Source: a virus. From it: a stretch of DNA of 59,827 nt. Position 1 is the first letter of the stretch. Every line of letters starts with the position of its first letter. The notes beneath the pieces were generated by a model. That model worked only from the letters and a program-made list of their open reading frames with translations. It ran no database searches and was not told where the DNA came from. The stretch lies in IMG/VR virus record IMGVR_UViG_3300027833_000054, positions 1 to 59,827 of that record. The stretch is one strand, 5' to 3'. This document shows, one piece after another, positions 1 through 59,827 of the stretch. The position numbers and the translations under genes were made by a program.

Positions 1-47
1 TACAAGCATTGCGTACAGCCGTGAAAGCCGCTAACCCAAAGGGGTAA
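1..47 (+). CDS. 3' end of tail fibre gene (continues from right edge)
   Basis: An open frame from the left edge ends in TAA at 45-47 and encodes a tail ending QALRTAVKAANPKG. The frame left open at the right edge (one spare base, G, at 59827) joins exactly to this frame (G+TA = Val). This is therefore most simply the C-terminus of the fibre gene that starts at 58618, cut by the arbitrary start of the sequence. If so, the complete protein has about 418 residues. Joining is an inference from frame agreement and from the absence of any other start for this fragment. Confidence 0.6.
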   Translation, partial: QALRTAVKAANPKG

Positions 48-50
48 GTT

Positions 51-524
51 ATGACTACAACTATTACAGGGGCAACGGGCATTGATAACATCAAGGCAGC
101 TACGGGTGCGGTTATTCAGGTCGTTCAAAATGCGGTGAACTCTCCATCGTATACAAACGCAAGTGGCTCTTATGTAGCAATAGCAGATATGACAGTAACG
201 ATTACACCTCAATCTTCATCCAGTAAAGTATTAGTTACTTTTAATTGCGGTGGGGCTGTTGTTGGGCAATCAACTAACCACGAAAATATTCATGTAAGAA
301 TCAAAAGAGGTTCTACTGTAGTCAGGGAATTAGGCCGTTATGGTTTTAATCGTGTTGATGACTACACTTCATTGCCATTATTTATTACATACTTAGACAG
401 TCCAAACACTACGTCTGCAACTACTTACACAGTTGAAATGAAAATTGATAATGGGACTGTTCAAATGAATAGAGATAATGTCTTGAATGGCAGTGTCACT
501 ATTGCACAGGAGATCGCAGGATGA
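51..524 (+). CDS. Fibre-tip / tail beta-sandwich protein
   Basis: 157 residues. A short N-terminus (TTTITGATGIDNIKAATGAV) leads into a beta-rich domain with the pattern VQNAV…SYVAIADMTVTITPQSSSSKVLVTF, which is typical of receptor-facing beta-sandwich domains in phage tail fibres. No catalytic motif is visible. The gene starts four bases after the stop of the main fibre gene and overlaps the next gene by four bases, so it is translated as part of a fibre operon. It resembles the protein at 1990-2427 in fold pattern. It probably sits at the fibre tip or is an exchangeable tip module. Confidence 0.6.
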   Translation: MTTTITGATGIDNIKAATGAVIQVVQNAVNSPSYTNASGSYVAIADMTVTITPQSSSSKVLVTFNCGGAVVGQSTNHENIHVRIKRGSTVVRELGRYGFNRVDDYTSLPLFITYLDSPNTTSATTYTVEMKIDNGTVQMNRDNVLNGSVTIAQEIAG

Positions 525-1030
525 GCTACTTAGGCAGAAGCGCAAAGCTAAGTTTAAAAGCGCAGGAAAAGGTTTCCTTCTTAGCAACAGCAGGACAGAC
601 AGAGAAGACAGGTCTTAGCTACACAGTGGGATTCATTGAAGTCTACGTCAATGGCGTATTACTAACTGACACTACAGACTTCACAGCCACCAACGGCAAC
701 AGTGTCACGTTCACAGTAGCACTGCTATTGAATGATGAAGTGACTGTGATCTCACTCAAGACGTTTACTGTGGCAGATCATTACACTAAGTCTGAGGTTG
801 ATACACTCAACTACACAAAGACAGCCTCCGATGCACGATTCAAAGCGATTGGAGCAGCAGAGGGTGGGCCTAGCTTGGGTACTAGTAGCGTGATACGCAC
901 TAACGCCAAAGTCATTGATGAAAACATAACCTTTACTGGCAACGAGAACGGATCGTCCGTGGGGCCAATTACTGTGGCAGCAGGTAGGGTAATTACAGTA
1001 GCCTCTGGAAGTACGTGGGTGGTCTTATGA
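521..1030 (+). CDS. Fibre module with phage-T7-fibre-like linker
   Basis: 169 residues. Residues about 20-95 (FLATAGQTEKTGLSYTVGF … FTVADHYTKSEVDTLNYTKT) repeat the organisation of the C-terminal part of the main fibre (ATAGQTTFAATYDITYLQVY … FLLADHYSKVASDARY), so the two are paralogous modules. The C-terminus (about 120-169) is beta-rich with a short repeat of V and T residues and ends GSTWVVL, a common end for phage fibre proteins. It overlaps the gene before by ATGA and the gene after by four bases. Probably a structural fibre protein; exact position in the virion is unknown. Confidence 0.6.
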   Translation: MSYLGRSAKLSLKAQEKVSFLATAGQTEKTGLSYTVGFIEVYVNGVLLTDTTDFTATNGNSVTFTVALLLNDEVTVISLKTFTVADHYTKSEVDTLNYTKTASDARFKAIGAAEGGPSLGTSSVIRTNAKVIDENITFTGNENGSSVGPITVAAGRVITVASGSTWVVL

Positions 1031-1380
1031 GTACAGTTAAGTGCAACGATCTAACAAACGTCACGGGTGGCATTCCTACTGTTAAAAGCCAGCAGCTAAT
1101 ACCTACGGCTTGGGTTAACTTTAATGGCACAGGTACAGTGGCTATTAGGGACAGTGAGAATGTGAGTAGTATTACTGATAATAGTACTGGTAATTATACA
1201 ATGAACTTTACAGTAACAATGGCTAATAGTAATTATGTGGCAGCAGGTTCAACAGATACTAACTCAGCTAAATTGACTGCTAGGGCTACAGGGTCTTGTA
1301 CAGTAGTGCTAGTTGACCAGAATAACACTGCCGAAGATCGTAGTTATGCTGGTGTAATAATCATGGGAGGGCAATCATAA
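1027..1380 (+). CDS. Fibre-tip domain protein, AWVxF type (copy 1)
   Basis: 117 residues from ATG 1027, which overlaps the previous stop as ATGA; a GTG at 1015 is possible but less likely. The core reads AWVNFNGTGTVAIRDSENV SSITD, then YTMNF and MANSNY. This AWV-F-G-AI-DS-NVSSITD pattern is a recurrent tip domain in tail fibres of marine phages. The next gene is a clear paralog, so this is a tandem duplication of one tip domain as separate genes. Role in host recognition is inferred. Confidence 0.6.
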   Translation: MSTVKCNDLTNVTGGIPTVKSQQLIPTAWVNFNGTGTVAIRDSENVSSITDNSTGNYTMNFTVTMANSNYVAAGSTDTNSAKLTARATGSCTVVLVDQNNTAEDRSYAGVIIMGGQS

Positions 1381-1754
1381 TGAGTACAATCAAAGCAAAC
1401 ACCCTCCTGCACTCAGACGGAACCACAACGACTCAGCCCTCAATACCAGCGTTAGACCAGCGTATGGCAAAGGCTTGGGTTAAATTCAGAGGGCTAGATA
1501 CATTAGCTATTAATGATTCTTACAATGTCAGTTCAATTACAGATAATGGAGTTGGGCAGTATACTGTGAACTTTACCACAGCTATGGCTAATTCTACTTA
1601 TAGTCCTTTATCAAGTGGTTCTTATTATAATTGGGATTCACATTACCAAACATCACATCATACTACTTCTTATTTTAGAATCAATGCTATTCGTGCTCAC
1701 ACTCATGCGTTCAACGATACAGACATTATAACGGGCGTAGTGTTCGGAAACTAA
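1380..1754 (+). CDS. Fibre-tip domain protein, AWVxF type (copy 2)
   Basis: 124 residues. Core AWVKFRGLDTLAINDSYNV followed by SSITDNGVGQYTVNF and MANSTY aligns along its length with the preceding protein but diverges after MANS(T/N)Y, the part expected to be exposed. The C-terminal third is rich in His, Tyr and Ser (YQTSHHTTSYF), a composition common in receptor-contact loops. Starts one base before the end of the previous gene (TAATG). Confidence 0.6.
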   Translation: MSTIKANTLLHSDGTTTTQPSIPALDQRMAKAWVKFRGLDTLAINDSYNVSSITDNGVGQYTVNFTTAMANSTYSPLSSGSYYNWDSHYQTSHHTTSYFRINAIRAHTHAFNDTDIITGVVFGN

Positions 1755-1777
1755 GGAACAAACAAAGGAACAAACAA

Positions 1778-1990
1778 ATGAAAATCATATACCAAGAAGC
1801 AGACGGAAATGTTTGCGTAATAACCCCCGCAGCTAACTGTTCCTTAACTGACGCACAGACTGCTTTAAAAGACGTACCAACGGGATTGAAGTTTAAGATT
1901 GTCGCTGACGATGTAGTACCCTCAGACCGCACATTCAGAAACGCTTGGGCAGTGGACGAGGCTACGTTGACGGATGGAGTGGGTGACTAA
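1778..1990 (+). CDS. Small fibre-associated protein (KIIYQ…PSDRTFRNAW type)
   Basis: 70 residues, MKIIYQEADGNVCVITPA … VPSDRTFRNAWAVDEATLTDG. Short proteins with an N-terminal KIIYQ strand and a C-terminal PSDRTFRNAW motif recur beside tail-fibre genes of unrelated phages, commonly with a partner of the type found at 2750-2980. This supports a role in fibre assembly or fibre structure, though no function is established. It ends one base before the next gene starts. Confidence 0.55.
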   Translation: MKIIYQEADGNVCVITPAANCSLTDAQTALKDVPTGLKFKIVADDVVPSDRTFRNAWAVDEATLTDGVGD

Positions 1991-2427
1991 TGGCTACAGT
2001 AATACGAGGTGATGACGACTTTGATACTACACCCCCATCAGTTGGCAAGGTAGTTTTAAGTAGTGGAAATATTTCAAACACAAGCACTTCATTCGTTGAT
2101 GTGACAGGTGCTTCTATTACGATTACCACAGGTGCTAATCCAATTTATATTGGTGCTTGCTTTTCAATGAGAAACAACAATGTTAATTATGATACTTCTT
2201 TTAACTTCACTATTGATGGCGCACTTCAAATGGGGAATCTTGGAGTAATACAAGATCAAGGTTCTTCTACCTCTGCATGGAGTCTTTGTTCACCTCATGT
2301 GCAGAGCGTAGCATTATCAGCAGGGTCACACACTATAAAACTACAATGGAAAGTGGCTGGTGGTACATCACTAATGCTTGCTAATGGTAATGAAAACGTA
2401 CAATTCTTTGTAAATGAGATTAAATAA
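1990..2427 (+). CDS. Fibre-tip beta-sandwich protein
   Basis: 145 residues. The pattern VGKVVLSSGNISNTSTSFVDV, then TGASITITTGANPIYIGACF and VQSVALSAGSHTIKLQWKV is a beta-sandwich of the kind seen in C-terminal tip domains of phage fibres. No enzymatic residues stand out. Overlaps both neighbours by one base, consistent with coupled translation in the fibre cassette. Confidence 0.55.
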   Translation: MATVIRGDDDFDTTPPSVGKVVLSSGNISNTSTSFVDVTGASITITTGANPIYIGACFSMRNNNVNYDTSFNFTIDGALQMGNLGVIQDQGSSTSAWSLCSPHVQSVALSAGSHTIKLQWKVAGGTSLMLANGNENVQFFVNEIK

Positions 2428-2753
2428 TGATAGTTACACATGAAGTAATGATTAATTGCACTGGCATAACGGGAGAAGAATGCAACGACAACTGCATTAC
2501 ATCGTTAGGGCATGGCACAGACTTTAAACTTAAAGCCCTGTCACCAACGGACACTCTTCATGGGTCAGTTAGCATAATTCATAATGACTCGCCTTTGCCT
2601 CACATCTTCTCTATTGAAGTCTATGAAACAGATGAAGCACCTACGGCTGTAACAAGTCACGGTATCACAACGGGCAGACAAAGCACATTAGCACGACCAG
2701 CAGTCATGCCTACTGAGCAAGACTTAATTAATAAATTGGAGACACTAGCATGA
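2427..2753 (+). CDS. Unknown small fibre-cassette protein
   Basis: 108 residues, starting MIVTHEVMINCTGITGEECND. Four Cys lie in the first 30 residues or so (C-x8-C-x3-C), followed by a beta-rich middle and a helical C-terminus (PTEQDLINKLETLA). I do not recognise the family. Its position, overlapping the neighbours on both sides inside the fibre cassette, suggests a fibre accessory role. Confidence 0.5.
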   Translation: MIVTHEVMINCTGITGEECNDNCITSLGHGTDFKLKALSPTDTLHGSVSIIHNDSPLPHIFSIEVYETDEAPTAVTSHGITTGRQSTLARPAVMPTEQDLINKLETLA

Positions 2754-2980
2754 TTACAGTAGACATGACAAAAGCCAAAGTCATTGCACATGATGCAAGA
2801 CGAGCAGCACGAAACGCAGCCTTTGCACCACTAGACATTAAAGCAACCATTCCTGCGGAGAGTGAATCAGCAGAAGCAGCCCGTGCAACCATCCGTACTA
2901 ACGATGCAGCATTGCAAGTGTCTATGGATGCAGCTAGTGATGCAGATGCACTAAAGGCACTGATGCCAGTAGGAGAATAG
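2750..2980 (+). CDS. Fibre accessory protein (IAHDxRRAAR type)
   Basis: 76 residues, MITVDMTKAKVIAHDARRAAR then AAFAPLDIKATIP. The all-helical N-terminal motif MTKAKxIAHDxRRxxR followed by an acidic helical tail with an ALKALMP end is shared by many short proteins placed next to fibre genes, sometimes as the C-terminal part of tail-fibre assembly proteins. Overlaps the previous gene as ATGA. Likely helps folding or attachment of the fibre; inference only. Confidence 0.55.
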   Translation: MITVDMTKAKVIAHDARRAARNAAFAPLDIKATIPAESESAEAARATIRTNDAALQVSMDAASDADALKALMPVGE

Positions 2981-2983
2981 CCC

Positions 2984-3766
2984 ATGACCAAGGCAAGAGA
3001 AAACTCGGACTACACAGGGCTGCAAGGTGATCTGGCTTTAAAGTCTCCAGTAGCTAGCCCTGTGTTTACAGGCAACGTGGGCATTAACAATAGTTCGCCC
3101 ACACAGCGTCTCGAAACAAACGGCAATGCTCAGTTTAATATGTATGATGACCCAAGTGGTGCTGGTGGTTACTACACCACTAAAGGTTTACAAATTGGTA
3201 ACGCATTTGACGCAGGGTTATCTGGAGGTGACGATGACCGAAATGCAATTGTGTGGAATGAACGAGGCACAAGTCTTTTATTTGGCACTACTAATCTTGA
3301 GCGTATGCGCATAGACAGTGCTGGTCATGCAATCATTGGTGGCGGTGTAACACTTGGCAATGGTCAGACCTACGCAGCAGCCAATACGCTTGACGATTAT
3401 GAAGAGGGTACTTGGACAGCCACAGCAACTAATGTAGCCGCTACTATTTCAAATACGACTTATACAAAAATAGGCCGCGTAGTTTATGTGACGGGACACC
3501 TTGTTTGTACAGCAACTGCTACAGGGGATGTAACTATAAATGGATTACCCTACGTCCAAAAGCCTTCGTCAAATGGTATTGGTACATGTATGAACTACCT
3601 TGTGAACGTAGCTGGGGGTAGTACATACAATTTTTCTACTTATCTTAGTGGCAGTGGTTTAAGATTTTATAGGTCTGAGGATAATTCTGCGTGGTTGTGG
3701 GCAGGTGCAAGTAGCTTATATAACGGTGCTCAAATTCTTTTTAACTTGACTTACCAAACAACATAG
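2984..3766 (+). CDS. Tail fibre protein with GTWT tip domain
   Basis: 260 residues. It begins with a LALKSPVASPVFTGNVGI element, a motif found at the junction of shaft and knob in many fibres. This is followed by a segment ending GTTNLERMRIDSAGHAIIG, and then DDYEEGTWTATATN with a beta-rich tip. The same ASP(V/T)FTG element occurs at about residue 190 of the protein at 4092. No chaperone domain is present here. The start follows TAG by three bases. Confidence 0.65.
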   Translation: MTKARENSDYTGLQGDLALKSPVASPVFTGNVGINNSSPTQRLETNGNAQFNMYDDPSGAGGYYTTKGLQIGNAFDAGLSGGDDDRNAIVWNERGTSLLFGTTNLERMRIDSAGHAIIGGGVTLGNGQTYAAANTLDDYEEGTWTATATNVAATISNTTYTKIGRVVYVTGHLVCTATATGDVTINGLPYVQKPSSNGIGTCMNYLVNVAGGSTYNFSTYLSGSGLRFYRSEDNSAWLWAGASSLYNGAQILFNLTYQTT

Positions 3767-3777
3767 GAGAATAACGA

Positions 3778-4041
3778 ATGGCATTAACTAAAGTAATTAC
3801 ACAAGACAAGATTGAAGTGGTAGGCGAGTATCGTGCAGTACAGGTGCGCACTTGCACTAAGGTACTAGAAGATGGTGTGGAGCTATCTAGTGGATTCCAC
3901 AGACATCTTGTAAACGCAGGAGATGACTACTCAGCAGAGTCTACAGAAGTCCAAGCAATCTGTGCAGCAGTGCATACCGATGCTGTGGTGGCTGCTTATG
4001 CTGCTCATGTAGCTGCCTCAGCACTAGAGAATAACCCATGA
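3778..4041 (+). CDS. Small fibre-cassette protein
   Basis: 87 residues, MALTKVITQDKIEVVGEYRAVQV and an alanine-rich helical C-terminus (AAYAAHVAASALENNP). Short proteins beginning MALTKVxxxDKIEVVG are common next to phage fibres. A well-placed AGGAG precedes the start. Function unknown; probably structural or assembly-related. Confidence 0.55.
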   Translation: MALTKVITQDKIEVVGEYRAVQVRTCTKVLEDGVELSSGFHRHLVNAGDDYSAESTEVQAICAAVHTDAVVAAYAAHVAASALENNP

Positions 4042-4079
4042 CCACAGCCAGAGCATCCGCTAGGGCAGCTATAGTTTAA
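4038..4079 (+). pseudogene. 13-codon reading frame, likely remnant of a fibre gene
   Basis: ATG at 4038 overlaps the previous stop (ATGA) and encodes MTTARASARAAIV. The flanking DNA (gagaataacccatgacca) matches the start of the fibre gene at 2984 (gagaatagcccatgacca), and the peptide end matches the end of the protein at 6048 (SRAAARAAIV). I read it as a recombination scar in which a start and an end of two cassette genes were brought together, not as a functional gene. Confidence 0.35.
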
Positions 4080-4091
4080 CAGGAGAAGTAT

Positions 4092-5531
4092 ATGAGTAAG
4101 TCGAGGGACGCAATAGAAGCCCGACGCACGGCACTGTCAGCAGTCAGCATTGGGACATCAGTACAGGCTTATGATGCTGAAACAGCTAAGCTAGATGTAG
4201 AACAAACATACACAGCCACACAGACCTTTAGGACAGTGGCGGTAACTGGTAATGTAGATGGACGAGATGTATCAGTAGATGGTGCTAAGTTAGACACTAT
4301 CGAAACTAACGCTACTAACTACACACACCCAGCCAACCACGCTATATCGGTGGTCACTGGTTTACAGGCAGCACTAGATGCTAAGGTGGATGACAGTCAG
4401 GTGTTAACCAATGTACCCTCGGGTGCTTTGTTTACTGATACTGCTTATACTCACCCTGCCAATCATGCTATCTCAGTGGTCACTGGATTACAATCAGCAC
4501 TAGATGGTAAGACTACAGAGTCTTATGTAAACACCGCAGTATCTAACCTTGTTGATTCTTCTCCAGCAGCACTAAACACATTAAATGAACTAGCAGCTGC
4601 ACTTGGTGACGATGCTAACTATGCGGCTACCACTACTGCTGCCATTGGCTTAAAAGCACCCATTGCTTCCCCTACATTTACGGGCGACATTGGTATGCCT
4701 AACGGCTCCATTGACAGGGCTATGATTGGTGCAGACCAAGTAGACGGAAGTAAGATTGAAGATGATTCAATTAACTCTGAACACATTGCAGATGGAGCCA
4801 TTGACCTTGCTCACATGAGTTCACAGTCAGTTGATGAAGACAACTTGTATATCTCAAATGCTGGCACTAATGGTCAGTACCTACAGAAACAGTCTGGCAA
4901 CGATGGTGGTTTGACTTGGGCAACTGTGGACACATCATTACTTCTACCCAAAGCTGGCGGTACTATGACGGGCATCACCCATCATGGGGATAGTGTAGAA
5001 AGTAGGTGGGGTGCTAGTGACGATTTAACAATTTACCACGATGGTAGTCATAGCCGTATCAAAGATAGTGGTACAGGGCATTTAGTGTTATCTGCCAGCA
5101 CAGTTCACATTAATAATGCTGCCAGCACTGAAAATATGTTGACGGCTGTACAAGATGGTGCAGTAAATCTATTTCATAACAACGCAGCCAAACTAGCCAC
5201 CACATCCGCAGGTGTATCTGTAACAGGTTCTATGACTGCCTCTGGTAACGTAACAGCTTACTCAGATGAACGCCTCAAGAGCAGAGTTGAAGCAATCCCT
5301 GATGCGCTAAGTAAAGTCCTTAATGTCCGTGGTGTCACCTTTGATATGAATGCAGAGCGTGGTACAGGTGTCATTGCACAGGAGTTAGAGAAAGTTTTAC
5401 CAGAAGCTGTGTTTGATAATGAAGATGGCATGAAGTCTGTAGCTTACGGCAACGTGGTTGGACTTCTCATTGAAGCAATCAAAGAGCAACAGACTCAGAT
5501 TGAAACTCTAATGGACATGGTAGGAGAGTAA
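4092..5531 (+). CDS. Tail fibre with C-terminal self-cleaving chaperone (peptidase S74)
   Basis: 479 residues. The N-terminal half has two near-identical repeats (YTHPANHAISVVTGLQAALD), forming a shaft. The middle has a KAPIASPTFTGDI junction and beta-helical repeats. The last 90 residues or so (YSDERLKSRVEAIPDAL … FDMNAERGTGVIAQELEKV) are an intramolecular chaperone of the S74/endosialidase type: SDERLK is the start of the domain, with the Ser of SDERL at the expected cleavage site, and GVIAQE is its second signature. This domain normally assists trimer folding and then cleaves itself off. Preceded by AGGAGAAGTAT. Confidence 0.85.
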   Translation: MSKSRDAIEARRTALSAVSIGTSVQAYDAETAKLDVEQTYTATQTFRTVAVTGNVDGRDVSVDGAKLDTIETNATNYTHPANHAISVVTGLQAALDAKVDDSQVLTNVPSGALFTDTAYTHPANHAISVVTGLQSALDGKTTESYVNTAVSNLVDSSPAALNTLNELAAALGDDANYAATTTAAIGLKAPIASPTFTGDIGMPNGSIDRAMIGADQVDGSKIEDDSINSEHIADGAIDLAHMSSQSVDEDNLYISNAGTNGQYLQKQSGNDGGLTWATVDTSLLLPKAGGTMTGITHHGDSVESRWGASDDLTIYHDGSHSRIKDSGTGHLVLSASTVHINNAASTENMLTAVQDGAVNLFHNNAAKLATTSAGVSVTGSMTASGNVTAYSDERLKSRVEAIPDALSKVLNVRGVTFDMNAERGTGVIAQELEKVLPEAVFDNEDGMKSVAYGNVVGLLIEAIKEQQTQIETLMDMVGE

Positions 5532-5532
5532 T

Positions 5533-6045
5533 ATGGCTTTACCTAGTTCAGGGGCTTTAAGCTTCTCTGCAATCGCCACTGAGTTTGGTGGCTCTGCTCC
5601 ACATTCAATGTCTGAGTATTACCCCTTGGTTGGTCTAGGGGTATCAGGACTTCCATCTAGTGGTACGTTTAACTTCTCGCACTTCCACGGAAAGAGTAAT
5701 CAGGTGACTGTTTCTGTTTGGGTAACTTCTGGTTACAACCAATCTAGTAGTTCATCTGCGTGGGTTTACCAATACCAATCTGCTCCATCTTGGGGGGGAA
5801 CATACTGGTCAACAGGCCGCAACCTTTCGGGGGGAACCATGAGAATTGGTGGTACAAGTTACGGAAGCGCAACGACTGTAACTCTTGGTAATACGCAGTA
5901 CAGAAGGGCGGGTGAACACTCTACAGACTATGATAGGTGGATTAGGTCTTATTATGTGGGGGTTTACAATTATGTCACCACAACCACTAATACTTGGATT
6001 GATACATCATCTTATCAAAACCAAACAACTACAGTAGGAATTTAA
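5533..6045 (+). CDS. Tail/fibre-associated protein (ALPSSGxLSFS … FHGKS type)
   Basis: 170 residues. The N-terminus (MALPSSGALSFSAIATEFG … LPSSGTFNFSHFHGKS) belongs to a widespread phage virion family recognised by the two PSSG motifs and the closing FHGKS. The following 110 residues are Ser/Thr/Tyr-rich beta structure (SGGTMRIGGTSYGSAT), likely the exposed part. Function is not established; location among fibre genes suggests a tail or fibre tip component. Confidence 0.65.
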   Translation: MALPSSGALSFSAIATEFGGSAPHSMSEYYPLVGLGVSGLPSSGTFNFSHFHGKSNQVTVSVWVTSGYNQSSSSSAWVYQYQSAPSWGGTYWSTGRNLSGGTMRIGGTSYGSATTVTLGNTQYRRAGEHSTDYDRWIRSYYVGVYNYVTTTTNTWIDTSSYQNQTTTVGI

Positions 6046-6047
6046 AT

Positions 6048-6407
6048 ATGAAAGGTCTAGTTTATGACTTTAATCTGTCCCACCTTCGCAGGGGTTCAGA
6101 GGAATTAACTTCAAGCGTTAAGCCTGAGTTTAGCTTTGCTTATGACGCACTGAGCTATAGCAGCAATGATGGACTTAATAAGTACCAGTACAATAATGTG
6201 GACACAGATTTAACTGATGCTCAAATAGCAGAGATTGAAACATTTATTGATGGTGTAGAAGTCGATACAGTAGCCCAAGCTAGTGTAGATGCAAAGCAAC
6301 ATCTAGTAGAAACAGATTGGTATATCGTCAGGTTTCAAGAAACAGGCGTGGCTGTACCAGACTCTGTAACTGCATCAAGGGCGGCAGCTAGGGCAGCAAT
6401 TGTATGA
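6048..6407 (+). CDS. Probable tail fibre assembly-type protein
   Basis: 119 residues. The middle and C-terminus (LTDAQIAEIETFIDG … VETDWYIVRFQETGVAVPDSV) have the layout of tail-fibre assembly proteins, in which a helical IDGVExD-like element is followed by a TDWYIVR segment and a helix rich in Ala and Arg. Follows the fibre-associated protein by two bases and overlaps the next short gene by ATGA. Assigned by pattern only. Confidence 0.5.
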   Translation: MKGLVYDFNLSHLRRGSEELTSSVKPEFSFAYDALSYSSNDGLNKYQYNNVDTDLTDAQIAEIETFIDGVEVDTVAQASVDAKQHLVETDWYIVRFQETGVAVPDSVTASRAAARAAIV

Positions 6408-6541
6408 GCATAGAGTACAGGGGTGAAACCTTCTCTGGCTACAACAAGCCTAAGCGTAAGTCCTTCAAGGCTAGGCATGGTAAGAACATTGCTAAGGGTA
6501 AATTGAGTGCAGCATACTGGGCTGATAAGGAGAAGTGTTAA
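6404..6541 (+). CDS. 45-residue basic protein with KARHxKNIAKGKxSAAYWADK motif
   Basis: 45 residues. ATG 6404 overlaps the preceding stop and TAA overlaps the next ATG. The C-terminal stretch SFKARHGKNIAKGKLSAAYW followed by ADKEKC matches the conserved end of a small phage family (DUF6321-like), whose members are usually longer and end in ADKxKW. Here the N-terminal half is reduced to about 15 residues and the final Trp is Cys. The protein is very basic, so nucleic-acid or virion association is possible. Function unknown. Confidence 0.6.
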   Translation: MSIEYRGETFSGYNKPKRKSFKARHGKNIAKGKLSAAYWADKEKC

Positions 6542-6768
6542 TGTACGCTATTATACTTGCAGTAATGTTAGCCAATGGTCAGCCTCAAGTACCTACGATA
6601 ATGTCTTCTTACAAAACACTTGATGATTGTAGGAAAGAATTAGTGCGTGTAGGTAAGATAGGAGGATACGAGCCTGTAGTAAGCCCTATGGTTGGGTATG
6701 CAGTGGTTAAGTTAGGGGCTGAAAAGACTATCACAGCCTTCTGTGTCAAGAGCATGGTGAGTATCTAA
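6541..6768 (+). CDS. Small secreted or membrane-anchored protein
   Basis: 75 residues from ATG 6541 (overlapping the previous stop); an in-frame GTG lies two codons upstream. The first 15 residues (MYAIILAVMLANGQP) are hydrophobic like a signal or anchor. Two Cys (about 31 and 69) could form a disulphide after export. The layout resembles short exported proteins of phage lysis regions, but I do not recognise it. Confidence 0.45.
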   Translation: MYAIILAVMLANGQPQVPTIMSSYKTLDDCRKELVRVGKIGGYEPVVSPMVGYAVVKLGAEKTITAFCVKSMVSI

Positions 6769-6950
6769 TGTGGTCTAGTCCGTTAGAACTCTATCCAATT
6801 CATGTGTCACCCGATGTATTCCCTGCAGGTCATAGACCTCTTATTGAACCCCAAACTCACACAGTAAACGCAGAGTACCTCGTAGTGCAACCTTCTCGGG
6901 AGCCATACGGGATTCCCGTAGAGTACACTAGGAGGTTATGGATATGTTAG
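6768..6950 (+). CDS. Unknown small protein
   Basis: 60 residues, proline- and valine-rich, overlapping the previous gene by one base and the next by 13 bases. No motif is recognised. It is kept because the coupling on both sides leaves no room for another gene and the frame is open from a TAATG start. Confidence 0.4.
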   Translation: MWSSPLELYPIHVSPDVFPAGHRPLIEPQTHTVNAEYLVVQPSREPYGIPVEYTRRLWIC

Positions 6951-7372
6951 CAGAACTAGCAATTGCCAATGCAGCTTTTCAAGTTATTAAACAAACTCTT
7001 GCCAATGGTAAAGAGATAGCAGATGCTGGGTCAGCACTTACAAAGTACTTCGGTGCAAGTCAATCTATACAGCAGAAAGCTGCTATTGGTACTGGTGATG
7101 TACTAGGTGCTTACCAAGCAAAGCAAGCAATAGAACGTCAGGAAAAAGAACTAGAGTGGATGCTAAACAAACAATCTATTCAAGGATACTATAAGTATTG
7201 CCAATTCAGAGATGAGTTTTTTAAGAAGCAGAAAGCAGAAGCGGCAAGACAAAGAGTAAGAGCCAAGAAGATAAAGAGTAATGTAGAGACAGGTTTTCTA
7301 GTAACACTATTAACTGTCCTTTTCTTAGGAGCATTTGTTGGCTTACTAATTTACATAAAAGGTAACTTATAA
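6938..7372 (+). CDS. Coiled-coil membrane protein
   Basis: 144 residues. Residues 1-45 or so are helical (ANAAFQVIKQTLANGKEIADA), followed by a charged coiled-coil segment (about 70-110, with QERQEKELEW-like and KKQKAEAARQR-like composition). A single strong transmembrane helix (FLVTLLTVLFLGAFVGLLIYI) lies close to the C-terminus. Proteins of this layout are common just before endolysin genes in marine phages. Could be a lysis accessory or virion-associated membrane protein. Start ATG 6938 has AGGAGG directly upstream. Confidence 0.5.
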   Translation: MDMLAELAIANAAFQVIKQTLANGKEIADAGSALTKYFGASQSIQQKAAIGTGDVLGAYQAKQAIERQEKELEWMLNKQSIQGYYKYCQFRDEFFKKQKAEAARQRVRAKKIKSNVETGFLVTLLTVLFLGAFVGLLIYIKGNL

Positions 7373-7373
7373 C

Positions 7374-7763
7374 ATGAGCTTTAAACTAGGTAAAAACAGT
7401 ATTAACAATATGGCAGGTATTGATGGCAGACTTATTGATATTGCAGAACTTGCAATTAAACTATCTAACATTGACTTTGGTATCCCTTCTTCTGGTGGCT
7501 TGCGCTCCGAAGCAGATCAAGCAAAGTTGTTTGCAGATGGTGTCTCAAAAGCAGATGGAGTCAGCAACAAGTCATATCACCAATCAGGAAAAGCACTCGA
7601 TGTGTACGCTTACGTAGATGGTAAAGCTTCATGGGATAAACTACATTTAGCTCTCATAGCTACAGCAATGCTACAAGCATCAGCACAGCTAGGTCATGAG
7701 CTTAAGTGGGGTGGCTTATGGAAGTCATGGCAAGACATGCCCCACTTTGAGTTGAGGGATTAG
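7374..7763 (+). CDS. Endolysin, M15-family peptidase (L-alanyl-D-glutamate type)
   Basis: 129 residues, close to the size of T5-type endolysin (137). Zinc ligands of the M15/VanY fold are visible: H69 and D76 in SYHQSGKALDVYAY (pattern H-x6-D) and H124 in MPHFEL. The SSGGLRSEADQ segment (about 39-49) is the usual substrate loop. It would cut the stem peptide of peptidoglycan after holin release. No signal peptide, so it depends on the neighbouring holin candidate. Confidence 0.85.
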   Translation: MSFKLGKNSINNMAGIDGRLIDIAELAIKLSNIDFGIPSSGGLRSEADQAKLFADGVSKADGVSNKSYHQSGKALDVYAYVDGKASWDKLHLALIATAMLQASAQLGHELKWGGLWKSWQDMPHFELRD

Positions 7764-7765
7764 TT

Positions 7766-8206
7766 ATGGGATGGTTAAGCTTTTTAAATCCAATTGCAAG
7801 TTTAGGTACTACCTACCTTGAAGGTAAGAATCAAGTAGCCAAAGCTAAGTCAGCAGCAGCTATTATAAGTATTGAAGCAGATGCAGACGTTAAGGTCGCA
7901 GGTGCTAAGGCAGCACACAAGCTGGCAGACAATGGTCAGACACAAGACTTTAATTTAGACTTAGTGGCTATGCAACAGATGGACAAGTCATTGCTCGATG
8001 AAGTAATGATTGCCTTATTGCTAGTCCCTATTGCAGCATCATTCTTAGGATACCAAGCAGAAGTAACAGCAGCCTTTGAATCATTTGCAGTAATGCCCGA
8101 GTGGTATCAGTATTTAGTAATAGGTGTTTACGTGGTCAAGTTTGGTATGCGTGGACTTCTTACAAAGTTAGTATCAGGGAAGCTTGGCAGCTTAAGGCCT
8201 AAGTAA
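7766..8206 (+). CDS. Putative holin (3-TM, GTA-holin-like)
   Basis: 146 residues. An N-terminal amphipathic, Ala-rich helical region with Asp (about 20-65) is followed by two clear hydrophobic segments (EVMIALLLVPIAASFLGY and WYQYLVIGVYVVKFGM); a third, weaker one lies at the N-terminus (LSFLNPIASLGTTYL). This layout matches the family of 3-TM holins described from gene-transfer agents and marine phages. It follows the endolysin by two bases, the expected place for a holin. Confidence 0.6.
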   Translation: MGWLSFLNPIASLGTTYLEGKNQVAKAKSAAAIISIEADADVKVAGAKAAHKLADNGQTQDFNLDLVAMQQMDKSLLDEVMIALLLVPIAASFLGYQAEVTAAFESFAVMPEWYQYLVIGVYVVKFGMRGLLTKLVSGKLGSLRPK

Positions 8207-8230
8207 CCTTAATATAAGGATATTTATAAA

Positions 8231-8506
8231 ATGGATCAGGATGCAAGGTTTGATAGGCTTGAAGCTAAGTTAGATAGATTAGCAGAAGCTATGGTAAAAC
8301 TCGTAGAGATAGACACAAAGATTGATGGTCTTCTCTTCCACAACAACACACAAGATAATCGTTTAAATAAACATAGTCAAGCTATTGATGAGCACTCTGT
8401 TAAACTAGCCGTTGTAAGTAAATCCAGTGGAGCAAACGAGTGGTTTGTAAGACTACTCATAGCCGCCCTTGTGGCAGGTGTAGCCATCATGATACGTTCC
8501 ACATGA
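8231..8506 (+). CDS. Coiled-coil protein with C-terminal membrane anchor (lysis accessory)
   Basis: 91 residues. Heptads in the first 60 residues (FDRLEAKLDRLAEAMVKLVEI) are followed by a single C-terminal transmembrane helix (FVRLLIAALVAGVAIMI). This is the layout of XhlA-like lysis accessory proteins and some class II holin partners. Preceded by a short gap after the holin candidate and overlapping the next micro-gene by ATGA. Confidence 0.5.
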   Translation: MDQDARFDRLEAKLDRLAEAMVKLVEIDTKIDGLLFHNNTQDNRLNKHSQAIDEHSVKLAVVSKSSGANEWFVRLLIAALVAGVAIMIRST

Positions 8507-8577
8507 GATGTACAATATGCAGCTCGTATGATGTATCCAAAGGCTCCAAGATTTGTAGGGGCTGTAAGAAAGCTTAA
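8503..8577 (+). CDS. 24-residue zinc-ribbon microprotein
   Basis: ATG 8503 overlaps the stop of the previous gene (ATGA) and the frame ends at TAA 8575-8577. The peptide has two CxxC knuckles (CTIC and CRGC) separated by 11 residues plus basic residues (MRCTICSSYDVSKGSKICRG, then CKKA), which is enough to bind one zinc ion. The translational coupling and knuckle spacing argue for a real gene. It could bind nucleic acid or a protein partner; function unknown. Confidence 0.5.
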   Translation: MRCTICSSYDVSKGSKICRGCKKA

Positions 8578-8610
8578 GAGATAGTATCAAGAAAATAACA
8601 GGAGAAATAC

Positions 8611-9351
8611 ATGGGTCAATCACTGATCAACTTAAACAAAGATAGACGTACTGGTGATGTGTACTTTGACATTGCTCGTGGGTGCTATGATGATGCAACA
8701 GTTAACCATAAGTTCGGGGTAAACTTAGATATTGACACATCAACAGACCCGGAGACTATCTGGTCTGCTGGAGGTGAGTACCCTTGGAGTGCACTGGATA
8801 CAGCGCAAGTACTATACGTGGTTGTAACCAATGCAGGAGACGTAGGTACAGTCACTGTTGAAGGTTTAGATGAGAACTGGAAGGTAGTGTCAGAAGACAT
8901 TACCAGCACTGGTGCTGCAACCTACGTGACTACAGCCCTATTCAAGAGGGTCTTCAGGGTTCTCTATACAGACACTAACGATAACAACATCGGTGTCATC
9001 ACAGTACGTACAGCTTCTGCAGCAGGAACTATAGTTGCTCAGATAGACCCTGACGTATCCCAGTCATTAATGGCTATCTACTCTGTACCAGCAGGTCACA
9101 CAGCCTATATACGTACCATAGAGTTGACAGTTGATTCTAATAAAGAAGCACGTTTTAGAATACGTGCGAGCACCAATGAGGGTGCATGGAGAGTTAAGCA
9201 TGTTGGCGAGTTGCAAGGTATTTATGTAAGAGACTTTAGTGTACCACTTGTCATGGAAGAGAAGACTGACATTGACTTCTTGATACTGGAGGCTGGGACT
9301 AACAATACCAGTGTGTCTGCTAACTTTGATATAGTTTTAGTTAAGAACTAA
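8611..9351 (+). CDS. Virion structural protein, beta-rich
   Basis: 246 residues, starting after AGGAGAAATAC. It is beta-rich throughout (VTVEGLDENWKVVSEDI; TIELTVDSNKEARFRIRAS) without signal peptide or enzyme motif. Proteins with this N-terminus (GQSLINLNKDRRTGDVYFDIARG) occur beside tail genes of marine podoviruses. Its place just before the tail-nozzle candidate suggests a tail or neck component. Confidence 0.5.
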   Translation: MGQSLINLNKDRRTGDVYFDIARGCYDDATVNHKFGVNLDIDTSTDPETIWSAGGEYPWSALDTAQVLYVVVTNAGDVGTVTVEGLDENWKVVSEDITSTGAATYVTTALFKRVFRVLYTDTNDNNIGVITVRTASAAGTIVAQIDPDVSQSLMAIYSVPAGHTAYIRTIELTVDSNKEARFRIRASTNEGAWRVKHVGELQGIYVRDFSVPLVMEEKTDIDFLILEAGTNNTSVSANFDIVLVKN

Positions 9352-9363
9352 GGAGGCACATAT

Positions 9364-10929
9364 ATGCCATTTCAAATAACGCCAGAGATTGATTTCTCAG
9401 CTGTGGGTCTAATCACAGATGTACCTGCACATGCTCTCCCACAAGGAGCTTGGAATGACTGCCTCAACATTAGGGTTAAGGATGGCTCAGTGCAGGGAGT
9501 CAACGACTTCGTAGCCTCTATAGGTTTACCTTCAGGGTATCCTGCTGGTGAAGTAATGTCTGTCACCCAATGGACCCCTGCAGGATCCTCATTCTTAAAC
9601 ATTGCTTACGTATTAAAAGATACAGCATCTACCACAGGTACTAAGGGTCGTGTGTTTGTGTATAACACCAGCACATCTGTTCATGCAGAGATAACCAATG
9701 CAACTGCAGGGGCTAACTTTGAGATAGACTACCAGTACCCACCACAATTATTTGTGTTTAATGGGATACTAATATGTAATCCCGGAACTGGTAATCCACA
9801 ATACATATCTGCAGATGCAACAACAGCAGGTAACTTAGTTGACTTACCAAACTGGACAGCTATGGCTGGCACACAGTACTCACGTATAATGAGGCCTTAT
9901 AAGAACCGTCTGGTAGCTATGAGCTTCTTTGATGATAAGGATACAGCCACCCTTGCAGATGATGAATCATATCCTGTGGACTTCGCATGGTCTTCTCACA
10001 TAACAACATTAGATTCATTAGCTGGGGTAACGTGGCAAGCATCCACTGTGAACACAGCTGGTGATGCATTCTTAACACAGACCCCCGGAAGGATACTTGA
10101 TGGTGGTCAGCTAGGTGAGTTCTTTATTGCTTACAAGTCTGACTCTGTTGTCAGAGTATCAGAGACAGGTGATACCTTTGTACTACAGTTTGATTCTATC
10201 TTTGAAGATGATGGGTTGTACTCAACAAGATGCTTTGCAAACATAGGTGACTCACAACACTTGGTCATAGGTAACTACGGGGTGTACCTTCACGATGGTC
10301 AGTCTTCAAGACAAGACATTGCAAAAGGTTTATTCCAAGAAACTATGTTTAACTTGGTAAGCTCTTCAGATAAAGAAAGGTCCTTTGTATTCCAGCAGAC
10401 CAGAGATAAAGAAGTGTGGTTCTGTTTCAGAGAGACAGGTACTACAGGGTTTGGTTGTAACAAAGCCTTTGTATTTAACTACAGTGACCAGAAGGTACAC
10501 ATACGAACCCTTCCTGACATCTCAGATATGTGGGAAGCAGAGTTGAATGGTTCTTTACAAATCTATGCAGCTAAGGGTACATCAGGTATATATTCTTTGT
10601 CTAATACTGTGTTAATAACTTCAGGGTTCTTTACAAGAATTGAAGACTCTATGGAAAACACAAGTATCTACAAAGACATTGCAACAATGTACCCAGAATC
10701 TAAAGGGTCATTTAAGATTTCTCTTGTAGGTTCCAGCACTAAGATGACAGAGTCTAACTTAAACACAAGCTTTAACTCTAAAGATAAAACCTTTGATCCT
10801 GCAAGTGACCACAAGGTAAACGTACGAGAGTCAGGAAGGTTCATGAACTTAAGGGTTACAATGAACGGAACAAATAACCCTAAGTTAACAACCCTCCAGT
10901 TTGGTTTAAGGGGTCAAGGTAAGAGGTAG
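9364..10929 (+). CDS. Putative tail tube / nozzle protein (beta-propeller type)
   Basis: 521 residues. The N-terminus (PEIDFSAVGLITDVPAHALP…AWNDCLNIRVKDGSVQGVN) and the ordered features after it resemble the tail nozzle and stabilisation proteins (T7 gp12, P22 gp10 type), which form a propeller: repeated strands, an NRLVAMSFF block near residue 180, AELNGSLQIY near 395 and a closing ESGRFMNLRVTM strand near 495. It is shorter than T7 gp12 (794). A tail role is likely; the precise family is inferred from pattern only. Confidence 0.5.
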   Translation: MPFQITPEIDFSAVGLITDVPAHALPQGAWNDCLNIRVKDGSVQGVNDFVASIGLPSGYPAGEVMSVTQWTPAGSSFLNIAYVLKDTASTTGTKGRVFVYNTSTSVHAEITNATAGANFEIDYQYPPQLFVFNGILICNPGTGNPQYISADATTAGNLVDLPNWTAMAGTQYSRIMRPYKNRLVAMSFFDDKDTATLADDESYPVDFAWSSHITTLDSLAGVTWQASTVNTAGDAFLTQTPGRILDGGQLGEFFIAYKSDSVVRVSETGDTFVLQFDSIFEDDGLYSTRCFANIGDSQHLVIGNYGVYLHDGQSSRQDIAKGLFQETMFNLVSSSDKERSFVFQQTRDKEVWFCFRETGTTGFGCNKAFVFNYSDQKVHIRTLPDISDMWEAELNGSLQIYAAKGTSGIYSLSNTVLITSGFFTRIEDSMENTSIYKDIATMYPESKGSFKISLVGSSTKMTESNLNTSFNSKDKTFDPASDHKVNVRESGRFMNLRVTMNGTNNPKLTTLQFGLRGQGKR

Positions 10930-10932
10930 TAT

Positions 10933-12876
10933 ATGGCTAGTATAAGTGAAACAGAATTACAGAGAAGGTTAAAGGCTTTAGAACGTAGACCTTCCAGTAA
11001 AGAAAGCAACTACCTCTCCAGTGTAGACCCAGTAGAGGGATCTTTCGCAGAAGGGGATACACATTATAATGCAACTACAAATAACTTGTGGTTATTCTCA
11101 AATGGTGTATGGGCAATAGATACTTCAATCCTACATGTTAGGTATGCAGATGCTGTCACAACTAACCCACCTACTGCTCAGAACCAAGTGACCAACTTCA
11201 GCACTGACCCATTGAATCCCAGTGGATCCCTTAAGGCTTGGAGAGGTCTATGGTGGGGCAGTATAACTGCAACAACAGACCCCACAGACTACGAATGGTT
11301 TGACATAACATCTTCACCATCTGCTATGACAAGATACTACTCAGAAGACACAGGACTTCGTGCAGACATGGGTACACCCAGTAAACCTGTTGAAGGTATT
11401 ACTTGGGTACTTGGAGGTGCAACAACAAATACAACTTGGCTTGCTGATCGATTTACTATTGATGGTAAGGTGGGTCCTTGGGAGATATACCCAGTTAAAC
11501 CTATGGAACAAGGTGTACCTCTGATACGTTATGTTAAGGTGGGTTCTAATGCACCAACACTTAATGACTCTGTTTGGATTGCTGATGTCATTATTGCAGC
11601 ACAGTCTTTCACAGGCAGACCTTACTCTAATCAAATGGAACTAGGCTATGGCACTGTATGTGTTATCAAGTATGATGATGCTGTGTTATCAGGTAAGTTT
11701 ACACAGGTATCTGGAGTTAACACTTGGGTGTCTGCTGGTGAAACTATTGATGGTTCCCTTGTAGTTTCAGGTACGGTTACTGCAGATAAGATACAGGCTA
11801 ACTCAATAACTGCAACTCAGATAGCTGCAGGTGCAATTACTTCCGATACGATAGCAGCAGGTGCTGTAACCGCTAATAAGATTACTATAGCAGAAAACAT
11901 AGCGTTTACAGGAAGCACCTCTGGTCTTATATTTGGAAAGACTTCATTAGCAGATACATCAGCTGGTTCTTTCTATGGTAAGTCACTAGATGCCAATAAT
12001 AATTCAATATCAGGTTTCAATATATCATCTGGAACAAGTGGCATTTACGCAGATAGTTCAGGTATTATGGCACTGAACAATGTTAGGATTTATACAGGCT
12101 CTGCAGGTACTGCTCTAGAATTACCAAACCCTGGATTTTATGCAACTAGTATAGCCCCTGCTACGACTGTCATATCTGTGACAATAGTAGGTGGTGGTGC
12201 AGGTGCTCAGAATACTATGATACTAGCTGCCTATGGCGCAACCACAGGGCAAAGGGTTGGCAGTTCAGGTACAAGTTCTTGGATTGAATTCTACAGTGGC
12301 CCTGTTGTAAGTGGCAGCGTAACTGGTAGTTTATTAAATATCGGTGGCACCTCTAGATTTGAAGCTGCAGGAGGTACTGCCACCTCTTGGGTAGCAGGTC
12401 CTACGGGTACTGCAGGGCCTAATGGTCAGGCATCATCACAATCTGGCTCAGCTGGAGCTGGTGGACCTGTTCAAAATAGCCAAAGTGCTCTTCCAGATGC
12501 TGGTAATGGTTCCAAAGGTGGTGGCGGGGGTGGTGGTGGTGGTAATATCTACTTCAACCAAATAAATATGAGGTCAGCAGGTAGTGTTGCACCAGCAGGT
12601 GCTACTATAAGTCAACAATTTACAATACCCACTGGAACTCAAAGTGTTAAAGCATTTGTAGGAACTGGAGGGGCTGGTGCTGCAGGTGGTATAATCCCAT
12701 ATACTTTCCTTCAAGGTGGACAACAAAACCCAGTAACTGGATATGCTAGCTCTGTTGGAGGGGGTGATGGTGGTAATGGATTTATATCTATTGCTGACCC
12801 TAACTCAGGTGGTATAGAAGTGGACTTGGTTTCTCTTGCTAATAGAATTACAGCCTTAGAAACTTATCATCCATAA
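10933..12876 (+). CDS. Large tail fibre / receptor-binding protein with Gly-rich tip
   Basis: 647 residues. An N-terminal helix with LQRRLKALERR (possible attachment) leads into a domain like those of host-specificity proteins (WLFSNGVWAID; DYEWFDI). The segment GTVTADKIQANSITATQIAA then GAITSDTIAAGAVTANKITI is a helical repeat typical of gpJ-like fibres. The last third is very Gly-rich (nine consecutive Gly near residue 540) and ends in an ALETYHP coiled coil. It is the second fibre system of this phage. Gly-rich tips are common adhesin surfaces. Confidence 0.7.
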   Translation: MASISETELQRRLKALERRPSSKESNYLSSVDPVEGSFAEGDTHYNATTNNLWLFSNGVWAIDTSILHVRYADAVTTNPPTAQNQVTNFSTDPLNPSGSLKAWRGLWWGSITATTDPTDYEWFDITSSPSAMTRYYSEDTGLRADMGTPSKPVEGITWVLGGATTNTTWLADRFTIDGKVGPWEIYPVKPMEQGVPLIRYVKVGSNAPTLNDSVWIADVIIAAQSFTGRPYSNQMELGYGTVCVIKYDDAVLSGKFTQVSGVNTWVSAGETIDGSLVVSGTVTADKIQANSITATQIAAGAITSDTIAAGAVTANKITIAENIAFTGSTSGLIFGKTSLADTSAGSFYGKSLDANNNSISGFNISSGTSGIYADSSGIMALNNVRIYTGSAGTALELPNPGFYATSIAPATTVISVTIVGGGAGAQNTMILAAYGATTGQRVGSSGTSSWIEFYSGPVVSGSVTGSLLNIGGTSRFEAAGGTATSWVAGPTGTAGPNGQASSQSGSAGAGGPVQNSQSALPDAGNGSKGGGGGGGGGNIYFNQINMRSAGSVAPAGATISQQFTIPTGTQSVKAFVGTGGAGAAGGIIPYTFLQGGQQNPVTGYASSVGGGDGGNGFISIADPNSGGIEVDLVSLANRITALETYHP

Positions 12877-12898
12877 ACATTTAAAGGACTAACTAAAC

Positions 12899-13339
12899 AT
12901 GTCAATCGAAATCACACAAGTAGTGGGTGAAGATATACTATTAAAGTATCATTTCCTAAAACCATACATAGAGTCTGCATTAGTGCACAGCTCAGGTGAA
13001 TGGACTACACAACAGATAATCCAAGGAGCTGTATCAGATCCTCAGAACTTCCATGTATGGGAGGTCTTTGATGATGGTGAGTTTGTTGCGATTGGAACTA
13101 CAAGACTAATACAGTACAACAACTTTGTGTCACTCCACATAATAACTCTTGGCGGTAAGACCAATGATAAGATGACAGAATGGACCACTGAGTTTGCTAC
13201 ACAAATGAGTAAGTTCCCTCAGATTGACTGTTTAGAATTTACAGGTCGAAGAGGCCTACTAAAACCACTTGAGAAAGCTGGTTGGAAAGAACGATACACA
13301 ACAATGAGAAAGAGTTTAAAGGAGACCTTTGATGTCTAA
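12899..13339 (+). CDS. Internal virion protein, acetyltransferase-fold-like (T7 gp13-like)
   Basis: 146 residues. The layout (WEVFDDGEFVAIGTTRLIQY; LHIITLGGKTNDKM; CLEFTGRRGLLKPLEKAGWK) follows the GNAT fold, with GRRGLLKPLEKAGW being the end motif frequent in podovirus proteins between fibre and internal-core genes. T7 gp13 occupies the same place and has a similar fold. Probably a structural descendant without acetyl transfer; this is not tested. A start after AAAGGACTAACTAAAC. Confidence 0.45.
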   Translation: MSIEITQVVGEDILLKYHFLKPYIESALVHSSGEWTTQQIIQGAVSDPQNFHVWEVFDDGEFVAIGTTRLIQYNNFVSLHIITLGGKTNDKMTEWTTEFATQMSKFPQIDCLEFTGRRGLLKPLEKAGWKERYTTMRKSLKETFDV

Positions 13340-14048
13340 ACTAGTAAAGATTTATGATGGCATGACATTTGACATGTCTACAGGAGAAGTACTTTCTCAT
13401 GGTGATATCACCTACCATGCTGAAGAAGATATTGCACAATGTGGTGGTGGTGGCCCATCAACTCAGACGACTACCTCTGGCTTTGCCACAGAGTACAAGC
13501 CACAGATCAGTGGTATGATGGCAGATGCCAAGGGTATGTATGACTCTGGTCAGCTAGGTCAAGTCGCAGGGTTTACCCAAACAGGACTAGATGCACAGAA
13601 AGCTGGATTAGCAGCAGCTAATAACCAGACAGGTATTGCCACCAACATGATGGACATTGCCAACCAACCTGTGGATCTCTCAGGTATGAGGGCACAATCC
13701 CTATTAGATGCAAAAGGTGCTTTAGGGACTTCTCAAGGTATGGCTGGACAACGTGGTGGTCTTGGTGGCGCTCGTCAGTCTTTGAATCAAAGTGGTATTG
13801 AGAATAACCTAGCTGCTTCATTTGCTGGTATTGATCAACAAGCTCAGCAGAATCAAATGGCTAACCTTAATGCTGCTCTGGGTGTTCAGGGTCAAGGTGC
13901 ACAGACAATGGGTATGATTGGTCAGGCACAACAGGCACAGAAACAGGCTGAGGCGGACGCACCATACACAGCTCTTGCACAACAGATTGGTTTGTTCTCT
14001 GGCATTGCACCTAAGGAACAAACAACTACTAAAACTGGAGGTAAGTAA
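13332..14048 (+). CDS. Internal / ejection protein, Gln-Ala-Gly rich
   Basis: 238 residues from ATG 13332 (AAGGAGACC upstream; a TTG one codon earlier is less likely). After a 35-residue N-terminal part the protein is a low-complexity Gln/Ala/Gly/Met helix (GQRGGLGGARQSLNQSGIEN; QAQQNQMANLNAALGVQGQG), the usual composition of ejection or DNA-injection proteins. Overlaps the upstream gene by eight bases and the next gene by one base. Confidence 0.5.
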   Translation: MSKLVKIYDGMTFDMSTGEVLSHGDITYHAEEDIAQCGGGGPSTQTTTSGFATEYKPQISGMMADAKGMYDSGQLGQVAGFTQTGLDAQKAGLAAANNQTGIATNMMDIANQPVDLSGMRAQSLLDAKGALGTSQGMAGQRGGLGGARQSLNQSGIENNLAASFAGIDQQAQQNQMANLNAALGVQGQGAQTMGMIGQAQQAQKQAEADAPYTALAQQIGLFSGIAPKEQTTTKTGGK

Positions 14049-14665
14049 TGGCTGGATTTAATCCCTTTGCCCCTCAGATGACACAACAACAGCAGCGAGG
14101 TAAGGCTCCTCAGATTCAAGGGCTTCCTACCCCTAACGTAGCTATGCATGATAAACCCGGACTTATGGAAACGGTTGGTCCAGCTGTAGCAGAAAAAGCT
14201 ATAGGTTCAGATATGGCAAAAAGTGCAGGTAACTATTTGGTTGACAGCGGTAAGGATGCATGGAGTGCTTTAACTAAGTCACCAGCATCACCATCAACCA
14301 TACCTGTCAGTGAGCTATCCAACACTATGGGTACAGCTGTTTCACCGTCAGGTATGTTTGGCGGTGCTGAAGGGGCTATGGCAGCTCAACAAGCAGCAGC
14401 AGCAAATACAGCAGCACAGGGTACAACAGCTCTTATGGGTGCAAGTCCAGCAGCTTTTGGAGGCATGGCAGCAGGAGGCGCTGAAGCTGCAATAGCAGCA
14501 GAGGTAGCTGCAGCAGCAGCCGCAGAAGCAGCAGCAGCCTCCGCATTGACAGGTGCAGCAGCAGGTACAGGTGCAGCAGCAGCAGCTCCAATGGCGCTGG
14601 CAGCAGGTCCGTTTGCTCCACTGGTACTTGGTGGAATGATGTTAGCCGCTAACTCAGGAAAGTAA
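14048..14665 (+). CDS. Internal virion protein, Ala-rich with hydrophobic C-terminus
   Basis: 205 residues. Polar N-terminus (NPFAPQMTQQQQRGKAPQ), then a long poly-Ala region (about 110-180) and a final hydrophobic stretch (APLVLGGMMLAANSGK). The position corresponds to T7 gp14, the membrane-spanning ejection channel protein, and the hydrophobic C-terminal half fits such a job. No sequence motif proves it. Confidence 0.5.
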   Translation: MAGFNPFAPQMTQQQQRGKAPQIQGLPTPNVAMHDKPGLMETVGPAVAEKAIGSDMAKSAGNYLVDSGKDAWSALTKSPASPSTIPVSELSNTMGTAVSPSGMFGGAEGAMAAQQAAAANTAAQGTTALMGASPAAFGGMAAGGAEAAIAAEVAAAAAAEAAAASALTGAAAGTGAAAAAPMALAAGPFAPLVLGGMMLAANSGK

Positions 14666-14675
14666 GGAGTATACA

Positions 14676-16457
14676 ATGGCAACTGCTACACAAATTAAAG
14701 ATCTTCAAACTAGGCTTGATAAATTATTCAAACCTGCAGGTACAGTAAAGGCTACTAATGACACTTGGTCTCGTAACAAGCTAGCACTTGATACTATGGA
14801 ATCTGCTAATAAGATACCAGTTTTAAATCAAAGTGGATCCACTAAAGGTAAGTCTAAAGCATCTGCAGCAGCTTTAAAAGCATACCCAAATATGCCAGAA
14901 AGCTACAAAGAAATGTTATCAGACTTAGCTGGTCGTGAAGGATACAACCCTAACTTTTATCTAGACGGTTCAGGGTACTTGACTACAGGTGTTGGCCTTA
15001 CAGGTGAGTATGTTGCAGATGAAACACCTTTCAGATCTATGACAGACCATGAGAATAAGGCTAAACGTCTTGTTCCCGGACTTGAATACTACACTCCTGA
15101 GATACAGAAATCTATCATACATGCTGCTTACCGTGGAGACTTGACGTATCCTAAGGATGACAAGTACGGTAACAAAGCAGGTGATCCTTACAAGTGGGTT
15201 AACAATCTTAATTCTGGGAACTGGAATGAAGCTGCAGATGAGCTTTTAAGAAATGATGAGTACTTTGCTTCTCGAGGAGAAGACTCTAAAGGAAACTCTG
15301 TAGACATTAAAAACCCCGGACTTCAATCTTACTTTGAGGACATACACAATAGTCTTAAAGAACAACATTACATAGAGAACCCATCAGATAGGCCAGAAGA
15401 TTCTGGATTCATATCTGATATAGTGGACGATGGCTTAGCTTTTGGTAATAAAGTATTACGTAAAGTAGATCGAACTGTAGACTCAACTGTAGATTCTGTA
15501 CAAGGATTTATGGATGAGATGCTATCTACTGGTGAAATGCCAAAAGACAAAGTACCATCAATAAAAACACAAGAAATTCCAGTACCCGAACAAGGGGCTG
15601 CTGTACCTAAATCGGAGAATGAAATGGCAACACAAGCACAGGTTGATTCCTTTTTAAGGAAACGTAATGAACGAATTGGTCAAGAAGAAACAAGTTCTGG
15701 CAGAGTTAATACTAGTCGTTTAAATGATCCAAAACTTATGTCTAAGGATGGTGTTATTGTAGGTCGTGAACCTGTCGATAAGATCGGTGAGTACATAGGG
15801 CCTAATGAAATCATGGACAATCCATTATATAAAGATGAAATAACTAAAGCTCAGATGTTCCAAGATGCTAAGCGTATGCAACAGGGTCAAATCAACTTAC
15901 CAAATCAAATGGGAAGAGGGGATGGGGTAAGCGAGATGAAGCGTAGGTTAGCGGATGTACTTGCCACACCAAACCGTCAACAAGCAAGTCAGCTTAACAT
16001 GACACCACCTCAGGGAACTGTAGACCAAGGTCTTATGAGTGCTTTAGGTTACCAACCTCAGGGAACTGTAGACCAAGGTCTTATGAGTGCTTTAGGTTAC
16101 CAACCAGCAGTCAAAGAGCCAGCCGCTGTAGCTTACCCTAGCAAGCAAAGTAATATGGATAATATACTTCAGCAGACTCAACTCAACTTAGATAAAAGGA
16201 GTGGAGAAAACTATCATTTTGATCGGAATGGTAAATTAGTAATAGATATAAACCCTCATCTGCAAAACCCTACTATACCTATGGGTACTTTTCTTGACGG
16301 TAACGGACAACCTGTTGTGTCTGGTAATGGTTCTATGATTGGATCTCCCACACAGAACCCAGCTTATAGAGCACCTGCTGGCGGTAAAGGCGCTAATGCC
16401 ACACCTCAGTCAGCTATAGATCAGCTAACGGGTGTCAAAGGATTCGGAGGTAAGTAA
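14676..16457 (+). CDS. Virion-associated lysozyme-like internal protein (GH24 type)
   Basis: 593 residues. Residues about 75-220 form a T4-lysozyme-like domain: E88 in GREGY, D97 in YLDGSG and T103 in YLTTGVG reproduce the Glu-x8-Asp-x5-Thr spacing of the T4 lysozyme triad (E11, D20, T26). The rest is polar and mostly helical, with a tandem 16-residue duplication (PQGTVDQGLMSALGYQ) at about residues 445-476. It probably makes a local hole in peptidoglycan during DNA entry, the role of the transglycosylase in T7 gp16. Overlaps the next gene by one base. Confidence 0.75.
   Translation: MATATQIKDLQTRLDKLFKPAGTVKATNDTWSRNKLALDTMESANKIPVLNQSGSTKGKSKASAAALKAYPNMPESYKEMLSDLAGREGYNPNFYLDGSGYLTTGVGLTGEYVADETPFRSMTDHENKAKRLVPGLEYYTPEIQKSIIHAAYRGDLTYPKDDKYGNKAGDPYKWVNNLNSGNWNEAADELLRNDEYFASRGEDSKGNSVDIKNPGLQSYFEDIHNSLKEQHYIENPSDRPEDSGFISDIVDDGLAFGNKVLRKVDRTVDSTVDSVQGFMDEMLSTGEMPKDKVPSIKTQEIPVPEQGAAVPKSENEMATQAQVDSFLRKRNERIGQEETSSGRVNTSRLNDPKLMSKDGVIVGREPVDKIGEYIGPNEIMDNPLYKDEITKAQMFQDAKRMQQGQINLPNQMGRGDGVSEMKRRLADVLATPNRQQASQLNMTPPQGTVDQGLMSALGYQPQGTVDQGLMSALGYQPAVKEPAAVAYPSKQSNMDNILQQTQLNLDKRSGENYHFDRNGKLVIDINPHLQNPTIPMGTFLDGNGQPVVSGNGSMIGSPTQNPAYRAPAGGKGANATPQSAIDQLTGVKGFGGK
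16008..16103 (+). repeat. Perfect 48-bp tandem duplication within lysozyme-bearing virion gene
   Basis: Bases 16008-16055 and 16056-16103 are identical, including all synonymous positions. They encode two copies of PQGTVDQGLMSALGYQ. Perfect DNA identity points to a recent duplication or to ongoing slippage or recombination. Confidence 0.95.
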
Positions 16458-18535
16458 TGGCTGTTAATAAAAATATGCCTAAATTCTCAGGCACTAACAT
16501 ACCTAGGCCTGTTCCTGATCCAAACCAAGGTAAACTTAACTTTGATGGTAGAGGTAGGAAACCAAACCTAGCACCTAAAGTTGTCCCACCAGTTCAACCA
16601 GTTCCAGCTCAACAAGCATTAGACTTAGACAACACTGCTAAACCAAAAAATACTATACCTTCTGTAGATAAGAATGGTAACCCAAGGACTACTTTTCCAA
16701 AGGCTGCTGTAGATGATATGGGTAACAAGGTTAAACCAACTGATTACAAACAGCTTGCTAAGTTTGGTAAAGCTGCATGGAAAGCTTCTAAAATTCCTAG
16801 GGCATTAACACCTATAGGTCTTGGATCTATGGTACTGGAGGAAGCTCTTTTCCCCACAGTGTATGATGCAGATGAAACTAAAAGTGTTCTTGCTGAAGAA
16901 CAATCAGAGTTTGATGCAGATAATTTGAACTTATTAACTGCAGCACAAGACAAGGTTAATCTTTTAACAGAAGTAAATGCCAGCCCTGAGATTTTGAGTC
17001 AAGCTATATCAGATTTAGAAACTCTTAAAGCTAGCATAGACCCTGAACAATCTATCACTGAATGGGAAGATGATGTTAGGAAAGATTTAAAAACCAATCA
17101 AGATATCATTGACTCAAAAGTAGAATCTCTTTCAGATATGCCTGATGCTCTTAGACTTTCACTTAAGCCTTTATTAGAACAACGAGATGCTCTTGAAGCT
17201 AAGCTTGCTGATGCATCTTCTTGGCGTAAAAGTAAAGCTGAGACTGCTGCTGTTGAAAAAGATCCAGATGTTTCCACTATTGTGGACCTAGCTAATGATA
17301 TAACACCAGATGATATAAGTTCTTTGACGGATACTGATAAAACAGCAGTTGAAGAGGAAACTAAAACTGCGCTACAAGCTTTCTTTGATGGTACTGTCAG
17401 TACCCTTAAGGGAGCTATGTCACTTGCTGGTGAAGGTCTAGGCGATCTATGGGGTCAAAAGGCTATACGTAATGCACTTGTATACTACATGGGTGCACGT
17501 CTTATGGGATACTCTGCAAGTGGTTCAGGTATGGCTGCTGGTAATGTTCTTATTAAAGGTTGGGATAACCAAGCTGATGCAGATGCCCTTGCAGCTGAAG
17601 CTGCTACTAAGACTGCTGAGAACAATGCTATTGATATGTCTAAGACTGTTAACTATGTTGATCAGTATGGTAACTTCCAGAAGGTGTACGCATCTAAGAA
17701 CGGTAAGTTCCTGAACCATCCAAAGCTAGGTACTATCGATGTCTCCAAGACAGGATGGAGACCTGCTGCTACAGGTGAGAAGGATCGTCAGACTCGTAAG
17801 CTAGATGCAACAGACAGTGTTAATAAGATTCAAGATCAGGTATTAAATAACTTGAGATCTCAGACTAAGGATGCTGATGGTAATGGCATGTATGACGAGA
17901 ACAACGTTGGTAAAGTTACTCAGATGTTCCAAGAAGCTGGTCTGTCACAACAGATGGTAGACTCTTACACTGACTCATATGGTATTGATGGTCTTGAGAA
18001 GAGTATCCCAATGCTCAGACGAGCTATTGAGTCGTACTCATCAGCTGTTGCTGGTGGGGAGGAAGTTAAAATAGCTTCATTGATGGGACACTTAGATCGG
18101 GCAATGATAACCTCAGGTAAGACACAAGTACCTAAGTCTGTTTATCATTCAGAAGGTAAGGTAGTTGGTTCAGATTCAATGAATACACTATCAGAGAAAC
18201 TCACTAAGGTTCATCAAGTTCAGAAAGGTTATATAGATGTAGTCAAAGCTTCACCAGATCTTACAGATGATCAGAAGGAAGAGTTCATTTATTCTATGAA
18301 AACTGGAGCCACCAAAGCTGACATACTCATACAACTTAACAAGAGCTTCAATGCAATACCCCCGAACCACATGGACTTCTGGAAGAAACAGGCTAAGGAC
18401 TCCAACAAGTCCTCACCTTTCATCATGTGGCTTACATCTGTTACAGATCCGGGCAGACAGCATAGTAGTTATGAGAGTCTTAATATAAATGTATACAGAG
18501 ATCTTGGACTTATACCAAGCAATAAGAAGGAATAG
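16457..18535 (+). CDS. Large internal virion protein
   Basis: 692 residues. Pro-rich N-terminus (NIPRPVPDPNQGK; PPVQPVPAQQ), a short hydrophobic segment near residue 115 (ALTPIGLGSMVLEEALF), a long acidic coiled-coil region (about 140-280) and a Gly/Met-rich hydrophobic patch (YYMGARLMGYSASGSGMAAG) near 340-360. The C-terminal half is helical. It lies in the slot of T7 gp15-like core proteins. No enzymatic motif recognised. Confidence 0.5.
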   Translation: MAVNKNMPKFSGTNIPRPVPDPNQGKLNFDGRGRKPNLAPKVVPPVQPVPAQQALDLDNTAKPKNTIPSVDKNGNPRTTFPKAAVDDMGNKVKPTDYKQLAKFGKAAWKASKIPRALTPIGLGSMVLEEALFPTVYDADETKSVLAEEQSEFDADNLNLLTAAQDKVNLLTEVNASPEILSQAISDLETLKASIDPEQSITEWEDDVRKDLKTNQDIIDSKVESLSDMPDALRLSLKPLLEQRDALEAKLADASSWRKSKAETAAVEKDPDVSTIVDLANDITPDDISSLTDTDKTAVEEETKTALQAFFDGTVSTLKGAMSLAGEGLGDLWGQKAIRNALVYYMGARLMGYSASGSGMAAGNVLIKGWDNQADADALAAEAATKTAENNAIDMSKTVNYVDQYGNFQKVYASKNGKFLNHPKLGTIDVSKTGWRPAATGEKDRQTRKLDATDSVNKIQDQVLNNLRSQTKDADGNGMYDENNVGKVTQMFQEAGLSQQMVDSYTDSYGIDGLEKSIPMLRRAIESYSSAVAGGEEVKIASLMGHLDRAMITSGKTQVPKSVYHSEGKVVGSDSMNTLSEKLTKVHQVQKGYIDVVKASPDLTDDQKEEFIYSMKTGATKADILIQLNKSFNAIPPNHMDFWKKQAKDSNKSSPFIMWLTSVTDPGRQHSSYESLNINVYRDLGLIPSNKKE

Positions 18536-18538
18536 AAT

Positions 18539-21500
18539 ATGCTTAGAGATGATACGATGGAGGCTTTGTCTTCTGTTTTTGAAGATTACAAAACTGGAGA
18601 TGAGGCAGGATCATCTCAAGCACCTTCCTATAGGCTTGGGGATTCCGATTGGGCTTTGATTGATGGCGATACAGCTAAGAACCTTAAGACAGGTCAACGA
18701 GTTCGTGTAGGTAACATTGATACCCGTGAGGTTGGCAGAGTTATATCAGAAGGCGCTGATGCTGGGTTTAAACATGGTGAAGTTGGTGGTGAACTGGCAA
18801 CACAATACATCTGGGATCTTGCTAACAGACATGGTTTCACAAAGGTATCCTCAGGTGACGAGACTGACACTCATGATCGTTCACTTGGTGACCTGTACGA
18901 CCCTGATGGTGTTGCTTTATCAGACATGATGCTTGCATCTGGTATGGCACTCCCCGGATACATGGGTAAGTCTAAAGAGACTACAGATCCCTATGGATCT
19001 GATGTGTATATGGGTGGTGTCTATCAACGTGAGATGCGTGATCCTAACTTTGATAAGTTATCAGATTGGGAGAAGGCTGCAAAGTTACTCAGGTCTGCTG
19101 AGACTGCACACTCTGGTGGCATACCTATCGAAAAGGTTATGGCTTTTAACATGCAAGAGTACGCAGCTAACCCAGACTTATACAAGGGTATTCGTACTCG
19201 TATAGATGGGGCTGACTCTGAGGGCATGGCATACTCTCCAATGAGTGCAAGCTGGGATGTCTCATGGATGGGTATCGGTAAAGGTTTTGATCAGGTTATG
19301 TGGAAGCTGGCTGATGAAGCTGGGTTTGAAGATACTGCAACTTACTTTGCATCTGATGTAGCCACAGCTGAGAGGGAGATGGCAGAGATGCCTATGCTCC
19401 AATCAGATATAACTAAGGTTGATTGGTCTTCTTTTGATGAATCCACAGATTACCTTGCAACTATCTTCGGGTCTTCACTACCATATATGACAATGACTAT
19501 CGCAGGTATGGCAGCTGCCCCTGTGGTTGGAGCATTAGGTGCAGGAGCTGCTGCTGTAGGCACTGCAGGTGCCCTAGGAGCAACATCAACAGGTATGATG
19601 TACACTGGCTTAGTCTTAGATGAAATGGAAGGTGACATAGGTGATAAGAACTTACCACTTGCTATTGGTGCTGGTGCATTGATGATGGTTGCTGATCGCT
19701 TAGGCTTGAAAGGTATCATAGGTCCTAATCAGTTTCTCACTGGCAGTGGTAAGGCAGAACTTATAAAACACTTTACCGCCAAGGGTATGACAGAAGCTGC
19801 TGCTGAGAAGCAGATAGCTTCAATGGCTAAACTAGAGCTTGCTAAACTATCCAAAGATGGTTTTAAGTTTGCTCAAGATCAAGTAGTCAAGGGTGCTTTA
19901 TTTAAGAGGGTTGCTGGTCAGCTTTCAAGAGGTGCTGTCTTTGAAGGGAGTACGGAACTACTTCAGGAAATGACACAGTACACAGCTGCTGTGCTTGGCT
20001 CTGATAAAGAGTGGAACTTCGATGAAGTTGAGAACCGTATGATAAACGCAATAGCTGCTGGCGGTATCATGGGTGGTGCATTGTCAGTGCCCAAGACTGC
20101 ATTTGATGTAGGTGATTGGAGTTCAACTGCTGACTATTTAGATCCATCTAAGGCTGACAGGTATAACACTAAGTTTGATTATGCCGAAGAAGAAGAACTT
20201 AAGAGGCAGGGTAAGGTTCGTTCTAATGATGAATGGGCTGATGATCTACAGGCTTCTGCAAATGTTCGTGTTGAGAAAGCTTCCTTGGATAGTAAAGGTA
20301 AGGGTGGATCTGCATACAACCAAGACGGAAGCCGTAAGCCATCTAACGATAGCATGATGGAAGAAGCTGCAAACTCACACAGGAATAATAACCCCGAGGG
20401 ATTCCTTGGAGCTAAAGATATCTGGGCATTCATAAAGAACCCCCAGAACTTCTTCAGGTCTTCTGCATCACGGGCAATGATTAAGCTGGCTGAGGTTGAC
20501 TCTGAAGCTGCTAGATTATTAAGTGTTTTTGGTTACACAAGGCATGGTATCTTCCACGGAAGTAACTTTGCAGAGTACCAAAGGGTTAAGCAAGCCTCAC
20601 ATGAAACTCTTTCAGGTAAAGCAGTTGATAACTATAAGAAGTTTGACAGTGACCCACTGAGTAGTTCCACAGCTAAGCAAGCTTATGCATCTGATATGAT
20701 TAATGCTTTCTACAAAGAAGTGTTAGCGCCTATCACAGGTCGTAAGAACCGAAAAGGTGTGAAGACTATGGGTGTACGTCAGGCTATGTCTAAGATCAAC
20801 TGGGATAAGATAGACCCAAAGTATCTTAAAAACAGGGAAGCCTTAGAAAGTTCGTTGATCAAGTACGAAGCAATGCTTAACAGAGTATTTGAAGAGACTA
20901 ATGAAGTTAATGCAAAGGCCAAGAAGAGTCTTATCCATAACCTTCAAGACTTTATGTTCAGACATAAGGGTTTCAAGCGTGAGTACATAGATGCTAACAA
21001 GGCTAGGTTCATTCAGTTACTTTCAAAAGAGTATCGTATGTCACACACCCAAGCAACTAAGATAGCTGATAACATCATCAATGATACAGTCTTAGATGAC
21101 AACAAAGAGTTTAACGTGATGGAGGGTGGTATCTCACCATCTGAATATGAATCACGTACACTTGGACTCTCTGACAATGCACTCTTTGATGAGTTCCTTG
21201 AGCAAGACTTCTTCAATAACGTTGAGGAAGTGTCTCGTATGTCTTCACGATATCAGACTCATATGAAGTTCCTTGGTCGTAATGGTGAGGTGATGGATCA
21301 GGCTTTCCGTAACCTATACAGAGGTCTTATGGTTAAAGCAGGTACTGATACTGAACGTCAGGCAGAAGCTAAGGCTCAGTTCGATGAAGCTGCATTCCAT
21401 GTACGTAATCTTATCAATGCTGAGTCAGGTAACTACAAACGTATAGACAGTTACTACTTAAAGACAGCTCAGAAATACCTTACTCTTCTTACTGCAATGC

Positions 21501-22861
21501 AAGGCTTAGGTCTGGCAGCTATCTCCTCTTTCCCTGAGGTTGGATTACTGTTTCATGGTGTGCCACGTAAAGTCCTTGTTGATAACATAGGTCTTGCAGG
21601 TTACCAAGCTGGTAAAGCCCTTGCGTCTTACGCATCTAACCTTGGTGAAATCACTAGGGTATCTGGTGCAGCTGAGAAACTAGGGCTTAAGGATAAGGCT
21701 AATTCAAAAGAGGAACCTGTTGCACGTTCAGTCAAAGATCCTCGTAGGATGTTTGCAGGATCCCCTGAGACTATTGTCCAGAGGGTAGGCCTTAGTCTCC
21801 AAGAGACAGGGGCAGCAACCACAACAGGTATGGTTGAAACTAACCAGCTGACTAAGCATATTGCAGACGCATTCTTTAAGTCTAACTTCTTACAAGATCA
21901 GACACAGATGCACCGTAACATACGAGCTGCATTCTTTAATGACTTCTTGATTGATAAAATGGATCTCATAATGAGTTACAGGGGTAAGGAACCAACACCT
22001 GAACTTATGGAATCACGTAAGATGCTTAAGGACTTAGGTATTGATGTTGAAGCAATGACCCGTATCTCTAACCAGATGCTGGGTCTCCCTGATATCTCAA
22101 GCCTTACGCATGAAGATACAATGCGGATGGAAGAGTTGAATAAGAAGGTTAAAGATGGGCGTTCGCTCACAGCTTCTGAGAAAGCTTCATTCACCCGTAT
22201 CAATAATTTCTTAAAGTCTAGATCTGGTTGGGATGGTTTGTCACAAGCTGATCAGTCTACATGGGAACGTAACTTCTTGACAGGAGCTGGTCGGTTTATC
22301 AACCAAGCAGTGCCTATGCCAGATGCATTCAACAGACCTATACCATATAGTAATCAACATCTAATGTTACTTACTCAGTTTAATGGATATATCTCATCGT
22401 TTACTGCTAACCAGTTACCACGTTTGTGGGATGGTCTTAAGTACTCTAAGGGATTACGTTACTCAACCTTTGCTTCAGCAGCTACAATGCTGTTCATGGG
22501 ATTCCTGTCTCAGGCTATGAAAGACGAGCTTAAGTATGGAGAACCATCACCCTATTTGACAGACAGAGAAAAGGTTTTACGTATGATCTACTCTTCAGGA
22601 CTTATAGGCACTGGTGAGCGTATCATAGGTAGTCCAATGCTACTACCACTTTATAGTAGCAGTAGTAGAGACTTTACAGAGTGGACGTGGAATAACGTTG
22701 CAAGTGAAGCAGCTGCAGCAGGAACTGTTGAGAGATTCTACAGGATTGCTGAAGGCTACTTTGAAGATGATGATGCTAAGATGATGAAAAGTTTCTATGG
22801 AAGTCTACCGTTTTTAGGCCCAATGAAACATAGACTATATGAAGTTACTCAATGGAAATAA
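18539..22861 (+). CDS. Giant internal virion protein with SNase-like N-terminal domain
   Basis: 1440 residues, the size class of T7 gp16 (1318). Residues about 38-140 look like a staphylococcal-nuclease fold: WALIDGDT, GQRVRVGNIDTREV, then THDRSLGDLYDPDG and LASGMAL correspond in order to the DGDT, RL-x-x-VDTPE, D-x-x-GR-x-L and QGLA blocks of SNase. Candidate catalytic residues are R56 (or R54), E64 and R114. A Gly/Ala-rich hydrophobic stretch follows (about 315-360) and a long helical body with further hydrophobic patches (ALLTAMQGL-like region near 985). Likely ejected into the cell with the DNA. Nuclease activity is unproven. Confidence 0.55.
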   Translation: MLRDDTMEALSSVFEDYKTGDEAGSSQAPSYRLGDSDWALIDGDTAKNLKTGQRVRVGNIDTREVGRVISEGADAGFKHGEVGGELATQYIWDLANRHGFTKVSSGDETDTHDRSLGDLYDPDGVALSDMMLASGMALPGYMGKSKETTDPYGSDVYMGGVYQREMRDPNFDKLSDWEKAAKLLRSAETAHSGGIPIEKVMAFNMQEYAANPDLYKGIRTRIDGADSEGMAYSPMSASWDVSWMGIGKGFDQVMWKLADEAGFEDTATYFASDVATAEREMAEMPMLQSDITKVDWSSFDESTDYLATIFGSSLPYMTMTIAGMAAAPVVGALGAGAAAVGTAGALGATSTGMMYTGLVLDEMEGDIGDKNLPLAIGAGALMMVADRLGLKGIIGPNQFLTGSGKAELIKHFTAKGMTEAAAEKQIASMAKLELAKLSKDGFKFAQDQVVKGALFKRVAGQLSRGAVFEGSTELLQEMTQYTAAVLGSDKEWNFDEVENRMINAIAAGGIMGGALSVPKTAFDVGDWSSTADYLDPSKADRYNTKFDYAEEEELKRQGKVRSNDEWADDLQASANVRVEKASLDSKGKGGSAYNQDGSRKPSNDSMMEEAANSHRNNNPEGFLGAKDIWAFIKNPQNFFRSSASRAMIKLAEVDSEAARLLSVFGYTRHGIFHGSNFAEYQRVKQASHETLSGKAVDNYKKFDSDPLSSSTAKQAYASDMINAFYKEVLAPITGRKNRKGVKTMGVRQAMSKINWDKIDPKYLKNREALESSLIKYEAMLNRVFEETNEVNAKAKKSLIHNLQDFMFRHKGFKREYIDANKARFIQLLSKEYRMSHTQATKIADNIINDTVLDDNKEFNVMEGGISPSEYESRTLGLSDNALFDEFLEQDFFNNVEEVSRMSSRYQTHMKFLGRNGEVMDQAFRNLYRGLMVKAGTDTERQAEAKAQFDEAAFHVRNLINAESGNYKRIDSYYLKTAQKYLTLLTAMQGLGLAAISSFPEVGLLFHGVPRKVLVDNIGLAGYQAGKALASYASNLGEITRVSGAAEKLGLKDKANSKEEPVARSVKDPRRMFAGSPETIVQRVGLSLQETGAATTTGMVETNQLTKHIADAFFKSNFLQDQTQMHRNIRAAFFNDFLIDKMDLIMSYRGKEPTPELMESRKMLKDLGIDVEAMTRISNQMLGLPDISSLTHEDTMRMEELNKKVKDGRSLTASEKASFTRINNFLKSRSGWDGLSQADQSTWERNFLTGAGRFINQAVPMPDAFNRPIPYSNQHLMLLTQFNGYISSFTANQLPRLWDGLKYSKGLRYSTFASAATMLFMGFLSQAMKDELKYGEPSPYLTDREKVLRMIYSSGLIGTGERIIGSPMLLPLYSSSSRDFTEWTWNNVASEAAAAGTVERFYRIAEGYFEDDDAKMMKSFYGSLPFLGPMKHRLYEVTQWK

Positions 22862-22876
22862 TTGGAGGTAAACCCT

Positions 22877-25800
22877 ATGGCTGGTAAGTATACAGCTCTA
22901 AAGCAAAGTGGACCTAAGAGAGGTCTAAGCAGTGATACTGCTGATGCCCTTATGAGGGCAGGTGTGTTTGATACTGCACCTGAACAAGTAGGCCCCGAAG
23001 GGATTGCCCCTTTTAGCTCATCCCCACAAAAGCAACTACACATACCCGGAACAGAACGAGGTGGGCCAGTACCCGAAGGTGTCCAATGGGGTGGTGTTGA
23101 CACTGCCCCTACAGACATTGATCAAAGGGTTGCACCTGATCCTAATCAGACCAGTATGGATTTCGGTAATGAACCAACAGAGTACATGCAACCTAACCTT
23201 ACTCCTATGGAGCTAGAACAAAAGCAGATGGAGATGGAAGCACCTCAGTCACTTCAACAACAGTTCCAGTTAGGTAGTTCATCACCAGAGCTAGATTCTG
23301 GCTACTTAGGTCCTCAGGATCTTATGAAGATATGGGGTCCTATTCATGGCCCTGTTGTTGCAAGGTCTTTAGTGGGGCTTAAGAATGACTTTGATCTACT
23401 AGGTACTGCCAGATCCTTTGATAACACAGACAGGTTCCCTGACCCTGTGGAAGCTAAGACTGAGTACGAAAGTGGTCTTGGATTAATACAGAAGGGTGTG
23501 GCCAGTGTATTTGATCTTGACATTGGGTTCCTTAAAGCACCTGAAGAAGGTCAGGCAACCTTAGATCAAGATGGAAGGTATGCACTGACACAAGAGTCTT
23601 TGTTCGTAGGTCCTCAGGGACTTGATGCATCTGTTGTTTCTAATGACAACAGGGTGTACCGTATGGACCCTGACTACCTTATCAATTCGTTTGTAGTAGT
23701 GGAAGCTATGCTTGACAACAGTGGTTCATTCATACCACAAGAGGTCATTGATACACTACCCGAAGATGTTATGAAGCAGATTGGTATACTGGACGCTGCA
23801 AGTGAGAGTCAGGCAAGGACTGTTGTTGATATTGGTAGGTCTGTGTCTGATGCATGGCAGGGTTTCCGTCAGGTACGTGAAGGTGGTATGGATACCCTAG
23901 TTGACCCTAAGTTGTTTAAAAGGTTCTCAAGAGAAGCTAATCAACTCATAGGTTTCAATGCACTACATGCTTACAAGGAAGCCAACCCATCCTATGTTGA
24001 TGCTGTTGGAGAGATGATAGGCGGTAAGGCTCAACCTATACTGTATAACCTAACACCTACAGGTCGTAAGGCACTACAGTTACGTAGTAGTCAGGTATCC
24101 CCACCTAAGTTTAGAGTACCTCCTATTATCGGGGAGACCTCTAAGGACGGTCAGCCTAGGTATGCTTCAAGTACACGTACCAAGAAGACAACTGGTGCCC
24201 AGTATGATATGGGTCAGGTTGATGTTATCACTGATGCAATCAAGTTCTACTCTGATGTTAAGAGTGTTGTTGGAGGTATCCGAGGTAAGGCTGCATTCGG
24301 CTTTGGTATATCTGCATTAGAGGAAGCATCTTCTGTTGACCTTACTGAAGGTGTACCTAACAACCACCTTACTTTTGTATCAGACTTCTTTGATGTTGGG
24401 CATAAGCGTATTGATAAGATACGTAACATACCCGTAGAGATTGAGTATCAACTCAACGAAGCAAAGAAGAAGCTTGCAGATGCACGTAGATACTCTCCAA
24501 ACGATGGTGATAATATCTTATTGATAATGGATGTCAAAACTCTATCTGATTTCTTAGAGCTTGCAAGAACCCCTGAGTGGCAGAATGGTATGTATAAGAA
24601 ACATGCCACCAACCAACTGGAAGTTCTTAATGCGTTAGCTCACTACAAGAATGACCAGATAGGTTTTACCTTTCAACGTCAGTTAGGTAATACACGTGTC
24701 ACTATGCATCAGCACCACATAAGCCCTCAGAACCACAAGATGGTACGTCAGGTGCTTGGTTCTCCACATCTCTACAGTATCAGGCCCATGTCTAATACAG
24801 ATGAAGAGTTTGGTGTCGTGGTATCGATAGCTTCTTTCCTTCTTAAGGTAGGTGGTTTGAAACCTGATGTGGTGTACCGAGATACAATCAAACGTATTCA
24901 ATCTGGTAATGACCCCGAGCTTAAATCCCTTGAGGCCATAGGTACCGAGGTTGGTCATTGGTTGCTAGCATTTGAAGATGCTAATGCTGTAAGAGACCTT
25001 AAGCAACTTGAGTCTACACCTCAGGGTGTCATGGGTGTTGATAACTTACTTCGTAATGCAGAGCTTGAAGACTTCAAAGCAATCTTAGCTGACCTTTCAC
25101 AGGCCACTAGGGACTTTATAGATGCCAATGCCAAAGCTCATCCTGATGAGTTCATAAATGTATTAGAGGCTACTACAGAGCTTGCACGTTACATGCAATC
25201 CTATAGGTCTGGTAAACCGTATACATCACAGATGCGTATGGTTGCACAAGATGGTATTGCTAATGGACTTGCAGGTCTTATGGCTCAGTTAGGTCAGGAA
25301 CATATGATGCATCGTGTTGGTGTATACAGACGTAAAGGATCCCCTAGGATATTGGCTAAGTTTAAAGGAATTGCAGGTGACCCACGTGACTTACTGAAGC
25401 ATAACTTATTGACAAACCCTACCTCCGAGATAGGTAAAGCTAGTCCTGAGAATGCAATGAAGCTCACAAGGTTGGTTAAGCTAGCCACTGAGGATAAGAA
25501 GAACTTCCTTAAGCCTCCTCTTATGACTTTTGGTTATGGTCAAGAACTAAATAGCATGAAACATTATGCTGTTAAGGCAGTTATATCAAACCCAAACTCA
25601 GAGATAGGTCTTCTTGCTGGTGAAGTAGGTACTGACAAGGCAATAAATATTCTTACTGATTCACTTAAAGATAATATTTTAGCTACTGTAGGTTCTGATG
25701 TTGTTAACTATGTTGGTATGCTTAAGAGTTATGTGAAAGTCGCTGGGTTTGTAAATGAACCTATCATCTACTCACAACCAACAGGTCAGCAAACGTCTAT

Positions 25801-26686
25801 CAGTGGCACTGTTATGACTGAAACTAGGTTAGCGTCTGCTGCTGTCACTCGTACTCGTAAGAGGAATGAGAAAGGTCAGTTCTTTGATGTCACTAATAAG
25901 AAGAAGTTTGTATCACGTAACAAGGACGGTATTTATATTAGTGAAGGTGGTACCAGTAAGTCTGCTGTTACATCAACGTATGACATAGAGACCTCAGCAT
26001 TGTACGAGAGGAATGGTGTTGCAGGTTTAGGTGCAAGTCAGGGTGTATTAGCTCAGACTACTATTGGTTTTGATGCTGCATCTGTTGTTGCCTTAGTCAC
26101 TGGTAAGTCCCTTGCTAAACTTCGTGCTGCTCAGAATGGAAGAAACCCCTACTTGATACCTGTCTATGATGAGATCATAACAGATGCAGGTTCATTTAGG
26201 TCTGCGTATAAGGCTATAAACGATGCTTGGTTAGACACAACATTAGACTATGACATCATAGGTGAGATGCAGAAAGGTATCCGTGAGGCTACTCAAAGAG
26301 GTCTTGCTAACCTACGTGCAGCGGCAGAAGGTAATCCTTTAGGCTTCCCTGCAGACCCTAACTATTCCAAGTATGTTTATAGTGAGATGATGGGTATGGG
26401 CAGTGATAGTTCTATCTACTCTTCTGAACTTAAGTATAGGTCTCTTAACTATGTGAATAGCCTTGCCAGTAAAGCTGAGGGTATGATTGAGGAACCTTGG
26501 AATCTTATCACAAACAAGGATCTATACCAGATATCACTTGCAGTTCTTAACGATAGTGGTGTGAAGAACCTTGCGAAGTCCTTTGAGAAACTAAGGTTAC
26601 GTGCAAAGGAAGGACGTAAGCGTATCAGAGCTAAGGCTAAGGATGTACACCAGTATACTTTAGATTCATTACGTGAAGCTGATTAA
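22877..26686 (+). CDS. Giant internal virion protein
   Basis: 1269 residues from ATG 22877, chosen because GGAGG (22864-22868) lies eight bases upstream; a TTG at 22862 would leave that site inside the gene. The first 120 residues are Pro/Gln-rich and probably unstructured; the remainder is mostly helical with no recognised domain. It is the last gene of the rightward late operon and is followed by a terminator. By position and size it is a core or ejection protein, but I do not recognise the family. Confidence 0.5.
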   Translation: MAGKYTALKQSGPKRGLSSDTADALMRAGVFDTAPEQVGPEGIAPFSSSPQKQLHIPGTERGGPVPEGVQWGGVDTAPTDIDQRVAPDPNQTSMDFGNEPTEYMQPNLTPMELEQKQMEMEAPQSLQQQFQLGSSSPELDSGYLGPQDLMKIWGPIHGPVVARSLVGLKNDFDLLGTARSFDNTDRFPDPVEAKTEYESGLGLIQKGVASVFDLDIGFLKAPEEGQATLDQDGRYALTQESLFVGPQGLDASVVSNDNRVYRMDPDYLINSFVVVEAMLDNSGSFIPQEVIDTLPEDVMKQIGILDAASESQARTVVDIGRSVSDAWQGFRQVREGGMDTLVDPKLFKRFSREANQLIGFNALHAYKEANPSYVDAVGEMIGGKAQPILYNLTPTGRKALQLRSSQVSPPKFRVPPIIGETSKDGQPRYASSTRTKKTTGAQYDMGQVDVITDAIKFYSDVKSVVGGIRGKAAFGFGISALEEASSVDLTEGVPNNHLTFVSDFFDVGHKRIDKIRNIPVEIEYQLNEAKKKLADARRYSPNDGDNILLIMDVKTLSDFLELARTPEWQNGMYKKHATNQLEVLNALAHYKNDQIGFTFQRQLGNTRVTMHQHHISPQNHKMVRQVLGSPHLYSIRPMSNTDEEFGVVVSIASFLLKVGGLKPDVVYRDTIKRIQSGNDPELKSLEAIGTEVGHWLLAFEDANAVRDLKQLESTPQGVMGVDNLLRNAELEDFKAILADLSQATRDFIDANAKAHPDEFINVLEATTELARYMQSYRSGKPYTSQMRMVAQDGIANGLAGLMAQLGQEHMMHRVGVYRRKGSPRILAKFKGIAGDPRDLLKHNLLTNPTSEIGKASPENAMKLTRLVKLATEDKKNFLKPPLMTFGYGQELNSMKHYAVKAVISNPNSEIGLLAGEVGTDKAINILTDSLKDNILATVGSDVVNYVGMLKSYVKVAGFVNEPIIYSQPTGQQTSISGTVMTETRLASAAVTRTRKRNEKGQFFDVTNKKKFVSRNKDGIYISEGGTSKSAVTSTYDIETSALYERNGVAGLGASQGVLAQTTIGFDAASVVALVTGKSLAKLRAAQNGRNPYLIPVYDEIITDAGSFRSAYKAINDAWLDTTLDYDIIGEMQKGIREATQRGLANLRAAAEGNPLGFPADPNYSKYVYSEMMGMGSDSSIYSSELKYRSLNYVNSLASKAEGMIEEPWNLITNKDLYQISLAVLNDSGVKNLAKSFEKLRLRAKEGRKRIRAKAKDVHQYTLDSLREAD

Positions 26687-26712
26687 ACATAACAATAGAT
26701 AATAAAAAAGAA

Positions 26713-26748
26713 AGCCCCCAAGGAATCCAATTAAGGATCCCAAGGGGG
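26713..26748. terminator. Bidirectional hairpin terminator between converging operons (1)
   Basis: The inverted repeat GCCCCCAAGGAATCC … GGATCCCAAGGGGGC sits 27 bases after the last rightward gene. An A-rich run on its left side becomes the U-rich tail for leftward transcripts. Confidence 0.75.
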
Positions 26749-26752
26749 CGTT

Positions 26753-26784
26753 ACCCTCAGGTATACATTACGTATACTTGGGGG
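26753..26784 (+). terminator. Hairpin terminator between converging operons (2)
   Basis: CCCTCAGGTATAC … GTATACTTGGGGG pairs with two G-U wobbles and is followed on the plus strand by TTATTTTATT. It lies directly after the previous hairpin, so rightward transcription meets two stops in a row before the converging minus-strand genes. Confidence 0.75.
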
Positions 26785-26792
26785 TTATTTTA

Positions 26793-27044
26793 TTACTCAT
26801 CTTTGGTAGCATCAGCTACAGTCATTCGTCCTGATTCTCGTTGAGCTTCAGCATGAGCCATAGCTTCTTCTTCTGAGAGACCCTCAGCCAGTGCACCTGC
26901 GTAGTTATTATCCCAGACTTTACTAAGGATAGCTTCATTGATCTCAGGTGTATAGGCAAGGGCTGGGTCAAGATTAAACATCTCAACGTACTCCATATCG
27001 TCAATACCCGGAACTATATTGTAGGACTTCTTTTCATTACTCAT
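26793..27044 (-). CDS. Small acidic protein, unknown
   Basis: 83 residues, acidic, with LSEEEAMAHAEAQRESGRM helical C-terminus. Last gene of the leftward operon, overlapping the MazG-like gene by eight bases. No family recognised. Confidence 0.55.
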   Translation of the reverse strand: MSNEKKSYNIVPGIDDMEYVEMFNLDPALAYTPEINEAILSKVWDNNYAGALAEGLSEEEAMAHAEAQRESGRMTVADATKDE

Positions 27045-27369
27045 CTTTTACAAATACTCCATCTACCATACGACCCGTGCGTACGTTAATTTTATTATAG
27101 GCTTCCTCTAAACATTCTGTCAGAGACAAACCCCATAGGTTCGCTTGGATGGCTAGGGTCACCAGCACATCTCCCATCTCATCTCGTACTCGATCTACAT
27201 CACCTTCATGTATCTCCTTAATCATCTCTTGAGATTCTTCTGAGAACTTGAGCAGCTGTTTACTTCTCCTTTCCACAAGATCTTTATGTTCAAAGATATC
27301 TCCAAGGATACCCTTGCGGTTACCCCAATCAATCACATTGTTTTCTAACTCTTCAAAGATCATATACAT
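27037..27369 (-). CDS. mazG: MazG-like nucleotide pyrophosphohydrolase
   Basis: 110 residues, a single MazG domain of the usual phage length. Metal-binding residues are in FSEESQEMIKEI (E-E-x2-E) and VRDEMGDVLVTL (D-E-x2-D), the two helices that define the fold. Such enzymes hydrolyse (d)NTPs or possibly (p)ppGpp, and in marine phages they accompany ribonucleotide reductase and PhoH as here. The start overlaps the previous stop (TAATG); a second ATG two codons later is also possible. Confidence 0.8.
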   Translation of the reverse strand: MYMIFEELENNVIDWGNRKGILGDIFEHKDLVERRSKQLLKFSEESQEMIKEIHEGDVDRVRDEMGDVLVTLAIQANLWGLSLTECLEEAYNKINVRTGRMVDGVFVKDE

Positions 27370-27563
27370 TACTCCTCCCCTTCATCAGGATCTATAGAGT
27401 CTTGAGCTATAGATAAGAATACAAAGTTAGCAGATGCTTGAAGCACACCCAGCATAGCTACGTTAGTCATCTTGCCGTTGTACTCTTGTATTAAATCGTT
27501 TAAGTCTTGAAGCATACTGTTTTCAGATGCATACTTTTCGGGGAATTGTGTTACGTTACTCAT
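27369..27563 (-). CDS. Small unknown protein
   Basis: 64 residues; a polar N-terminus, one weakly hydrophobic helix (VAMLGVLQASANFVFLSIA) and an acidic end (DSIDPDEGEE). Translationally coupled to mazG. Not recognised. Confidence 0.5.
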   Translation of the reverse strand: MSNVTQFPEKYASENSMLQDLNDLIQEYNGKMTNVAMLGVLQASANFVFLSIAQDSIDPDEGEE

Positions 27564-27573
27564 ATAATTATCC

Positions 27574-29820
27574 TTAACAAAAGAAATAGTCAGAAGATAT
27601 GATCTCAGATATATCTAAGTCACCAAGCTCTGGTTGTTTAAGTTCATAGCCCTCTCGGGTTTCTAGTAGCATCTCTTCTATAGCAGTAAAGAAGTTAGTG
27701 CTGTTGTACATCATAGCAAATTGCCACTTGGTGTGGTCAACAAGTTTATTCACATCACATGAATGGGTCGAAAAAGAATCATGTATAGCTCCAAAGTCTC
27801 CAGAGAAACTCTGAATAACTTTAGCCATGTGCGCTGCGTCCATTGAGTGGACAAAGTTAGGTGAGCATCCAGATGCAAACGATCTCCTACATGGCAACAG
27901 ATCGCCATTGGAAGTGATGTAAGGTATCTTAATGCTGTGACCTATCTGACCAAGACCACGGATGGTACTGCGTACAGTGATGTTCTTCTGCCTCCACACT
28001 TCATACAACACTGGGAATCCTGAGGGAGTTGTCCAACGTGTACATGTCTCACCTGTTGATAAGATATGGTCAGTCATCTTCTGTATAAACTTCATGGTCT
28101 TTAAGGGTCCTACGCATGTGTCATTGATTGCAAGTATTAATTGCTTTGACAGAGGGGTACAGTCATCTTCAGTGATATTGTACATCTTATCATAGCCTTC
28201 AACCTTACAGTCGTAGTACATGTTAGCAGCTATCTTTTTCTGACCAGCTGAGTAAGCCCTTGTCATGGAGCCACGTTTAGCTATCCCTTTCCTGATAGCT
28301 TTCATTGGTATGTTACGTTCAGCAAACCACTCAGGCATCCTGTCGATAAGACGTTTAGCCACTTGAACATAGAAGTCTTTCTGTATTTCGCTTGGTACTA
28401 GGGACACAAGCTCACCAGCTTCTTTGTCTTTAGAGATAGCTGCCAGATGTTGCCAACCATTATTACTCCCGTCAACCGGGATAGGTGTACGACTCATGTG
28501 TACTTTATTATTTAGTACAGCATTGTTATAACCTGCCACATCTAAGCAACATGCAAGAAAGCTAACGGGCTTTTCTGCTTCTGTCCTGAAGCTTTGTCCA
28601 TCCGCTAATTGGTTTATCCAAGTCAGGTTGTTTAGGGTCCACAACTCTCGATCCTTTAGGGTCATCTTGTCTACTGAGATTGTGGATAATCCTTCGTCTT
28701 GAAGATAAGTTTTGTAGTCCGCTGTCGCCCATTCGGGTAGTTCCTCCAGTTCATATGATTGATTATAAGAACAAGCTGTATGTATGCACAACCACCTGTA
28801 TCCCTCAGTGTCCATAGCTTTTGCATAAGCAAACTCAAAGAGTCCTTTAGATACATCAGACCCTTGGAAGTTTAGGAATGGCTCAGTGTAGTACACACGT
28901 CCACGATAGTCACACTCTACCATCTGATAGAAGTCACGTAGTCCTATGGCATGTACCTTAGCCATGACAAACTTCATCTCTATAGCTTTTGATTTAGCTT
29001 TTATAGACTCATCTTCAAGATCTATGAACAATCCTAGGTTAGTCTCTAAGGCTTTGGCAACTGTACTGTTGAGTCTCCAAGGTGTTTGCTGTAGCTTGTT
29101 AAGGGCAGTGATAAAAGGTGCTCCTATAAGCTGCTTAAAGTCTTCCTCTGAACTCATACGCTTTATGTATGGCCTCTTGGTGAACTCATTACGCAATGAC
29201 ATGATGTCTTTTGGGGGTGTGAAAGACGTACCTATAAGCGTACTCTTTATATACTCAGGTGGTAGGTCTCCAAGGGTAGCCCATGTGCTTAGCAACTGTA
29301 TAATGTACGGTGCACGAAACCCTTTGTACTCTCTTTCAATATGGATATAACCCAGTTGAAAGAAAGCTTCTAGGTATAGGTCACCTACTGCCAGAATCTC
29401 TTGATGGTTAGTGTTTAGTACACCTAAAGCAGACAGCACCTGTAAGCCTATCACAGACGATGTGACGGTTAGTTTAAAGGGGCTAGCTGATGACCTTCGG
29501 GACTTCTGATAAGCTGCCACAGCACCTGCTACGGCCCTTACAGATAGCTTCTCGTAGCTACATCCATATGGGATCATTGAAGAGATCAATCTGGCCCCTT
29601 CTGGGGGCCTCCCACGGAACGTATTACCCTCACATCTTTCCTTGATATACTCTGTTATCTTTTCTATACCACCTGAGTTATCCAGTGTACTCGAGGAAGT
29701 CCTCTTGTCCTCTGAGTCGGTTGGTTCTGGTGTCGTAGTATGCTGAACCACAGTCTCCAGTTCGTCCTGTGAATCGTGACTTAAGTACTCGGAGTTTAAT
29801 TGTGTTTCTTTCATCTTCAT
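27574..29820 (-). CDS. Single-subunit DNA-dependent RNA polymerase (T7 type)
   Basis: 748 residues, shorter than T7 RNA polymerase (883). Motif A with the first catalytic Asp is in PVDGSNNGWQHLAA (T7: DGSCSGIQHFSA). Motif B is RKGIAKRGSMTRAYS, with the conserved K, R and Y. Motif C with the second catalytic Asp is AIHDSFSTHSCD (T7: LIHDSFGT). It should read phage promoters such as those at 42136, 46801, 50145 and 50192. The first 48 residues or so overlap the end of the primase gene by 143 bases and are low in complexity, so the true start may be further in. The gene is at the distal end of the early operon rather than near its beginning as in T7. Confidence 0.9.
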   Translation of the reverse strand: MKMKETQLNSEYLSHDSQDELETVVQHTTTPEPTDSEDKRTSSSTLDNSGGIEKITEYIKERCEGNTFRGRPPEGARLISSMIPYGCSYEKLSVRAVAGAVAAYQKSRRSSASPFKLTVTSSVIGLQVLSALGVLNTNHQEILAVGDLYLEAFFQLGYIHIEREYKGFRAPYIIQLLSTWATLGDLPPEYIKSTLIGTSFTPPKDIMSLRNEFTKRPYIKRMSSEEDFKQLIGAPFITALNKLQQTPWRLNSTVAKALETNLGLFIDLEDESIKAKSKAIEMKFVMAKVHAIGLRDFYQMVECDYRGRVYYTEPFLNFQGSDVSKGLFEFAYAKAMDTEGYRWLCIHTACSYNQSYELEELPEWATADYKTYLQDEGLSTISVDKMTLKDRELWTLNNLTWINQLADGQSFRTEAEKPVSFLACCLDVAGYNNAVLNNKVHMSRTPIPVDGSNNGWQHLAAISKDKEAGELVSLVPSEIQKDFYVQVAKRLIDRMPEWFAERNIPMKAIRKGIAKRGSMTRAYSAGQKKIAANMYYDCKVEGYDKMYNITEDDCTPLSKQLILAINDTCVGPLKTMKFIQKMTDHILSTGETCTRWTTPSGFPVLYEVWRQKNITVRSTIRGLGQIGHSIKIPYITSNGDLLPCRRSFASGCSPNFVHSMDAAHMAKVIQSFSGDFGAIHDSFSTHSCDVNKLVDHTKWQFAMMYNSTNFFTAIEEMLLETREGYELKQPELGDLDISEIISSDYFFC

Positions 29821-31306
29821 CTTCTGCCACTAAGTTACGAGAGAATGTAATTATATCAAAGCTGATCTGTTTAATCGAGCCTGAACCTTTGATGTCATCA
29901 ATAGATGATAGGTGGCCCTCTTCAAAGGACCTACCTTGTGACTTCCTAAGGTGACTGATTAACCCTAGCCATACGTTATGCTTCTTGACTATCTTAAGTA
30001 AGTCAGACATGACTGAATCTATGGCTTCGTTACCTGTCTTTCCATCAGCCCCTTCAGATACAGCGATGGTGATATGATCAAGAATGAGATACTGGCACCC
30101 AAGCAAGCATAGGTTTTCGATTTGGTCAATGAGACTAGAATCTGAAACAGCTCCATTGTGGTCAAGTAATATGAGGCGTTCATTTCCAAATACTCTTTCA
30201 AATGCCCTACGCTCTTGCTCAACAGTCGGGTTTGTAGGAGTAAACATCTTGATAAATTTCTCTGCAGAATCTCCAATGCTTTCTTCAAGAGACACAAGGC
30301 CAATCGATTCATCGGTGTTATCCTCCAATTCTAGTATGATCTCTTTGATCATTGTTGATTTACCTGAACCAGTTCCAGATGTGAATAAGACTATCTCACC
30401 CTTACGCATACCATCTAGCTTATCGTTAAGACCTTCAAGACATTTAGGGTATGGGATAGACTCAACAGATTTACGTTCAACGTATGCCTCCCAGATAGCT
30501 TCACCACGTACAATAGCTGCAGGTGTGTAGCTTCTTGCACTAAACACAGAGCTTATGATCTCAGATGGGTTAGCTATCAGAGCATCACAGGGATCATTGG
30601 AAGACAGGGATGCTACCTTAGTTTTATCCCAACCAATTATCTTAGCTGCTTCTGCTACTGCTTTTTCTCCAGCTTCATCTTGATCAAACATTAAGATGAC
30701 TTCCTTGAACGATCGTAACCAATCTCTGTTAGCTACAAGTATCTTCATGTTAGATGAGGATGGCAGGGATACCACAGGGTACACCTTCTTGTACTTGTTA
30801 AGCATAGCTTGCTGTACTGCAATAGCATCTAGCTCACCCTCAGTTATGATCACCTTGAAACCACCGGGTTGGAACTTAGACTGACCAAACAGTTCAAGCT
30901 TAGCGTTCTTGAGGTCACCTACAACTCGGAACTCTTTAGGCAGTGTACGTTTCTTATACGCAACTATCTTACCCTTGACTGTGTATGGGTAGTAGTGTGC
31001 ATTAACTGTACCATTAGAGTCATAAGATACTTTCATATCGTACTCATCACATGCAGTCTTAGTCAGACCACGTTCACGTACACCTGCACTGTCATAGTTA
31101 CTTATATCTTGAAGTGAATCGCCACTCATATCATACTCTCGTTGGGTATTGGGGTTAAACTTTGACACTACTGTGTCATCATATTGATCTAGGAATGCTG
31201 GCTTGTTACATGCAAAACATTTACCTCTTCCATTAGACCATAGTGCTACTGCATCTGAAGACCCACAATGTATACATGGGTAGTGCTTAGTGAATGTTGC
31301 ACCCAT
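29678..31306 (-). CDS. DNA primase-helicase (T7 gp4 type)
   Basis: 542 residues from ATG 31306, placed behind AGGTGG; a GTG three codons upstream is less likely. An N-terminal zinc finger (C11, C14, C30, C33) is followed by a TOPRIM primase core (VIITEGELDAIAVQQ with its Glu; LMFDQDEAGE with DxD-like residues). A RecA-type helicase half carries Walker A FTSGTGSGKSTM and Walker B-like YLILDHI. Length matches T7 gp4 (566). It unwinds the fork and primes lagging-strand synthesis for the family A polymerase encoded nearby. Confidence 0.9.
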   Translation of the reverse strand: MGATFTKHYPCIHCGSSDAVALWSNGRGKCFACNKPAFLDQYDDTVVSKFNPNTQREYDMSGDSLQDISNYDSAGVRERGLTKTACDEYDMKVSYDSNGTVNAHYYPYTVKGKIVAYKKRTLPKEFRVVGDLKNAKLELFGQSKFQPGGFKVIITEGELDAIAVQQAMLNKYKKVYPVVSLPSSSNMKILVANRDWLRSFKEVILMFDQDEAGEKAVAEAAKIIGWDKTKVASLSSNDPCDALIANPSEIISSVFSARSYTPAAIVRGEAIWEAYVERKSVESIPYPKCLEGLNDKLDGMRKGEIVLFTSGTGSGKSTMIKEIILELEDNTDESIGLVSLEESIGDSAEKFIKMFTPTNPTVEQERRAFERVFGNERLILLDHNGAVSDSSLIDQIENLCLLGCQYLILDHITIAVSEGADGKTGNEAIDSVMSDLLKIVKKHNVWLGLISHLRKSQGRSFEEGHLSSIDDIKGSGSIKQISFDIITFSRNLVAEDEDERNTIKLRVLKSRFTGRTGDCGSAYYDTRTNRLRGQEDFLEYTG

Positions 31307-31458
31307 CAGTTCCACCTGCTTTCTTTTAGGGATTTAGTATCAGTACGTCTGGTGCTTGCTTTAGACTTAGCATCAAGTCTCTGTTGTTTCTTCTCCTTTG
31401 GTTTCAATAAGTAATCTTCCGCTTCTGTAGATTTCGTCAAGTCTTGTTTTTGTTTCAT
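31306..31458 (-). CDS. Possible 50-residue Lys-rich protein bridging two genes
   Basis: An open frame from ATG 31458 overlaps the end of the GIY-YIG gene and its TGA (31308-31306) shares its last base with the ATG of the primase-helicase. It encodes a very basic peptide (MKQKQDLTKSTEAEDYLLKP … KESRWN). The stop/start coupling fills an otherwise unused 66-base gap, but the ribosome site is weak. Keep as a candidate only. Confidence 0.3.
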   Translation of the reverse strand: MKQKQDLTKSTEAEDYLLKPKEKKQQRLDAKSKASTRRTDTKSLKESRWN

Positions 31459-31864
31459 TTGTTATTGCTTCTTTTGGAATGAACTTAATTGCACCTATCT
31501 GTCTGTTTAAATACAGAGGCACACCTAACAGGCATTTCTCTGTAAGAACATCTAAGTACCATTGAACTTTACACTCTCCTGCTGACAAGCCACCTCTTGT
31601 TTCAAACAATTGAATGATCTCGTAAGACAATTCAGAACCATTAGTTTTTAGTTCATTGATATGTTTGGAGGAGCTTGTGTACGACTTCCAGTTAGACTCC
31701 TTGTCTCTTTTGGTTTTCTTATATGAATGGAACTGCTTCTTACCTATGTACCTTATGGGGTTACCATCGGGTACAGATACAGTTATAAGATATATGAAAC
31801 CAAAGTAATCGTCAACAACAAAGGGATCTCCTTTGTAGTTCCAATGTCCTAGTGGTTTACTCAT
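31373..31864 (-). CDS. GIY-YIG endonuclease (SegE-like / phage recombination nuclease)
   Basis: 163 residues from ATG 31864, overlapping the exonuclease stop, with GAGGTG upstream. GFIYLITVSVPDG and IRYIGKKQFHSY are the two GIY-YIG strands (here FIY and YIG), with the downstream Glu in GECKVQWYLDVL. The SNWKSYTSSSKHINEL and LFETRGGLSAGECKVQW blocks match phage SegE-like proteins. It could be a homing-type enzyme or a stand-alone nuclease of the replication cluster that takes the place of T7 endonuclease I; no intron or split target is seen nearby. Confidence 0.7.
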   Translation of the reverse strand: MSKPLGHWNYKGDPFVVDDYFGFIYLITVSVPDGNPIRYIGKKQFHSYKKTKRDKESNWKSYTSSSKHINELKTNGSELSYEIIQLFETRGGLSAGECKVQWYLDVLTEKCLLGVPLYLNRQIGAIKFIPKEAITNETKTRLDEIYRSGRLLIETKGEETTET

Positions 31865-32639
31865 TAACAAACACCTCTTCAATAGTTAACCTACGGAAAC
31901 CGTTCCAATCCCTGCGCATGTACAGTAAGTTGAAGCAGGTCTCAAGCTTAGGTTTCCAATCACGTGGATGATGGTCACGCCATGTGTTAGCAACAGTCTC
32001 AATCATATCTTTTGTCGGTACATCTTTTAAAATCTTCTCAGCTTTCTTAGGGCCTATACCTTTTAGTCCATGAATGTTATCTGTACTGTCTCCTGTTAGC
32101 ATTTGAATACACATTTTGTAATGACCTTGGTCACCGTCAATGAAGTATTGTGTCTTCTTGTTGAAGTTGTAATGCCATCCGGGAACCATGTCAATGTCTT
32201 TATCTATGTGAGCTATGATGTAATGTTCACCAGCTTCATAAGCTTCTTGCGCCCATATAGATACAATGTCATCTGCCTCACAGTTGTCAGACTTAAAGCA
32301 ACCTGTTTCCCATGCGTACTCTGTCACTGCCTCTCGTCTTTCCTTGACCTTAGGATCCAGAGGTGTGCTACTCCTATTACCTTTGTAGTCCTCAGAGATA
32401 TCATATCGGAAGTTACCCTTGCCTTTGACAGCTACGTAACCTTTGATACTACCTGTGTCACGCATGATGGCATCAAGTGCTTTATCAAAGTAACTCTTTG
32501 CTTGTGTGACTGAGTCTGTTGTCACTGCTATACGAAAGATGATTGAGTCAGCGTCTATAAAACACTTATCGAACTCCATCTCCTCTGTCATACAGCTCTT
32601 GTTAAACATCTCGTATACTGCATCGTTATTGTTGAACAT
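31857..32639 (-). CDS. 5'-3' exonuclease (T7 gp6 / FEN type)
   Basis: 260 residues. Metal-binding acidic residues are in FIDADSIIFRIA (start of the PIN-like fold), DNCEADDIVSIWA and IAHIDKDIDMVPG. The helix-3-turn-helix DNA-binding part is in MLTGDSTDNIHGLKGIGPKK. Such enzymes degrade host DNA and remove RNA primers. It lies between the DNA polymerase and a nuclease gene and overlaps the latter by eight bases. Confidence 0.85.
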   Translation of the reverse strand: MFNNNDAVYEMFNKSCMTEEMEFDKCFIDADSIIFRIAVTTDSVTQAKSYFDKALDAIMRDTGSIKGYVAVKGKGNFRYDISEDYKGNRSSTPLDPKVKERREAVTEYAWETGCFKSDNCEADDIVSIWAQEAYEAGEHYIIAHIDKDIDMVPGWHYNFNKKTQYFIDGDQGHYKMCIQMLTGDSTDNIHGLKGIGPKKAEKILKDVPTKDMIETVANTWRDHHPRDWKPKLETCFNLLYMRRDWNGFRRLTIEEVFVNE

Positions 32640-32656
32640 ATCTATTACTCTTTTTA

Positions 32657-34510
32657 TCAGTGTATTTCAGCATAATTAATACCTATCTTTCCATCTCCAT
32701 CCATACAAGTTACATCTACAGACTTAGGACCCTCACGGAATCCAGCTACAGATATTTCTAGTACAGTCTTAGCATGTTTAGTTGGGGTAACCCATGCAGT
32801 TTCATCATGATAGAACAAGATAGGGTATGTGTTTTCGATACCTAACTCTTTAATCTTCTTGTACTGATAGACTAACGCAGACTTACACGTTATACCTTCC
32901 AGTGTTTGAAGTAAATAGTTTAGGAGTTGATGTTCTGAACCTACGATTACTCGTCTGCCATCAGCACCTATGATAAAACCTATACCTGTCTTCATTTTGT
33001 TATGGTTGTATTCAGCTGACAAAGAATCCTTGAGTTCCTTAAGCTTAGGGAATGCTGCTTTGAACTTAGCATCTGCTTCCTTACCAGCCTTAGGGGATTT
33101 TAATCCAGTGATAACCTCACCAAGCTTAGACATACCTGCACCAAACAAATATGCATAGATAAAACTTTTAGCTTTTGTTCTTGAGATACCAAGGATAGCA
33201 GCGTTACGAGAGTGAGCATCAGTTCCATCAGATTCTTTACCCACAACAACTGAAGCTGTGAACTCATCATCTCCCATGTAATGTGCAAGACCTCTGAATT
33301 GATTACCAGCAGAGTCAGCTCCAACAAGCCTACGACCACGCTCACAAGTAAGTAAAGCTCTAAGATCCTTACCGTATTGTGCGTGTACTCCGGGAATGTT
33401 TACGATACCTCTGTGTCTGCAACGGAATGATGGTGTACCTATGGTAAACATATCACCATGAAGCCTACCATCACCCCACCTAGCAACCATTTCTATCCAG
33501 CTGTCAACCATAGATAACCTTTGACGTAACATATAGTAGTCACTTATCATTGAACCAACTATACCTAGGGGTTCTAGTGATGAGTCTGTTAGTTTAGGTG
33601 ACATCTTAATCCACTTGCCTCTGACTTTCTTGAACGTCCAATCATCAGGCTTCCAACCAATGTCAGAGAGGTACTTCTTTACCTCTGCTAATTGACCTAG
33701 TCGTACCTCACTGAACTCTATACGAGAGAAAGGTCCTGTGATGAAACTCTCAGAAGCCTTAGTGTCTGCAGCTAAGTCATACCAATCAGTTATTAACTTA
33801 TAGTAGTCACCATTCTTCTTTACAATCTTATCTACTTCTTTACTACCCTTAAGCATACACACACTGCCTAGCTGTGGCTCAAGCTCATCCTCAATGGCAT
33901 GTAGTTTCCATGTAAGATTCTCCTTAAGTTCTTTAGCTTTAGGCATGTTAAACAACCAACCTTTAGCTGTGATCTCAGCATTAACTGTTGCAAAGTCATG
34001 CTCCAGATCTAAAGCTTGTTTGAACTGTGGTCTTGCTTTGATTTGTATTGACGCTTCTCTTGACAGTCTCTCGTATACTTTAGTGTTTAATGTAACGTCT
34101 TGTATACAATAGGTTAACATTTCTTGGTTGTAGTTAGTCCAATCGTTGTAGTCTCCTTTCGGATACTTGAAGAACTCACCCCAACCTGCAAGACCATGTC
34201 TGTGTGTGCGTTGGAACATACATAGCTGTGACATTAGCAGTGTATCCCATACAGTCTGAGAGGGCCTAGGTTCCCATCCTAGAAGTCTTTTAAGAACTGG
34301 TAGGTCATATCCAATTATGTTGTGACCTGCTATTAGATCAGCTTCTAGGAGCTTCTGAAGCCCTTCTTCCAAGGATGGTAGGTTGTCATCATAATCTGAG
34401 TAAGAATATATCTCTTTAGTGGTGATATCTTGCATTACAAGACACCATATTGTGTCTACCTCAGGGATAAGTCCGTTAGTTTCTAGATCCCAAATCAATT
34501 TAGTTGTCAT
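32657..34510 (-). CDS. DNA polymerase, family A (T7 gp5 type)
   Basis: 617 residues (T7: 704), after GGGAGGACTGACT. 3'-5' exonuclease motifs: WDLETNG (DxE), NIIGYDLPVLKRLLG, and YCIQDVTLNTKVYERL. Polymerase motif A is GADSAGNQFRGLAHYM, motif B RTKAKSFIYAYLFGAG, motif C LFYHDETAW. In motif A the Glu found in most family A enzymes (E480 in T7, E710 in E. coli Pol I) is Gln. In motif B the residue aligned with E. coli F762 is Tyr, as in T7. It replicates the phage genome together with the primase-helicase. Confidence 0.92.
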   Translation of the reverse strand: MTTKLIWDLETNGLIPEVDTIWCLVMQDITTKEIYSYSDYDDNLPSLEEGLQKLLEADLIAGHNIIGYDLPVLKRLLGWEPRPSQTVWDTLLMSQLCMFQRTHRHGLAGWGEFFKYPKGDYNDWTNYNQEMLTYCIQDVTLNTKVYERLSREASIQIKARPQFKQALDLEHDFATVNAEITAKGWLFNMPKAKELKENLTWKLHAIEDELEPQLGSVCMLKGSKEVDKIVKKNGDYYKLITDWYDLAADTKASESFITGPFSRIEFSEVRLGQLAEVKKYLSDIGWKPDDWTFKKVRGKWIKMSPKLTDSSLEPLGIVGSMISDYYMLRQRLSMVDSWIEMVARWGDGRLHGDMFTIGTPSFRCRHRGIVNIPGVHAQYGKDLRALLTCERGRRLVGADSAGNQFRGLAHYMGDDEFTASVVVGKESDGTDAHSRNAAILGISRTKAKSFIYAYLFGAGMSKLGEVITGLKSPKAGKEADAKFKAAFPKLKELKDSLSAEYNHNKMKTGIGFIIGADGRRVIVGSEHQLLNYLLQTLEGITCKSALVYQYKKIKELGIENTYPILFYHDETAWVTPTKHAKTVLEISVAGFREGPKSVDVTCMDGDGKIGINYAEIH

Positions 34511-34571
34511 AGTCAGTCCTCCCAGACCGTTAAGCAGTTTACAGTGACCTTGCTTAGGTCAATTAGTTATT

Positions 34572-35525
34572 TCACCAGCCCCAAGAAGAGCCAGACATTC
34601 CATCAGCTGAGTAATCAGTGACACGTCCTTCAAAGAAGTTCTTGAAGCTGTCACCATTGAGTACCCAATCCAACCAAGGAAGTGGGTTTTCTTCTATATT
34701 CCAGTTAGGCTTGAGACCTAGGTTAGTCAGTCGTCTGTCCGCGATATATCGAATATAGAGCTTGACTTCTTCTGCTGTGAGACCTTCCATAGGTCCCATT
34801 TCAAACGCAAGATCGATAACTTTGTCTTCAAGATTGACAGCAGTTCGGTACATTTCATAGATAGATAGTTTAAACTCATCATTTACAACCTCCGGGTTTT
34901 CATTTGTGTATGTTCGGAACAATTCGGTCATACCAGCTACGTGCATAGTCTCATCACGGATACTCCACTCAACAATCTCACACATTCCCTTAAGTTTACC
35001 ATACCTTTGGAAGTTTAACAGCATTACAAATGCAGAGAATAGAGACATACCTTCGTTACATACAGTTTGAGCCAATGCTTTTGCTAAGCCTTGCTTAGTA
35101 TCTGGGTCAAATGTTTGCATGAACTCTAGTTTGTCGGACATTTCTTTGTATTCTAGGAATGCAGCGTACTCAGACTCTGAGAAACCAAGTGTATCGTTGA
35201 GTAATGCATAGCTACGCATATGAATTGTCTCTCTTTGAGCAAAAGACAGCATCATCATACGTGCTTCATTGTTTTTAATGCGAGGTAGAAACACATCCAC
35301 GTAACTACCACCTACGATTACATCAGATTGTGTGAATAATCTTAGGATTTGGGTGATAAAGTTCTTCTCTGATGAAGAAATCTTACCAGACTTCCATTGT
35401 ACAACGTCCTCGTTTAGATCACACTCCCACTCACCCCAATGTAATTTGTCATGTTCAATCGCTTGAGTGACAAAACTACTGTAGTTGAAGGGTTTAAAGG
35501 CTGGTGATGCGGTTAGTAAGCTCAT
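34572..35525 (-). CDS. nrdB: Ribonucleotide reductase class I, small subunit
   Basis: 317 residues. Conserved iron/radical residues are visible: Glu in IKNNEARMM, Glu and His in AQRETIHMRSY with the radical Tyr in RSY, Glu in TVCNEGMSLFSAF, and Glu and His in IRDETMHVAGM. The first metal ligand, normally Asp in a (D/E)DVxDW context, is Gln43 (DVVQW; codon CAA). It provides the radical for NrdA and thus dNTPs for phage replication. Overlaps the small gene upstream by ATGA. Strong AAGGAG site. Confidence 0.9.
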   Translation of the reverse strand: MSLLTASPAFKPFNYSSFVTQAIEHDKLHWGEWECDLNEDVVQWKSGKISSSEKNFITQILRLFTQSDVIVGGSYVDVFLPRIKNNEARMMMLSFAQRETIHMRSYALLNDTLGFSESEYAAFLEYKEMSDKLEFMQTFDPDTKQGLAKALAQTVCNEGMSLFSAFVMLLNFQRYGKLKGMCEIVEWSIRDETMHVAGMTELFRTYTNENPEVVNDEFKLSIYEMYRTAVNLEDKVIDLAFEMGPMEGLTAEEVKLYIRYIADRRLTNLGLKPNWNIEENPLPWLDWVLNGDSFKNFFEGRVTDYSADGMSGSSWGW

Positions 35526-35695
35526 TTTCCTTGCTCCTTTATTGATTCTATCTTTAACGCGTTTTCAATTGCTATGCTGATCACCATCCAATCAATCATA
35601 GCCTCGGTCTTAGTCTTAGGTGGGTAACTAAACTCGGGGCATGTAACCAAATTTATATACTCTTTCTTAATTCTATCAAGGTCTTTAGTGTTCAT
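35522..35695 (-). CDS. 57-residue unknown protein between small gene and nrdB
   Basis: Frame from ATG 35695 to TGA 35522, overlapping the neighbours on both sides (stop of the preceding gene and ATGA with nrdB). A double ATG at 35698 leaves an alternative start. The peptide reads MNTKDLDRIKKEYINLVTCP … EAMIDWMVISIAIENALKIE. Amphipathic helices, no family recognised. The coupling and GAGGTGA site support it. Confidence 0.55.
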   Translation of the reverse strand: MNTKDLDRIKKEYINLVTCPEFSYPPKTKTEAMIDWMVISIAIENALKIESIKEQGK

Positions 35696-35966
35696 CATTC
35701 ACCTCATCTGGTCTCTGGTATTCTTCTAATTCATCCATTGCTTTAACATAAGCAACCTCAGCATCTACATAAGCAGCATAAGCAGCAGCATAAGCAACCT
35801 CAGCAGCCTCAGCATCAGCAGCTAAAGCAGGAGAAATAACATCATCCCAAGGATCATCCCAAGCATAAGCATAAGCAGCAGTAGCATCAGCAGCAATAGC
35901 ATCAGCAGCATAAGCAGCAGCTTTAGCGTCTACAACCTTTGCCTCTAGTTGCTCTAGTTTAGTCAC
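35685..35966 (-). CDS. Ala/Tyr/Asp-rich repetitive protein
   Basis: 93 residues from GTG 35966 behind AAGGAGCAAGCCA. Between a helical N-terminus (LEQLEAKVVDAKAAAYAADA) and an acidic C-terminus it is almost made of A, Y, D and V (AYAYAW; AEVAYAAAYAAYVDAEVAYV). The DNA is correspondingly repetitive in GCA/TAA-like triplets on the plus strand. This kind of alanine-tyrosine repeat protein occurs in scattered phages and has no known role; it should form a long helix or coiled coil. Confidence 0.55.
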   Translation of the reverse strand: MTKLEQLEAKVVDAKAAAYAADAIAADATAAYAYAWDDPWDDVISPALAADAEAAEVAYAAAYAAYVDAEVAYVKAMDELEEYQRPDEVNDEH

Positions 35967-36007
35967 TGGCTTGCTCCTTTATGTATTCTTTTAATTCAGT
36001 CATTTGG

Positions 36008-36040
36008 TTACCCCTGACAACTTAGGCATTCATCATCTCC
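36008..36040 (-). repeat. Second copy of the nrdA C-terminal tail (vestige)
   Basis: Reading minus strand, this stretch encodes GDDECLSCQG then TAA. That is the same DDECLSCQG tail as the end of NrdA (36155-36187), but with several synonymous changes (TGC CTA AGT TGT CAG GGG versus TGC TTA AGC TGC CAA GGA). It sits 110 bases past the nrdA stop without a frame leading into it. It is best explained as the left-over end of an older or exchanged nrdA copy. Confidence 0.75.
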
Positions 36041-36151
36041 TTTAAATATGTTTCTTATTAGTTGCCTGATAGTAAGTTTACAATAGCAGCACCATCAGTA
36101 GCCATAGTTACCTGAGCTTGTACAAAGTAAACTATAAGAAACAATTAGTTG

Positions 36152-37900
36152 TTATCCTTGGCAGCTTAAGCACTCATCATCATCCACACTGTAGTCCGTT
36201 AGGGCTACTCTGGTAGGTTTAAAGCTGACGGTATCAGCCTTAGCACCTGCACTTGTTCGTAAGTAATAGAGTCCTTTTAGTTTCTTATTGAAGGCGCGTA
36301 GGTGCACCTCATTTACGTACGCTTTGTCGGTTCCTGAAGGAAAGAATAAGTTTACACTTTGTCCTTGACAAATGAATGGTTGTCGTTCTGCAGCATGATC
36401 TACTACCCATCTTTGGTCTATCTCAAATGCTGTTTTGAATACATCTTTATCCCAATCTGACATCCAATTTAAATGTTGAACACTACCCTCATGTAGTATG
36501 ATTGATGTCCATTGCTTTTCTAACCAAGATTCGTCATCACTATATTCTTTTAGTTTAGTATCAAGGTAAGAGTTCTTAACAAGATGTGCACCAACTCTGG
36601 TCCTGTGGGTGAATGCATTAGATTTTAGAGGTTCAATAGATGCTGAGCATCCTGCAATAATAGATGAGTTGGCATTAGGTGCTATAGCTAGTAGGTGAGA
36701 GTTACGTACTCCTTCTACATCTGGGCAAGCCCCACGTTCCTCAGCTAGATATACAGAAGCAGATCGAGCTTGAGCTTTGATGTGCGTAAACATATCAGTG
36801 TTGTATGCAGTAGCCATAGGAGTTTCCCACGGTATCCCTACACGCTGTAATGCACTATGGAAGCCCATAGCACCGAGACCTAATGAACGCTCTTGTGTGG
36901 CACTATAGACAGCCTTACGGAGTTCTTTAGGTGCATGGAAGCAGAAGAAGCTTATTACGTTGTCAAGCATGGTGATAAGGTCAGCTACCATAGTGGTTTC
37001 TTTCCAATCCTCATAGTATTCAAGGTTTACACTTGACAGGCAACAAACTGCCGTACGCTCTTCATTTGTCGGTAAGTGAATTTCATTACAAAGGTTTGAA
37101 CCTTTGATGGTTAAACCTTTCTCTCTCATTTCTGGTGGTAGATGCCTGTTGGCTTCATCAATGAAGTTTAGGTACGGTTCACCAGTACGGAATCGTGTCT
37201 CTACAAGACGTTCCCATAGATCCCTTGCAGGTAATGTATCTCTTACTGTTTGATCGTTAGGGTCTACCAGATCCCATGTTCCACCTGACATGACTGCATC
37301 CATAAACGAATCTGTAATGTTTACAGCGTTGTGAATGTTGAACGCTTTGCGGTTAGGGTCACCGCCTGTGGGTACACGTATGTTGATGAACTCAACAATG
37401 TCTGGATGACTTATGTCCATATAAGCAGCATAAGAACCCTTACGAGTCTTACCTTGCCTGTAAGCAGTCATATCTGCATCAACAGTTTTTATGAAGGGAA
37501 TTGGAGATGGAGCAACATCGCTGACAGACCTAATGTCAGACCAATGACCACCAACACCACCGCCTTTGACTGAAAGCCAACGTAGCTCTGTACTGTGTCC
37601 AATAAGGCCATCGAGAGAATCAGGAACATAAGATAGGAAACAACTAATAGGAAGACCACGTACTTTTTCTCCGAGTGCTGGTGCGTTAGATAAGATAGGT
37701 GAGCTAAACATAAACCAACCTTTACTTGCATAGTCATATATTCGCTGTGCTAGGTCATAATCAGTTTTACAGAATGCCATAGCAGCTCTTGCATATGCAT
37801 CTTGTGGGTCTTCATCTTCATGACAGTAGTAATCTTTTAGGAGTGTGTATGCTTGGTTTGAAAGTAAACTGTTTCGTGAGTAATCAACTACAATGCTCAT
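36152..37900 (-). CDS. nrdA: Ribonucleotide reductase class I, large subunit (no ATP cone)
   Basis: 582 residues, starting after CAGGAGTGGATAG. Active-site residues: first redox Cys in LPISCFLSYV; the N-x-C-x-E loop in GSNLCNEIHL (radical Cys and Glu); second redox Cys in AVCCLSSVNLEYY; the radical-relay tyrosines in LKGLYYLRTSA; and the C-terminal CxxC in DDECLSCQG, which is re-reduced by the glutaredoxin next door. It lacks the N-terminal ATP-cone of cellular NrdA (E. coli 761 residues), so it probably escapes dATP feedback. Genes for the reductant, NrdA and NrdB are in one run. Confidence 0.92.
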   Translation of the reverse strand: MSIVVDYSRNSLLSNQAYTLLKDYYCHEDEDPQDAYARAAMAFCKTDYDLAQRIYDYASKGWFMFSSPILSNAPALGEKVRGLPISCFLSYVPDSLDGLIGHSTELRWLSVKGGGVGGHWSDIRSVSDVAPSPIPFIKTVDADMTAYRQGKTRKGSYAAYMDISHPDIVEFINIRVPTGGDPNRKAFNIHNAVNITDSFMDAVMSGGTWDLVDPNDQTVRDTLPARDLWERLVETRFRTGEPYLNFIDEANRHLPPEMREKGLTIKGSNLCNEIHLPTNEERTAVCCLSSVNLEYYEDWKETTMVADLITMLDNVISFFCFHAPKELRKAVYSATQERSLGLGAMGFHSALQRVGIPWETPMATAYNTDMFTHIKAQARSASVYLAEERGACPDVEGVRNSHLLAIAPNANSSIIAGCSASIEPLKSNAFTHRTRVGAHLVKNSYLDTKLKEYSDDESWLEKQWTSIILHEGSVQHLNWMSDWDKDVFKTAFEIDQRWVVDHAAERQPFICQGQSVNLFFPSGTDKAYVNEVHLRAFNKKLKGLYYLRTSAGAKADTVSFKPTRVALTDYSVDDDECLSCQG

Positions 37901-38117
37901 CTATCCACTCCTGTGTTTTAGTTATACTTTTGAAACCTACGAGAGTTGCTCCAGTTGCTGTGTTTAGTACTGTGGGAACACTTCGTACCTTATGGTGAAT
38001 GGCGGATTCTATGTCTTTGCCAATGTCTATTTCGTCATAGTCAATATTGTTATTGTTAAGGACAGCGGATACAGCTTTGCATGGCTGACACCCTTCTGTG
38101 TAAAACTTGATAATCAT
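37884..38117 (-). CDS. Glutaredoxin/thioredoxin-like protein
   Basis: 77 residues, a minimal thioredoxin fold. The redox site is C10-x-x-C13 in TEGCQPC, with the cis-Pro loop in VRSVPTVL and a final amphipathic helix. It overlaps the nrdA start by 17 bases, so its natural partner is the phage reductase, reducing the CxxC tail of NrdA. Confidence 0.85.
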   Translation of the reverse strand: MIIKFYTEGCQPCKAVSAVLNNNNIDYDEIDIGKDIESAIHHKVRSVPTVLNTATGATLVGFKSITKTQEWIDEHCS

Positions 38118-38302
38118 TCTTTGCCCCTGTTATCTTTGTAGTTTTCTAGTGCTTCTTCTATTCTTGCTGCTGATAACGCATCAACTAATTGACCTAGTGT
38201 TATCAGTTCATCATCATCTAATTTATACTGCAGTAGGGTAGGTACACCCTTTTTATATCTAATTACGGTAGACCTTAGCCATGTAAGTGTGTCGAATACC
38301 AT
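38114..38302 (-). CDS. Small unknown protein between phoH and glutaredoxin
   Basis: 62 residues from ATG 38302, which follows GGGAG of the phoH end; a start four codons earlier is also open. Basic in the middle (LRSTVIRYKKG), then an acidic helical C-terminus (LDDDELITLGQLVDAL). Overlaps its downstream gene by four bases. Not recognised. Confidence 0.5.
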   Translation of the reverse strand: MVFDTLTWLRSTVIRYKKGVPTLLQYKLDDDELITLGQLVDALSAARIEEALENYKDNRGKE

Positions 38303-38303
38303 A

Positions 38304-39002
38304 TTAACTCCCATTCATTGAGTAATACCTGTCAAATGCTTTGGTTATCTCACGACAGAATACAGATCGTACAATGTCATCAGGGTTGTTGAAGTCAGTG
38401 ACTCCTATATTCTCAGATACTTCTGGAAGTGAAGTGTCTTTGTGCATGTCTATTAGTAGCTTTAATCCAGACTTTAAACCTAAACGAGCCTGAGGTATGT
38501 CACCACAAATGACAACTTTAGAGTCCTTACCTATTCTTTTGAGGAACATTTCTATTTCTTTTGGTGTTGTATGCTGCGCTTCATCTAGTATCACAAAAGA
38601 GTTATCAAAGGTACGACCTTGCATATACTCAAATGGGACTACTTGAAGTGTTCCGTCTTGGTATGATTTCTCAAAGTTTCCATTTAGATGTTTACGAAGT
38701 ATATCAGTGTAAGGTGTAATCCAAGGTGCCATTTTATCTATCTCTTCTCCGGGCAAGAAGCCAATAGATTTAGAGTCTGATACGTTTGGTCTGCATAGTA
38801 CAATCCTACTATCCCTGTTATCTATCTTAAACTGAGCTGCCATAGTGGATGCAATATATGTTTTACCTGAACCTGCAAACCCTGTACCTACAGATACTAC
38901 ATTTTTATCAATAGAGTTAATGTATTTTGATTGATTCTGAGACAGTGCTTGTAAACCTAACGAGTTACTTGGTACTTTCTTCTTGATGTTTGTCTTCTTC
39001 AA
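38304..39002 (-). CDS. phoH: PhoH-like P-loop ATPase
   Basis: 232 residues. Walker A GFAGSGKT at residues 41-48 and Walker B FVILDEAQHTTP near 137-148, both as in the PhoH core, with LCRPNVSDSKSIGFLPGE as the family signature (R-P-x-x ... GFLPGx). The start appears to be TTG at 39002 with GGAG nine bases upstream; there is no suitable ATG. It overlaps the preceding membrane-protein gene by 38 bases. PhoH is widespread in marine phages; its role is probably RNA or phosphate-stress related but unsettled. Confidence 0.85.
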   Translation of the reverse strand: MKKTNIKKKVPSNSLGLQALSQNQSKYINSIDKNVVSVGTGFAGSGKTYIASTMAAQFKIDNRDSRIVLCRPNVSDSKSIGFLPGEEIDKMAPWITPYTDILRKHLNGNFEKSYQDGTLQVVPFEYMQGRTFDNSFVILDEAQHTTPKEIEMFLKRIGKDSKVVICGDIPQARLGLKSGLKLLIDMHKDTSLPEVSENIGVTDFNNPDDIVRSVFCREITKAFDRYYSMNGS

Positions 39003-39228
39003 CTTCTGGTTCTCCGATTAGGAATTTAATACTAATTTGTAATCCATCTTCAGTTGCCATTTCAACAGCTTCTGATACTTTAAGGTACAGTTCACTTTCA
39101 AGATCTATGTGGTATTTTGTTTCCATCCAGAAAGCGTACAGAGGGTTGAGTATGAATAGTATCACTGAAGAGAACACTGCGAGTGCTGTTGCCAGCCAAA
39201 GTATTTCAGTTATCATTGTAATTATCAT
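38965..39228 (-). CDS. Small membrane protein
   Basis: 87 residues. One strong N-terminal transmembrane segment (EILWLATALAVFSSVILFIL) followed by a charged cytoplasmic or periplasmic tail ending EPEVEEDKHQEESTK. Overlaps the DUF3310-like gene by four bases and phoH by 38. Unknown. Confidence 0.5.
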   Translation of the reverse strand: MIITMITEILWLATALAVFSSVILFILNPLYAFWMETKYHIDLESELYLKVSEAVEMATEDGLQISIKFLIGEPEVEEDKHQEESTK

Positions 39229-39743
39229 TTATTGTCTCTGTCTAGGAACTCTAGTTGCATTTGTAATACGTGAATAGCTTTTGTTATATCTTGACGATGT
39301 GAATCTTTATCTCTTGTCAGGTATTTACCTACTTTTGTGTATATCGATGCACGTACACCTTCATAACCGAAGTTAGCAAAGGTAGCTTCAAGTGGTTGTA
39401 TTCCTTGATTTTTATAATGATCACCACCTACTTGTGAGTTTGTTGCAATTTCTTTATATGGTAATCCAGTGTCACAAGATATACCTGCTTTTTGCATTTT
39501 ATCTATTTGTTTATTACGAAGATTAGCTGCATCTTTGAATATTTGATGCATCTTTGCTTCATGTAAAGTTCCATTAGTTGCATTGAAGTATGCTTTGTGT
39601 GTGTTGTGTACATCTTCTTGTAGTCTATCTAGTTCACTCTTCATGTTTCTTTTACACTCTGCAGTTGTAATGCTTTTACGTAATTCATCAATATCCCCGA
39701 AGTCATCGAACCAAGGTTCTATTTTCATAATATCTAGATCCAT
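39225..39743 (-). CDS. Protein with C-terminal DUF3310 domain
   Basis: 172 residues. The N-terminal 100 are helical and charged. The C-terminus from about residue 104 (SQVGGDHYKNQGIQPLEATF … SIYTKVGKYLTRDKDSHRQD … AIHVLQMQLEFLD) carries the VGGDHY, KYLTR and DITKAIHVL elements of DUF3310, found in many phages near nucleotide-metabolism genes. Function is not known. Confidence 0.75.
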   Translation of the reverse strand: MDLDIMKIEPWFDDFGDIDELRKSITTAECKRNMKSELDRLQEDVHNTHKAYFNATNGTLHEAKMHQIFKDAANLRNKQIDKMQKAGISCDTGLPYKEIATNSQVGGDHYKNQGIQPLEATFANFGYEGVRASIYTKVGKYLTRDKDSHRQDITKAIHVLQMQLEFLDRDNK

Positions 39744-39764
39744 TTACTTTGTACTCCTGTAGTT

Positions 39765-40205
39765 TTAGTTTTGTAAGTTTCCTTTTATATATTTAATGGC
39801 TCTTTTCATACGAGGAATATTATCATTGAACCCACCTAATGCTCTGTTGCAGCTATGACATAACCATCCTCTGAATTCTTCCGTACTATGGTCATGGTCA
39901 AGAACCCAAGCACCTGAGTTACCCCCTCTTCCTTCTGCTTGTTCCTTACAGCATAAGCATATGGGACATTCATACCCTTCAGGTGGCTGACCATGTATGG
40001 ATTTAAGATACTTACGCACCTTACCTAACTCATTGTTACATGATTTACATTCCGCTCTAAGATAAGTACCTCCACCTGATGGTCCAAAGTATGAAGTAGG
40101 TAGGTTGTTCTTACACTTGGAGCATGTTTTTGTATCTTTACATGTAGGGTTTTCAGATGATACTTTTATGTTTTCTGTGAATAACTTCATTTGTTCACAT
40201 TTCAT
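39765..40205 (-). CDS. Recombination endonuclease VII (Holliday-junction type)
   Basis: 146 residues if started at ATG 40205, which overlaps the upstream stop (ATGA); GTG 40214 and ATG 40190 are alternatives. Zinc-binding Cys pairs (CSKC, CKSC, CPIC, CHSC) and the nuclease core WVLDHDHSTEEFRGWLCHSC then NRALGGFNDN match the T4 endonuclease VII family (His/Asp active site). It resolves branched DNA before packaging. Length is near that of T4 gp49 (157). Confidence 0.88.
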   Translation of the reverse strand: MKCEQMKLFTENIKVSSENPTCKDTKTCSKCKNNLPTSYFGPSGGGTYLRAECKSCNNELGKVRKYLKSIHGQPPEGYECPICLCCKEQAEGRGGNSGAWVLDHDHSTEEFRGWLCHSCNRALGGFNDNIPRMKRAIKYIKGNLQN

Positions 40206-40942
40206 ATTGTACACACTACTTTTTTATTAGCTTGATACACGGCTTCTGCGAATCCTCTTGGAGTTGCTGACCTTATGTTCTTTGTCTTCATTGATTTACC
40301 TCCAAGCTTTCTGTGTTGTGTACTTGAACCGTAACTTTCACAAGGTACTGGATCTTTTGCTGGCATTTTGAACTTACCACCTGTCCATAAACATGTTCTT
40401 TTAGAGTATGCATCTTTTGGTGCAATGTACTCTGGATACAGTGGGTGTATTTCTTCACCTTCTTTGATGTAACCACCGTATTCATATGGGTGGAAACGAT
40501 AGTCTGGTCGACGCCACTTAGTTGACAGGACTGACACTGGGTTTTCTATGTAATATGGTACTTTGAGATCGTTAAACAACTCAGCACACCATGTTGCGTA
40601 CCCTACTGCTTTTCTTTGGAACTGAGGGTCTTTGAAGTATTTAGCTTTAAACCATGCAGCACCACTTACAGCTAAGTCAGTGCATACAGGGAAGGCCATT
40701 GCGAATACAATATCTTCATCTCTATCGTTAAAGTCAATCCATAAGTCATTTATTGATTTATAGTCATGTAGGTCTGCATGTAAGTAGTAGATTGCTCCAC
40801 CACTTTCATACTTATCAACACGTGCTTTCTCCCAACTGTCTCCTTCATGCTGTATGTCGAAGCAGTAACAAGTATGCCCTGCTTTAGCCCAAGGGATTGC
40901 AGCGACACCTGTGTAGTCATATAATGAAATTACAATACTCAT
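40202..40942 (-). CDS. C5-cytosine DNA methyltransferase-like protein
   Basis: 246 residues. Motif I-like region SLYDYTGVAAIPWAKAGH … CFDIQHEG; a PC-loop AFPVCTDLAVSG with a possible catalytic Cys (motif IV); and VPYYIENPVSVLSTKW as an altered motif VI (ENP rather than ENV). The following KRTCLWTGGKFKMP is common in this phage branch. The recognition domain is small. It may modify phage DNA to avoid restriction or have changed chemistry. Overlaps both neighbours by four bases. Confidence 0.65.
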   Translation of the reverse strand: MSIVISLYDYTGVAAIPWAKAGHTCYCFDIQHEGDSWEKARVDKYESGGAIYYLHADLHDYKSINDLWIDFNDRDEDIVFAMAFPVCTDLAVSGAAWFKAKYFKDPQFQRKAVGYATWCAELFNDLKVPYYIENPVSVLSTKWRRPDYRFHPYEYGGYIKEGEEIHPLYPEYIAPKDAYSKRTCLWTGGKFKMPAKDPVPCESYGSSTQHRKLGGKSMKTKNIRSATPRGFAEAVYQANKKVVCTI

Positions 40943-41175
40943 AATAGTCCTTTAGCTTCATCTATCTTAGGTTGAAGTTTATAGTAGTGAATCATATTAC
41001 CAATACTACCAATAGACTTGGAAAGCTTAAGACTACAGTCTGTGTAAGATACATTTGCAGCTCGTAGTGCTACTAGTTCTTGTATTTCTTCTGGAGTGTA
41101 ACTGTTTACACTTACATTTTCTCCTTTACGTAGATGGTCACCAATCTTAGGCCTGAAAACGATTCCCGTATGCAT
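40939..41175 (-). CDS. Small putative DNA-binding protein (HTH-like)
   Basis: 78 residues from ATG 41175 with GGAG upstream; an earlier ATG at 41187 has none. The middle (YTPEEIQELVALRAANVSYT … LKLSKSIGSIGNMIHYYKL) reads like a SANT/resolvase-type helix-turn-helix, in which an acidic first helix is followed by a small turn and a basic recognition helix. Not matched to a named family. Confidence 0.45.
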   Translation of the reverse strand: MHTGIVFRPKIGDHLRKGENVSVNSYTPEEIQELVALRAANVSYTDCSLKLSKSIGSIGNMIHYYKLQPKIDEAKGLL

Positions 41176-41413
41176 ACTCTTCTCCATCTGTTTCTGATTC
41201 AGCTATGTTTTTATCATGCTCGTTTATACAATGATCGTATTTAATCCAGTCTTTTATATTGTTTTCATCAAGCACTTCTAGAAACTCACTATCTCTTTGA
41301 ATTGCTCTGTAATAATCTTCTGGAACTAGAATCATTTTAGCTTCAACTCCAACATTATTGTCAAAGCTTTTTTGGATTGCAGTCAGCATTTCTTTGTTTA
41401 GTCTTCCACGCAT
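41147..41413 (-). CDS. Small unknown protein
   Basis: 88 residues from ATG 41413 behind AGGGTG. Basic N-terminus (MRGRLNKEMLTAIQK), then helical and acidic (EDYYRAIQRDSEFLEVLDEN). Overlaps the next gene by 29 bases. Not recognised. Confidence 0.5.
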   Translation of the reverse strand: MRGRLNKEMLTAIQKSFDNNVGVEAKMILVPEDYYRAIQRDSEFLEVLDENNIKDWIKYDHCINEHDKNIAESETDGEEYAYGNRFQA

Positions 41414-41418
41414 TTTAT

Positions 41419-41511
41419 TCACCCTATTACTATTGATAATATTACTATTGGTGATAGTATAAGTCCGACATAGATGAACCCACTAAGTAACTCTTTTAAG
41501 TTTTCTTTCAT
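41419..41511 (-). CDS. 30-residue membrane microprotein
   Basis: A frame from ATG 41511 to TGA 41419, preceded by AAGGAAAAGAAAG. It encodes MKENLKELLSGFIYVGLILS and a further hydrophobic stretch ending VIG: a short charged head and one membrane helix. It overlaps the small gene upstream in another frame by 29 bases. The hydrophobic segment cannot be explained by that overlap alone, which supports it. Confidence 0.5.
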   Translation of the reverse strand: MKENLKELLSGFIYVGLILSPIVILSIVIG

Positions 41512-41623
41512 CTTTCTTTTCCTTATCAGGTTTAGAGAATATCTTGTCATAGTTATCTCTGAACTTCTTAGTGTTGCTTTTAGATACAAGTGCATCACCA
41601 GTTATGTTGTTATAGCTAGTCAT
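41483..41623 (-). CDS. 46-residue conserved small phage protein (NxITGDALVSK type)
   Basis: Frame from ATG 41623, overlapping the stop of the small terminase candidate. The sequence MTSYNNITGDALVSKSNTKK FRDNYDKIF is a recurring small phage protein with the invariant NxITGDxLVSK and RDNYDxIF parts. It ends in a Lys-rich tail. Function unknown, but its recurrence in marine and T7-like phages supports the gene call. Confidence 0.6.
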   Translation of the reverse strand: MTSYNNITGDALVSKSNTKKFRDNYDKIFSKPDKEKKDERKLKRVT

Positions 41624-42110
41624 TTACTACTTCACCTTCAATATCTTTTAGTGGTTTTAGTATAGGCTCATTGATGATTGCTAGTTGTTGAGCTAATTCC
41701 TCATCAGTTAAGTCTTCTAAGTTAATGTTTGTGTTGATATTCTCGGTACGTTGCAGTTTAGGTTGTTGGTATTCAGCAATAGTTGCAGCAAGTTTTGAGG
41801 CTTCTGCAGGGTCACCATCTTGAATGGCTCTGAGCATCATGATTTGCATTACAGTTAAGCCAGAGGGCATGTCACTGATTACACCATCTGAAAGATACTT
41901 TAGTATTTCTACAGTTTCTTTCATCTTTTCACGTGCTTCTTTGTTGGACCTACGCTTTTCAATGCTTTTCTTTGACATCATCTTCATATGTTCCTTATCC
42001 CATTTAGGTTTAAGGTTTGCAAGTGAAGATTCTGTGATTGCTATTTTAGGTTTCTTTGTTAGGTTTTCAGGTTTTACAATTCCTTCCACGTACTTAACGT
42101 GTTCTTTCAT
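41616..42110 (-). CDS. Probable terminase small subunit
   Basis: 164 residues. A basic, helical N-terminal half (LKPKWDKEHMKMMSKKSIEK RRSNKEAREKM) is followed by a MQIMMLRAIQDGDPAEASKL helix and an ending IAEYQQPKLQRTENINTNIN LEDLTDEELAQQL. The final helix plus an acidic LTDEEL tail is typical of small terminases of podoviruses and P22-like phages. It lies 8.5 kb from the large subunit and on the other strand. Assigned from overall pattern. Confidence 0.6.
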   Translation of the reverse strand: MKEHVKYVEGIVKPENLTKKPKIAITESSLANLKPKWDKEHMKMMSKKSIEKRRSNKEAREKMKETVEILKYLSDGVISDMPSGLTVMQIMMLRAIQDGDPAEASKLAATIAEYQQPKLQRTENINTNINLEDLTDEELAQQLAIINEPILKPLKDIEGEVVND

Positions 42111-42135
42111 CTTAGGTTACTCCTTAGTTATTTAA

Positions 42136-42160
42136 GTTCTTTAAGGTACTTAAAAGATCT
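42136..42160 (-). promoter_or_regulatory. Phage RNA polymerase promoter candidate (leftward)
   Basis: Minus strand reads AGATCTTTTAAGTACC followed by TTAAAGAAC. It shares the ATCTTTTAAGTACCTT core with the sites at 46801, 50145 and 50192. It lies 26 bases upstream of the small terminase candidate in an 80-base gap, pointing the right way to drive that gene and the replication genes. Confidence 0.6.
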
Positions 42161-42192
42161 AGAGAGTAACCTAGATGTCAAGGCTTTGTCAT

Positions 42193-42603
42193 TTATCTAT
42201 AAAAGATATGATCATCTATCCTGAAAAGGACTGTCATATGGTCTGCCCAGTATGGGTTTACATAGGTTGCATGGTAGTGTGTTGCTCCATTTGATATATC
42301 AGTTACTCTGCCATAGAAAATGTTAGCAGCTAGAATGGTCGCTTCTAGCATAGCTTTGTCGTTTGTAGGTACGTCAGACATTCCATCACAAAACCAAGAA
42401 TATTGACATTTGTGTCTTATGGGGTTTTCCATATCCCATGCATGGTATTTGGCTTGTTTGACTACTTCACATACAGTGTCTGGATAACGTTCATCGTTGA
42501 CCCTGTTCATTGTACTAAAACCGACTGCTAGTTGACCTACTACTGGTTGGTCTCTTGCCTCAAAGTATAGGTTTAAGGCCAAACACATGACTGCTTCTAA
42601 CAT
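42193..42603 (-). CDS. Cell-wall hydrolase, SleB/CwlJ type
   Basis: 136 residues. The family signature is clear: CLALNLYFEARDQPVVGQLAVG, FSTMNRVNDERYPDTVCEVV, CQYSWFCDG, NGATHYHATYV, and the Glu in FEAR as proposed catalytic residue. No signal peptide. Such hydrolases cleave peptidoglycan and occur in phages beside or in place of lysozymes. Here the gene is in the early leftward block, away from the lysis group, so it may act early or be exported by other means. Confidence 0.85.
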   Translation of the reverse strand: MLEAVMCLALNLYFEARDQPVVGQLAVGFSTMNRVNDERYPDTVCEVVKQAKYHAWDMENPIRHKCQYSWFCDGMSDVPTNDKAMLEATILAANIFYGRVTDISNGATHYHATYVNPYWADHMTVLFRIDDHIFYR

Positions 42604-42609
42604 AATTTA

Positions 42610-43260
42610 TTACCCTTGTATTCTGATTACTTTAAGCATTTTAGCCCCATGACCGGGGTATGCCACTACTTTTACTGATTTATCCCAACATGCCCTACAG
42701 TCTTTACATTGACCATCTCTTGTGTAAGCACCACATTCGAAAGCTTCTTTAGGTGGCTTTGTACTCCAGATGGTTGATGTTGTATCACCTTTTATAATTC
42801 CACCATTGATAGAATCTGAGGATAGACGTACTACTGCATTTGGAAGTTCAGCTATTTCATTTAATACTTTGGTGAACTTAGGGAACTTGTGTTGTCTTGT
42901 TGGGAACCAGTGTTTGGTTGTTGGTGTTCTTTTAATAACTTGTTTGATCTTCTTAGCTAATCTGAGGTCATAGCAATCACCGCTGTCAAACCATCGAAAT
43001 AGTTCATCATTGAATATTGCTTCTACCATGTTATCAACCCAATCCTTACGTTTCCAATCTTCTTTGTTATGTATTCTTGGGGCTTTAACATTGGGCATAT
43101 TGTACATACCTGTGGTTGCGTAACAACCTTTACATGCATCTACAAGTTCTATAATGCCTTTGATGATTGATTTTATACTTCCGGGGCATGTTTTCAAGGC
43201 TTCCAATGACCATGATTTACATTTACGTGGCATCTTACTTGTTTTAGAGAGTTTAATCAT
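42610..43260 (-). CDS. gp88-like protein (Cys/His-rich phage protein)
   Basis: 216 residues. Blocks KTCPGS … CKGCYATTGMYNMPNVKAPR, FRWFDSGDCYDL, KHWFPTRQHKFPKFTKVL, NAVVRLSSDS and the Cys cluster CGAYTRDGQCKDCRACWDK follow the order of the phage gene-product-88 family. Cys spacing suggests metal binding (possibly an Fe-S cluster); the biochemical role is unknown. Start after CAGGAAGTAAC. Confidence 0.7.
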   Translation of the reverse strand: MIKLSKTSKMPRKCKSWSLEALKTCPGSIKSIIKGIIELVDACKGCYATTGMYNMPNVKAPRIHNKEDWKRKDWVDNMVEAIFNDELFRWFDSGDCYDLRLAKKIKQVIKRTPTTKHWFPTRQHKFPKFTKVLNEIAELPNAVVRLSSDSINGGIIKGDTTSTIWSTKPPKEAFECGAYTRDGQCKDCRACWDKSVKVVAYPGHGAKMLKVIRIQG

Positions 43261-43261
43261 G

Positions 43262-43369
43262 TTACTTCCTGTCGATTATATTAAGAATGAAAGATATAAT
43301 CATTATTGTAGGTATTATAAATACCATATGAGCCTGTCTCAATGGTCCTTTTAGGTACTTCTGGTACAT
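43262..43369 (-). CDS. Possible 35-residue membrane peptide
   Basis: A frame from ATG 43369 to TAA 43262 encodes a basic head (MYQKYLKGPLRQAH) and one hydrophobic helix (MVFIIPTIMIISFILNII). It ends one base before the gp88-like gene. The only ribosome site touches the ATG, and part of the frame resembles the promoter motif, so it is uncertain. Confidence 0.3.
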   Translation of the reverse strand: MYQKYLKGPLRQAHMVFIIPTIMIISFILNIIDRK

Positions 43370-43387
43370 TCCTTTGTCACTTGATTT

Positions 43388-43417
43388 AAAAACAAAGGGA
43401 CCTTTTCAGGCCCCTTT
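43388..43417 (-). terminator. Rho-independent terminator after SSB-like gene
   Basis: On the minus strand AAAGGGGCC … GGTCCCTTT forms a stem with a TGAAAA loop, followed by GTTTTTAAA. It begins eight bases after the stop of the SSB-like gene at 43426. It should separate the rII/SSB transcript from the gp88-like and later genes. Confidence 0.75.
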
Positions 43418-43425
43418 ATATTTAT

Positions 43426-43896
43426 TTAAAAATCATCATGTGTTGCTACAGCATCATCACTTTCAATGTCGAAATCTACTGATCCTGTGTACTCAATTAG
43501 GTTAGTGATTTGGATTGCACTAAGACTTGTTGAGATACCCTGACGACCAGCTACATCGTATTCATTTCGATATACTTTAACGTTACCTGTGGAACCATTG
43601 CCGATGTTGTTGAACACTTCGATTGTATTCTTCTTAGCATCTACAAGGGCTACTGGGAAGTTAGGAGAACCGTCATGTTTTAAAGCTTTACGCTTGATGT
43701 TAACCGCTACGTTCCCGTTTTCCAAGGTTCGTAGCTTACCCATTTCTGAAATCTCATCAGCTCGGTCTTCTGGTACTTCGATTTGAACTTCCCATTGAAG
43801 TGTGCCAAAAGGTGATACAGGCTTAGCTGGATCTACCTTTAAGTAGTTTAAGGTTACGTTGCGTAAGATAGATGTGCCTAAGTTTGTGTCGCTCAT
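43426..43896 (-). CDS. Putative single-stranded DNA-binding protein 1
   Basis: 156 residues from ATG 43896 (MSDTNLGTS) behind AAAGGA; the earlier in-frame ATG lacks a site. A beta-rich core (NVTLNYLKVDPAKPVSPFG TLQWEVQIEVP; VKVYRNEYDVAGRQG) with OB-like strand layout is followed by an acidic tail ending in Phe (SDDAVATHDDF). An acidic tail with C-terminal Phe is the hallmark of phage SSBs such as T7 gp2.5. Assigned from this layout, not from a close match. Confidence 0.5.
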   Translation of the reverse strand: MSDTNLGTSILRNVTLNYLKVDPAKPVSPFGTLQWEVQIEVPEDRADEISEMGKLRTLENGNVAVNIKRKALKHDGSPNFPVALVDAKKNTIEVFNNIGNGSTGNVKVYRNEYDVAGRQGISTSLSAIQITNLIEYTGSVDFDIESDDAVATHDDF

Positions 43897-43915
43897 GTAT
43901 GTATATCCTTTTAGA

Positions 43916-44677
43916 TTATAGTGATAGTGTTGCTTGTGTTTCAAGGTCGCCTTTATACAGAGGCGTGTCTGTTAGTGTGTCAGCTTTATCTTCGATCTCG
44001 TTGACAATAGTATAAGTCGATGCACGACCTTTCATATTGTTATAGTCTGAAGGGATAGCTACTACATCCTTTGGGTTGATACGAACAGCCATGAGATGAC
44101 CATCATTTCGTACAAAGTTCCGTGCGTACTCATATCCTGCGAAGTGTAAACCTGCAGAACATGTACGGTTCTTGTCCTCGTCTACTAGGTTACGTGGCAT
44201 AGTAGGTTGTGCACCTACGCTGTTATCCATAGTATCTGTGTGGCAATCACGGTACTCTGAGTTTACTGCTTTGTATGCAACGAAGTGCCCGTCATCTGTG
44301 ATAGGCAGCTTAGATAGTTCTAGGAACCCGTATAGCTCCTGTACCGCACGATACGAAGGGTTTGCTAACAGGTTACGGAAGAACAGCTCTAAGGGCTTTA
44401 CACTGGCGTAACTGCTCATCAAGTCGAAGATACGCGCAGCCATGTTATCTGGTATGCGGTAGTCATCTAGGTATAGGCAGTCACCTACGAGTTCAAAGCT
44501 TGTATCAGCAATGGCTCGTTTGGCAGTCCTGCGGTTATCAATGAGATCTAGTGCTTTGTCATAGAAACCTTCTAAGACTAAGTCTTTGATCTCTTCAAAG
44601 AGTGTATGTGACGAGGTTACTGTTACAGGTTTTAGTTGATCAAAGACTGTTACAGAGTTATCTGTGATTATATTCAT
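43916..44677 (-). CDS. rIIB-like protein
   Basis: 253 residues, the usual rIIB size (T4: 312). The C-terminal half contains GFLELSKLPITDDGHFVAYKAV and SAGLHFAGYEYARNF, which are the recognisable rIIB blocks; the N-terminus is helical. It overlaps the rIIA-like gene by four bases, giving the T4-like rIIA-rIIB order. Role unknown in most phages; in T4 it protects against an exclusion system. Confidence 0.75.
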   Translation of the reverse strand: MNIITDNSVTVFDQLKPVTVTSSHTLFEEIKDLVLEGFYDKALDLIDNRRTAKRAIADTSFELVGDCLYLDDYRIPDNMAARIFDLMSSYASVKPLELFFRNLLANPSYRAVQELYGFLELSKLPITDDGHFVAYKAVNSEYRDCHTDTMDNSVGAQPTMPRNLVDEDKNRTCSAGLHFAGYEYARNFVRNDGHLMAVRINPKDVVAIPSDYNNMKGRASTYTIVNEIEDKADTLTDTPLYKGDLETQATLSL

Positions 44678-46779
44678 TTGAAATTACCTACAATTAAGTT
44701 TATTGTTTGCTTGAGACTCTTTCGTTCTTTATCCCAACTTCTGTCATGGAATGTAACTGTCAGAGTTTCTGCGTAGTTATCTTCTGCATGTTTTGCAAGC
44801 TTCATAACGCTTGTGTTAACTTTAGCTTTAGATGTTGGTACTTTGATATCTTTTGTGGATATCATGTATGATTCTGACATTGTTAATCTGCTTTCATCGA
44901 ACTCAACTTGAATTAGATTACAAGCATTTGATAGTTTCTTCAGTTTACATAGGTATCCTTTAGTTTCATGGTTAATGATGTCGTTAAATTGTTTACTGAA
45001 CAAAGGGGTACAGTTAAGTACCTTTTTGATTTCATCGTATTTAGCTTCAGCATCGTTAGCTTTCTTAAGTTTAGCACGTAGACCTTTGATTAGTTTATCT
45101 TCTAGGTTATGGACCGAGACCCACTTACCACTTTTATATGCAGCAGACTTAGCTACAGCCATTTGTGCATAAGATCTAAGGGCATATATTTCTAAACCTA
45201 ATACGCTTGTCAGAGATGCAAGGTATGATTTCTCAGACCTCAAAGTCCAGTTAGACATTGTTGTAAAATAGCCTTCATCTGGGAGTATTTTAAGACTCCG
45301 TTTGATTACTTCACCTCTTTGATCAATAAGGAATACTTGATCAGGCTTACTGAAGACTTTTGATGATGCACTTTTTACTACAACAGGCATAGTCATTATG
45401 GTTGACAATCTAATTGGATTGAATCCCATATTCTTTAGACGTATTTCTATTTTATTTGCAGCATCTTGAAACAACTTTGACTTACCTTCTGTTGGGAACA
45501 CAACACTAGAGTTCATGACAAGAGCATCTTTATGCATTTGTATTACTTTATTAGCTCTAGGTGACAGGTCATTTAGGTACACTTTACCGATATCATCATT
45601 ATTATTGTAAGATCTTGAGTTTATACCTCTCAGGATATTAGATACACTGCCACCATTGTATGTTGGTCGTAGTGTCTTATAATATGATCTATTTTCTTTT
45701 ACAGTAATACCTTTGATTTGACCGTCAGTTATGTCTATTAGTTGGACACCTGTTAGCATCTCATCCTTGTAAGAATACAGGCTTGTTTCAAAGTCTTTAA
45801 TTCCTATCCATTCAGTGATTCTGTTTTTAAGGACATGTACAAGCTCTACCTCATTGGCTGCTTGTTCAACTCTATATGCAAAGTCATGAATGTAGTCATC
45901 TTTGATTTCATTAAGCTTATCTGTTACAAACTTTATACTTTTAGGTGTGAACTCTAATGATTCCCTTGATGGAGGAATATCAACTTCACCTAGTTTTGCT
46001 ACAAGTGTTAGCTCTAGACGTTTAAGGGATTCCCTGACATCATCTGGGAAGTTTGAAGTGCTTGAAGTGTAAGGAATACCACCCATTACAATAGTAATGT
46101 CTGAGTAGTAGTGTCCAGACTTTATATCATATCCCATATGTAACTCTGGAATATCATCCCACTCAAAATCATCATAACCACTTACGTTAGGTTTTACATC
46201 GAAGTATGCTAATTGCTTTGCACATTCTCTCCTAAAGCTACCAACGCTGCCATTCTTGGTGATATCTACTGTGATTTCAAGACCATTACATTCGTCTGTA
46301 AGCTCTGATCCGATTAAGGATACTGTGGGCATACCTTCGTCTTTAAAGGCTGTGTAGACGTATACAGTGCCATTCCAGAAGTTACGAATTGTATACTGGT
46401 CAGTGATAGCAAATGGAGTCTTGGAACCTAAACCATAAGCTCCAATTGATAGGTCTTCATGGTCTTTGGTGGAGTGTCCAAGGTTTGTGTAGATATCATA
46501 GAACTCATCAGGATCGATACCAGTACCAAAGTCTCGTATCGTAAAGATATTAGAGACCCAAGATGGTAGCGTGATGTCAAATGGTAAGTTTGCTTTACCT
46601 GCGGCTACATGAGCATCACGTGCGTTGGCTGACAGTTCCCTGATGACTGCACCTTCTTTGTTTTGGTACAGTTTATCGGTTAAGATGGAGAACATCTTAG
46701 CATTCATTTGCATCTGAAATGATTGAGTGTGCTGTACACCCATGACTTGTGCTGCGTTACCGTAGTTTGATAATTGCAT
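44674..46779 (-). CDS. rIIA-like protein (GHKL ATPase)
   Basis: 701 residues (T4 rIIA 725). An N-terminal GHKL ATP-binding domain is visible: N-box IRELSANARDAHVAAG, G1-box FTIRDFGTGIDPDEF, G2-box GAYGLGSKTPFAI. The remaining C-terminal part is helical and beta mixed. Start ATG after AGGTAAACACA. It is preceded by the promoter candidate at 46801 and followed immediately by the rIIB-like gene. Membrane association and protection against host exclusion are known for T4; here only inferred. Confidence 0.85.
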   Translation of the reverse strand: MQLSNYGNAAQVMGVQHTQSFQMQMNAKMFSILTDKLYQNKEGAVIRELSANARDAHVAAGKANLPFDITLPSWVSNIFTIRDFGTGIDPDEFYDIYTNLGHSTKDHEDLSIGAYGLGSKTPFAITDQYTIRNFWNGTVYVYTAFKDEGMPTVSLIGSELTDECNGLEITVDITKNGSVGSFRRECAKQLAYFDVKPNVSGYDDFEWDDIPELHMGYDIKSGHYYSDITIVMGGIPYTSSTSNFPDDVRESLKRLELTLVAKLGEVDIPPSRESLEFTPKSIKFVTDKLNEIKDDYIHDFAYRVEQAANEVELVHVLKNRITEWIGIKDFETSLYSYKDEMLTGVQLIDITDGQIKGITVKENRSYYKTLRPTYNGGSVSNILRGINSRSYNNNDDIGKVYLNDLSPRANKVIQMHKDALVMNSSVVFPTEGKSKLFQDAANKIEIRLKNMGFNPIRLSTIMTMPVVVKSASSKVFSKPDQVFLIDQRGEVIKRSLKILPDEGYFTTMSNWTLRSEKSYLASLTSVLGLEIYALRSYAQMAVAKSAAYKSGKWVSVHNLEDKLIKGLRAKLKKANDAEAKYDEIKKVLNCTPLFSKQFNDIINHETKGYLCKLKKLSNACNLIQVEFDESRLTMSESYMISTKDIKVPTSKAKVNTSVMKLAKHAEDNYAETLTVTFHDRSWDKERKSLKQTINLIVGNFK

Positions 46780-46800
46780 TGTGTTTACCTATTGGTTTAT

Positions 46801-46824
46801 ATGCTAAAGGTACTTAAAAGATTA
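46801..46824 (-). promoter_or_regulatory. Phage RNA polymerase promoter candidate (leftward)
   Basis: Minus strand TAATCTTTTAAGTACC followed by TTTAGCAT, matching 18 bases of the two rightward sites at 50145/50192 (TAATCTTTTAAGTACCTT). It lies 22 bases upstream of the rIIA-like gene in a 70-base gap and points towards it. Confidence 0.65.
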
Positions 46825-46849
46825 TTCTCTTAAGCACCTGATTTGTTGG

Positions 46850-47125
46850 TTAAAGTAGCCCTTTACCTGACATACTGATCTTACTTCGATCTGCTGCAAG
46901 GTATTGTAGGTCACCTGATTTACCTATATCAAAGATCATAACTTGAGATCGCATGATAGAAGGTATGTACACCTTACATTTGATCTGGTTAGTTTTTATT
47001 GACATTACTTCATTGATTTTGAAGTTAAGAGTAAGCATTGGACCTACACTGGTTTTGTAGGTTGCTGTGAAGAAACGTCCACGGCTGCTTTGAAGTTGTT
47101 GTTTAAGTATATCTACTCTGCGCAT
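46850..47125 (-). CDS. Small basic protein, unknown
   Basis: 91 residues from ATG 47125 with AGGA upstream (a first ATG three codons earlier lacks spacing). Basic N-terminus (MRRVDILKQQLQSSRGRFFT) followed by a beta-rich portion (MLTLNFKINEVMSIKTNQIK). Not recognised. Confidence 0.5.
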   Translation of the reverse strand: MRRVDILKQQLQSSRGRFFTATYKTSVGPMLTLNFKINEVMSIKTNQIKCKVYIPSIMRSQVMIFDIGKSGDLQYLAADRSKISMSGKGLL

Positions 47126-47214
47126 AATGTGCATCCTGTTGGTTTTGTTGGTAAAAGGGTGATACTCTACCTATTGCTTACAGTACATCTGTATAGGCAG
47201 AGCATCTTAGTTGG

Positions 47215-47496
47215 TTATGAGAGATACCACGGTAGTATCATTGCTGATAGAAGGATTCCAAGAGCCATCCAGAGCCAAGGATTCTCATCCTTGATAGGTA
47301 TTTCATCGGAACCTATGATAGTATGATAGTTTAGTGGCATGTTTTCTGAGTTGCAGACAATGACTTCTGCTCCTTGGCCTCCAGCTTCTAATGTGAGGTG
47401 TTGCATAGCAGTTGGAATTGCTTCCAATCTGTTGTTTTCCTCTACATACACTGAGTGCTTGCAGCAGTTGTTTATGATAAGGTGAAGTATATACAT
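47215..47496 (-). CDS. Small membrane-anchored protein
   Basis: 93 residues. Possible beta region in the middle and one C-terminal transmembrane helix (WLWMALGILLSAMILPWYL). Two base gap to the gene before it. Unknown. Confidence 0.45.
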   Translation of the reverse strand: MYILHLIINNCCKHSVYVEENNRLEAIPTAMQHLTLEAGGQGAEVIVCNSENMPLNYHTIIGSDEIPIKDENPWLWMALGILLSAMILPWYLS

Positions 47497-47498
47497 GA

Positions 47499-47747
47499 TT
47501 ATCTTGTCCCATGACTAATAGACCACTCTAATTCAAGCTGTCTACTTAGCTCTATAAGTTCTAGATTACCGTTTACACCCATTACGAACCATTTTGGCTC
47601 GAAATACAGATGATGCTGCTTTAGGTCCATACGTAGGTATGTGTTTTCACTACCTTCAAGTTTGACTGTGTTAGCAATCCACTCTTCGCTAGATGCAATA
47701 CGTTTGTCGTATGCTTCCATTGTGAGGTGTTCTGGTTTAGTAGTCAT
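47499..47747 (-). CDS. Small unknown protein
   Basis: 82 residues after AGAGGGAAAACT. Polar and Glu-rich (MEAYDKRIASSEEWIANTVK), C-terminal RQLELEWSISHGTR. No family recognised. Confidence 0.5.
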   Translation of the reverse strand: MTTKPEHLTMEAYDKRIASSEEWIANTVKLEGSENTYLRMDLKQHHLYFEPKWFVMGVNGNLELIELSRQLELEWSISHGTR

Positions 47748-47774
47748 AGTTTTCCCTCTTGGTTAGATATTTTA

Positions 47775-47957
47775 TTACTTCATTTTAAACAAGATGATTT
47801 CAGTACCATCTTCTTTTACGATAGGTATGTACGGACTATTTGTTGGTTCTTTCGGCCCAACATATGTCCACTCCATTCCTTGACTTTGATTAATTTCTAC
47901 TTGTTTTAAGAAGTCTTGGTTATCTACTGCGAACATTAAGACTAAGAGTATAAACAT
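47775..47957 (-). CDS. Small exported or membrane protein
   Basis: 60 residues with an N-terminal hydrophobic stretch (MFILLVLMFAV) that can act as a signal or anchor, then a soluble part (WTYVGPKEPTNSPYIPIVKE). Start overlaps the upstream micro-gene stop (TAATG). Unknown. Confidence 0.45.
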   Translation of the reverse strand: MFILLVLMFAVDNQDFLKQVEINQSQGMEWTYVGPKEPTNSPYIPIVKEDGTEIILFKMK

Positions 47958-48085
47958 TACTCCACCTCTCTGAACAGTACATCACCAAAGACGTATTCCA
48001 TGAGATTATCCATTTGCGTATCTACAGTTTCTTCATCTGATTGGCGTTCTGCCATCTTATCATGATACTCTTCTTGATGTGACAT
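47957..48085 (-). CDS. 42-residue acidic protein
   Basis: Frame from ATG 48085 behind AGAGGAATTAACC to TAA at 47957, overlapping the next start by one base. Sequence MSHQEEYHDKMAERQSDEET then VDTQMDNLMEYVFGDVLF; very acidic and helical. The ribosome site and stop/start coupling support it. Unknown role; the acidity is typical of small early phage inhibitors, but nothing more can be said. Confidence 0.5.
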   Translation of the reverse strand: MSHQEEYHDKMAERQSDEETVDTQMDNLMEYVFGDVLFREVE

Positions 48086-48127
48086 GGTTAATTCCTCTTA
48101 GCTTTAGTGGTATATTGAACAGTGTGT

Positions 48128-48161
48128 AAAAAAAAGGCAGGAGACTCCGTTAGGAGCCTCC
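48128..48161 (-). terminator. Rho-independent terminator after SSB-like gene 2
   Basis: Minus strand: GGAGGCTCC TAAC GGAGTCTCC stem-loop followed by TGCC and TTTTTTTT. It is 14 bases past the stop of the gene at 48175. Strong canonical form. Confidence 0.85.
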
Positions 48162-48174
48162 GTGTGGTGCTATG

Positions 48175-48597
48175 TTAGAATGGTACTGAAGCGAGAACAT
48201 CTTCTTCAGTGGTCTCTTCTGCTTCGTCAAAGACATCTAGGACGCTGAATGGTTTTACCATTTTCATAACTTTAACAGCAGCAAGGTTATAGAATACTCC
48301 TTTAGTGGTGTTAACCACTTTAAAAGCTAGCTCTACTTTACTTCCAGCACCAAGCTCAGTTGTGATAGCACGTTTAGAACGGTCTATCATAGGGATGTTG
48401 GGGATGCGATCCCCGTTTGGGTATGACGCGTTGGAGTTAATCCAACCACTGCCATCCTTATTCGCTTTGATGCCCACTTCCTGCAAGCTTGTACCACTTG
48501 CAAGGATTGAATACTGGTCTCCAAAATCACGGGTAACTGGCGTTATTAGACGCGTGTTAACGATGGTGATGTTACGAACTACTTTAAAATCTGACAT
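48175..48597 (-). CDS. Putative single-stranded DNA-binding protein 2 / early nucleic-acid protein
   Basis: 140 residues from ATG 48597 (MSDFKVVRNITIVNTRLITP) with AAGGA upstream. A beta-rich core (GDQYSILASGTSLQEVGIKA; SKVELAFKVVNTTKGVFYNL) ends in an acidic tail with a terminal Phe (DEAEETTEEDVLASVPF). Start (MSD), core layout and tail resemble the protein at 43426, though the sequences differ. A 6-bp perfect hairpin (TTCCAC/GTGGAA) lies directly upstream of its ribosome site. The gene has its own terminator. Confidence 0.5.
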   Translation of the reverse strand: MSDFKVVRNITIVNTRLITPVTRDFGDQYSILASGTSLQEVGIKANKDGSGWINSNASYPNGDRIPNIPMIDRSKRAITTELGAGSKVELAFKVVNTTKGVFYNLAAVKVMKMVKPFSVLDVFDEAEETTEEDVLASVPF

Positions 48598-48689
48598 AAT
48601 TATGATCCTTTCCACTTGGTGGAATTAAATTGGTGTGAGAGGTTGGAGAGTCCAACAGCTTCACGTAGGTATTGTTTTATGTAATACCC

Positions 48690-48708
48690 AAAAGGAGCCG
48701 AAGGCTCT
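48690..48708 (-). terminator. Short hairpin terminator
   Basis: Minus strand AGAGCCTTCGGCTCCTTTT: a GAGCC/GGCTC stem with small TTC loop and a TTTT run. It repeats the element at 49102. It closes a gene-free interval on its left. Confidence 0.6.
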
Positions 48709-48719
48709 GACCTTAATTG

Positions 48720-49095
48720 ACCAGAGCATTCAGCAGTTCCTGCTATAGCAACCTCATGGCCTCTCATAGTGAGGTTTCTAGAGGTTGCTACATATTACCT
48801 TATGTATGTGTACTGATGGTACTACAATGCGTAACGTGCATTACTCGGCATAATACCATAACAATGGCACTTGGCTGAGATCGAACCCAAGGACTCTGCA
48901 TTCCTTTGGGCAGGAGGTACCAACCTCGATATCCTGCGGTAGTGGTGCGTAACGTGCACTAAGCGAGTCTATAGACCAACTTACACTTATCCAACGCCTT
49001 TTGGGGGCACGGGTATATCCAGAAGGATAAGTGTGGTAATCTTCCTCGTTTCAGAGTCTTACCAAGCTCTGTGAGGGGTATCTGAACTGGAACAA
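48720..49095 (-). ncRNA. Structured gene-free interval, candidate non-coding RNA(s)
   Basis: No convincing coding frame. It is bounded by two copies of the same terminator hairpin (48690 and 49102). It contains perfect long inverted repeats: TAGCAACCTC 48746-48755 with GAGGTTGCTA 48781-48790, and ACACTTATCC 48983-48992 with GGATAAGTGT 49025-49034. There is also a 13-bp direct repeat (TGCGTAACGTGCA) at 48828 and 48946, and tRNA-like D-arm and T-loop fragments near 48880-48935 that do not fold into a whole tRNA. The strand is inferred from the terminators. Confidence 0.45.
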
Positions 49096-49101
49096 ATACC
49101 C

Positions 49102-49120
49102 AAAAGGAGCCGAAGGCTCT
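49102..49120 (-). terminator. Short hairpin terminator (same element as 48690)
   Basis: Minus strand AGAGCCTTCGGCTCCTTTT again, 412 bases to the right of its twin, just after the end of another hairpin (GGCCGTAAGGCC). It lies downstream of the gene at 49179, behind the terminator at 49144. Confidence 0.6.
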
Positions 49121-49143
49121 GGCCGTAAGGCCTTAGATGAGTA

Positions 49144-49171
49144 TAAAAAGAAAAGGACCCGTAAGGGTCCT
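49144..49171 (-). terminator. Rho-independent terminator after first leftward gene
   Basis: Minus strand AGGACCC TTAC GGGTCCT stem-loop followed by TTTCTTTTTA. It is eight bases past the stop of the gene at 49179. Confidence 0.8.
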
Positions 49172-49178
49172 GTGGTGG

Positions 49179-49367
49179 TCAACGCACTCGAGTCCAGTGC
49201 TTTAGTGCCACTGACCTTTCAGCCATGATTTTGTTCATGACTACCTGTGCTTTGAATGGAGCTACATTCCTTACCAAACGGTACACGTTACCGTTTTTTA
49301 TTTGAATGTATATCGAACCACGGTTTTTAAGTCCTGTGGAGATTTGGACTGGAATTGCACGACTCAT
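49179..49367 (-). CDS. Small basic protein, first leftward gene
   Basis: 62 residues after AAGAGGATTAGCCC. Basic (MSRAIPVQISTGLKNRGSIY … MAERSVALKHWTRVR) with a likely beta hairpin in the middle. It is the first gene left of the hub and has its own terminator, so it is probably among the earliest expressed proteins, a place where phages often keep host-takeover factors. Family not recognised. Confidence 0.5.
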   Translation of the reverse strand: MSRAIPVQISTGLKNRGSIYIQIKNGNVYRLVRNVAPFKAQVVMNKIMAERSVALKHWTRVR

Positions 49368-49441
49368 GGGCTAATCCTCTTGGATGAGTTGGTGGTACTG
49401 AAATTAGTACCTTAGAGGAGCCAAAGGCTCCAAGTCAATAC

Positions 49442-49782
49442 TAAACCAGACAGCTCTGGCTCACGAAGTGAGACATGTCTGAGTATACAGTTAGTTAATG
49501 TCTTTAGTGTAAACTAAGTCAGACAGCTTTGGCTCACGAAGTGAGACATGTCTGAGTATACAGTTAGTCAATGTCTTTAGTGTAAACCAAGTCAGACAGC
49601 TTTGGCTCACGAAGTGAGACATGTCTGAGTATACAGTTAGTCAATGTCTTTAGTATGAACTAAGTCAGACAGCTTTGGCTCACGCAGTGAGACATGTCTG
49701 ATTATACAGTTAGTTAATGTCTTTAGTGTAAACCAAGTCAGACAGCTCTGGCTCACGCAGTGAGACATGTCTGATTACATAG
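49442..49782. repeat. Five tandem 73-bp hairpin repeats
   Basis: Copies begin with CAGACAG at 49447, 49520, 49593, 49666 and 49739, an exact 73-bp period. Each has a 35-bp hairpin block (CAGACA … CTCAC G(A/C)A GTGAG … TGTCTG, with the palindrome AGACATGTCT) and a 38-bp linker. The fifth copy breaks off after the hairpin block. Changes are mostly in loops (GAA in copies 1-3, GCA in 4-5). On the minus strand each linker holds TATACT (TATAAT in one) right before the hairpin. Candidate origin, operator or promoter array. Confidence 0.9.
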
Positions 49783-49819
49783 TTATATTGAACAGCGTTG
49801 CGGCTACTTCCTAAGGACT

Positions 49820-49874
49820 ACATTAGTATTACATTAGTATTACATTAGTATTACATTAGTACTACATTAGTATT
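49820..49874. repeat. Five 11-bp iterons (ACATTAGTATT)
   Basis: ACATTAGTATT at 49820, 49831, 49842, 49853 (one change, ACT for ATT end) and 49864, head to tail on one face of the helix. Iterons of one helical turn next to hairpin repeats and A+T-rich DNA are a usual feature of replication origins. No initiator protein gene is recognised. Confidence 0.85.
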
Positions 49875-50144
49875 GCTGGTAGTGATGGATTACATTGTGT
49901 ATGTATGGGTATATATGTACTTCTTTGGGAGTTCTTTGGGCTATCCCCCGGTACCCCTCGGGACTACAAGAGAACAGCTGACCCTTCTGTAGTTCTAGGT
50001 GATTACTAAAGGATTCTTAGGGATTCTTGGGGAGTTCTGAGGGATATCAAGGGGGGTCCCTGAAGTATGAAGGGTACCTTGATATATAGGGACTTACCCG
50101 TGTATCCCCTAAGGAAACTTATAGGATCCTAATAAATCAATGTG

Positions 50145-50171
50145 TAATCTTTTAAGTACCTTATAGGAACA
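50145..50171 (+). promoter_or_regulatory. Phage RNA polymerase promoter candidate (rightward) 1
   Basis: Contains TTTTAAGTACCTTATAGG, preceded by TAATC and followed by AACA. The 27 bases are identical to the next site, 47 bases away. TAAT at the left and TATAGG at the right recall the T7 promoter ends (TAAT … TATAGGG), with G of AGG as the likely first base. It points to the large terminase gene. Confidence 0.65.
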
Positions 50172-50191
50172 CTAAGGGTTTTCTCATAGGA

Positions 50192-50218
50192 TAATCTTTT
50201 AAGTACCTTATAGGAACA
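50192..50218 (+). promoter_or_regulatory. Phage RNA polymerase promoter candidate (rightward) 2
   Basis: Perfect 27-bp duplicate of the site at 50145, same orientation. Duplicated promoters in front of the virion gene block would raise late expression. The 350-base leader to the terminase gene holds further hairpins. Confidence 0.65.
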
Positions 50219-50568
50219 ATAGTGAAGTAGTTAGGGTAGTACATACTGGACACGGTAAGGTACTACCTTAAGAGATACGAGGGGGTCTCTGAGTAACTAC
50301 ATCACTGTACCTTTATCTCATATATATGGGATATAGTGGTCAGATACCCCCTCAAAGAGTAGTAAGGATGTCTTAAGGGTTCTTAAGGAGTCCCTAAGGT
50401 CAACTACTACTGCTATACCTTCTTATATACTAGTAGGTTACTTAGGGATACTATAGGTACTATAGGTTCCTTAGAAGTACTATGAGGTAACTACTCTTTT
50501 ATTTATTTTGTATTGCTTAAAAACCTCTATGCCGGGGGTTACCTAAACGTAGTCTTGGAGGACTCCCT

Positions 50569-52239
50569 TTGGAAACTGAAATAAACAATAAAAGTTCGTC
50601 TATGACGAATAGACAGAAGCTGGCTTTAGCAGTAGAAGCTAAGAAACGTAAGGATCTCTCAAGATACGAGGGGTCCTTTCAAGAGTTTGCCAAAGAACAG
50701 ATCCGTATATTACCAAAAGATGCATCTAAAGGATTTATACCCTTAGAATTCAATGCAGCACAGCAGATTGTAGATAATGCAATAGAGAAACAACTGAAAG
50801 AAACAGGCAAAGTACGAGCTATTATACTCAAAGCAAGGCAGATGGGGTTATCTACCTACTCTTGTGGACGTGTGTACTGGAAGTCGTACCTTACACCGTT
50901 TAATAAATCAGTAGTTATGGCTCATGACTCTGCAACATCTGATGCACTCTTTGCCATGTCCCGGAACATAATCCAGAATATGAAACCTGAGTTCACACCT
51001 ATACTCAAGAAGTCTAACTCAAAGGAGATAGGGTTTGAACATAATGACTCAGGTTACCGTCTGTACACAGCAGGTTCCCCCGAGGCTGGTCGTGGAACCA
51101 CACCAACTATTGCTCACCTATCTGAGGTTGCTTTTTGGACTCATGATGCAAAGATACTTGCTGGCTTATTCCAAGGTATCTCACAAGCTGATGGCACAGA
51201 GGTAATCTTAGAGTCAACTGCTAATGGCGTAGGCAACGAGTTCCACAGGCTATGGAAGGGTGCAGTTGCTGGTGAAAACGAGTACATACCTATCTTTGTG
51301 CCTTGGTTCCTTATGCCAGAGTACAGACGCTTTGTACTAGAACCTGAGATATTCTCAGAGACTATCACAGAAGCAGAGGAAGAACTACAAACCTTACACG
51401 GTTTGGATATTGAACAGTTATACTGGAGGCGTCTTAAGATAGCCGAAGGGGGTGTAGATAAGTTTAAACAAGAGTACCCGTCTACAGCTAATGAAGCATT
51501 TATAGTTTCAGGGTCTAATGTGTTTGACACTGGTAAGTTAATGAATACAAAAACTATACCATGTGTTAAGAAACAAAACTTTAGTATTGAATCATGTATG
51601 TTTGACGATCACAGAGAAGGTAATCTGGAGATCTTTAAGTACCCTAAGTTTGACAGTAACTTCATCATCGGAGCTGACTGTGCCTTAGGTGTTGGACAAG
51701 ACTACTCAGCAGCAGTAGTATTAAATGCAGACAGGGAAGTATGTGCTGTCTACCGTAATAACAAGATAGACCCCACTCAATATGGTGATCTATTATTCTA
51801 TTTAGGTAGATACTATAACAACTCTTTGCTTGCAGTGGAATCTAATTCCTTAGGTATAGCAACACTAAACCGATTAAAACAAATGGATTACGTGAACTTA
51901 TACCATCAAACTAAAGTAGCTAATGTATCTAATGAGGAAGGTACTCGTCTGGGTTGGAGGACTACCCAAGCTACTAAGCCAATGATCATAGGGCATCTTA
52001 AGAACGCAATAGAGAATGATGACATAGCTCTATCGTCCCCCATTATCATACAAGAGTGTATGAACTATGTGGCTGATGCCAGTGGCAAAACAAATGCTAT
52101 CTCAGGTTGTCATGATGACACAGTAATAGCAACAGCAATAGCCTTAGAGGTTCTTCGTACTCACGGAGAAAGGCTGTCAACAACAAGGGTTTCTTTTAAG
52201 AACCAATCATTTGTAGTTGACAACACTCAATGGCTTTAA
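50569..52239 (+). CDS. terL: Terminase large subunit
   Basis: 556 residues. The start is TTG 50569: GGAGG at 50557-50561 is seven bases away, while the first ATG (50602) has no ribosome site. Packaging ATPase: Walker A-like KARQMGLST near residues 88-96 and Walker B-like TIAHLSEVAFW near 180-190, with a coupling motif ILESTANGVGNEF (S/T-A-N). C-terminal nuclease: Asp in IIGADCALGVGQDYSA, Glu in LLAVESNSLG, Asp in ISGCHDDTVIATAIA. It translocates DNA into the prohead through the portal encoded next. Confidence 0.92.
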   Translation: METEINNKSSSMTNRQKLALAVEAKKRKDLSRYEGSFQEFAKEQIRILPKDASKGFIPLEFNAAQQIVDNAIEKQLKETGKVRAIILKARQMGLSTYSCGRVYWKSYLTPFNKSVVMAHDSATSDALFAMSRNIIQNMKPEFTPILKKSNSKEIGFEHNDSGYRLYTAGSPEAGRGTTPTIAHLSEVAFWTHDAKILAGLFQGISQADGTEVILESTANGVGNEFHRLWKGAVAGENEYIPIFVPWFLMPEYRRFVLEPEIFSETITEAEEELQTLHGLDIEQLYWRRLKIAEGGVDKFKQEYPSTANEAFIVSGSNVFDTGKLMNTKTIPCVKKQNFSIESCMFDDHREGNLEIFKYPKFDSNFIIGADCALGVGQDYSAAVVLNADREVCAVYRNNKIDPTQYGDLLFYLGRYYNNSLLAVESNSLGIATLNRLKQMDYVNLYHQTKVANVSNEEGTRLGWRTTQATKPMIIGHLKNAIENDDIALSSPIIIQECMNYVADASGKTNAISGCHDDTVIATAIALEVLRTHGERLSTTRVSFKNQSFVVDNTQWL

Positions 52240-52376
52240 GTATTTCCCATAGTCCTCCACTATGAAAGACGTTTGTTATGGTTTCTTCGCGTATCGGGAA
52301 AGGTAAGTAATGAAACCACCTAATTTTAAAGATTGATTTGTAGGGCGTATATGCCCACATATAAGAGGTGTCATAG

Positions 52377-54575
52377 ATGGCAAGTTACAACAATGAAGAT
52401 GGATACAAAGTTCAAGTATCTGATGAGGAGTTAAACACTCTTCTAGATTACAAGTTGGCGCAATCAAGTGCCAGTTTCTTAGACACCTCAGAGCTATCTG
52501 ATGAACGTCAGAAGTCAACCTATGAATACGCAATGATACCTGAGGGACACCTAAAGCCACAAGGTGTGTCCCGTATAGTATCATCAGATACCGTAGAAGC
52601 AATTGAAGGTTACACTGCAGTTCTGTCTGAACTGTTGTTTGACAATAACAAACTAGCTAAGTTTAAAGCGTATGACCGTACACCTCTGGCATACCATAAA
52701 GCTACTGCAGCTTCAGAGCTATTAAACCACTGCTTGTTCTCTAAGAACCGTGGTTGGTCTGTACTAAACACATGGCTTAAGTCAGCCCTTATGTGGAAGC
52801 TATCAGCAGTTACATGGGAATATGCATCGGATGAAACTATATCCTTTGAAGAGTACGAGACAATTGACAGTACTGCACTAGATGTACTCCTGTCAGACCC
52901 AGAGATCACCACAACTGGTGATATCTATTTAGATGAACAAACAGGTAACTACCTTGATGTACGCCTTAAACGTACAAAAGTTACCAACAAAGTTATTGTA
53001 TCGGCAGTACCACCTGAGTCTCTAAGAGTCGGTAGAGGGGCCACAGGTGTACACGATGCATCCTTTGTAGGTTTTGAAGAAGAAATGACAAGGTCCGAGA
53101 TCAGAGAACGTTGGCCTGAACAGGCTGTAAATGTTAACTGGGCAACTGTAGATTCAAGTATTAACTACGCAACTGAACTAAACACAGACTCACTTGCACG
53201 TAAGCAAGCTATCGGTACAACTTTGTTATTAGGTTCAGGTGATGACAGTCAACTGGAAGCCACAGAGTCTGCTGTAGTACTCCGCTGTTGGGTATACGTG
53301 GATCGTGACGGTGATGGTATCGCTGAACTAAAGTATATTGTACGTGTAGGCGACACTATACTAGAAGAAGAAGACTCAGATCATATCCAAGTAGCTACAT
53401 TCACACCTTTCGAGATTCCATTTGAACTTGAAGGTTTGTCTATGTCAGACATGGTCAGACCATCTACACTGGCATCCACAGCTATCTTACGTGGGTTTGT
53501 TGAGAATACATACTTAACTAACTATGCACCAAAGATTGCAGATCCAAACGTAGTTGACTTCTCTGCATTACAGAATATGAAACCCAAACAGATCATTGCA
53601 TCTAACGGTAACCCTCAGGGAGCCGTGGCTTCCTTGCCACCAGAGCAGATCTCCACAGGTACAGTACCCTTGTTACAGTTCTTACAAGGTCATAAAGAAC
53701 AAGCCACTGGTCTGTCTAAAGCAGCCCAAGGTCTTAATGATGCTCTCTATGTGTCTGGTAACTCAGAAGCGAAAGTATCACAGGTGCAGTCAGCTGCACA
53801 ACTACGTATACAATTTATCGCTCGTAGATTCATGGAAACTGGTGGACGGGAACTCCTTGAAGGTATCTACTTAACAATGCGAAAAGAAATGCGTGGTGGG
53901 TCTGTAGGAGACTACACTGGAAATCAACGATATCTCGATGTGTTAATAGATGATTTACCCGGAATCGAGTATATGTCTGTAGAAGCAGATGTTGGTGATG
54001 CCAGTAACCAGACCCAGTTACAGAAGTTACAAATGATAGGTCAACAAATCCTCCCAGCCCTTAGGGACGCTGGTGCAGGTGCTGTTGTAGCTCCAACTGC
54101 AGCTTCGACTATTGCAGTGCAAGCGTTTGATGCTTTAGGTTTAGACCCTCTAGATTATCTTATAGATATAAATACAGATGAGTTTAAGGCCAAGGCAGAA
54201 GAAGGTCAAAAGAAAGATCAGGAAGCTAAGGCAAAAGCCGCAAAGCTTGAAGAGTTGACACAGAAGTTAGCAGTAGATTTACAACAAGCTAACATTGACT
54301 ACACAAACGTACAAGCCCAGAATGCCATTCAGGATAATCTTAAGCAGCTTATGGTTGCATTAGATAAGTCAGAACAAGAATGGTCCAAGTTAGCCTTAGA
54401 AGCTGGAAAGGAACAGCAACCCATGCCAACTAAAACTAACATTGATGTATTGTATGCAAAAGCACAAGGACTTGTGACTGATGTCATGGTTACAACCGCT
54501 GGAGCATCAGATGCATCCAACCTAAATGCACCGCAAGAACCCCAACCAATGGGTCCTTCTGGAGTACTAGGATAG
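52377..54575 (+). CDS. Portal protein
   Basis: 732 residues, size of P22-type portal proteins (P22 gp1 725). It begins with a DEELNTLLDYKLAQS helix and contains VSRIVSSDTVEAIEGYTAVL, RPSTLASTAILRGFVENTYLT and NDALYVSGNSEAKVSQVQSA, which are typical for portals of this class. A coiled-coil C-terminus (QKKDQEAKAKAAKLEELTQ) would form the barrel. It lies between large terminase and scaffold, the standard place. Confidence 0.85.
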   Translation: MASYNNEDGYKVQVSDEELNTLLDYKLAQSSASFLDTSELSDERQKSTYEYAMIPEGHLKPQGVSRIVSSDTVEAIEGYTAVLSELLFDNNKLAKFKAYDRTPLAYHKATAASELLNHCLFSKNRGWSVLNTWLKSALMWKLSAVTWEYASDETISFEEYETIDSTALDVLLSDPEITTTGDIYLDEQTGNYLDVRLKRTKVTNKVIVSAVPPESLRVGRGATGVHDASFVGFEEEMTRSEIRERWPEQAVNVNWATVDSSINYATELNTDSLARKQAIGTTLLLGSGDDSQLEATESAVVLRCWVYVDRDGDGIAELKYIVRVGDTILEEEDSDHIQVATFTPFEIPFELEGLSMSDMVRPSTLASTAILRGFVENTYLTNYAPKIADPNVVDFSALQNMKPKQIIASNGNPQGAVASLPPEQISTGTVPLLQFLQGHKEQATGLSKAAQGLNDALYVSGNSEAKVSQVQSAAQLRIQFIARRFMETGGRELLEGIYLTMRKEMRGGSVGDYTGNQRYLDVLIDDLPGIEYMSVEADVGDASNQTQLQKLQMIGQQILPALRDAGAGAVVAPTAASTIAVQAFDALGLDPLDYLIDINTDEFKAKAEEGQKKDQEAKAKAAKLEELTQKLAVDLQQANIDYTNVQAQNAIQDNLKQLMVALDKSEQEWSKLALEAGKEQQPMPTKTNIDVLYAKAQGLVTDVMVTTAGASDASNLNAPQEPQPMGPSGVLG

Positions 54576-54600
54576 GGGGTGATCCTGTATCTAATCTGCC

Positions 54601-54630
54601 GGGGGTCTCAGATTTAAACCCATGACCCCC
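54601..54630 (+). terminator. Hairpin after portal gene (attenuator or processing site)
   Basis: GGGGGTC … GACCCCC with a 16-base loop, 25 bases after the portal stop. No U-run follows (ACCTATTAAA), so it is more likely a partial attenuator or an RNA-stability element than a full terminator. Confidence 0.4.
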
Positions 54631-54654
54631 ACCTATTAAACAAGAGATAATCTA

Positions 54655-55014
54655 ATGAAGAAATATAAGGATGGCATTGACAAGAAGGTCAAGTCCCAAC
54701 TTCAATCTGATGGCACATATCGTCCTAGTCCTTTCGGGGATGCTAGGAATGCTTTGGCAAGAGCTACCTTTTCTAAGAAAGAAAGGGATGAGTTCTTCAC
54801 CGAAGCTTACGGAGAGATCCTTTCAGATTTGTTTTTAAAATGGTTAAGCACTGAAGCTCACTGTACTAAAGAGCGAGAGTATTTATACCACGTAGCAATG
54901 GGCTTAGGCTCAGTTAAAGAACGATTAATCAGCATTGAGACCTACGGGTTTAATGCAGAGTTTATTGATAACCCAAACTTAGATGATGAGGAACAAGATA
55001 ATGATTCCAACTAA
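54655..55014 (+). CDS. Unknown protein between portal and scaffold
   Basis: 119 residues. Basic N-terminus (MKKYKDGIDKKVKSQLQSDG), helical middle with EFFTEAYGEILSDLFLKWL and an acidic end (NPNLDDEEQDNDSN). By position it could be a head-assembly factor. Overlaps the next gene by 14 bases. Not recognised. Confidence 0.5.
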   Translation: MKKYKDGIDKKVKSQLQSDGTYRPSPFGDARNALARATFSKKERDEFFTEAYGEILSDLFLKWLSTEAHCTKEREYLYHVAMGLGSVKERLISIETYGFNAEFIDNPNLDDEEQDNDSN

Positions 55015-55228
55015 TTCGCTAGAAGAACTCCAACGAGCAGAACTAGATTTACACAGATCACAGGTATCTTTGATACGAGAGATCGGTAAAGGTAACGAGA
55101 AAAGCAGACTACATGCCAACACCCTACAGGCTATGTCAAGTGCACTCAAAGATGTAAAGGCTCTTATTCAGGAACATCCAGACACTAAGGTAGTGCCTGT
55201 TGTTGCAGTTAAGAAGAAAGCCAAATAA
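55001..55228 (+). CDS. Small helical protein before scaffold
   Basis: 75 residues from ATG 55001, chosen for GAGGAAC upstream; two earlier ATGs (54983 and 54986) lack sites. Coiled-coil (LEELQRAELDLHRSQVSLIR) and a Lys-rich end (VAVKKKAK). Probably a head-assembly accessory; not recognised. Confidence 0.5.
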   Translation: MIPTNSLEELQRAELDLHRSQVSLIREIGKGNEKSRLHANTLQAMSSALKDVKALIQEHPDTKVVPVVAVKKKAK

Positions 55229-55253
55229 CGAGGACTAACAGGGATAATAAATT

Positions 55254-56351
55254 ATGAGCAAAGAAAACATTCCAGCGTCTACCTCCACAGGAGATGACTC
55301 TGATTTCAATGCTGGTCAACAACCACAGAATTTTGATGACATTCCAGTACCGATGGGGCCTATGGCTAAACATCTTGGTATCGAGGATGATCTACCAGAA
55401 GATTCTGTAGAAGGTGACCCGGAAGATTCTGTAGATGAAGTTCCCACTGAAGACGATACAGAGGAAGACGATACACTAGATCAAGAAGATGACACTTCAA
55501 ATGAAGAAGAAGGTGAAGAGGATGATGAGGAATCTACCCAAGACACTGACTTACTGACCGAAGAGGATATTGATTGGGACTATAAAGTACCAGTTAAGAT
55601 CGATGGAGAGGTTCAACACCTTTCTCTTGAAGAACTCCGTAAAGGTTATGCGACAGATCAAAGCTTGTCTAAAAAGGGAAACAAGATTAGTGAACAACGG
55701 AAAGAGTTTGAGACCGATCAAAGTACTAAACTCCAAGAACTAACAGGTATGGCTACACTATTGCAAGAACAACTTCAAGGTGAAGAAAATAAACTTGCAG
55801 CTGAGTACCATAGCTTTGATGATAAGATTAAGGAAGCCCGTAAAGAAGGCAACACTTATGAACTATCAGAACTAAAAGATCAACGTGAAACTGCACAAGA
55901 TGAATACTGGAACGCTCGAAAGAAACGTGAAGGTGTTGCACAAGCAATCCAAGAGAAACAGCAATTAGAGTATACGCAACAGCAAGAAATAATTGCAGCT
56001 AAGTTTAACGAGGATATTGCTACACTTGTACCATCATTCATTGATGACGCAGATGCTATCAATCAATTTGCATTAGACGAAGGTATACCACCAGAGCTAA
56101 TGTCTTTTGTAAACGATGCAAAAGTTGTTAAGTTTATTGACGATTACCGAAAGCTAAAGCTAAAGGTATCTAAAGGAGCTGTTAAGCGTAAGGCAATGCC
56201 CAAAGCTAAGTCAGCACCAATTAAGAAAGGCATGAGCCGTTCGTCAAAGCAAGCAAAAGCAGACTCTTCAGTTCGTAACAAAGTTCTCACAGGAGAAGGT
56301 ACCGCAAGTGATCAATTAGACTTCCTCAAGAACCTATCCAAGTTCCGCTAA
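55254..56351 (+). CDS. Scaffolding protein
   Basis: 365 residues. The first 110 are extremely acidic (DDTEEDDTLDQEDDTSNEEE) and a long coiled coil (about 135-250; KLQELTGMATLLQEQLQGEE) follows. The C-terminus is basic and helical (VKRKAMPKAKSAPIKKGMSR), which is the capsid-binding end in other scaffolds. Its place just before the capsid gene confirms the assignment. Confidence 0.8.
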   Translation: MSKENIPASTSTGDDSDFNAGQQPQNFDDIPVPMGPMAKHLGIEDDLPEDSVEGDPEDSVDEVPTEDDTEEDDTLDQEDDTSNEEEGEEDDEESTQDTDLLTEEDIDWDYKVPVKIDGEVQHLSLEELRKGYATDQSLSKKGNKISEQRKEFETDQSTKLQELTGMATLLQEQLQGEENKLAAEYHSFDDKIKEARKEGNTYELSELKDQRETAQDEYWNARKKREGVAQAIQEKQQLEYTQQQEIIAAKFNEDIATLVPSFIDDADAINQFALDEGIPPELMSFVNDAKVVKFIDDYRKLKLKVSKGAVKRKAMPKAKSAPIKKGMSRSSKQAKADSSVRNKVLTGEGTASDQLDFLKNLSKFR

Positions 56352-56391
56352 TCCTTAACTTTTTACTTTCTATTTATAAGGAATATTTAAA

Positions 56392-57447
56392 ATGGCAGGA
56401 CGTAATTTTACAACAGGTGGCCCTAAGGCTGCTGCTGGCACTAACGCTATGAACGTATCAGAACGTGAAGATCTATCGAACTTCATCAGTATGATCACAC
56501 GTGACGAAAGTCCATTCTATGCCTCAGTTGGCAAAACAAAATCTAAAGGCATTCTTCACGAATGGCAAACAGATGAATTAGCTTCTCCCGGAGCGAATGC
56601 GGTAGCTGAAGGATCAAGCTTTGCTACTGTAGACGGTGCACAGGTTGCAGAACCACTACGCACTCGTTTGGGTAACTACACTCAGATCAACTCTAAGACT
56701 GTTGAAGTATCTGGTTCTAAGCGAGCAGTTGATCAAGCTGGCGTTGCAGACGAGTATGCTTATCAGTTGAAGAAGCGTGGTACTGAACTTCGTCGTGACG
56801 TTGAGCATGACTTAGTACACAGCTGGAACCCTTCTAACGGTTCTGGCACTCGTACTATGGGTGGCTATCAGGCATTCACTAACGTCAACGTAGTTGTCGC
56901 TGGTGCTGCTGGTGGTTACACTGCACCTTCATCTACTGGTATCGGCACTGTAGGCGTTATTGCCCGTGGTTCTGCTGATGCTAACTTGGCTGCTCTTGAG
57001 TTAAGTGATGTTGATGATATCATGCAAAGCATCTATCAGGAAGGTGGTAAAGCCACTACCATGATGTGCTCTCCAGCTAACAAGCGTAAGTTCTCTGCTA
57101 AAGCACAAGCTGCTGACAGCAACGTACAACGTAACATTGATGACAGCGGTAAGCTTCGTCAGTCTGTTGAGATGTATGATTCCGACTTCGGTGCTATCCG
57201 TATTGTACCTAACTACATTATGGGCCTAGATCACGACACTGATTCTAACGCTGGTACTTCAAACTCTAAAGACTACTCATGTCTTGTATACGATCCACAG
57301 TGGTACAACATTGCTACTTTGCGTCCTTTGCATGAGACAGAAGTAGGTCAAGCAGGTGACTCTACTATTGGTCAGATTGTTGAAGAATGTACTTTAGAAG
57401 TTCGTAACCCTAAGGGTTGTGGATTGATCGTTGGTTTAGCTGGTTAA
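56392..57447 (+). CDS. Major capsid protein (SU10/DUF5309 type)
   Basis: 351 residues. The family pattern is clear: REDLSNFISMITRDESPFYA, TKSKGILHEWQTDELASPG, RLGNYTQINSKTVEVSGSKR, QLKKRGTELRRDVEHDL. HK97-like fold is expected. This family is found in podoviruses and siphoviruses distinct from T7 gp10, so the head module has a different origin from the T7-type polymerases. A terminator follows directly. Confidence 0.85.
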   Translation: MAGRNFTTGGPKAAAGTNAMNVSEREDLSNFISMITRDESPFYASVGKTKSKGILHEWQTDELASPGANAVAEGSSFATVDGAQVAEPLRTRLGNYTQINSKTVEVSGSKRAVDQAGVADEYAYQLKKRGTELRRDVEHDLVHSWNPSNGSGTRTMGGYQAFTNVNVVVAGAAGGYTAPSSTGIGTVGVIARGSADANLAALELSDVDDIMQSIYQEGGKATTMMCSPANKRKFSAKAQAADSNVQRNIDDSGKLRQSVEMYDSDFGAIRIVPNYIMGLDHDTDSNAGTSNSKDYSCLVYDPQWYNIATLRPLHETEVGQAGDSTIGQIVEECTLEVRNPKGCGLIVGLAG

Positions 57448-57462
57448 CCCCAACTAGCTACA

Positions 57463-57495
57463 AAGGGGGTCCTCCAAAGGGACCCCTTATTTTTT
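57463..57495 (+). terminator. Rho-independent terminator after capsid gene
   Basis: AAGGGGGTCC TCCAAA GGGACCCCTT followed by ATTTTTT. Perfect canonical form, 16 bases after the capsid stop. It probably lowers expression of the tail genes relative to capsid. Confidence 0.9.
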
Positions 57496-57510
57496 AAGGA
57501 GGACACTGTC

Positions 57511-57837
57511 GTGGCTTTTAAATCCCAAGACAATAACAAACATAGCTTTAATGTTAATATGGATCAAAGTAGATTTTCTTTGAACCAAGACATTAGTGCA
57601 TACCGAGAGTACGCTAAAGAGTCAAGAGACCTTTACGAAAGAAAAAGTGAAGCTGGTAGTAAGTACCGCTCATTCGCAATAATACCAGATATTGTTGCTA
57701 TAGATATCCTTACAAAGTACCAGATAGATATACATGCTACTGACTTTATGAGTGACAAACAACAAGTTAATAAACTTAAAAGCATTATAATCTCCGAGTA
57801 CCCTGACCTACTTACACATGGTCACTCTCGCAGATAA
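57511..57837 (+). CDS. Small head-tail region protein, unknown
   Basis: 108 residues from GTG 57511, with AAGGAGG nine bases upstream. Blocks YRSFAIIPDIVAIDILTKYQ and IDIHATDFMSDKQQVNKLKS recur in proteins located just after capsid genes in marine podoviruses. No known role. Confidence 0.55.
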   Translation: MAFKSQDNNKHSFNVNMDQSRFSLNQDISAYREYAKESRDLYERKSEAGSKYRSFAIIPDIVAIDILTKYQIDIHATDFMSDKQQVNKLKSIIISEYPDLLTHGHSRR

Positions 57838-57858
57838 CCATAAAAGAGGATACAATAA

Positions 57859-58605
57859 ATGTCAACTCCAAAGTATGATGCACTAGTCTCGAAAGTTCGT
57901 GATTGGGCAAACAGAGATAGTACAATACTTACCGATTCACTCGTAGCTGATTTCATAGACTACTCTGCAGATCTTTGTTACAGAGAATTACGCATACCGC
58001 CTTTGGAGAATACATACGTATATCCAGTAGTAACAACTGCAGGTGATACTACCTTGCAGCTTCCACCTGATATGACTGAGATTATTATGTTTAGAGTTAC
58101 AGACTCTGCAGGTAACTCACTAGTGTTTGATAATAAACTAGACCTAAAGTCTTTTACAGATAAGTATACAACTAAAAGCAGTGGATCATTTACTCGAAAG
58201 GGTAACAACTTAGAGTTCTACCCTGCGGCTTCCGTGGGTGACCTATATGAACTGCACTACTACCGTAGGTTGTTTGATATGGATGCCACTTATGTAGTTA
58301 ACCAAGCTAACATAGACTCTGGTAACACCACCGTATCCTCCTCAGGAGTTGCAGGTGCTGTTGAGATCTCTGGCGTATATTACATTGGTAATGAAGTATA
58401 TAACTGGTTACGAGATGACAATGAACGTATGCTCCTATGGGGTGCGTTACATCATGCTCATGAATACCTAGGTAGCGATGATCAATCTATGAAGTACCTC
58501 CAGAAACAAATGGCAGGTATTGAAGAACTAAACAGGGAAGAGAAAAGACGTAGAGTCTTAGGAGCTTCTAACTCAGTCACTTATGAAGTGTCTGAACTAC
58601 TATAA
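57859..58605 (+). CDS. Head-tail adaptor / tail tube A-like protein (T7 gp11 type)
   Basis: 248 residues. Helical start (PKYDALVSKVRDWANRDS) with DSLVADFIDYSADLCYRELR as the conserved block of adaptor (tail tubular A) proteins. A beta insert (VYPVVTTAGDTTLQLPPDM) is followed by a helical end (LHHAHEYLGSDDQSMKYLQK). Position after the capsid and before the fibre fits T7 gp11, though it is larger (T7: 196). Confidence 0.7.
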   Translation: MSTPKYDALVSKVRDWANRDSTILTDSLVADFIDYSADLCYRELRIPPLENTYVYPVVTTAGDTTLQLPPDMTEIIMFRVTDSAGNSLVFDNKLDLKSFTDKYTTKSSGSFTRKGNNLEFYPAASVGDLYELHYYRRLFDMDATYVVNQANIDSGNTTVSSSGVAGAVEISGVYYIGNEVYNWLRDDNERMLLWGALHHAHEYLGSDDQSMKYLQKQMAGIEELNREEKRRRVLGASNSVTYEVSELL

Positions 58606-58617
58606 GGAGTTTACTAG

Positions 58618-59827
58618 ATGGCAATTAATTATTCAACGGGATCAGGTTCACTGGTTTCAAACCCATCTGAAGGTGGTTCTTTTAACAACGAAGCTACAGG
58701 TGAATTGTCAACAGCTCTTACTGCAGCCAACGCTGCCATACTAGCTAAGATAGCAGCAGAGCTTGCAGCAACAAATGCACTAGCTTCTAAGAATTCAGCG
58801 GATGCTGATGTTGTACTGACTAATGCAGATGTTGTATTAACCAATGCAGATGTTGTACTTACCCATGCAGATGTTGTCTTAACTCATGCTGACGTAGTGT
58901 TAGCAGAGGCAGATAAAGTACAAACTGGTTTAGATCTGGTTGCCACCAACGCTGATGTTGTACTGACCCATGCCGATGTGGTATTGGCAGAGGCAGATAG
59001 AGTTCAGACAGCTCTTGACAGGATAGCCACAGCAGCAGATAAAGTAGCAACTAACGCTGATGTGGTTCTCACCAATGCAGATGTAGTCCTTACTGAAGCT
59101 GACAAAGTTCAGACAGGTCTGGACAGAGTAGCCACAGGTAACGATAAGACTGCTACTAATGCTGATGTTGTACTTACCAACGCTGACGTTGTTTTGGCAG
59201 AAGCAGACAAAGTACAAACAGGCCTTGATCGGATTGCTACTGCAGCTGATAAAGTGTCAACCAACGCAGACGTAGTGTTAACACATGCAGACGTAGTGTT
59301 AGCTGAAGCTGATAAAGTTCAGACAGGTCTGGACAGGATTTCAACTACAGCCTCAGCAGCCACAGCTACGACTAAAGCATCTGAAGCAAGCACAAGTGCA
59401 AGTAATGCAGCAGCATCTCTTGCAACCTTTACAGGTCAGTATGTATCCCAAGCATCACAGCCCGGTTCTTCCGATACTGGTGACCTATGGTTTGATACAA
59501 CTAACAACATAATGAAAGTGTACAATGGCACTAACTGGGTTAATGCTGGTTCATCAGTCAATGGTGTACAAAACTCTGTGCAACACATTGCAACAGCAGG
59601 TCAGACTACCTTTGCAGCTACCTATGATATTACTTATCTACAGGTATACCTTAACGGTGGACTACTGGCTACATCAGATTACACAGCAACTAATGGCACC
59701 AGCGTTGTCTTAGGTATTGCTGCAGTTCTTGATGACGTAGTCTTTATACATTCCTTTGGTACGTTTTTACTTGCAGATCACTACAGTAAGGTAGCCTCAG
59801 ATGCTCGTTATTCTACTATAACTTATG
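58618..59827 (+). CDS. Main tail fibre (open at right edge)
   Basis: 403 residues in this window; it has no stop before the edge and continues in frame at base 1-47. N-terminus MAINYSTGSGSLVSNPSEGG is an attachment region. From about residue 50 to 245 there are heptad repeats of ADVVLTN/ADVVLTH/ADVVLAE and blocks ADKVQTGLDRIATAADKVAT, forming a long trimeric coiled-coil shaft built on 35-residue (5-heptad) units. Then a SQASQPGSSDTGDLWFDTTN then VYNGTNWVNAG spacer and the module shared with the protein at 521-1030. Strong AAGGAG site. Confidence 0.85.
   Translation, partial: MAINYSTGSGSLVSNPSEGGSFNNEATGELSTALTAANAAILAKIAAELAATNALASKNSADADVVLTNADVVLTNADVVLTHADVVLTHADVVLAEADKVQTGLDLVATNADVVLTHADVVLAEADRVQTALDRIATAADKVATNADVVLTNADVVLTEADKVQTGLDRVATGNDKTATNADVVLTNADVVLAEADKVQTGLDRIATAADKVSTNADVVLTHADVVLAEADKVQTGLDRISTTASAATATTKASEASTSASNAAASLATFTGQYVSQASQPGSSDTGDLWFDTTNNIMKVYNGTNWVNAGSSVNGVQNSVQHIATAGQTTFAATYDITYLQVYLNGGLLATSDYTATNGTSVVLGIAAVLDDVVFIHSFGTFLLADHYSKVASDARYSTITY

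Follow-up and report, generated by a model that had tools for sequence, protein, structure and literature searches.

Organization of the locus

The window, by which we mean the whole stretch of DNA analyzed here, is a virus record of 59.8 kb. Its TerL is encoded at 50569-52239, and the closest homolog among named phages is that of Roseobacter phage CRP-7 (55.7% identity). The late genes run rightward from TerL. Those for early functions and replication have the opposite, leftward orientation and occupy the stretch between 49367 and about 26800; an array of tandem repeats is located upstream of this leftward block (Table 1). The adjacent stretch of about 780 bp (49785-50568) lacks an ORF, and its conservation among near relatives is about 90%; it contains the ends of several contigs, so that a genome end may lie there. 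Five 11-bp repeats, TACATTAGTAT, adjoin the array at 49819-49874, and the matching place in a relative (L003) holds different short repeats, of the GGACTATGTTA type. Elsewhere, adjacent rIIA-like and rIIB-like genes are found in the leftward block (43916-46779), and nested repeats of 21, 42, 105, and 210 bp are present close to the window end (58802-59336).

Table 1. Features of the window that bear on the proposed early promoter region (numbers in promoter names are the labels used in the text)
Feature	Coordinates	Strand	Remarks
Tandem array, five 73-bp units	49440..49785	+ (proposed template strand; transcription leftward)	TRF, repeat finder
Array hairpin 1, TGG-CTCAC(GAA)GTGAG-ACA	49457..49475	+	DNA fold, core matches
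Array hairpin 2, loop GAA	49530..49548	+	
Array hairpin 3, loop GAA	49603..49621	+	
Array hairpin 4, loop GCA	49676..49694	+	
Array hairpin 5, loop GCA	49749..49767	+	
Candidate leftward hairpin promoter 49424	49410..49431	-	GGAGCC(AAA)GGCTCC on + (template), then GGTACT on -
Candidate leftward hairpin promoter 49113	49099..49119	-	GAGCC(GAA)GGCTC, then cttttGGGTATT; predicted start about 49101-49099
Candidate leftward hairpin promoter 48701	48687..48707	-	GAGCC(GAA)GGCTC, then cttttGGGTATT; predicted start about 48689-48687
Early ORF, 62 aa	49179..49367	-	44 nt below the predicted start at 49411
Intrinsic terminator	49154..49171	-	below the 62-aa ORF
Early ORF, 140 aa	48175..48597	-	below candidate promoter 48701
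Intrinsic terminator	48140..48161	-	below the 140-aa ORF
Candidate virion RNA polymerase, 1269 aa, Cys-free	22877..26686	+	end of late block
Three Cys-free late ORFs (593, 692, and 1440 aa), ejection-protein-like	14676..22861	+	directly before the polymerase
Second, T7-like RNA polymerase, 748 aa, 15 Cys	27574..29820	-	end of leftward block

An earlier sequence-only reading had described the array as five 73-bp tandem hairpin repeats, and this description is accurate: TRF reports a period of 73 bp, 4.7 copies, and 93% matches, and the units are spaced 73, 73, and 73 bp start to start, as the repeat finder also indicates. The hairpin core reads CTCAC-GAA-GTGAG in three units and CTCAC-GCA-GTGAG in two, is followed in each by AGACATGTCT, and is flanked by the arms CAGACA and TGTCTG. 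When up to three mismatches are allowed, the 19-nt core has five matches in the window, against 0.08 expected by chance, and no other match in the window outside the array. Among 14 copies from the window and close relatives, the segment CAGACAGCTyTGGCTCACGnAGTGAGACATGTCTGA is constant except for one pyrimidine and the central base of the loop, in keeping with the conserved arms and the change from a GAA to a GCA loop remarked on in that reading; the linker between hairpins is variable. The number of copies differs among near-identical phages, with five in the window, two in L003, L029, L030, and G010, and one in L005. The search of relatives for compensatory arm changes that had been recommended yielded one case: the outer arm CAGACA/TGTCTG of the window corresponds to CAGAGA/TCTCTG in the distant relative L035, where both sides are altered and pairing is therefore retained. 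In L018, the 19-nt core alone is retained. BLASTN searches of named phages with the region and with the unit produced no meaningful match.

Several functions had been put forward for this block, the first being a series of tandem early host promoters with a -10-like box in each linker and a palindromic operator. The position upstream of the leftward early genes fits this proposal, and most copies do have TATACT or TATAAT before the palindrome, but the box is not present in every copy, since several lose the conserved A (TGTACT, TGTAAT) with the hairpin unchanged. Furthermore, there is no -35 element at the right distance (16-18 nt), no minus-strand promoter match within the array, and the region as a whole contains 9 promoter-like sites, compared to 9.4 expected by chance. 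Thus, with a -10 box that is not conserved and lacks a -35 partner, sigma-70 promoters are unsupported and in our judgment highly improbable; the assignment to an early leftward region is the part of the proposal that stands.

A replication origin of the iteron type, or a partition-like site, with repeats bound by a replication protein, would account for tandem copies of variable number, for the palindrome, and for the location beside the 780-bp non-coding region and the 11-bp repeats. However, no DnaA boxes were detected at 49-50.6 kb and there is no extremum of GC skew at the array, which speaks against a DnaA-type origin; the copy number falls to one in L005; and the array hairpins have a direction and a loop in common with single hairpins located before GG starts and early ORFs (see below), features for which an iteron has no need. 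An origin of this type is accordingly an improbable explanation.

As DNA, the array unit folds to -10.0 kcal/mol on the plus strand versus -7.6 kcal/mol on the minus strand. The hairpins would form in RNA too, and any transcript starting upstream of the array would include it, so that a repeated structured RNA, an attenuator, or a small RNA in the leftward leader has to be considered. Folded as RNA, the unit does not clearly outperform shuffled sequences (z of -0.2 and -1.4, against -3.4 for the plus-strand DNA core, the lengths folded being different), and Rfam and tRNA scans of the region returned no match. Given, in addition, that the loop rule described below applies to the plus strand, opposite to the RNA, we consider an RNA-level element, including the repeated small RNA of the initial reading, to be very improbable.

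A class of C(GNA)G hairpins upstream of early genes

Each array unit contains, on the proposed template strand, a hairpin of at least 5 bp with a C(GNA)G loop, and closely comparable single hairpins precede the early ORFs. The three candidates listed in Table 1 (49424, 49113, and 48701) all have a template-strand hairpin with a 5-7 bp stem and a 3-nt loop, followed by GG or GGG at nt 11-13 after the loop and a start of the GG(G/T)A type. The loop is GAA at 49113 and 48701, in conformity with C(GNA)G, and AAA, outside GNA, at 49424; the predicted start of the latter is the GG at 49411-49410, in the sequence tctaaGGTACT, and this GG is positioned as in relatives. Moreover, candidate promoter 49113 begins just past the terminator of the 62-aa ORF. 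Judged by sequence, these three elements look like complete hairpin promoters.

Two of them, the GAGCC(GAA)GGCTC hairpins, had been marked as terminator-like, that at 49113 because of its TTTT, and the reverse complement of the GAA loop is UUCG. They could on this basis be leftward terminators with UUCG tetraloops, the array then being an unrelated duplex operator. However, the GTA, GCA, and GGA loops of relatives cannot be UUCG; the T-run comprises at most four residues and gives way to a conserved GG(T/A)A; the early promoter sites of phage N4 carry the same TTTTGG; and separate terminators with longer T-runs are present at 49171 and 48161. We regard this combined reading, of terminators and an operator, as highly improbable. 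The operator or hairpin leader invoked in the sequence-only reading is better read as a template-strand DNA hairpin of the kind used by the N4 virion RNA polymerase (vRNAP).

The window contains 7 perfect C(GNA)G hairpins of at least 5 bp, every one of them on the plus strand within 48.7-49.8 kb, and none elsewhere in the 60 kb, where there are 82 hairpins with three-base loops. Simulations of the region gave a mean of 0.017 such hairpins, and when the array was collapsed to a single copy, none of 2000 simulations reached the observed 3. To cover relatives, TerL loci were drawn from IMG/VR in two scans, providing 139 kb of sequence upstream of TerL from 82 contigs. Among the 3-nt-loop hairpins upstream of terL in this set, C(GAA)G ranks first, C(GTA)G second, and C(GCA)G joint third, which makes C(GNA)G the commonest loop class, with 30 distinct template-strand sites compared to a single one on the opposite strand. 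The stems are diverse, including CTCAC, GAGCC, GGAGCC, GAGGC, GGGGGC, GGTGGC, GGACC, GGGTC, GCCAC, GGCGC, GGGGC, GAGCCC, GGCCGC, and CCAGCC; the changes in loop and arms, which had been expected to be informative, indeed amount to a loop that is kept and stems that change across relatives. Because the sites had been picked for pairing, no use was made of counts of compensatory changes in their stems. At 20 of 24 non-array (non-CTCAC) sites, the loop is followed at a distance of exactly 12 nt by GG, mostly as GG(T/A)A. GG was not a selection criterion, but sites taken from phages related to one another are not entirely independent.

Two contigs contain hairpins with 4-nt loops, namely C(GAAA)G in two copies 48 bp apart in L019 (terL at 1100; about 1000-1056 upstream) and C(GCCA)G in L184 (about -1066). 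Both have GG(T) at about nt 11, and they may represent further variants of the same promoter class; the GNNA tetraloop class as a whole showed no enrichment.

The array units differ from the single hairpins in that GG is found at nt 11-13 after the loop in none of the 8 CTCAC-type sites. Their -8 base is A, whereas N4 requires G. Nevertheless, their inner CAC/GTG is shared with full promoters of L031 and L152, and in L152 this extends to CAC(GAA)GTG. About 41 bp separate the 49424 hairpin from the nearest array hairpin, which lies upstream of it, and in L035, a full promoter is preceded by two CTCAC hairpins at distances of 49 and 99 bp.

A candidate virion RNA polymerase

The sequence-only reading had held that nothing else in the window explains the block. 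The window, however, encodes a matching candidate polymerase, and that statement is therefore incorrect. The ORF at 22877-26686, which has a GGAGGT ribosome-binding site before its ATG, has one PHROG match (phrog_414, RNA polymerase, E 6e-8), and iterated searches recovered homologs with identity down to about 24%. The catalytic motifs R, D, K/Y, and D are invariant in 17 homologs, the residues being R607 with Q618, K621, and R624; D792-G with N796-G; K879 with Y887-G; and D1098. Comparison with a single N4 mini-vRNAP sequence was no more than suggestive (E 0.016). In a profile-profile comparison, the 17-member family matched the cores of nine Schitoviridae vRNAPs with a probability of 95.6 and an E of 1.2e-8 over 251 columns, and the first three motifs were aligned with R424/NPQS.K, D559, and K670 of N4. 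For the family of the phage's own T7-like RNA polymerase, represented by two sequences only, the E was 0.004, and for an unrelated control family it was 0.67.

The AF2 model is of modest confidence, with a mean pLDDT of 59.9, higher in the core, and Foldseek matched it to T7, mitochondrial, and N4 polymerases with a probability of 1.00, indicating a single-subunit RNA polymerase fold; T7 and mitochondrial enzymes rank above the N4 vRNAP in the fold search of PDB, which counts against the N4-type interpretation, and the viral structure matches include several annotated vRNAPs. Sequence searches of PDB with the polymerase and its profiles returned no relevant match, and no homologs were found in genomes of bacteria and archaea.

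We infer that the enzyme is a virion component only from the position of its gene and from the absence of cysteine. It is encoded in a late, virion gene neighborhood, and nearly all members of its family are Cys-free (one examined member has a single Cys); the vRNAPs of LUZ7 and LIT1 are likewise reported to be Cys-free (PMC3715699). The first of the three preceding Cys-free ORFs, of 593 aa, has a weak lysozyme match and contains an exact 48-bp tandem repeat (16007-16105). The polymerase ORF is in frame with the 1440-aa ORF, from which a single stop separates it (18539-26686). A 2715-aa read-through fusion was considered and dropped, given that the polymerase has its own ribosome-binding site and that the two ORFs are not in frame in L071 and L072. 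The second, T7-like RNA polymerase likely serves a later gene class.

The polymerase homolog and the hairpins are both present in the window phage, G010, and G014-G018, and both were searched for without success in CRP-7, G001, G002, and G013, which are near-complete TerL-related records of 58-60 kb: no polymerase homolog was found in these four, nor any template-strand C(GNA)G hairpin upstream of terL. CRP-7 gp33, which is alike in position and size, was examined as a possible counterpart and has no detectable homology to the polymerase. The correspondence is incomplete. In G004/L015, which has the polymerase homolog, the 3 kb preceding TerL yielded no C(GNA)G hairpin. Neither did the vicinity of TerL in the L007/L008/L010 lineage, with the polymerase present in G003 of the L010 lineage.

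A model for early transcription

Taken together, we propose that the block is part of an early promoter region and that infection is started by an RNA polymerase carried in the virion, in the manner of N4, an interpretation that we regard as probable; that the region is a vRNAP hairpin-promoter region appears to us highly likely. Under this model, the short C(GNA)G hairpins would be extruded on the plus strand through negative supercoiling of the entering genome, the polymerase encoded at 22877-26686 would bind the hairpin on the template strand, and a leftward RNA would begin about 10-13 nt past the loop. As the C(GNA)G hairpins are on the plus strand, taken to be the template, transcription is predicted to proceed leftward, in agreement with the orientation of the genes. 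The full promoter signature would be that of the hairpins 49424, 49113, and 48701.

The role of the array is predicted with less assurance. Its units are rather likely to be read by the virion polymerase in some way, whether they serve as extra starts of a non-canonical kind or help, as accessory hairpins, to load the enzyme upstream of promoter 49424. That each unit is itself a start site is a tentative proposition, to which we would give somewhat less than an even chance; in the window phage, an AG at N4 spacing could provide the start. An unlikely variant is that the array is a hairpin enhancer devoid of starts: its easily extruded C(GNA)G hairpins would catch polymerase molecules during genome entry and pass them to the promoter about 41 bp downstream, whose AAA loop would be the weaker one.

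If the model is correct, a compact version of the vRNAP system, with a polymerase of 1.27 kaa, exists in a widespread marine phage group. The identity of the polymerase falls to about 24-30% between relatives and the hairpin stems change by lineage, and these phages would thereby supply naturally varied polymerase-hairpin pairs with which to study how a protein reads a DNA hairpin, as well as a smaller enzyme for structural work and in vitro use. Furthermore, a simple rule, a C(GNA)G hairpin followed by GG, could be used to find early promoters in uncultured phages. Should the enhancer variant hold, it would represent a new promoter architecture for single-subunit RNA polymerases.

Comparison with known systems

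Published work has regarded the virion RNA polymerase as exclusive to the N4 family (PMC12633501, PMC5512222); proteins under 2500 aa were dropped in a survey of vRNAPs (PMC10654107). The window phage differs from N4 in its TerL (phrog_2 versus phrog_38, with neither BLASTP nor profile similarity) and in its major capsid protein (phrog_1328 versus phrog_1357, with no BLASTP similarity); the portal proteins both match phrog_1216, that of the window far more weakly. Given TerL and capsid families unlike those of N4, the N4-type system would be one outside Schitoviridae, and a compact virion polymerase system in a marine phage group is, on the sequence evidence, the most likely description. By TerL, the closest named phage is CRP-7, with which the window phage also shares a T7-like RNA polymerase at about 37-43% identity. 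Unlike the window phage, CRP-7 lacks both the virion polymerase homolog and the C(GNA)G hairpins, and the paper on CRP-7-type podoviruses reports no promoters (PMC6918029).

With respect to the polymerase, the candidate belongs to the same superfamily as T7 RNA polymerase but is closer to the N4 vRNAPs than to the T7-like enzyme of the same phage. It resembles N4 vRNAP (gp50) in being Cys-free, late-encoded, and of T7 fold, and in its matching motifs, including a block similar to R..NPQS.K.R. In contrast to the N4 enzyme of about 3500 aa, and to the 2842-3820 aa of vRNAPs in reference genomes (PMC10654107), it is a free-standing protein of 1269 aa with its own start and ribosome-binding site.

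The parallel extends to the promoters. T7-type promoters are double-stranded sequences, not hairpins, whereas the candidates in the window are hairpins, as are the vRNAP promoters of N4, which are located on the template strand (PMC4496689). In N4, a C-G closing pair together with a 5' G and a 3' A in the loop is required for extrusion, the polymerase reads a purine at -11, G at -10, G at -8, and C at +1, and the three vRNAP promoters, P1-P3, lie in the leftmost tenth of the genome (PMC4496689). Our scan, applied as a positive control to the first 12 kb of N4, detected exactly three sites, one before gp1 (at 96), one before gp2 (at 565), and one before gp15 (at 4554), each with GG(T/A) at nt 10; by number, place, and sequence, we read these as P1-P3. 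The window group differs from N4 in that its GG is at nt 12 after the loop rather than nt 10 and its -8 base is not fixed as G, and the window additionally has five tandem CTCAC hairpins without GG. What the two systems have in common is a template-strand hairpin with a stem of 5-7 bp and, candidate 49424 with its AAA loop apart, a C(GNA)G loop, a GG(T/A) start just past the stem, and several copies of this arrangement before the early genes.
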